Shown piece after piece: positions 1-27,920 of a stretch of DNA of 27,920 nucleotides. The translations under genes were made by a program, and so were the position numbers. The notes below the pieces were generated by a model that was not told where the DNA came from, searched no databases, and saw nothing but the letters and a program-made list of their open reading frames with translations. How positions within the stretch are numbered: the first letter of the stretch is position 1; each line of letters starts with the position of its first letter. Source of the stretch: a virus; the IMG/VR virus record IMGVR_UViG_3300011116_001255, positions 1 to 27,920 of that record; one strand, written 5' to 3'.

Positions 1-2
1 TG

Positions 3-47
3 TCGAGTGCTGAATTTTCTTTTGAAAGCTGGAAGGAGGTCGCTTGA
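3..47 (+). CDS. C-terminal end of an upstream gene (partial)
   Basis: An open frame enters from the left edge and ends at the TGA at 45-47. It would encode a tail ending in ESWKEVA. The stop lies one base before the ATG of the exonuclease gene, matching the tight packing seen elsewhere on this strand. With about 14 residues visible the product cannot be recognised. It could be a chance frame, but its position directly over the next gene's ribosome binding site is what a coupled phage operon would show. Confidence 0.4.
   Translation, partial: SSAEFSFESWKEVA
33..40 (+). promoter_or_regulatory. Strong Shine-Dalgarno that sets the exonuclease start
   Basis: AAGGAGGT is the strongest Shine-Dalgarno match noticed in the window. 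It lies 8 bases before the ATG at 49. The in-frame GTG at position 7 lies upstream of this site, so the longer reading is unlikely. A second ATG follows at 52 but is a little farther from the site than usual. Confidence 0.75.
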
Positions 48-48
48 T

Positions 49-687
49 ATGATGGAAAATCTATTGAGATACGATAACGAAAAAAGATATACGTTTATCG
101 ATCTAGAAACTGAAAACCTTTGTTTGAATTTTTGTCACAATAGACCTTGGCAATGTGGCATGATAAAAGTCAAGGGTAATCAAATAATTGAGTCTTCAGA
201 CACATATATCAAATGGGAAAAACCAATAGACATAAGCAAAGAGGCAGCCGTAATTACAAGATTTGATGTATTAAAATATAATCGCATAGCAAAGCCTCAA
301 GAAGAAGTTTTTGCTAAAATGCAAGATTGGCTCGAAAATTGTGATTACATTGTCGGCCACAATGTTTTAAATTTTGATATTTATTTAATTCGCGATTACT
401 TTAAACTAAATAAAAAACCATGGAAGCATTTAGTTAAAAAAGTAATAGACACAAATTGTCTAGCAAAAGGAATTAAATATGAAATTCCATTTACAACTGG
501 TTCTTGTTTAACAGAATATCAATATCGAATCTTAAATGAACGCCGCAAAGGTGTTAAAACTAATTTAACTAGTCTAGGTAAAGACTATGATATTGAACAT
601 GATTATGAAACTTTACATGATGCTTTAAACGACCTTCACTTAAATATAAAAATCTGGAATAAACTTAAATTTCAAATTGCAATATGA
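49..687 (+). CDS. DEDDh 3'-5' exonuclease (DnaQ-like, probable proofreading subunit)
   Basis: The 212-residue product carries the three exonuclease motifs of the DnaQ/epsilon family. Exo I is FIDLETE (Asp18, Glu20), Exo II is GHNVLNFD (Asp110) and Exo III is LHDALNDL (His190, Asp195), so this is a DEDDh enzyme that would remove 3' terminal nucleotides using two metal ions. The gene sits directly before the polymerase III alpha gene with an ATGA overlap, so the natural inference is that it proofreads for that polymerase. It could instead be a general repair exonuclease. The start at 49 is chosen because a strong Shine-Dalgarno precedes it; a GTG at 7 would add 14 residues with no motif. No zinc-binding or accessory domain is evident. 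Confidence 0.85.
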   Translation: MMENLLRYDNEKRYTFIDLETENLCLNFCHNRPWQCGMIKVKGNQIIESSDTYIKWEKPIDISKEAAVITRFDVLKYNRIAKPQEEVFAKMQDWLENCDYIVGHNVLNFDIYLIRDYFKLNKKPWKHLVKKVIDTNCLAKGIKYEIPFTTGSCLTEYQYRILNERRKGVKTNLTSLGKDYDIEHDYETLHDALNDLHLNIKIWNKLKFQIAI

Positions 688-3242
688 CATTTACAGAAAA
701 TTTTGAGAAGTATGATCTTGGGCTTCACGGCTTAAGGATGCCAGTCTTTGAAATCGATCAAAGGCACAAAGATCGCTTGAAACTAGACTCTTCTGTTTCG
801 AATTTTGATTTCTTAAGAGCTTTAGCTTTAGAAGGATTCAAGAAGCTTAATTTAGATAAGAAGTCAGACCTCCATAAAAAATATATCGAAAGAGCTAGAT
901 ATGAATTAGATATTTTAAAAGAGTTAGAGTTTATTGATTATATTATTCTAATCTGGGACGTAATTAATTATTGTAGAGAAAACAATATACCAACTGGACC
1001 GGGAAGAGGTTCGTGCGCTGGGTCTTTGATTCTGTTTTTAGTTGATGTTACTAAAATAGATCCAATTAAATATGAACTTTATTTCGAGCGTTTTATTTCA
1101 AAAGCGCGAGCTAAGAAGACAGTTATCGAAGGAATAACTTATTTTGACGGCTCATTATTCCCTGATGTTGATCTAGATATTTGTTATTATAATAGACATA
1201 AAGTAATATCTTATCTTGAAGAAAAGTTTAAAGGAAAGACTTCGAAAATTTTAACTTTAAACACTTTAAGCTCAAAACTTTGCATCAAAGAATGTGGCAA
1301 AGTAATTGGAGAAAAGCAAGAAGCAGAAATGAACGATGTTTCTTCTTTTATTCCGAAATTATTCGGCCAAGTAAAAAGCCTCAAAGAAGCTATCGCTGAG
1401 AACCCTAAATTCGCAGAGTGGTGCGAGAAAAATCCTGAAATTGTTAAGATAGCTTTAAAGCTCGAAAGCCTTAATAAAAACAAAGGAGTTCATCCTTCAG
1501 GTCTTTTGCTTTCGTATGCCGCATTGGAAGAGTCTTGCCCTATCGAGTTATCTTCTGATAAACAAAATATTTCTAGCTATGACATGAATAATGTTACAGC
1601 TTATAATATTAAACTTGATCTTCTTGGGTTAAGAGGAGTTTCTGTAGTAGATGACGTTTGTAAATCTTTAGGTATTAGATACGAAGATATAAATGTTAAT
1701 CATGAATTTATTTATCAACAGCTACAAGATTTCAAAAATCCCCATGGGCTATTTCAAATTGAAGCAGAAACAAACTTCAAAGTCTGTCAAAAAGTAAAAC
1801 CTAAAAACTTAGAGCAATTAAGTGGCGTGCTGGCGCTAGCTCGACCCGGGGCATTACAGTTTATCGATAAATATGCGAACTACACTAATAACAATCATTA
1901 TGAAAGTATTCATCCTTTCTTTGACGATATTCTTGGCGTTACTGGAGGTGTATGTCTTTATCAAGAGCAATTGATGAAGATGGTTAGCAAGGTGGGCTTT
2001 TCTCTTGATGAAGCAGAAATCGTCCGCCGTTGCGTTGGCAAAAAGAAAGTTGAGGAGATGAAAGAATGGGAGCAAAAAATTAAAGACAAGATCTCCCAAC
2101 AAAAACTCGACCCTAAAATCGGCGAAGTGCTTTGGAGAATTGCAAACGACTCAGCTAATTATCAATTCAATAAATCCCATTCAGTTGCTTATGCAGCTTT
2201 GGCTGCTATTTCTATTTATCTTAAGTTCAAGTATCCGCAACAATTTTTCTTGTCATTACTTAAGATGACTAAACATGAGCCAGATCCAATCGGAGAAATT
2301 TCAAAGATTGAAAAAGAATTGGATTACTTTAAAATTAAACTATTACCGCCTCATTTGATTAAATCAAAAGAAGAATTTTCAATTGAAGAAAATGACATAA
2401 GATTTGGCCTTCTGTCTGTAAAAGGTATTAGTGAGAAAACTATTACTGCAGTTAATCAGTTCAGAGGAGAGTTCAAAAACAAATTTGACATCTTTGAAAC
2501 GGCTTCTCAAGTAAGTTTAAATATCGGCGTACTATGTTCACTAATTCAAGCTGGTGCATTAGACGGCAGCTTTAAACAGTCAAGAAGCAAGCTAGTTTAT
2601 GAAGCGCAGCTGTGGAACATTCTAACAGCAAGAGAAAAAGTAAAAGCTAAATTACTTGGTGAAACTTATGAATATGATTTAGTTAAAATACTATTACATT
2701 TAAAAGAATCTAATGACGAAAATGGTAAGCCTTATATTAAAGAGTCACGATTAGAAACTTTAAGAACTAAAGCTCATCCATACAAAGAAATTTATCAAAT
2801 CAATAGCAAATCAGAAAGTTTCGCTAATTGGTTTTATGAAAATTCTATTATCGGCTACAGCGTAAAAAATAAATTACGAGACGTATTTATATCAAAGAAA
2901 GACGATTTAGTATTTATTAAAGACATTAGTGAATTCGCAGAGAAAGATGAAGTATCATTTATAGGAGTAATTAAAGAGGTCAAGTCAGGAGTTTCAAGAG
3001 AGAAGAAGACGAGATACTTTAAGATGCAAATTTCAGATGAGACGGCATCAATAAACACAATGATCTTCTCTGAGAAAATTAATGAGATGCAAAGCCTAAA
3101 TAATAAAATGCCAAAAGAAGAAGATATCGTTATTGTTATCGGCCAAAAGTTTGGCGATAGCGTCTTCGCTAGAACCGTGGCAATACAAACTCATAAAGTT
3201 TACACCAAGCTTTCTCAATTAAAAGCAGAAAAAAATAGTTGA
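684..3242 (+). CDS. dnaE: DNA polymerase III alpha subunit, DnaE-like, lacking the PHP domain
   Basis: The 852-residue product is a C-family replicative polymerase. GPGRGS (105-110) and PDVDLD (160-165) mark the palm, with catalytic Asp161 and Asp163. The third Asp is in LDLLGLRG (Asp312). FQIEAE (358-363), ALARPGAL (384-391), YQEQLMKM (426-433) and SHSVAYAA (498-505) match conserved DnaE blocks. A helix-hairpin-helix region follows near 575-625, and an OB-fold-like segment spans about 755-835 (GVIKEVKSG, then DETASINTMIF). Bacterial DnaE is about 1160 residues and starts with a PHP domain; here the protein begins just before the palm, so PHP is absent. The ATG overlaps the exonuclease stop (ATGA) with no clear Shine-Dalgarno, implying translational coupling. 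Role: phage genome replication. Confidence 0.95.
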   Translation: MTFTENFEKYDLGLHGLRMPVFEIDQRHKDRLKLDSSVSNFDFLRALALEGFKKLNLDKKSDLHKKYIERARYELDILKELEFIDYIILIWDVINYCRENNIPTGPGRGSCAGSLILFLVDVTKIDPIKYELYFERFISKARAKKTVIEGITYFDGSLFPDVDLDICYYNRHKVISYLEEKFKGKTSKILTLNTLSSKLCIKECGKVIGEKQEAEMNDVSSFIPKLFGQVKSLKEAIAENPKFAEWCEKNPEIVKIALKLESLNKNKGVHPSGLLLSYAALEESCPIELSSDKQNISSYDMNNVTAYNIKLDLLGLRGVSVVDDVCKSLGIRYEDINVNHEFIYQQLQDFKNPHGLFQIEAETNFKVCQKVKPKNLEQLSGVLALARPGALQFIDKYANYTNNNHYESIHPFFDDILGVTGGVCLYQEQLMKMVSKVGFSLDEAEIVRRCVGKKKVEEMKEWEQKIKDKISQQKLDPKIGEVLWRIANDSANYQFNKSHSVAYAALAAISIYLKFKYPQQFFLSLLKMTKHEPDPIGEISKIEKELDYFKIKLLPPHLIKSKEEFSIEENDIRFGLLSVKGISEKTITAVNQFRGEFKNKFDIFETASQVSLNIGVLCSLIQAGALDGSFKQSRSKLVYEAQLWNILTAREKVKAKLLGETYEYDLVKILLHLKESNDENGKPYIKESRLETLRTKAHPYKEIYQINSKSESFANWFYENSIIGYSVKNKLRDVFISKKDDLVFIKDISEFAEKDEVSFIGVIKEVKSGVSREKKTRYFKMQISDETASINTMIFSEKINEMQSLNNKMPKEEDIVIVIGQKFGDSVFARTVAIQTHKVYTKLSQLKAEKNS

Positions 3243-3274
3243 TAAAAGAGAGACTTTTAGAGAAAATAGACTGA

Positions 3275-3868
3275 ATGAATCTACATTTTTACAAAGGAAA
3301 TCCTAAAATCACAGGTACCGCTTGCTCTTTTCAAGTTTACAACGGGTCATTGTTTGTAAATTTTATTAAGCAGTTTTCTTGGGATGAGTCTAAGAAGCTT
3401 GGCTCATTTCGTGAAAACATGAATAATCCAGAAAAGACGGGCAAGTTCAAGTTTAGCGCAGTAGAGGCCGGTAGTATTGTTGATGCAATCAATCGAAATA
3501 TTGAATATAAGTTTTATCATACCTCACCCAATTCAACAGCAATGGGTAAGTTCTGTCCTTATATCAATAAGGAAGGAGTTAAAATAGGCTATTCCTTTTC
3601 TGTTTCAAAAGAGCAAAAGGGCGATACTGTTAATAAAACAAGTTTTTTAATAGGCTTTACATTCGGCGAGGCTGTTCTCCTCAAGCAGTTTATTCTAAAG
3701 TATATTGATAGTACTTTTGTTTCTCAGGAAACAGATTCTGAATCTGGCGCAGCAAAAAAGACTGAGCCTCAGAAGAAACCTGTTTATAATAAAGTAGAGC
3801 TTAATGCGCCACAGAAGGCTCAAGCGCAAGCAGAAGCAGAGGCTCAAGCGGAAGAGCTTATTTTCTAA
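3275..3868 (+). CDS. Probable single-stranded DNA-binding protein
   Basis: The 197-residue product has a folded N-terminal part (about 1-148) and a low-complexity tail. The N-terminal part has short beta-rich stretches, with FVNFIKQFSW near 27-36 and KFKFSAVEAGSI at 57-68, a layout resembling PC4/whirly-like phage DNA-binding proteins. The tail is Lys/Pro-rich, then Ala/Gln/Glu-rich, and ends EELIF. An acidic stretch closed by a hydrophobic Phe is the arrangement by which bacterial SSB tips recruit partners. Position after the polymerase gene supports a replication role. The assignment rests on layout and tail, not on a certain family match. A 32-base gap precedes the ATG, with only weak purine-rich bases for ribosome binding. 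The stop overlaps the next ATG (TAATG). Confidence 0.5.
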   Translation: MNLHFYKGNPKITGTACSFQVYNGSLFVNFIKQFSWDESKKLGSFRENMNNPEKTGKFKFSAVEAGSIVDAINRNIEYKFYHTSPNSTAMGKFCPYINKEGVKIGYSFSVSKEQKGDTVNKTSFLIGFTFGEAVLLKQFILKYIDSTFVSQETDSESGAAKKTEPQKKPVYNKVELNAPQKAQAQAEAEAQAEELIF

Positions 3869-5775
3869 TGAGAAAGAAAAAGGTAGTTATCCAAACAGAT
3901 TGGTGTTTGGCAAAAACTGGTTTCGGAAGAGCCGCAAAAGAGCTTATCTCTTACCTTTATAATACTGGTAAATATGAGATCGTTCATTATTGCGCTGGAA
4001 CCCAATCTGGCGCTGCCTTTTTATCTAAAACGCCTTGGAAAAGTATAGGTAGTATTCCTACTGATCCGAATGAAGTAAATAGAATTAATGGAGATCCAAA
4101 TCTAGCAAGAGATGTTAGCTATGGCTCTTATTATATAGACCAAGTCATAAAAGAAGAGAGACCTGATATTTGGATCGGAGCCCAAGATCCTTGGGCATTC
4201 GCTAAATATTATGACAAACATTGGTACAAAAATATAAGCTCATTGCTTTGGGTTACTCTTGATTCTCTTCCTATATATGAAGAGGCAATTAATCAAGCAA
4301 AAAAATCTTCCCAATACTGGATTTGGAGTGAATTTGCGACAAAAGAAATGCATAAAATTGGCATAAACAATGCCAAGACTGTACATGGCCCAGTAAATCA
4401 CCTAAAGTTTTCTTATTTAGGGCAAGAAAAAAGAAACAGACTTAGATGTAAGCATGGGTTAGAAAATTCTTTCGTTGTTGGTTTTGTATTTAGAAATCAA
4501 TTAAGAAAATCAGTACCTAATTTAATTGAAGGGTATAGAGATTTTACAAAAAATAATCCAGAAGTAAAAAACTCTAAGCTTTTACTTCACACTCACTGGG
4601 GTGAAGGCTGGGATATATTTAAACTTGCAGATGAGTACGGAGTACCAAGAACAGATATTTTAACTACTTATACTTGTAATAAGTGCAAAAACTATCAAAT
4701 TATTTCTTTTACAGGGCAAGAAATAAAATGTCCAACTTGTAATGCTGAAAAAAGTTGTTATACGACTAATACTTCACTTGGAGTAAGTGAAGAACAGTTA
4801 TGTGAGATTTATAATCTCATGGACGTGTATTGTCATCCATTTACTTCTGGAGGACAGGAAATTCCTATTCAAGAAGCTAAATATTGCGAACTTGTTACTC
4901 TTGTTACTAATTATAGCTGTGGAGAAGACATGTGTGATCCTAATGCAGGATCAATTCCTCTAGAATGGTCAGAATATAGAGAACATGGTACACAGTTTAG
5001 GAAAGCTTCTACTTATCCTTCTTCTATCGCTAAACAACTGTTAAAAGTTTTTAGGATGACTGAGCAAGAAAGGAGAGAGGTAGGAAGAAAAGCTAGAAAA
5101 TGGGCAATTGATAATTATTCTGTTGAGGTAATTGGTAAAGCTTTTGAGCAGTATTTAGATTCTATTCCATTTACTAATTATGATTTTTCTCTAAAAGAAG
5201 AAGAAAAAGATCCAAGCGCCCCAGTTCCTCAAATAAATGATAATTCAGAGTGGTTGATATATTTATATCATAATATTTTAAAAATGCGGTCCGTTAACGA
5301 ACAAGATGACGGACATAGACATTGGATGAAGAGATTGGCGGAAGGGGATTCAAGGCAAAATATAGAAAACTATTTCAGACAGGTAGCTGCTCAAGAAAAT
5401 CAAAAAAATAAAAAAATAGATTTTGAGACATTACTAGATCCAAACGATAAAGGAAGAAGAATTCTTTTTGTAATGCCTGAGAGTATTGGCGACATTTACT
5501 TATCTACAGCACTGCTTGAATCTATTAAAGAAACGTATCCAGAATATAATTTATATTTTGCAACGAAAAAAGAATACTTTTCTGTAGTGGAAGGTAATCC
5601 TTATATTCATAAATTATTACAATACATACCACAAATGGATAATCTTTTGTGGCTAGAAGGATATGGGTCTCACCAAGGTTATTTTGAAATAGCTTTCCTA
5701 CCTTATATTGGCACCCAAAAAATGCTTAACTATTTGCATAATGGAAAAGATAAAATTGTATTTGATTTAAAATAA
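3868..5775 (+). CDS. Multidomain glycosyltransferase: GT4-like domain, DUF4214-like linker, N-terminal half of a GT9 domain
   Basis: The 635-residue product opens with a GT-B type domain (about 1-430). GGQEIPIQEAKYC (328-340), with Glu336, matches the nucleotide-sugar motif of GT4 enzymes. A CxxC...CxxC knuckle (Cys270, 273, 288, 291) is inserted before it and may bind zinc. Residues 461-505 (LYHNILKM, HWMKRLAEG) resemble the DUF4214 helical module often found with glycosyltransferases. From 531 the sequence RILFVMPESIGDIYLSTALL is the typical N-terminal Rossmann strand and Gly-Asp loop of GT9 heptosyltransferases, but the protein stops at 635 before the second Rossmann half, which is in the next gene. 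Target unknown: virion protein, DNA or host glycan are all possible. The start overlaps the previous stop. Confidence 0.85.
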   Translation: MRKKKVVIQTDWCLAKTGFGRAAKELISYLYNTGKYEIVHYCAGTQSGAAFLSKTPWKSIGSIPTDPNEVNRINGDPNLARDVSYGSYYIDQVIKEERPDIWIGAQDPWAFAKYYDKHWYKNISSLLWVTLDSLPIYEEAINQAKKSSQYWIWSEFATKEMHKIGINNAKTVHGPVNHLKFSYLGQEKRNRLRCKHGLENSFVVGFVFRNQLRKSVPNLIEGYRDFTKNNPEVKNSKLLLHTHWGEGWDIFKLADEYGVPRTDILTTYTCNKCKNYQIISFTGQEIKCPTCNAEKSCYTTNTSLGVSEEQLCEIYNLMDVYCHPFTSGGQEIPIQEAKYCELVTLVTNYSCGEDMCDPNAGSIPLEWSEYREHGTQFRKASTYPSSIAKQLLKVFRMTEQERREVGRKARKWAIDNYSVEVIGKAFEQYLDSIPFTNYDFSLKEEEKDPSAPVPQINDNSEWLIYLYHNILKMRSVNEQDDGHRHWMKRLAEGDSRQNIENYFRQVAAQENQKNKKIDFETLLDPNDKGRRILFVMPESIGDIYLSTALLESIKETYPEYNLYFATKKEYFSVVEGNPYIHKLLQYIPQMDNLLWLEGYGSHQGYFEIAFLPYIGTQKMLNYLHNGKDKIVFDLK

Positions 5776-5779
5776 TATG
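5773..5779 (+). other. Stop-start junction splitting a GT9 domain
   Basis: The first frame ends tta-aaa-taa. One base later an ATG opens the next frame, which is +1 relative to the first. No convincing Shine-Dalgarno lies 5-12 bases before this ATG. Skipping one base at the stop codon (+1 shift) would give Lys-Asn-Met-His and join the frames. Deleting one A from the AAAA run at 5770-5773 would also fuse them. Termination-reinitiation at TAATATG is the third option. The sequence alone does not decide between them. Confidence 0.6.
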
Positions 5780-6949
5780 CACATGCTAGAACAATATTCT
5801 TTAGCCACAGGGGTAAAGATAAAAAAGCCATATATTTACGAAAAATTTTTTCCAGTTGTAGTCGATAGGTATATTACTTTTCATCCTTCATCAAAACCTT
5901 CTAAGACTTATGATTATTGGCAAGAAGTGATTAATTTAATATTACCATATTTAGAAAAAAATAATATTAAAATCATACAGCTTGGAGAAGAGAAGGAAAA
6001 AGTTTATAGCAATGTAATTAATTATGTAGGATACACAAGCATTAATCAAGCGGCATTTATCCTGAGAAACTCAATGCTTCATTTTGGAGCTGATAGTTTC
6101 CCAACTCATATCGCGTCAGGATATGATAGAAAAATAGTAGCTTTGTATTCAAATAATTATATTAATTGCGTAAAACCATTTTTCGGCGATCCAAAAAACC
6201 ATGTACTTTTAGAGCCAAAAAGAACTACTAAACCTAGTTTTAGTTTGCAAGAAAATCCAAAATCAATTAATTTAATAAATCCAGAATTGATTGCAAAAAG
6301 AATTCTTAATCTCTTAGAGATTCCAGAAGAGATAGACGTTCAAACTATTTACTTTGGAGAAGACTTTAATAATGGTAAGTTGGAAATGGTTCCAAATCAA
6401 GTAGTGGATCCAAAACAATTTAACTGCGGAAACATTGTTGTTCGAATGGATATAGAGCATAATGAAAACATTTTAAATGCTCAATTAAAAGTATGTCCAT
6501 GTTATATAAGAACTTCCAAACCTATAAACGAGGAAGTATTATTACAAAATAAAGACAATATAACTAAAATCTTATTCGAGATAAAAGATAGTGAATCTAT
6601 TAATTTTATCAATTTCTTAACTCAAAAGAGTATTCCTTACCAATTATTTACTTATTTACAAGGTCAAGAACTTCAAAAAATTAAGCTTGATTATATTGAT
6701 CAAGATTTTATTATTGAGAAGCAAATTAATTTAAAATATAAAACAAATCTTGAATATACCTCGAATGTTTTTTATAAATCAAGTAAAAGAATAATTAGCG
6801 GCGGTAAAATTTATCTAAGCGACAGCTCTCTGAGTAACGGAGTAGAAGCTAAAAAATTAACTGAACCTGTTGTTGATTGTGCTGAATTTTGGAAGGAGTT
6901 GGAAAATTTTTGGATTTTTAAAGTTGATAAGGCGTCTGTTTCTTCATAG
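5777..6949 (+). CDS. C-terminal half of a GT9 glycosyltransferase plus an unknown C-terminal domain
   Basis: The 390-residue product begins HMLEQYSLATGVKI, which reads like the inter-domain helix of GT9 heptosyltransferase-type enzymes. It continues with their second Rossmann half: FHPSSKPSKTYDYW (35-48) matches the nucleotide-binding entry, and GADSFPTHIAS (104-114) matches the conserved Asp-Ser-x-x-x-His-Ile-Ala segment. The first half is at the end of the preceding gene. Residues about 185-390 are not recognised; they include CPCY near 240-243 and a Lys/Tyr-rich end. This part may be an acceptor or scaffold domain. The two genes probably work as one enzyme, either fused by frameshift or as two associating chains. 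Confidence 0.7.
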   Translation: MHMLEQYSLATGVKIKKPYIYEKFFPVVVDRYITFHPSSKPSKTYDYWQEVINLILPYLEKNNIKIIQLGEEKEKVYSNVINYVGYTSINQAAFILRNSMLHFGADSFPTHIASGYDRKIVALYSNNYINCVKPFFGDPKNHVLLEPKRTTKPSFSLQENPKSINLINPELIAKRILNLLEIPEEIDVQTIYFGEDFNNGKLEMVPNQVVDPKQFNCGNIVVRMDIEHNENILNAQLKVCPCYIRTSKPINEEVLLQNKDNITKILFEIKDSESINFINFLTQKSIPYQLFTYLQGQELQKIKLDYIDQDFIIEKQINLKYKTNLEYTSNVFYKSSKRIISGGKIYLSDSSLSNGVEAKKLTEPVVDCAEFWKELENFWIFKVDKASVSS

Positions 6950-6958
6950 AATACTTGC

Positions 6959-7654
6959 GTGAATACTGTAAAAAAACTTGTTCGTACAGAAGATGGCCTC
7001 ATTGATGGAGTAAATTATCATTTTAATGAGGATGGATCAATAAACTGGAGAAAGATGGTCCGGCCAGAATTTCTAGTTTCTAACAGAGACAGAACATCTG
7101 AAACTGATATATCTAAACTTGAAGATAAAGATTTGCTTATTTTATTGGCTGGAATTAAAAACGTCGCTCAACTGAGAGGATTTACCTCTGTTACTTATGA
7201 CGTAGTTTCCCCTTCATCCGATTACGTTGTAGCCACTTGTAAGATAAATTGGATCCCAAATTACGAAACAGAGGGAAATGCAGTAACTTTTTCTTCAATA
7301 GGAGACGCATCCCCGGGAAATACAAAAGATTTTGCTCGGCATTTTTTAGGACCGATTGCTGAAAATCGCGCCTTTATTCGTTGCGTTCGTAATTTCTTAA
7401 AAATTAATATTGTCGGTCAGGACGAAATTGGTAAATCAAAAAACAATCCTGACGAATTAAACGAAACAGTTAATATTTTCGAGCCTAGCGCAATTCTTGA
7501 AAAAGTAATGAAAGAAAAAAATCTTTCCTTTTCTAAAGTAAAAGAAAAGTTGATTAAAGAGAATTACACAGGCGCTGAAAACTTCACTTCTGTATTGGAT
7601 ATACCAAAGATTAAAATCTTTGAGCTTATCGAAAGAATACAAAAAATGAAGTAA
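6959..7654 (+). CDS. Putative Rad52-like single-strand annealing protein (phage recombination)
   Basis: The 231-residue product has a compact N-terminal domain (about 50-155) and a helical C-terminal part (about 175-231). VVATCKINWIPNYET (90-104), then DASPGNTKDFARHFL (116-130) and AENRAFIRCVRNFLKI (134-149), recall the strand-then-helix core of Rad52/Sak-type annealing proteins, in which an Ala-x-x-x-Ala/Arg-Ala helix ends in an Arg-x-x-Phe motif. The match is by eye and weak. The C-terminus (KVMKEKNLSFSKVKEKLIKE) looks like a small helical DNA-binding or partner module. The start is GTG at 6959, since no in-frame ATG occurs before residue 33; no good Shine-Dalgarno is visible. Location at the end of the replication block supports a recombination role. 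That it is a gene is sure; the function is not. Confidence 0.5.
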   Translation: MNTVKKLVRTEDGLIDGVNYHFNEDGSINWRKMVRPEFLVSNRDRTSETDISKLEDKDLLILLAGIKNVAQLRGFTSVTYDVVSPSSDYVVATCKINWIPNYETEGNAVTFSSIGDASPGNTKDFARHFLGPIAENRAFIRCVRNFLKINIVGQDEIGKSKNNPDELNETVNIFEPSAILEKVMKEKNLSFSKVKEKLIKENYTGAENFTSVLDIPKIKIFELIERIQKMK

Positions 7655-10600
7655 TTAAATACCCATCCCCGGGGTATTAGATCCTGCAGATACAGATCCC
7701 GCGAAAGAGGAGTCTTTGGGGCTTATATTTCCTAAACCCTTGAATTGCGAGGCTTCTGTATTTATTGCTTCAATTCTTAATTTGAGATATTTTGAATCTT
7801 CTGGGTCTGCAGCGATAACGTAATCTCCTGTAGCAGGTATTTTAGATGAAAATTCTACATCTATAAATCTGCGATTTTTAGAAGGTTTAAAAGCGGTAAG
7901 CATAACTCTCTTATTTTGATATCCTGTAGGATATAAAACGGATGCTTTTATCTGAGCGTCTAAAAGATTGAAATCAGAATCATCATTAGCGTAAAAAGTA
8001 TAATAATTAAGTCTAAATGCTTTTTCGTCAACATAAGACCCAGTTAATGGAATATCAGTTATTCTAGCAAAGTTATTTGGATTTTGAATTACTAAGAATG
8101 GGAAATCTGTTGTAGAATACGAGGTAACATAATTTGAAAGGCGAACATTCAGTTTTTCTCCTACAACGAAATCATTTTGCAATGGATAAGTTGTGGAAGC
8201 TGTATAATAAGCATAATATTTAGATCCATCTTCACTTTGTGTAGCATAATCATTTCCAGAGAAAAGTAAAACACTTGGATTTCTCATGAAGAAACCAGAA
8301 GCAGGATTTAAAATAGTTAAATTAGAACCGCTCCAATAATTATCAGAAGGAGATGAAGAAACATTTGTTGTTAAAGTTACGCCCGTTACTGTTCCAACAA
8401 AAGGAGGAATTCTTGAAATATATGCAGTAGCTTCAGGAGTTTGTCCTCCGTATGAGGCCATCGTGATTGCAGATGTTAAAGTGGTATAGCCTTTACCAGC
8501 ATTGAGAATTCTATATCCTGTAATTGGCCCACCCGCTTGATTTAAGAAAACGATGTCAAACTTTTTCTTATCTGTTTGAAAATTAGTTGAAAATGTTTCT
8601 ATAATTCGCCCATTAGATTCGGAGAAGAAATCAACACCCGTTAAATTTTTTATTCCTTCTCCAACAAAAGAAATTATTGAACCATCGTAGCCGCTAATTT
8701 GAGAAGTACCATCTCCTCTATAAGTTAGTCTATTATTTAAATATCCATCTTTAAGAGAGATAAACGGAGAATAATTAAATCTACCAGAGACTCCATAAAT
8801 TTCATTCAAGTAAGTTTGTAAATAAAACATTCCTGTTACCGGTCTTACATCTTCGACATCTTTTCTATGAACATTTTTACCAGCAACCGAAGGTGGATAA
8901 AATTGAAGTTTGCTAAAATCTTTATATACGACACTAGAACTTAATTCTCTAGCGTCAATATTAATATTTATACCTGTCTTATATCCAACTTGAAGAGGAA
9001 CGGGGGCTCCAGCACCTCCGGAAGCACCAACTACTAGCTCTCCAACTCCTATGAATCTGATTCCTGTAACATAATTTAAATTTTCTCCAGTCAAAGTGAT
9101 TAGAGATCTATAGGTGCCCGTAGTGATATTTAAACCGGAAGATTTAATTAATGGAGCTTTTATTGTAATATTATTGAACATTTCATCTGGATCAAAACTA
9201 TTACGTTGGAAAAAGATTTTACCACTACCAATGTAGCCATCTAAGGTGATTTCATTTCCCGGATTGACAAAATTATAACCGAAACCGATTGCATCTGTTC
9301 CACTAATTAATAAATCTAAATCTTGAATTTGATAATTATCAGTAGATGATATATTTAATTTACCTGATAAAATTGAATATCCAGTATATGGATTACGAAC
9401 TCCAGTACCAGAAAGAGTAGAAACATCAACAACTGACATGTTCTGCGTAATCAAATATTGACCAGTTTTATTAGTTAATACATTATAGCCACTAATATAT
9501 AAATCTCTAGATTGAGATCTATGAGCATTTACTCCTGTTATAACAATAGAATCTTTCGACCTAAAAGTTACAGAATTAACTCCAGTTATTGTTGTACTAG
9601 GATTGAAAAATGGTGAAAACCCTTTTACTTCATCTGTCGTTCCAGAATTAAAAAATCTAAAACTAGCTCTCTTAACTTCTCTAGGAACGATAACTAAGGC
9701 CCCCGTTGAATCAATTATTGAAACGCCTGAATATTTAACTGGTTCATTATTAAATCCAATACCGTAAAAATCAAAACCACTTAAATTATTTCCAGATAAA
9801 AGAATTTCGTTTCCGAAATAAGCAGAGTTTGGTATAATTTTATTAATAATAGGATTTAAGAAAGTTAAAGATTCAGTTGTAGTAACTCTTCTGGAGCCAT
9901 TTAAAGTTATAGGACCATCTGTTATGTCATAAACTTGAGGAACGTAAAAGCTTAGTCCAGTAATGCTTTGGCTGGCAAAAGCCGTTACCACCTTGTACGC
10001 TCCATCTCTTCTGCCTAGTTCAAGAGAAGATACGGTATTTAAAAATTTACCTGACAATGTGATTAGTGTTCCGGCTAAACCCGTTAGCGGAGTAAAACCA
10101 TCAACAGATAAAAGTCCGCTACCGATAGCTAAACCGCTGGGATAAGTATAAGAATAATAATTTGAATTAATAGTTAAAAAATCTCCACTTTGAGCTAAAT
10201 CAGGAAGATTAAAGACTATTCTTTGTTTAAATTCAGAATTTAATCCAGAAACTGAATAACCCGTTACTTCATTACCCCCTATTGAAATAGATTTTATATA
10301 GTAAAGATCAGTTCCATAACCTGTTACAGGATCACCTTGGAACAATAAAGCAGGTTCAATTCCTGTTATTGATGGAGTTTTTAGAAAAGTAAATCTTTTA
10401 TCAAATCCGCCTGTTATTCTGGAGTACGTGTTATCTAAAACAACATTAGTTTTTCTAAGAGAAGAAAGATTTGGAGTATTTAATTTTAGATATCCAAAGT
10501 CCCTAGTATTATCGTCTATCAAACCAACATTTGCATGGATCAAGATTTCTGTATTAATATTATTTCTTGCCCTTCTTAGAGGGGCAAAATTTAAGAATTG

Positions 10601-13144
10601 ATAAGGATCTTCTTTTACAACTCTTATTTCGTCTATATACCCATTCCAATAATTGCTGCTATTATTTGGATAATCTCTACCAATATAAACATCAAATACA
10701 GGACTAGATAAAGATTTATCAGAATTTAAACTAAAATCTAAATTACTAGAAGAAAAATCCAACTGATAAAGGTCAGAAAATAAATTAAGACCGCTACCGT
10801 TAAGTAAAATTTTACCACTTATACTGTTTAAACTATTATAAGATTTTGAAATAGACAAGTGATTCCACTGATTAGTTAAAATCTTACCTGAAAAAACTGG
10901 AGAGAAACCATCCCAATCAATTCCAGAGATTACTACTTTATCAGAAGTTACGAATACATTTAATCCACTTTGCGTTCCAACAAGATATTTTGTATCTGAG
11001 GCTGAAAAAGAAGAACCGGGCTTGAAATCCAACTCGAAAGCAAAGCTTTTACCATAACTTAAAGGAACATTTGGGAATGCTCCAGTTATTGAGAACTTTA
11101 CATAAGAGTTTAGTGGATCAGCAAACGAAAAACTTCTGCCATCAAATCTTGATGTGGAGTTGTCTATTTTCGCAGAAGGCCCTATTGTCAAAGGCTTGCT
11201 TTTTCTAAATGTAGACTGATAAGAATAACTATTAGCAGATTCAAGGGCTTCAACATTAGAATTTTCATCACCCGTATCTTGGAATAAAAATTGAGAATCT
11301 GGATAAATGTTATGACCAATAATTTCTAAAGGACCACCAATATAATTCTCAAAAGAATTAATATTTTTAATGACTGGATTGCCTTTTATAATTTCGAAAT
11401 TTTCAAACAAGAAATCTTTTCCGCCAGAATTTTTAATTGTTATACCATAAACTCCCGGGGGCACATTTGTTCCAGTAAATGTTAAAGTTGTATTTGTAGA
11501 ATTTTTTCCAAAATCAGAAATAGAATAATTTCTATTATGGCCTCCATAATTTGAATCTTCAACATATCCAGAAATATTACTTATTACAGAAGAATTAATT
11601 CTATTTACTCTGTAATCAGTATCAGAAAAATCACCTTGTAAAAACAATACTGTGTTCTCAATATCGAAAATTCCTGAATTTCTAATTACTGAATCTATAT
11701 TATCATATAAACCTACGCCCTTTACAATTCTAAAATCTTCAAGACGACCTAAAAATCCATTAGCCCCTAGCGAATTTGTACCTACAAACAATCCGCTTCC
11801 AGCTGTTATTGTATAAGGGCTACCTGCCGATACGGTATTTGAATATTCTCCAGCTCCATCTTTAGCAGCTATATAAGTACTACCATTTGAAGAAGTTCTG
11901 GATATTACGACTTTTGTCCAAGTATTAGCTGGCACATTAGAAGTAGGAATCGTCGCTTTTGCGGCGCTAGTTGCATAGAAAGTCCAATCACTAGCACCTG
12001 CAGCTTTATAAAAAGAAAACCCATTTCCATCCAACCCTAAGTCTTGGAATAAATCGATTCGACTTGATGGATATGAAATAGGATTAATTAAAAATTCAAT
12101 AGTAAAAGGAGCAGCTCCAAAATGAAAATCTCCATTTAATTTCGAATCAACTTTTAAATAAGAATCACCACTAAACAATAAAGATCTCTTAAATAGAGCA
12201 GTTGAAGAAGAGGCTACCCCACTATTCAAAACAGATTTTGGCTCTCTATAATTGATACCGCTTAAAACAATACCCGTAACATAGTTAAAGTTTTTTCCAA
12301 TTGCCGTATTAGATTCTCCAGAGCTTAAGTAATAATTTAAGGAGCTTGCAACAAAAGGAGGTTTTAAAACTGTGACTTGAGATTTCGATGTAAAAGAAGT
12401 GTTATCAATTGAATTAATTGTAACAAAACCAGCATTGGCATTTTCTGGAACGACTCCAGTAATTACATTATTCGATCCAGTAAATCTGGCAGTTACAAAT
12501 CCTGTAATTCCGTTATCAACAGAAGTCGTAAAATTAACTGGGAAATAATTTTCACTTACAAAAGAAAGATTAAAGTTTCGACCTGATATTTTTAACAAAT
12601 CGCCCTCATATGGAGTGTTATTGCTAAAACCGCTTATAAAAATACTTCCATAAAAGTCAAAATCACTTAAAACAGAAACAATTCCTGTATTATTGAAACC
12701 ATTTACTCTAATTGGTCCAGTAGTATATCCAAATGGGACTTTTGCAAGCAATACACCACTAGTAGAATTATACGAAACATCAGTACCAAGTATATTATTA
12801 AAATATACAGTTTCAATTCCAAGTAAAGATTTGCCGCTTATTGTAACAAAATCTCCCGCTTCCTGTGTTGTTGGAGAAACTGAATCTAATCGTGGAACGG
12901 GGTAAAAACTTACTCCGCTAACGAACATTGGATCAGAAACGGTTTGTCCTGTAATAAAATAAAAATTAACAGGTCCTAAAGTTATATTCTCTGGAACTGT
13001 AAATTCTATATATTCGGGAGAAGCATCATGATATGAAAAATCAACGAAGCCTGCGTTTGGTAACTGCAGTCCGCTCAAAGCATAAAAACCTGCGCCTGTG
13101 ACGCGCATTTTTTGATTTATATTTCCTGTATTATAAGTTGGCAT
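7655..13144 (-). CDS. Giant IPT/TIG-repeat and LamG-domain virion protein
   Basis: The 1829-residue product is almost wholly beta-sandwich repeats. IPT/TIG-like units are visible near residues 84-165, 167-260, 922-1000, 1014-1095, 1098-1175 and 1331-1370. Each opens with a P-x-[IL]-x-x-[IV]-x-P-like strand and a G-x-x-[IL]-x-[IL]-x-G-x-[NF] turn (for example GTLITLSGKFL at 1025-1035). Shorter degenerate units lie near 265-300, 589-617 and 1480-1510. Two LamG/concanavalin-like domains are inserted: about 322-480 (PFTIEFLINP, GFLGRLEDFRIVK) and 667-845 (GYIDEIRVVK). Gly-x-Gly-Tyr-like repeats follow at about 1543-1630. No signal peptide or membrane segment is seen. It is likely a tail-surface or fibre protein that binds glycans. 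AAGGA lies 7 bases before the ATG. It is last in a four-gene minus-strand operon. Confidence 0.8.
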   Translation of the reverse strand: MPTYNTGNINQKMRVTGAGFYALSGLQLPNAGFVDFSYHDASPEYIEFTVPENITLGPVNFYFITGQTVSDPMFVSGVSFYPVPRLDSVSPTTQEAGDFVTISGKSLLGIETVYFNNILGTDVSYNSTSGVLLAKVPFGYTTGPIRVNGFNNTGIVSVLSDFDFYGSIFISGFSNNTPYEGDLLKISGRNFNLSFVSENYFPVNFTTSVDNGITGFVTARFTGSNNVITGVVPENANAGFVTINSIDNTSFTSKSQVTVLKPPFVASSLNYYLSSGESNTAIGKNFNYVTGIVLSGINYREPKSVLNSGVASSSTALFKRSLLFSGDSYLKVDSKLNGDFHFGAAPFTIEFLINPISYPSSRIDLFQDLGLDGNGFSFYKAAGASDWTFYATSAAKATIPTSNVPANTWTKVVISRTSSNGSTYIAAKDGAGEYSNTVSAGSPYTITAGSGLFVGTNSLGANGFLGRLEDFRIVKGVGLYDNIDSVIRNSGIFDIENTVLFLQGDFSDTDYRVNRINSSVISNISGYVEDSNYGGHNRNYSISDFGKNSTNTTLTFTGTNVPPGVYGITIKNSGGKDFLFENFEIIKGNPVIKNINSFENYIGGPLEIIGHNIYPDSQFLFQDTGDENSNVEALESANSYSYQSTFRKSKPLTIGPSAKIDNSTSRFDGRSFSFADPLNSYVKFSITGAFPNVPLSYGKSFAFELDFKPGSSFSASDTKYLVGTQSGLNVFVTSDKVVISGIDWDGFSPVFSGKILTNQWNHLSISKSYNSLNSISGKILLNGSGLNLFSDLYQLDFSSSNLDFSLNSDKSLSSPVFDVYIGRDYPNNSSNYWNGYIDEIRVVKEDPYQFLNFAPLRRARNNINTEILIHANVGLIDDNTRDFGYLKLNTPNLSSLRKTNVVLDNTYSRITGGFDKRFTFLKTPSITGIEPALLFQGDPVTGYGTDLYYIKSISIGGNEVTGYSVSGLNSEFKQRIVFNLPDLAQSGDFLTINSNYYSYTYPSGLAIGSGLLSVDGFTPLTGLAGTLITLSGKFLNTVSSLELGRRDGAYKVVTAFASQSITGLSFYVPQVYDITDGPITLNGSRRVTTTESLTFLNPIINKIIPNSAYFGNEILLSGNNLSGFDFYGIGFNNEPVKYSGVSIIDSTGALVIVPREVKRASFRFFNSGTTDEVKGFSPFFNPSTTITGVNSVTFRSKDSIVITGVNAHRSQSRDLYISGYNVLTNKTGQYLITQNMSVVDVSTLSGTGVRNPYTGYSILSGKLNISSTDNYQIQDLDLLISGTDAIGFGYNFVNPGNEITLDGYIGSGKIFFQRNSFDPDEMFNNITIKAPLIKSSGLNITTGTYRSLITLTGENLNYVTGIRFIGVGELVVGASGGAGAPVPLQVGYKTGININIDARELSSSVVYKDFSKLQFYPPSVAGKNVHRKDVEDVRPVTGMFYLQTYLNEIYGVSGRFNYSPFISLKDGYLNNRLTYRGDGTSQISGYDGSIISFVGEGIKNLTGVDFFSESNGRIIETFSTNFQTDKKKFDIVFLNQAGGPITGYRILNAGKGYTTLTSAITMASYGGQTPEATAYISRIPPFVGTVTGVTLTTNVSSSPSDNYWSGSNLTILNPASGFFMRNPSVLLFSGNDYATQSEDGSKYYAYYTASTTYPLQNDFVVGEKLNVRLSNYVTSYSTTDFPFLVIQNPNNFARITDIPLTGSYVDEKAFRLNYYTFYANDDSDFNLLDAQIKASVLYPTGYQNKRVMLTAFKPSKNRRFIDVEFSSKIPATGDYVIAADPEDSKYLKLRIEAINTEASQFKGLGNISPKDSSFAGSVSAGSNTPGMGI
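7658..7678. terminator. Possible hairpin at the convergent gene ends
   Basis: AATACCC at 7658-7664 and GGGTATT at 7672-7678 form a perfect 7-base inverted repeat around a 7-base loop. The element lies over the last codons of the minus-strand TIG gene, just past the stop of the plus-strand gene. Read on the minus strand it is followed by TAATTAC, not a true T run, so intrinsic termination would be weak. It is the only terminator candidate seen at this convergence. Confidence 0.25.
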
Positions 13145-13145
13145 T

Positions 13146-14225
13146 TTATAGTCCTTGGAACTTAGCGGATATAATTATATCATTTTTTGCAACACTTGTT
13201 TTGAAATTAAAAATTGAAGTTGATTGAGTCTCTTCTGTTTCTATTATAATTACAGCCGCACCTTTTAAAGATACTGGAGCGACAGCAGTTAAAACAGTAT
13301 TGGAAACTTGGGTAAAAGAGGTAGCTTTTTCATTACCAAAATAAACATTTTTTATATTAATAAAATTGTTTCCATTTATAGTAACTGTTGAGCCCGGTAA
13401 AATTACTCTAGGAGTAAAATCAGTTATGACTGGCTTGAAATGAGAAAAATCTTGTTTTAAATTAAAACTTGCTTTAGCGTACCCTTGTGTTTCGACAGAT
13501 ATTCTTTTGGAAGATAAAATTCCAGAAAAAGAAAGAGTATCTAAAGGTATGGCTCCAGTGAGCAGGTTTATGGTAAATCCCGCTGTCACTCCGCTAATTG
13601 GAAGTGACGTATTAAAATTATCTAGGTCAAAAGAAAGAGTTTGAGAACGTTTACCTAAGTAAGCTCTACCGCTTTGGTCAAAGGACGAAGAAGTCTCTTT
13701 TAGATATTTTTCTACTTCTCTTTGATACTGATAATTAAAATTAGTAAAAGTATTAGTATTAGAGTCAATTGAAACTCCGCCAAAATTTCCTGATAAATAA
13801 AAATTATTAAAATTTAAAGGTGTTATTTCAGGAAGTTGAGAAGGAGCGGCAGGATTAAAAGATCCTTTTAAATTCTCAAAAACTTTAAGCTGTAGATCAA
13901 CTTTTGCTAAATTATCTGGCGACCCTTGAACTGAATAGGAAGTTATATATCCATTTTCGAAATAAAGGCCACAGAAATTACCTGAAATACCCTGTTCAGA
14001 ATTAGCGCCAAGAATATATTCTTTTACAAAATCTTTGCCAGTTAAATAATAAGAAATAGAAAAGCTAGTATCTACAGTATCTTGAGGAGCGTAAGAATAT
14101 GAATTCTTTTTAAATTCTTCATTGTAAACAGGAGCTACTGAAGCATCAAGAGACATGTCCACATTAGTCGCTAATATGTCGACTCCGCTTAATTTAAATG
14201 TACAATTTTTATAATTAAAAAACAT
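13146..14225 (-). CDS. Tail structural protein, paralogue 3, with a C-terminal IPT/TIG domain
   Basis: The 359-residue product combines a beta-rich domain (about 1-260) shared with the two upstream genes and an IPT/TIG unit at about 265-343 (PVITDFTPRVILPGSTVTI). The shared landmarks are GYITSYSV (92-99) followed by KVDLQLKVFENLKG (108-121), and AYLGKRSQTLSFDLDNF (188-204). It is probably a tail tube or tube-associated protein whose added TIG domain projects outward, as TIG/Ig domains do on major tail proteins of other siphoviruses. The start codon overlaps the preceding stop (TAATG) and has a good GAGGAG Shine-Dalgarno at 14232-14237 on the minus strand. The giant TIG gene starts one base downstream of its stop. 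No exact family is claimed. Confidence 0.65.
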   Translation of the reverse strand: MFFNYKNCTFKLSGVDILATNVDMSLDASVAPVYNEEFKKNSYSYAPQDTVDTSFSISYYLTGKDFVKEYILGANSEQGISGNFCGLYFENGYITSYSVQGSPDNLAKVDLQLKVFENLKGSFNPAAPSQLPEITPLNFNNFYLSGNFGGVSIDSNTNTFTNFNYQYQREVEKYLKETSSSFDQSGRAYLGKRSQTLSFDLDNFNTSLPISGVTAGFTINLLTGAIPLDTLSFSGILSSKRISVETQGYAKASFNLKQDFSHFKPVITDFTPRVILPGSTVTINGNNFINIKNVYFGNEKATSFTQVSNTVLTAVAPVSLKGAAVIIIETEETQSTSIFNFKTSVAKNDIIISAKFQGL

Positions 14226-15028
14226 TAGAAACTCCTCTTTAATGATATTTTATTTTTAGCAAAATCATCAACATTAATTGATAAATTAGAATCATTGATT
14301 CTGCTACCTGAAGTGTCTAAAATGAAAATAGATTGATCTCCAAAAGTAGTAATATTAATTTTCGCATTCTCTGCTGTTGATAAAGCTGTATCAGCGAAAT
14401 TAGAATTAAAACCAGTTAGCGAAAAATCAAACGTTTCTTGCCCTGCAGATAAATCTACTTGAGCAGGTCTTTGCTTACCAACTCCATAAATTGGATTCCA
14501 ATCAATTTGTAACCCATAAGAAAAATCCAATACATTATATGATGCAGAGACTCCAGAAACTTTACTATTCCAAGAGTGAGCTATTCCAGAGCCACTATTT
14601 AAATTATTGATAGAAGCTTTTGAACTTAAAGAGCCCGAGATGTCAGAATAGTTAGAAAAAGAAACGTTAACTGGAATTTTAGAATTTGGAGCCACTTCTA
14701 AACTAAAAGAGGTTGGGTAAAAAGATCCACTTATACCAGCTATTCTTAATTGAACTGGGATTTGAGTTTCTGGAAAGCTATTAGCAAAAACTCCTGTTTT
14801 TACATAATCAAAGCACTTGTAGATTGGATCTACTATGTTTGGTAAGTAAGAAAAATTAACTACTGTTTCATCTTTTCTAGTTTTGAAAACTTGAGAAGAA
14901 TTCTTTCTGCCTATTACATAAGATGAATTAATATTTCTATTAACAGTAATAGACGCATTTTGAGCCAGAATTACTCCTGACCCAAAAGTAGAATTGAAAA
15001 TTACTTCACATTCATTAAAATATTTCAT
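14225..15028 (-). CDS. Tail structural protein, paralogue 2
   Basis: The 267-residue beta-rich product begins with an amphipathic strand region (FGSGVILAQNASITVNRN, 15-32). It carries the same landmarks as its neighbours: GSFYPTSFSLEV (101-112) followed by PVNVSFSNYSDISGS, then FSYGLQIDWNPIYGVGK and QETFDFSLTGFN in the second half. The architecture suggests a tube-like or tube-capping protein, but no known family can be named with confidence. It has no TIG domain, unlike the next gene. AAGG at 15036-15039 (minus strand) lies 7 bases before the ATG and overlaps the upstream gene's stop. A single major tail protein normally dominates expression; which of the three plays that part cannot be told here. 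Confidence 0.6.
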   Translation of the reverse strand: MKYFNECEVIFNSTFGSGVILAQNASITVNRNINSSYVIGRKNSSQVFKTRKDETVVNFSYLPNIVDPIYKCFDYVKTGVFANSFPETQIPVQLRIAGISGSFYPTSFSLEVAPNSKIPVNVSFSNYSDISGSLSSKASINNLNSGSGIAHSWNSKVSGVSASYNVLDFSYGLQIDWNPIYGVGKQRPAQVDLSAGQETFDFSLTGFNSNFADTALSTAENAKINITTFGDQSIFILDTSGSRINDSNLSINVDDFAKNKISLKRSF

Positions 15029-15037
15029 CCTTTTGCC

Positions 15038-15856
15038 TTATTTCAAATACCCTTTATACCTTACAGTTAATTCTACAGGAGAGTTTACACTAACCGATAA
15101 ATCTTCAGAAAAATCAATAAAATAACATAAAGAGTTAGAAAAATCAAAATTAACAGAATTATTATTAAAATCTCTAGTATTTATGTAAAAACCATTATTG
15201 TTTTTGATATTATAAGAAAGATCAGATAATTTTTGCAAACTATAAGAATCTTTTGGCAATGTAAAATCACAAGAAACTTCTAAAGGATAAATAGTCCTAA
15301 CAGAAAATGGTGTAGAAGATCCTAAATAATAAACTGGGCTTCTAGGGCAATTTATATTTAAATTAAATGAATTAACTCTATTTGTAGAAAAATCATTAAT
15401 TCCAATATCTATAGAATTTGAATTAACTAAAGAAACAGGGCTAGTTTTATTAAAAGAACCCTCTGTAGGAATTGTCCCTGCGTTATTATATATTTCAAAA
15501 TTAGCTCGCACAGTAGGGACTTCTCCTATTTGTGCGCCACAAGTATAAGATGTTAAATAACCGCTTTGAAAGCCAAAAAGAACATTAGAGCTTGGGTTTT
15601 GTTTTTTGGTGATAAATCCATAATTACCATTCTCCCCAGTACAAGAAATAAAATCATTAGTTGTTGTCAATAAAGAAGTTATCGATAAAGATGCGGTTTT
15701 AGCCCCTTCTGGGGTATAAAAACTACTATTCATACCAAGATATTTGGTATGTTGAACAGGCATTTGATACCCTGCTTGTATTTCTTGTACTCCATGGACC
15801 TGATTTTGATTCAGGTAAAAGTCCAAGTTTTGTTTATTTAATCTAGATAATGCCAT
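15038..15856 (-). CDS. Tail structural protein, paralogue 1
   Basis: The 272-residue product is first in the minus-strand operon. It has an N-terminal arm (about 1-45, Asn/Gln-rich, with YQMPVQHTKYLG at 30-41) and a beta-rich body. GYLTSYTCGAQIGEVP (99-114) followed by RANFEIYNNAGTIP (117-130) matches the GY-[IL]-TSY landmark in paralogue 3, and SPVYYLGSSTPFSVRTIYPL in the second half matches the Tyr-x-x-Gly landmark of the others. It is a candidate tail tube or tail-terminator-like protein. It is divergent from the gpM gene across a 58-base gap. The Shine-Dalgarno is poor (only AAG close to the ATG), so initiation may depend on the AT-rich leader. Confidence 0.6.
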   Translation of the reverse strand: MALSRLNKQNLDFYLNQNQVHGVQEIQAGYQMPVQHTKYLGMNSSFYTPEGAKTASLSITSLLTTTNDFISCTGENGNYGFITKKQNPSSNVLFGFQSGYLTSYTCGAQIGEVPTVRANFEIYNNAGTIPTEGSFNKTSPVSLVNSNSIDIGINDFSTNRVNSFNLNINCPRSPVYYLGSSTPFSVRTIYPLEVSCDFTLPKDSYSLQKLSDLSYNIKNNNGFYINTRDFNNNSVNFDFSNSLCYFIDFSEDLSVSVNSPVELTVRYKGYLK

Positions 15857-15914
15857 CTTATCTTAATATTTACACAAAAAAGTGTAATAATAAGTTGGTA
15901 AAAGGCAAAAGGCA
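15857..15914. promoter_or_regulatory. Divergent intergenic regulatory region with an inverted repeat
   Basis: This 58-base gap is the only place in the window where two operons point away from each other, so it should hold promoters for both tail blocks. It is very AT-rich. At 15870-15887, TTACAC and GTGTAA form a perfect 6-base inverted repeat around six A residues, suitable as a dimeric regulator site or a small hairpin. TTTACA at 15869-15874 is a possible -35 box, but no convincing -10 box at 16-18 bases was found. The phage may use its own late-transcription signals. Confidence 0.55.
15900..15913 (+). repeat. Tandem 7-base repeat over the gpM ribosome binding site
   Basis: AAAAGGC occurs twice in a row directly before the gpM ATG at 15915. 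The first copy places AAGG 9 bases before the start, a workable Shine-Dalgarno; the second is too close. The same 11-base string AAGGCAAAAGG is found on the minus strand before the ATG at 15028. Confidence 0.6.
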
Positions 15915-16469
15915 ATGTCAAACTCTATTTTTAATATCAACGAATGGAATGCTTCGGCTGTATACAATAAATATGATATTATTTCGTATACAGACAATCG
16001 CTTTTACTATGCTAAAACAAGCGTTCCCGCAAATAATCCGCCTGTTTATTCATCTGTAACTTCTGATTCTGATGTCTATTGGGGAGGGCATTTTAGACAT
16101 CCTATCTCCCAAAAAGATTATCCATATTTTTTCTGGAAACCTTCATATCAAACACAATCTAATTTTGAGCCTAAAGTTTCTGTTATTCGATATGGAGACG
16201 GATATGAAAAAAGAGTTAGTGACCAAATTAATTTTAATTTACTAAATTTTGAATTAAATTTTGAAGGATTAACATTAGATGAAGCCACTGCCATATTACA
16301 TTTCTTAACTGCCAGAAACGCAAAGCAAGCATTTATTTACTATCCATCACCCCCCTATTCAATTCCAACGACTGAAGCAAAACTTTTCATTTGTAGAAAA
16401 TGGAATTCAACTAATCCATTTTTCAATAATTTTTCTGTAAGAGCTTCTTTTGAAGAAGTACCTGCTTAA
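15915..16469 (+). CDS. Tail-tip protein gpM with an N-terminal CBM5/12-like module
   Basis: The 184-residue product contains a lambda gpM-type minor tail domain at about 70-182: FFWKP (72-76), then VIRYGDGYEKR (90-100), the family's Gly-Asp-Gly-Tyr-x-x-Arg signature. FEGLTLDEATAILHFL (116-131) and a closing FSVRASFEEV are also typical. Lambda gpM is 109 residues; the extra N-terminal part (about 10-57) has the pattern W-x(6)-Y-x(2)-D-x-I-x-Y...FYYAKTSVP-x-N-x-PP...W of small CBM5/12-like carbohydrate-binding modules. A related module is in gpL. It is first in the tail-tip operon. gpM acts in the ring of proteins that closes the distal tail tube. The start is set by AAGG 9 bases upstream. Confidence 0.85.
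   Translation: MSNSIFNINEWNASAVYNKYDIISYTDNRFYYAKTSVPANNPPVYSSVTSDSDVYWGGHFRHPISQKDYPYFFWKPSYQTQSNFEPKVSVIRYGDGYEKRVSDQINFNLLNFELNFEGLTLDEATAILHFLTARNAKQAFIYYPSPPYSIPTTEAKLFICRKWNSTNPFFNNFSVRASFEEVPA
15942..16085 (+). other. CBM5/12-like module in gpM
   Basis: Residues 10-57 of gpM. Aromatic residues (Trp11, Tyr17, Tyr20, Tyr25, Phe30, Tyr31, Tyr32, Trp56) are spaced as in short chitin-binding-type modules, and the YAKTSVPANNPP core matches the module in gpL almost motif for motif. Binding to sugar is inferred from pattern only. Confidence 0.55.
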
Positions 16470-16473
16470 TTTT

Positions 16474-17598
16474 ATGGCTACACAACAAGAAATAAAAGAC
16501 GCTTCAATAAAAGTAAATAAAGAATTCTTTTCTCTTGAGCCATCTTCTATTATTTCATTATTTGAAATAGATCTAACAGAACTTGGTTTCGAAAGTAATT
16601 CTCAATTTATTGTTAATCTCAGAAATTTCCAAATATCTTTACCTGAAATAGAAAAAGGTAATTTTAATTATAGGATCATAAGATTACACAATAATTTAAA
16701 ACTAATAAGAAATGTAATATTCTGGAAAGGAAACGCTTACTTGCCAGCGCCACTAGCAACAGAAGGATTTGAATTAGCTTCGAGAGGTGTATTTCCAAAA
16801 CCTAAAATACAAATATCATTTTCTGATGAAATGCTTGATATCTTTTCTCTTTTCAAAGGTACAGTAAACTTTGGAGATTTAATTGGAGCAAAATTTACCA
16901 GAATTAGAACATTCGCAAAGTTTCTTGATCGATCAAACTTTTATCAAGAAGACGGAATCTCTCCTCTTTCTAAAGATAAACTTCAAATTCCAGATGGATT
17001 TGATCCTGATCCAAACTGTGAATTTCCTAGAGATATTTATTATTTTGATCGAAAATCTTTAGAAAATAAAAATAGCATTCAGTTTGAGCTTTCTAGTTCT
17101 ATTGACCTTGATAGAGTAAAATTACCGAAGAGAAGAGTTTTAAGCTACGTGTGTCCTTGGCAATACAGAGGAGAAGGATGTTTGTATGAATATGAAGCAA
17201 GGCTAGAGGAATCAATTCATGGAACAACAACGCCTATTCCCAACAAAAAAGATTCTACTGGAGTATCTGCTCCAGTATGCGCAACAGAAGATGATCAAAT
17301 TATTTCTGAAATGTCCATTTTCGGCACAGCAACTCCTATTTCGAATAATCCAGTACTTTGGGTAAATGGAGTAGAATATAAAAAAGGAAATGTTGTTTAT
17401 ATCACGAAGAAAAATATAAATTTTTACTTTGTCGCTAAAACAGATGTGCCTATTAATATTCCTCCTCCCACTTCTGATTTTTGGATCGCAGATCAATGCT
17501 CTAAAACTATAAAAGGATGCAAAGCTAGATTTGGAGAAAATCCTTTGCCGTTTGGCGGCTTCTATGGAGTATCCAATTACAACAGAGGATTGCAATAA
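16474..17598 (+). CDS. Tail-tip protein gpL, iron-sulfur type, with a CBM-like insertion
   Basis: The 374-residue product matches lambda gpL: LEPSSIISLFEIDLTELGF (21-39), FWKGNAYLPAPLATEGFE (83-100), FTRIRTFAKFLD (141-152) and the C-terminal FGENPLPFGGF (353-363). Lambda gpL is about 232 residues and holds a [4Fe-4S] cluster in its C-terminal part. Here the candidate ligands are Cys227, Cys236, Cys342 and Cys349. The second and third are separated by about 105 residues holding a module at about 295-338 (YKKGNVVYITKK, then YFVAKTDVPINIPPP) akin to the one in gpM. An extra Cys269 lies in this insertion. A TTG at 16450 in the same frame would add 8 residues inside gpM; the ATG at 16474, five bases after the gpM stop, is preferred. 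It connects the tube end to gpK/gpJ. Confidence 0.85.
   Translation: MATQQEIKDASIKVNKEFFSLEPSSIISLFEIDLTELGFESNSQFIVNLRNFQISLPEIEKGNFNYRIIRLHNNLKLIRNVIFWKGNAYLPAPLATEGFELASRGVFPKPKIQISFSDEMLDIFSLFKGTVNFGDLIGAKFTRIRTFAKFLDRSNFYQEDGISPLSKDKLQIPDGFDPDPNCEFPRDIYYFDRKSLENKNSIQFELSSSIDLDRVKLPKRRVLSYVCPWQYRGEGCLYEYEARLEESIHGTTTPIPNKKDSTGVSAPVCATEDDQIISEMSIFGTATPISNNPVLWVNGVEYKKGNVVYITKKNINFYFVAKTDVPINIPPPTSDFWIADQCSKTIKGCKARFGENPLPFGGFYGVSNYNRGLQ
17356..17487 (+). other. CBM5/12-like module in gpL
   Basis: Residues 295-338 of gpL, between the two cysteine pairs. Trp296, Tyr302, Tyr309, Phe317, Tyr318, Phe319 and the core AKTDVPINIPP, followed by FW, match the layout of the N-terminal module of gpM. 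It most likely folds as an independent small domain that loops out between cluster-binding halves. Confidence 0.55.
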
Positions 17599-18353
17599 TG
17601 ATTTCGGATAAAATAAAAGCCAAGATAAAAGAACATGCAAAGCTTTTATATCCAGAAGAATGTTGCGGAATTTTAGCTCTAAATAAAGACAAATTACTTC
17701 CTCTTCGCTGCTCGAATATCTCAAAAGATCCAGTTAATGAATTTATAATTGACCCAATAGATTATTTAAATTGCTCAAAACAGGGTAAAATTATTGGGAT
17801 ATATCATTCTCACTGTATTCAAGATAATTCATTCTCGGAATTAGATAAACAAATCAGTCATAAATTAAATCTTAAAAATATTGTTTACATTGTTAAACGA
17901 GATACTTTTGAAGAATATTCTCCAGATAAATATTATAATAAATACATTGATAAAAATTTTATTATAAATGAATCTGATTGTTTGTCAATTGTTGAAGATT
18001 ATTATAAAGAAGAATTTGGAATAGATATTTACCATTATGAAAGGAGATCCGGATGGGATAAAAATTACGAAGAGTTTATAAAAGATAAATTAAATCAGTT
18101 TAGCTTATCTGAAAATTTCGATAATTTCTTCGAAAAAGAAAATTTCATTAAGATCCAAGGAATTGAAAACGCTAAAAAACACGACATCATAGCATTTAAA
18201 TATTTAGATAATTATCCATCTCATTTTGGTATTTATTTAGGGCAAGATTATATATTACATCAACCAAGAAACAAAAAATCAATAATAGAAAAATTAACAG
18301 AAGCCGAAAAGAGAAGAATCTATTGTTTCGCTAGAAATAAACAATTATGTTAA
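17598..18353 (+). CDS. Tail-tip peptidase gpK-like, copy 1 (JAMM plus NlpC/P60)
   Basis: The 251-residue product has the two-domain layout of lambda gpK. Residues about 1-115 form a JAMM/MPN zinc metalloprotease: YPEECCGIL (18-26) supplies the Glu, and HSH (70-72), seven residues, then SELD (80-83) complete HxHx7SxxD. Residues about 120-251 form an NlpC/P60 domain with Cys128 in ESDCLS, His209 in SHFGIYLG and a third polar residue at His221. Both active sites look complete. In lambda gpK acts in tail-tip assembly; the NlpC/P60 part may cut peptidoglycan during DNA entry. AGAGGA at 17584-17589 lies 8 bases before the ATG. The start overlaps the gpL stop by one base, and the gene overlaps copy 2 by 7 bases. 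Confidence 0.88.
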   Translation: MISDKIKAKIKEHAKLLYPEECCGILALNKDKLLPLRCSNISKDPVNEFIIDPIDYLNCSKQGKIIGIYHSHCIQDNSFSELDKQISHKLNLKNIVYIVKRDTFEEYSPDKYYNKYIDKNFIINESDCLSIVEDYYKEEFGIDIYHYERRSGWDKNYEEFIKDKLNQFSLSENFDNFFEKENFIKIQGIENAKKHDIIAFKYLDNYPSHFGIYLGQDYILHQPRNKKSIIEKLTEAEKRRIYCFARNKQLC

Positions 18354-19090
18354 CTGAAGAAGTAAAACAAGAAATTATCAGACACGCTGATACTTCAAAT
18401 AATGAAGTCTGTGGGGTAATTTTTTATTTAAATGGGCAGTTAATGGTACAAAGGAAAGAAAATTTAATAAATTCAGCGACAGAATTCATGATGAAAGTCG
18501 ATGAAAATAAAGGCATTGCGGCGTACTACCATTCTCATATAGATTTTGATTCTATTTCTCAGGCAGATCAAATCGTTTCTGAAAGATTAGGATTACCTTG
18601 TGTTGTTTATAATAAACAATCTGGATCTTTTTACATATACTCTCCTAACGGAAATAAAATTCAATACACAGGAAGACCTTTCCTATTAGGGTTTGCTGAT
18701 TGCCTTTGGCTTGTTAAAGATTATTATAAGCATAATCTCAATATAAATTTTATTCCAGAACCAGAAGTTTTAAAAACTTACGTAAACAAAGAAGAATATA
18801 ATTTTTTAATGACCAAAAGGTTTACGGATGAAGCAGAATATGTAAAAGATAATGATTTTCTTAAAAAGTATTTTGAAGCTAATGATTTTAGAGAAGTGAA
18901 AGACATAAAAAAGAATGACGTCTTAATAATGAGAACAAAGGCGTACAACTTTCCGATTCATTGCGCAATTTATATAGGCGAAGGAAAGATACTTCATCAT
19001 CCCGGAGACGCTATTTCAACAATCGAAAGACTTTCTAACGAATATAAAAAATGGGTAATTTACATAATGAGGCATAAACTTTATGACTAA
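18347..19090 (+). CDS. Tail-tip peptidase gpK-like, copy 2 (JAMM plus NlpC/P60)
   Basis: The 247-residue product repeats the layout of the preceding gene: JAMM residues Glu20 (NEVCGVIF), HSH at 62-64, and Ser71 with Asp74, here with six rather than seven intervening residues. NlpC/P60 residues are Cys119 in FADCLWLV, His205 in PIHCAIYIG and His217. The two copies share DCL-x(2)-V-x-DYYK and IY-[LI]-G...ILH-x-P...IE-[KR]-L, but are otherwise clearly diverged, so this is an old tandem duplication and both copies seem to be kept functional. Lambda has a single gpK between L and I. No clear Shine-Dalgarno is seen, so translation is probably coupled through the 7-base overlap with copy 1. It overlaps gpI by 8 bases. 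Confidence 0.85.
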   Translation: MLTEEVKQEIIRHADTSNNEVCGVIFYLNGQLMVQRKENLINSATEFMMKVDENKGIAAYYHSHIDFDSISQADQIVSERLGLPCVVYNKQSGSFYIYSPNGNKIQYTGRPFLLGFADCLWLVKDYYKHNLNINFIPEPEVLKTYVNKEEYNFLMTKRFTDEAEYVKDNDFLKKYFEANDFREVKDIKKNDVLIMRTKAYNFPIHCAIYIGEGKILHHPGDAISTIERLSNEYKKWVIYIMRHKLYD

Positions 19091-19829
19091 TGTTACTTTA
19101 CATGGAGAAATGGCTTTAGAAGTGGGCCGTGAGAATTGGAATTTAAAAGTTAATTCCATAAAAGAAGCTCTTAGAGCTATTGAAGTTTTATCAAAAGGTA
19201 AACTACTTAAATATCTTTTTTCAGCCGCAGAAAAAAGTGTTGAGTACAAAATATTAGTTAACAAAAGAGAAATCATCAATCCAGATAAAATACAAATCAA
19301 AGATCCTCAAAGCATTGTTGATTCAGAATTATTAATGATAAATGAAAATCTTGAAACTTTAGATATTGTACCTATTATCAAAGGCGCTGGAGGAGGCGGT
19401 GGAGGATCTTCAAGTAAAGGGGTATTAGCAATTGTATTGGGAGTATTATTGCTTGCGACAGGTATTGGTTTGGCGGCTGCCCCAGCATTTTTTGGTGTAG
19501 CTGCTGCTGCAGGAGGAATAAGCACTACAGGAGCTGTAATTGCCACAGCTTTAGTAGGGGCAGGTCTCGCCTTGGCCGTTACAGGCGTGACTTTATTAAT
19601 GATGTCTCCACCTAAGTTTGATGACTTTAGAAAGATGGAAGATGGTAGAACAAAACCTAGTTACTTATTTGATGGTCCAGCCAACATTGTTGGAGAAGGT
19701 GGGCCAGTACCAGTAGGATATGGTAGAATGAAAATAGGATCTCAAACAATAGAAGTATCCTTAACAAATGCAGAGTTAAGCGTTAAATCAAACGCCAAAG
19801 ACATAAAAGACCAAATAAATTATATTTAA
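19083..19829 (+). CDS. Tail-tip assembly protein gpI
   Basis: The 248-residue product follows the lambda gpI pattern. The N-terminal domain (about 1-100) is beta-grasp-like with LHGEMALEVG (6-15) and SIKEALRAIEVL (25-36). A Gly-rich linker (101-108) leads to a hydrophobic segment (about 112-173) that could form two or three membrane-type helices. The conserved C-terminal block is YLFDGPANIVGEGGPVPVGY (194-213) followed by GRMKIGS. Lambda gpI is needed for tail-tip assembly but is not found in the finished particle; by family analogy this is an assembly factor. GAGG at 19069-19072 lies 10 bases upstream of the ATG. One base separates its stop from the gpJ start. Confidence 0.88.
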   Translation: MTNVTLHGEMALEVGRENWNLKVNSIKEALRAIEVLSKGKLLKYLFSAAEKSVEYKILVNKREIINPDKIQIKDPQSIVDSELLMINENLETLDIVPIIKGAGGGGGGSSSKGVLAIVLGVLLLATGIGLAAAPAFFGVAAAAGGISTTGAVIATALVGAGLALAVTGVTLLMMSPPKFDDFRKMEDGRTKPSYLFDGPANIVGEGGPVPVGYGRMKIGSQTIEVSLTNAELSVKSNAKDIKDQINYI

Positions 19830-19830
19830 A

Positions 19831-22800
19831 ATGAAAGATCTTGAAGAAATTAATTATATAAAAGGCTTTGGCGGTAAAGGCGGTGGTGGAGGTCAAGCTC
19901 CTCCTCCTACTCCTGCATACGAAGACATAGAAGGGTTTGTCTATAATGGTCAAAACTATAATGTTTATCAATTTGCTAAAGTTAAAGATCTTCTTTCAGA
20001 AGGGCCAATTGAAGGACTAGTACAGGGCGAATATTCCTATAAAGGAAGAGTGGGTGACTTAGGCTATACGGGTGTTTATTTCGATGAATATCCAACAGCG
20101 GTAGGAGAAAATGCTGCTTCTAATTTTTTAAGATCAGTGCAATGGAATGACAATCCTCTTTTAGATAGTCAAAACAAGTATAATTTCCAACAAATAGATA
20201 TAAACGTAGCAAAAGGTTCTGCAGTCGGAACATCTGTCGGAGGAGAATTTGATAATGTATCATATATTAGATCAATTGGCGAAAGACTAAGAGGTCCAAA
20301 TAAATTAGCTATTAATGAAGATGAGATTTCAGACTATAAAAAAACATATAGAATAATTAATAAAGAATGTAAAAAAATAAATATAAATTTTAGAATTTCA
20401 TCACTATATACATCTCTTAAATATCAAGATTTAGCATCAACAAAACAGTATAATCCAATCAATCCAATTAAAATTGAAGGAGTTCAATTTTCAGACGGCC
20501 TTAGTTATTTCCAATTAACTACAGCAGATCGCGAGCTAGAAAACGGACAAACAGATATAAAAGCGGGTGTTGGATCAGTAATTTATAATAAATTTCAAAT
20601 AAGAATAAAAACAACCCCAATCTATAAAGAAGGTTATAACAACAATCTTCCCGGATTAGACATAGTTTCTTCAGTTGCCCAAACAATAACAGATGAAAAA
20701 GATCTAGTTATAGTTCAGCAAAGTGCTCAACAAATATTCGAAATAGAATGCAAGGGTAAAATCACTCAAGGATATGTTAAACAAATTATTCTTGATTTAT
20801 CTCAAGTTTTCCCGGGCTTAAACGCAAATGATAACTGGATTGGCTGGGATGTTTCAATTATTAAAATAACTCCTGAAGATACTTTTAGCTCAAGAGCTTC
20901 TTTTATTTCTATTGATACAATTACAGAAATTTATTCATCTTCATTTCGATATCCAAATTCGGCGATTGTAACTTCGAAATTTAATGCAGCTTATTTTTCT
21001 AAAGTTCCAAGTAGGACTTATGATGCCAAATTATTAAAAGTAAAAGTTCCTAAAAATTATGACCCTTTAACAAAAACCTATGGAAATACTAATACGCTTA
21101 CAATAAATGAAACAGAAAACTTTTTCGGAGGAACAAGAGAAGAATCTTTAGATTATTATTTCGGAGAAAATAATCAATATGGAAACGATAATAATATAGT
21201 AACTCCAATATTTAATGGTTTAATTGCTCAATTCGATGCTGCGAATACAGCAAATGGGGGAGCTAATACGGCTGTAACAAACTGGCCTAATAGAATATCC
21301 GGAAGTCTTGTAACTTGTACTTTATCAGCATCAAAGCCTACATATGGTAAAACGGGAGAAACAAGCCCAAATGGTTCGCTTGGAGTAAGTTTTACAACTG
21401 CTCAAAACGCTACATTTTTAGATGGAACAAAGTTTTTATCAGATGCTAACGGCAATTGTACCGTATTTGTTGTTTGTAAATGGGATAATTCCGCTACAAG
21501 CGCACAAAGAAATACTATTTTACAAGGATATTATAATAATTGGTTTCTTGGATTTTATAATCAAGCTAACAGCAATTTTTATTTTGGAGGTTGGGCTTAT
21601 GGTGGATTTGACAGAAATGATATATTTAATTCTTCAAATTATTATCCCGGCGCAACTAATGATTCAAATACTTATATTGTTGGAGCAGTTATAAAAAGTA
21701 CTAATGACATAAATCTTTTTTGGCAAAATTCTATATTTTATAAAAAATTAAATTTTAAACCCACCGCGCCAAAGGGATTAGCAATAAATCAAGGGCAATA
21801 CGCTGCTAAAAGCGCATGCACAATTTTTGAAATACTTGTTTATAATAGAGCACTTCCTAAAGAGCAAGCTTTACAAGTTAGAAACTGGTTAAATAAAAAA
21901 TATAACGTTACGAGAAATAATGTTTCAACTTATTCTGATACAATTAAGAAATTAAACCCTTATTCATTGGTCGTAGGAGCTAGTTCTTATATAAAAATGC
22001 CCGTTAAGACTATTTGTAAAAATGGTCAACTCATGTTGGATTATAATGAAAAAAATTCTGATATATGGAATTATTCAGCCTTTGATTTAATTCCTCAAAG
22101 GAAATTCGAAGGGGACAATATACAGCGTAAATTTTCTTTGGGAGAACAAGGGTGGTGTAGTTTTCTTTTGGATTTTTATTTAAGAATAAAATCTGATCTT
22201 GCAGATGGCACATATACTATTGCATATAGAGCAAATCAATTTAATTTAGCAATAAAACTAAATGGTGATCAAGCTTCTTTGATACTGACAATCATTTCTA
22301 AAAACGATGGAAAAACTTATACAATAAATAAATTATTAGATAAAACTTTATTTTCTCCATCTATATTAAAATCTAGTTTTAAAAGAATAAGTCTTTATAT
22401 ACTACCGAAATTAATTAAACCAGATTTAAAAAATTCTAATGGAGCACAAGATTTTTTTAATACTGCTGGAAACAGTACTTCAACTTGGGATGAAACTTTA
22501 ACATATCAATACAAATTAAAAATTAATCAATATAACCGTTTAGTAGAAGCATTTTCTTTTAGAGAAGATGATACTTTTAGTAATATATCTACCTTATGGG
22601 ATACTTCAAAAAAAATAATAGGTGTTGATATTAGACAAGGTGGATCTTATAGTAGTTATTCTTTCTCTGCATATAGACAAGTAGATGCTTTTCCAGATAT
22701 TATTAATGCAGAAGTTAATGTTTTAATAGACTTACAAACACAAATACAATGTAAAATAAATATATCAGATTATTACTATTATCAAACAATGTGTATAGGT

Positions 22801-25032
22801 CATGCAAAAAGACCAATATTTAAAGAAATTCAAGGAACAACAACGGAATTTCCGGGACAAAATTTAGTCTATAGTAACTATTTTCATTATTGGAGTGCTA
22901 TTGATTTATATAATAATAAAGTAAAACCAGCTTTGGATGAATATAACAATAAAGCTATTGATGCTAGATTCGATGGAAATAGTCAATCCGTATCTTTAAC
23001 GACATCGCAATTTACAGTACTGCTTCCTATTGTAAGCGATCAAATATTAACTTACGTAAACAAAACTAAAGTTAAAACCGGTCCATTTATTCCAAGCAGT
23101 TTCATAGATAATAATGAACAAGTAGAGTTTTTTAATTCTAATACGTATGGTTCAAAAATAGAAGGCTATGCAGATTCAATTAGAGTTAATCAAATAGAAT
23201 TTAATCGAACCTCTCTTTCTCAAGCTTATGCAAAGAATTTAATATCTAATGGTTTTGAAAGAAGACAGTTGATATACGCTGCAGACGGAGTGACATCTTA
23301 CGAATTATCCACTGATTATTGGGATGGAGAATTCAAAGCAGAAAAAGAATGGACAGATAATCCCGCTTGGTGTTTCTATGATCTTTTAACAAATAAAAGA
23401 TATGGAGTAGGTAATTACATTCCAGAATCTGATGTAGATAAATGGTCTTTATATCAAATAGCAAAATATTGCGATCAATTAGTCCCAGATGGTTTTGGCG
23501 GTGTCGAACCTAGATTTACCTGTAATCTTTACATACAATCACAAGAAGATGCTTTAAAAGTATTAGCTGATATGGCTTCTATTTTTAGAGGTATGTTTTA
23601 TTATTCCAATGGATTTATCTATGCAATTAATGACATGCCACAAAGCACTGCTGTTTACACTTTTACCAACGCAAATGTAACAGATGGAAATTTTAATTAC
23701 GAATCCACTTCATTAAAAGATAGAAATTCTGCTGTTTATGTCAGATATATTGATAAAAATAATCTTTATAAGCCAGCTGTTGAGTATGTTGAAAATATTG
23801 AGGCAATAAGAAAATTTGGTTTTAGAGAATCTGAATTAACCGCTTTTGGCTGCACAAGTAGAGGTCAAGCTCAGAGATTAGGAAGATGGCTTTTGGCTTC
23901 AGAATATAACGAAACTGAAACTGTTACATTTGAAACAGGACCAGAATGTGTTTATTTAAAACCCGGAGATGTCATAAAAATATACGACTATAATAAAAAA
24001 TATAAAACAGTCGGCGGAAGATTAAATTTAATTAATATTTCCGGCGATTCTCATGCGACGACTGGAACATTTACATTAGATAGAAAACTTGATTTTAATT
24101 TCTCAGGAGATAAAAATTATAAATTAAGTATTCTCGCTCCTAAGTTTAATTTAGATCCCAGCTTTAGTGGTGCTGTGAATAGCAATTTAGACTACAATGA
24201 ATATAGAAAATCTTTAGTTAATTCGTTTATTATAAATAGCGGTAATTTAATTACAGGACAGAAGCATGATTCTATTCAAATCACTGGACTAACTTCAGTC
24301 ATGACCTCCGGATTAAATGTTACCGGGTTATCTTACTTTACTGGTAGTCAAGGAATGGCTCCTCAATCTATTATTTGGAGTTTAGAAAATTCTGGTAATT
24401 TAAACGGTTCTACAGATAGTGATTATGATTACTATAGAATATTCAGAATCCAAGAATCCACAGAAGGAACTTCTTATACAATAATGGGTTCTCAAATGTA
24501 TCATTTGAAATATACTCAGATCGAATCTGGTTTAAATATGACCCCAGCTATAGCTCCTACTCCAGAAGCTTCTTCTCCTTCTCATGTGTTATTTGAGGTT
24601 CGAGACGATTTAATAGTTATAGGTATATATTACAATCCAGAAATAAAAAGTTCAACAATCGGATTTAAAATATTCATAAAACAATCCTATGATGCTTCAT
24701 TTAATCCAAATAAAGATTCTCAATACGCTTTTGTACCTATCATATTAGATGACTCAAAAATAAATACGACTATTCCTAAACCTACTGAGGGCGGAGAAAT
24801 AAGAGTATATGGAACAAATATAAATAATCAGTCTCCACTGTCTTATGTTACTGCTAAAAATGTAAGTAACGCATCCTCAGACTCAGTGAGTATTGGTTCA
24901 TACATAAATTCAAGCGCAGTAAATAAAAATTCTTCAATTCAATTATTTGGAAATAATTTTGATTTTAAATCTCCAATCAGTCAAAAGAGGACTAATTACT
25001 TTGAACGTTCAAAAAATATAGAATCAACTTAA
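19831..25032 (+). CDS. Tail-tip hub and host-specificity protein gpJ, with a very large insertion
   Basis: The 1733-residue product is a lambda gpJ-type central tip protein (lambda J is 1132). A Gly/Pro-rich start (14-27) is followed by VKDLLSEGPIEGLV (51-64), the hallmark of the N-terminal hub. RYPNSAIV (373-380) and VKVPKNYDP (404-412) are conserved. The core then resumes at YWDGEFK (about 1160) with TDNPAWCFYDLLTNKRYGVG, FGGVEPRFTCN, MASIFRGMFYY and LKPGDVIKIYD. In ordinary J proteins these two parts are close together; here about 740 residues intervene, including a LamG-like domain at 458-693 and an unrecognised beta-rich part. The C-terminal region (from about 1400), normally the receptor-binding end, is Ser/Asn/Gly-rich. 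The gene starts one base after gpI without a clear Shine-Dalgarno, so coupling is likely. Confidence 0.93.
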   Translation: MKDLEEINYIKGFGGKGGGGGQAPPPTPAYEDIEGFVYNGQNYNVYQFAKVKDLLSEGPIEGLVQGEYSYKGRVGDLGYTGVYFDEYPTAVGENAASNFLRSVQWNDNPLLDSQNKYNFQQIDINVAKGSAVGTSVGGEFDNVSYIRSIGERLRGPNKLAINEDEISDYKKTYRIINKECKKININFRISSLYTSLKYQDLASTKQYNPINPIKIEGVQFSDGLSYFQLTTADRELENGQTDIKAGVGSVIYNKFQIRIKTTPIYKEGYNNNLPGLDIVSSVAQTITDEKDLVIVQQSAQQIFEIECKGKITQGYVKQIILDLSQVFPGLNANDNWIGWDVSIIKITPEDTFSSRASFISIDTITEIYSSSFRYPNSAIVTSKFNAAYFSKVPSRTYDAKLLKVKVPKNYDPLTKTYGNTNTLTINETENFFGGTREESLDYYFGENNQYGNDNNIVTPIFNGLIAQFDAANTANGGANTAVTNWPNRISGSLVTCTLSASKPTYGKTGETSPNGSLGVSFTTAQNATFLDGTKFLSDANGNCTVFVVCKWDNSATSAQRNTILQGYYNNWFLGFYNQANSNFYFGGWAYGGFDRNDIFNSSNYYPGATNDSNTYIVGAVIKSTNDINLFWQNSIFYKKLNFKPTAPKGLAINQGQYAAKSACTIFEILVYNRALPKEQALQVRNWLNKKYNVTRNNVSTYSDTIKKLNPYSLVVGASSYIKMPVKTICKNGQLMLDYNEKNSDIWNYSAFDLIPQRKFEGDNIQRKFSLGEQGWCSFLLDFYLRIKSDLADGTYTIAYRANQFNLAIKLNGDQASLILTIISKNDGKTYTINKLLDKTLFSPSILKSSFKRISLYILPKLIKPDLKNSNGAQDFFNTAGNSTSTWDETLTYQYKLKINQYNRLVEAFSFREDDTFSNISTLWDTSKKIIGVDIRQGGSYSSYSFSAYRQVDAFPDIINAEVNVLIDLQTQIQCKINISDYYYYQTMCIGHAKRPIFKEIQGTTTEFPGQNLVYSNYFHYWSAIDLYNNKVKPALDEYNNKAIDARFDGNSQSVSLTTSQFTVLLPIVSDQILTYVNKTKVKTGPFIPSSFIDNNEQVEFFNSNTYGSKIEGYADSIRVNQIEFNRTSLSQAYAKNLISNGFERRQLIYAADGVTSYELSTDYWDGEFKAEKEWTDNPAWCFYDLLTNKRYGVGNYIPESDVDKWSLYQIAKYCDQLVPDGFGGVEPRFTCNLYIQSQEDALKVLADMASIFRGMFYYSNGFIYAINDMPQSTAVYTFTNANVTDGNFNYESTSLKDRNSAVYVRYIDKNNLYKPAVEYVENIEAIRKFGFRESELTAFGCTSRGQAQRLGRWLLASEYNETETVTFETGPECVYLKPGDVIKIYDYNKKYKTVGGRLNLINISGDSHATTGTFTLDRKLDFNFSGDKNYKLSILAPKFNLDPSFSGAVNSNLDYNEYRKSLVNSFIINSGNLITGQKHDSIQITGLTSVMTSGLNVTGLSYFTGSQGMAPQSIIWSLENSGNLNGSTDSDYDYYRIFRIQESTEGTSYTIMGSQMYHLKYTQIESGLNMTPAIAPTPEASSPSHVLFEVRDDLIVIGIYYNPEIKSSTIGFKIFIKQSYDASFNPNKDSQYAFVPIILDDSKINTTIPKPTEGGEIRVYGTNINNQSPLSYVTAKNVSNASSDSVSIGSYINSSAVNKNSSIQLFGNNFDFKSPISQKRTNYFERSKNIEST
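21202..21909 (+). other. LamG/concanavalin-like domain inside gpJ
   Basis: Residues about 458-693 of gpJ. The segment opens FNGLIAQFDAANTA and has a Trp-Pro/Asn turn (TNWPNRISG). It ends in FEILVYNRALPKEQALQVRN followed by WLNKKY, the usual closing strand and helix of LamG-like jelly-roll domains in bacterial and phage surface proteins. It sits within the long insertion and probably folds as a separate sugar- or surface-binding unit. Confidence 0.7.
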
Positions 25033-25044
25033 TAAAAATTAAAG

Positions 25045-27168
25045 ATGAATATTAACGTCCCTCTACAATTTATTAATGAGCCAAGTAAATATCCTGATTC
25101 TATTTATCCATATAGAGTTAAGATAATCCCTGAAGCTGTCGAAAATAAACAAATTTTCATGTCCTCTTTGAATAAATATGAAAGTTTGCCAACTGGGACA
25201 GAATATGTTTTTGAAGAAAAAATATATGATAGCAATGGATTTTATCTATATTCAACAGAAAAAACGGCAGCGAATTATAGAAATTTTTCAATAGGAATAG
25301 ATAAAGTTACAGTAGGCACAGAAGAACAAGGATCTACATCAAATGAATTTTTGAATCCTGATGGATTTTTATTGTTTACTTATGACAATGAAGATTCTCG
25401 ATTAGTTGATAATTTAAATGAGATTTTAATAACGCCAACTAACACTTTTGAAATATATACCAAAGACGCAGAAAATTATATCAAAGTCTCAATAAATAGA
25501 CAAACTCTAGATCCATTTATAACGAATTATTTTTTATTACTAACTCCAGAAGCAGAGCCTTTTCAATTTGGTAAAAATACAATAACATATAATTCAAACG
25601 GTCAGCCAAAATCAATTAATAATCTTTCAGGAGTAGAAATTATTGATTCTCATTTCATTACGGTAGATAATACCAATAACACATATAAATTTGATCAAAA
25701 CACTGACAGCAATGGTAAGCCTTTTGCTTCTGATCTTTATAATACTTATTTAATTGCACAAGATCAATTAATGAATATATGGAGTCAATATTCAATAAAT
25801 GAAACTGGAAGATATGCTTTAGATTATAGTTGTAAATTCCTAGATAAAGATGGATCTGTAACAAAAATTTATCCTCAAATAAGTTCTACTAAAAAAATAA
25901 TAGCTAAACCAACTATAATAGATTCTTCAAGTTCGCTAGAATCAATTCTTAAAAGTGCTGGGACTCGATATCTTCATTTTACTTTGAATAAAACAGTTCT
26001 TATTGAGAATATTTTCGACACTTCTGTTTCTGAAAACTCTATTTTCCCAAATTACACAACGACGAGAAGAAATGTCATTTATAAACCTACTCTAGATGTA
26101 AATCTTACTGGAGTAAAAGATGATACAGTAGTTTCTACAGAAAATGAAGGCGTTTACTATAAACTGTCATTACAGAACAGGAACCTACTTTCCAACATAT
26201 CAGAGACTCCATTAATTATCCCTTCTAGCAAAAGAGCTTATGCTTTAAATGGTAATAAAATTTTTTGCAGGGCTCTAAAACAAAATGAAGGACCATTTTC
26301 TTCATCCGTGCCTCAAAAAATAGAAGCTATATATCCTGAAGGCGTTATTAATAATTGTTTTCAAATATCAGAAAGTTTAACGGGAAGCTTCTTCGGCAAA
26401 GATAATGGAGAAATTTTCGATATATCAATAATTAAATTAAATGATCTATCTGGAGTTCTATCAGATAGCATAAAAAATCAAAACTCAAAACTTCAAGATA
26501 TATACAGTATACCAATAAATTCTACTACCGCTAATACGCAAACTAATTGCGAAACAGTCTTTAATAATTTCATATTAGATGGTAATTGTAATTCTGCATT
26601 TAACTTAGTTAATGTAACTCCACCTGATAACGGAGCAGAGTTCAGCGTCGATCCTAAAAATTTAATTACGACTTTTGAGTCAACTCCTGATCAACAAAAA
26701 GTTTATACTGTAGAAGGTAATTTAATTAATAATAAATTTGGTTTAACTTCTCTTAATAATTTATACTATGCGGGTATTCCTGTTATTGACTCCGTAGATC
26801 AATTAAATTTTAATATAGCACTACTTGAAGCCCCAGCGAGTACTTTCTATAAAAATATAAAAATATATTGCTATAATGGAGAAAACTTAATAAATGATGT
26901 CAATTTCCAAATTGATCAAGCTAATAATATTATTAAAATCTCAATTAAAAATCTAAAACCTCAAAACTATTATACATATAGTAATTCTTATGCCACGCAA
27001 ACTTCGATTAGAAACGATAGTCCGTTTTCAAAATTAAGCTTTTGGAAGTTTTCTGATGCTAAAAATTTAGCATTCGCTCACCTTTCTGCTAAGAATGCTT
27101 TGGGAACAATGCCTAAGTACAACTTTCATACACAAGCTTTAGAGCTTTCGATAGTAGTAACATTCTAA
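25045..27168 (+). CDS. Unknown tail-associated structural protein downstream of gpJ
   Basis: The 707-residue product is not recognised. It is rich in Asn, Ser, Thr, Tyr and Ile, with alternating patterns typical of beta-structure, no membrane segments and no signal peptide. A segment near residues 395-420 (YALNGNKIFCRALKQNEGPF) is faintly like a fibronectin type III strand pair. Six Cys are scattered without clear pairing. The gene starts 12 bases after gpJ, with only AAAG near the ATG, and is followed 6 bases later by the next gene. A product in this place is typically a fibre, a fibre base or a tip decoration. It may extend the gpJ receptor-binding apparatus. That this is a real gene is clear; the function is inferred from position only. 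Confidence 0.6.
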   Translation: MNINVPLQFINEPSKYPDSIYPYRVKIIPEAVENKQIFMSSLNKYESLPTGTEYVFEEKIYDSNGFYLYSTEKTAANYRNFSIGIDKVTVGTEEQGSTSNEFLNPDGFLLFTYDNEDSRLVDNLNEILITPTNTFEIYTKDAENYIKVSINRQTLDPFITNYFLLLTPEAEPFQFGKNTITYNSNGQPKSINNLSGVEIIDSHFITVDNTNNTYKFDQNTDSNGKPFASDLYNTYLIAQDQLMNIWSQYSINETGRYALDYSCKFLDKDGSVTKIYPQISSTKKIIAKPTIIDSSSSLESILKSAGTRYLHFTLNKTVLIENIFDTSVSENSIFPNYTTTRRNVIYKPTLDVNLTGVKDDTVVSTENEGVYYKLSLQNRNLLSNISETPLIIPSSKRAYALNGNKIFCRALKQNEGPFSSSVPQKIEAIYPEGVINNCFQISESLTGSFFGKDNGEIFDISIIKLNDLSGVLSDSIKNQNSKLQDIYSIPINSTTANTQTNCETVFNNFILDGNCNSAFNLVNVTPPDNGAEFSVDPKNLITTFESTPDQQKVYTVEGNLINNKFGLTSLNNLYYAGIPVIDSVDQLNFNIALLEAPASTFYKNIKIYCYNGENLINDVNFQIDQANNIIKISIKNLKPQNYYTYSNSYATQTSIRNDSPFSKLSFWKFSDAKNLAFAHLSAKNALGTMPKYNFHTQALELSIVVTF

Positions 27169-27174
27169 TAAAAC

Positions 27175-27873
27175 ATGAAACATTTTATAGTTTATTTAAT
27201 TAATGGCCAGTATAAACTTATATCAACTACGGTTGATATCATGAATCACTTAGACCGTTTGCATGTTTTTAATATTAATTATGATGCTGTAGACTATATA
27301 GTTCCATTAGCACAACATATAGATGAAAAAGTATTAGAATACAGAAAGTATCTACCAGATGGAAGCTCCATCTGGAAAAAAGACAAGTTAATAGAAAAGA
27401 AAGTAAAAGAAATGCTTATTAAAAGAAACTCTTTATTTCAAAAACTAGATATAGATTTTTTAATTTCATTAGAGACTCCAAATAATAGAAAAACCGAAGT
27501 AATAAAAAATAACAAAAAATTTCTAAGAGATCTTTCTTATAGAACTGAGATTCAACATATTCATGACTGTAGCAAAATTGAAAAATTTAACCCCTTTTAT
27601 AATATTGTTGATATTGAAATCCTCGACCCGGGTTATGGATGTTCGGAGTTAGTTCCTCAAGTTATTATTAGCCCCCCACAAGAAACTGAAACAAATTATG
27701 GAATAACAGCTTCTGCTAAAGCAATCAGAGGAGCAAAAGGTGAATTAACTCAAATAACAGTTGAAAAAGTAGGATGCGGCTATATTTCAAATCCTGAAAT
27801 CAAGATTAGCGGATTTGATGGAGAAAATGCAAAACATCCTATTCTAAAAGCAGTGATTTCGAATATAATCTAA
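27175..27873 (+). CDS. Probable tail fibre or tail accessory protein with Gly-x-Gly-Tyr repeats
   Basis: The 232-residue product has two parts. The N-terminal part (about 1-125) is mixed helix and strand. The segment KKVKEMLIKRNSLFQKLDID (75-94), then KKFLRDLSYR (114-123), resembles the Arg-x-x-Leu-[LF]-x-x-[LT]-Asp ... Leu-Arg-Asp layout of phage tail-fibre assembly proteins. The C-terminal part (about 140-232) holds two Gly-Tyr-Gly / Gly-Tyr repeat units, ILDPGYGCSELVPQVIISPP (149-168) and VGCGYISNPEIKISG (199-213). Repeats of this kind occur in large tail and neck fibres of other phages, and similar ones are in the giant TIG protein here. Whether it is a virion part or a chaperone cannot be told. 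Confidence 0.5.
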   Translation: MKHFIVYLINGQYKLISTTVDIMNHLDRLHVFNINYDAVDYIVPLAQHIDEKVLEYRKYLPDGSSIWKKDKLIEKKVKEMLIKRNSLFQKLDIDFLISLETPNNRKTEVIKNNKKFLRDLSYRTEIQHIHDCSKIEKFNPFYNIVDIEILDPGYGCSELVPQVIISPPQETETNYGITASAKAIRGAKGELTQITVEKVGCGYISNPEIKISGFDGENAKHPILKAVISNII

Positions 27874-27874
27874 T

Positions 27875-27920
27875 ATGACAGATGTATTGTTTTCTTTTGG
27901 ATATGAGTTTTTTTATTCTA
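27875..27920 (+). CDS. Start of a further gene (partial at right edge)
   Basis: An ATG one base after the preceding stop opens a frame that runs off the window. It encodes MTDVLFSFGYEFFYS so far. The spacing matches the rest of the operon, so a gene is likely, but no function can be assigned and no clear Shine-Dalgarno is visible. Confidence 0.45.
   Translation, partial: MTDVLFSFGYEFFYS

Follow-up and report, generated by a model that had tools for sequence, protein, structure and literature searches.

The window analysed here, a 27,920-nucleotide stretch of viral DNA (positions 1 to 27,920 of IMG/VR record IMGVR_UViG_3300011116_001255), encodes two adjacent tail-tip proteins, one resembling gpM of phage lambda and the other gpL, and profile and structure comparisons indicate that both carry the same type of small module, similar to carbohydrate-binding modules of the CBM5/12 families.

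Modules in the Dit and hub proteins

The gpM-like distal tail (Dit) protein (184 aa; 15915-16469, plus strand) matched lambda gpM (8iyk_M, 9e-7), which was also its best Foldseek match (4e-5), and contains a Phage_min_tail ring domain (Pfam PF05939, 1.4e-16, 61.2 bits against a cut-off of 39) at residues 72-182 (16128-16460, plus strand). The alignment with lambda gpM covers residues 72-181 only, so that residues 1-71 are additional. Within them lies a CBM5/12-like module at residues 11-56 (15945-16082, plus strand), supported by Pfam CBM_5_12 and hhalign, whose central strand holds the aromatic triplet F30-Y31-Y32 (16002-16010, plus strand; from alignment columns).

The gpL-like hub protein (16477-17598, plus strand) has 373 aa, starts with an ATG and the residues MATQ, and matched PF05100 (2.6e-36) and the equivalog model TIGR01600, phage_tail_L (133.4 bits against a cut-off of 70.75). 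In lambda gpL, Cys173/182/205/212 are the ligands of a [4Fe-4S] cluster in a domain that faces outward at the tail tip (PMC10721106). The corresponding residues in the window, C226 and C235 (equivalent to Cys173/182; 17152-17181, plus strand) and C341 and C348 (equivalent to Cys205/212; 17497-17520, plus strand), are all invariant in the alignment of relatives and are predicted to be [4Fe-4S] ligands. Lambda gpL aligns with residues 81-242 and 330-367, and because the alignment breaks there, residues ~243-329 and beyond represent an insert between the two cysteine pairs. This part of the protein comprises a variable linker with low identity between lineages (residues 241-294; 17197-17358, plus strand) and a CBM5/12-like module at residues 295-336 (17359-17484, plus strand), supported by the AlphaFold segment and VIA-align, in which alignment columns place the aromatic triplet F316-Y317-F318 (17422-17430, plus strand). 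The earlier note, made from the sequence of the window, had described one carbohydrate-binding-like module as an N-terminal addition in gpM and as an insertion between two cysteine pairs in gpL, and both placements were borne out.

The two modules are related

Paired residues of gpM and gpL are W11/W295, Y17/Y301, F30-Y31-Y32/F316-Y317-F318, P42-P43/P330-P331 and W56/W336. The core AKTxVPxNxPP, part of the resemblance noticed originally, is present in both window proteins (gpM 33-43, gpL 320-330), but in gpM its exact form is limited to close relatives of the window phage; the deep pattern common to both modules consists of W-x5-Y, a (D/G)-x-(I/V) strand, (FY)-Y-(YF), P and W. When the module alignments of 19 gpM and 25 gpL sequences, from relatives gathered from IMG/VR, were compared as profiles, hhalign gave a probability of 91% and an E-value of 9.6e-7, with a score of 31.4 against 17.4 for the best of 300 column shuffles and 11.7 for a reversed alignment. 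Each module profile detected the other copy in the window (E 0.0019 and 0.00063), and neither HMM found a further match among the other window ORFs. One might suspect that aromatic- and proline-rich stretches resemble each other by chance or low complexity, as the segments are short and single-sequence Pfam matches fall under the cut-off. This reading is refuted by the shuffled and reversed controls, and the reciprocal detection and the conservation across lineages near 40% identity speak against it as well, leaving it a negligible likelihood. At the level of sequence profiles, the two modules are related beyond chance, and the claim that gpM and gpL bear the same module type was upheld.

A CBM5/12-like fold

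Modules of the CBM5/12 type have a core Tyr and a C-terminal Trp in common (PMC8449059). Alignment columns place the core Tyr in 17 of 19 gpM and 25 of 25 gpL modules, and the C-terminal Trp in 18 of 19 gpM modules (the other has Phe) and 25 of 25 gpL modules, so that both families retain this hallmark. Pfam CBM_5_12 (PF02839) matched 11 of 19 modules in the gpM family, with a best value of 9.2e-5, and 3 of 25 in the gpL family, with a best of 6.9e-4; the gpM module of the window scored 15.0 bits, below the gathering threshold of 26.2, and its gpL module gave no match to PF02839. Against an enzyme set of seven CBM5/12 sequences taken from PDB matches, hhalign returned 85% for the gpM module and 33% for the gpL module, with none of 200 shuffles as good in either case.

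The AlphaFold model of gpL has a mean pLDDT of 40.9 and is confident only at about residues 270-345, with module values mostly of 64-84. In VIA-align, CBM5/12 domains dominated the matches of this module, those of chitinases and chitin deacetylases aligning with Z 2.5-4.2 and an rmsd of 1.2-3 Å over 41-51 residues in most rows, and comparable domains of phage fibres and spikes were also matched. These Z values are weak alone, and their weight comes from agreement with the sequence profiles; taken together, the gpL module is predicted to have a CBM5/12 fold. For gpM (mean pLDDT 56.5), whole-chain Foldseek and VIA-align searches listed Dit proteins and gave nothing informative on the fold of the module, which we call CBM5/12-like from its profiles. 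The CBM5/12-like nature suggested by the earlier note was thus supported for the families, by profile matches and by the gpL model.

Two other candidate identities were discarded. Four of 25 gpL modules matched SH3_2 (best 7.7e-4), which was set aside since the structural matches are CBM5/12 domains, and matches of the gpM-profile HMM to viral attachment glycoproteins (E ~0.1, 28 residues) were attributed to chance.

Ligand aromatics are missing and a strand is newly aromatic

For chitin binding, CBM5 modules use two neighbouring aromatics, Y-W or W-W, and a third aromatic residue, and in ChiA1 the ligand residue named is Trp687 (PMC8449059). Each of the seven enzyme CBMs compared has the aromatic pair or the Trp. 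Of the 44 phage modules, none has an aromatic residue in one ligand-pair column, 1 has one in the other (1/88 in total), and 2 have one in the column of ChiA1 Trp687. Both module families thus lack the canonical CBM5/12 ligand aromatics. The central strand differs in the opposite direction: aromatic residues occupy positions -1, 0 and +1 of its Tyr in 17, 18 and 19 of the 19 gpM modules and in 24, 25 and 25 of the 25 gpL modules, such that the two flanking positions are aromatic in 41/44 and 44/44 phage modules against 0/7 enzyme CBM5/12. Strand alternation would turn the flanking residues towards the opposite face of the sheet. A belt of potential sugar-binding domains around the tail tip had been envisaged. 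The decoration of both proteins is real, but the alignments do not support canonical sugar binding by such a belt, because the positions of the pair and of Trp687 are non-aromatic in nearly all members; a relocated or non-CBM glycan site is conceivable. The missing residues are also a caution against naming such modules sugar binders from the fold alone.

Distribution and inheritance

We surveyed 188 loci with both genes, sampled from module-bearing queries and core searches. Both modules were found in 104 loci and neither in 75 (7 of which had a gpL spacing that could not be parsed); a further 4 had the gpL module together with a gpM module that an insert splits (HMM E 0.015-0.068), and in 5 gpM was cut by the contig end. 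Not one of the 188 was a single-module locus. When trees were built from the cores of gpL and gpM by a quick method, with the modules left out, each needed one state change, with support of 99 and 95, so that one origin of the modules suffices on both trees. Since a clade amounts to a single evolutionary event, the co-inheritance shows linkage, not contact. Identity was 34% in the gpM module against 49% in the gpM core, and, as means across lineages, 40% in the gpL module against 43% in HDI and 31% in the linker (here 241-289), the lowest in the protein. As judged from these alignments, the modules diverge more than the cores, yet are not hypervariable.

The phages that carry the modules form a large, aquatic and uncultured group. 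Searches of cultured phages found none with a module in gpM or gpL, the matches ending before the module or skipping it, and Synechococcus phages S-H1 and S-CBS4 have gpM and gpL without it. A single-sequence gpM search of viral contigs confirmed nothing.

The gpL loop as a display site

Where gpL has no insert, the cysteine pairs are 22-23 residues apart (23 in 53 of 54 parsed cases), whereas with an insert the spacing is 65-310 residues. Several surveyed loci have other domains here. The gpL homologues of loci L260 (2634-4235) and L287 (624-2168) carry a bulb-type D-mannose lectin between the Fe-S cysteine pairs (B_lectin 2.9e-10, above the cut-off, and 6.3e-7, just below it; L287 against Pyocin L1, 5e-20). 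L294 and L301 have a motif similar to the lectin and the cysteine spacing of L287, and L129 was also grouped with the lectin-bearing homologues. Large inserts at the same site in S-CBS4 (L125, 2962-4359), S-2L (L308, 2401-3708) and L256, two of the three being cyanophage proteins, look from their sequences like small beta domains on a stalk formed by a helical hairpin. In Marine virus AG-345-A17 (L124, 7415-8407) the gpL homologue has an insert in the N-terminal domain, cupredoxin-like by eye, and its reading frame stops before the Fe-S region. An oligosaccharide-binding domain has been proposed at the same place in the hubs of RcGTA (PMC7296036) and the marine phage R4C (PMC10276861). The Fe-S loop of gpL is hence a recurrent display site, accepting CBM-like, lectin and apparently stalked domains.

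Other genes in the window

Downstream of gpL are tandem gpK-like genes (17598-18353 and 18347-19090), both with NlpC/P60 and PHROG 30 matches and looking like a duplication; the first also matches Prok-JAB. The gpJ homologue (19831-25032, 1733 aa) appears LamG-like by eye at about residues 460-690, where Pfam gave no match. Four minus-strand genes divergent from gpM (7655-15856) include those for an 1829-aa protein with Laminin_G_3, a TIG-domain protein and a 267-aa protein without a match; the fourth gene, at 15038-15856, has a weak tail-tube match (PF18906), under the cut-off. The region at 684-6949, beside the tail genes, holds two glycosyltransferase-like genes and one for a polymerase of the DNA polymerase III alpha type. 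Matches of the DNA polymerase were remote and mixed, and no host was assigned from them.

Possible roles and origin of the paired modules

We propose that the two related modules would sit on the outer surface of a tail tip of the lambda type, the gpM ring presenting six by its N-terminus and the gpL hub three by the Fe-S cysteine loop; we infer these copy numbers and the outer location from lambda. For the gpM modules an outer location is sensible because six would hardly fit in the 3-nm lumen (PMC11101478). The N-terminus of the RcGTA Dit contacts the hub and megatron proteins (PMC7296036), and by analogy the gpM module would sit near gpL. The best explanation at present, held tentatively, is that the paired decoration serves as a structural collar, the new aromatic face packing the modules against each other or against neighbouring tip parts. 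We infer both this packing and the function, in which the collar would brace the Dit-hub junction around the Fe-S domain and any glycan contact would be secondary. We favour it because the ligand residues are missing and there is no hypervariation. Against it stand the weak AlphaFold models overall, and the co-inheritance within a single clade, which need not mean physical contact. The mannose-lectin and oligosaccharide-binding domains in the same gpL loop also argue against it, in the direction of surface adhesion. Because of those domains (the B_lectin of L260 and L287 and the domains proposed in RcGTA and R4C), there is a real though not preponderant case that nine low-affinity modules form a belt which touches polysaccharide on the host surface by way of a non-canonical site, such as the relocated aromatic strand, ahead of receptor binding by the J fibre. 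The CBM-like fold, the possibility that the aromatic triplet is a new binding platform and the Gram-positive phage Dits whose CBMs were shown to bind hosts (PMC7291167) agree with such a belt, but the canonical aromatics are missing from both families and the modules are not hypervariable.

The likeness of the modules might also reflect nothing but membership in a pool of CBM5/12-like phage tail modules from which each was recruited separately. Similar modules in the F2-pyocin fibre, the Milano tail spike and the Anabaena CIS baseplate speak for such a pool, but both modules arise on the same branch and have the (FY)-Y-(YF) triplet in common, which is missing from the seven enzyme CBM5/12 compared, and we consider separate recruitment rather unlikely. 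A further reading is more speculative still and is, in our judgement, improbable: a CBM5/12-type module would have been duplicated into the Dit and the Fe-S hub, lost its sugar site and gained an aromatic face on the other sheet side, the two copies thereafter acting as partners in a lock or trigger between Dit and hub around the [4Fe-4S] domain. Tip decorations are usually treated singly; in these phages neighbouring rings display a single type of module, and the two copies have remained together over deep divergence, so that the role of the surface-exposed Fe-S domain of gpL can be tested by way of its insertion loop.

Comparison with known systems

Lambda gpM and gpL have the homologous ring and hub domains and the four Fe-S cysteines, and no modules. 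The suggestion that there is no lambda equivalent is therefore right for the modules themselves, but less so for the site, since the hubs of RcGTA (g13) and roseophage R4C likewise have an extra domain between the two cysteine segments of a gpL-type hub with the Fe-S cluster kept (PMC7296036, PMC10276861), as does gpL here, and the Dit of R4C is decorated too (PMC10276861). Their inserts, of ~80 residues, are similar to the insertion in LKA1 gp49 and to T4 hub domains; the structural matches of the gpL module are CBM5/12 domains, and LKA1 gp49 and T4 hub folds are missing from the list, which does not exclude them. Unlike in gpM and gpL, the decorations on Dit and hub in these systems differ from each other.

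Evolved Dits of Lactobacillus, lactococcal and streptococcal siphophages combine a Dit ring with a carbohydrate-binding-like module, as gpM does (PMC7291167). Their CBMs are larger, often of the BppA type, and lie in galectin-domain loops, and host binding was shown (PMC7291167), whereas gpM has an N-terminal CBM5/12-like module of ~46 residues that lacks the canonical site and has a counterpart in gpL. The chitin-binding CBM5/CBM12 modules ChiA1 (1ed7), SgChiC (2d49) and CjCBM5 (6z40) have the fold and the core Trp-Tyr-Val-Tyr-Pro-Trp in common with the phage modules, which differ in having neither the ligand pair nor Trp687 and in their extra aromatics beside the central-strand Tyr. Similar in sequence are residues 866-903 of the F2-pyocin fibre and Milano gp124, the F2-pyocin module also reading VPAKTAPPNAAYW and having no WW pair, but these modules belong to fibres and spikes instead of the Dit and hub rings. 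The architecture described here hence belongs to a known class, with a decorated Dit and a domain in the Fe-S loop, and what is new against the literature searched is one module on both rings, strict co-inheritance and a shared aromatic face.
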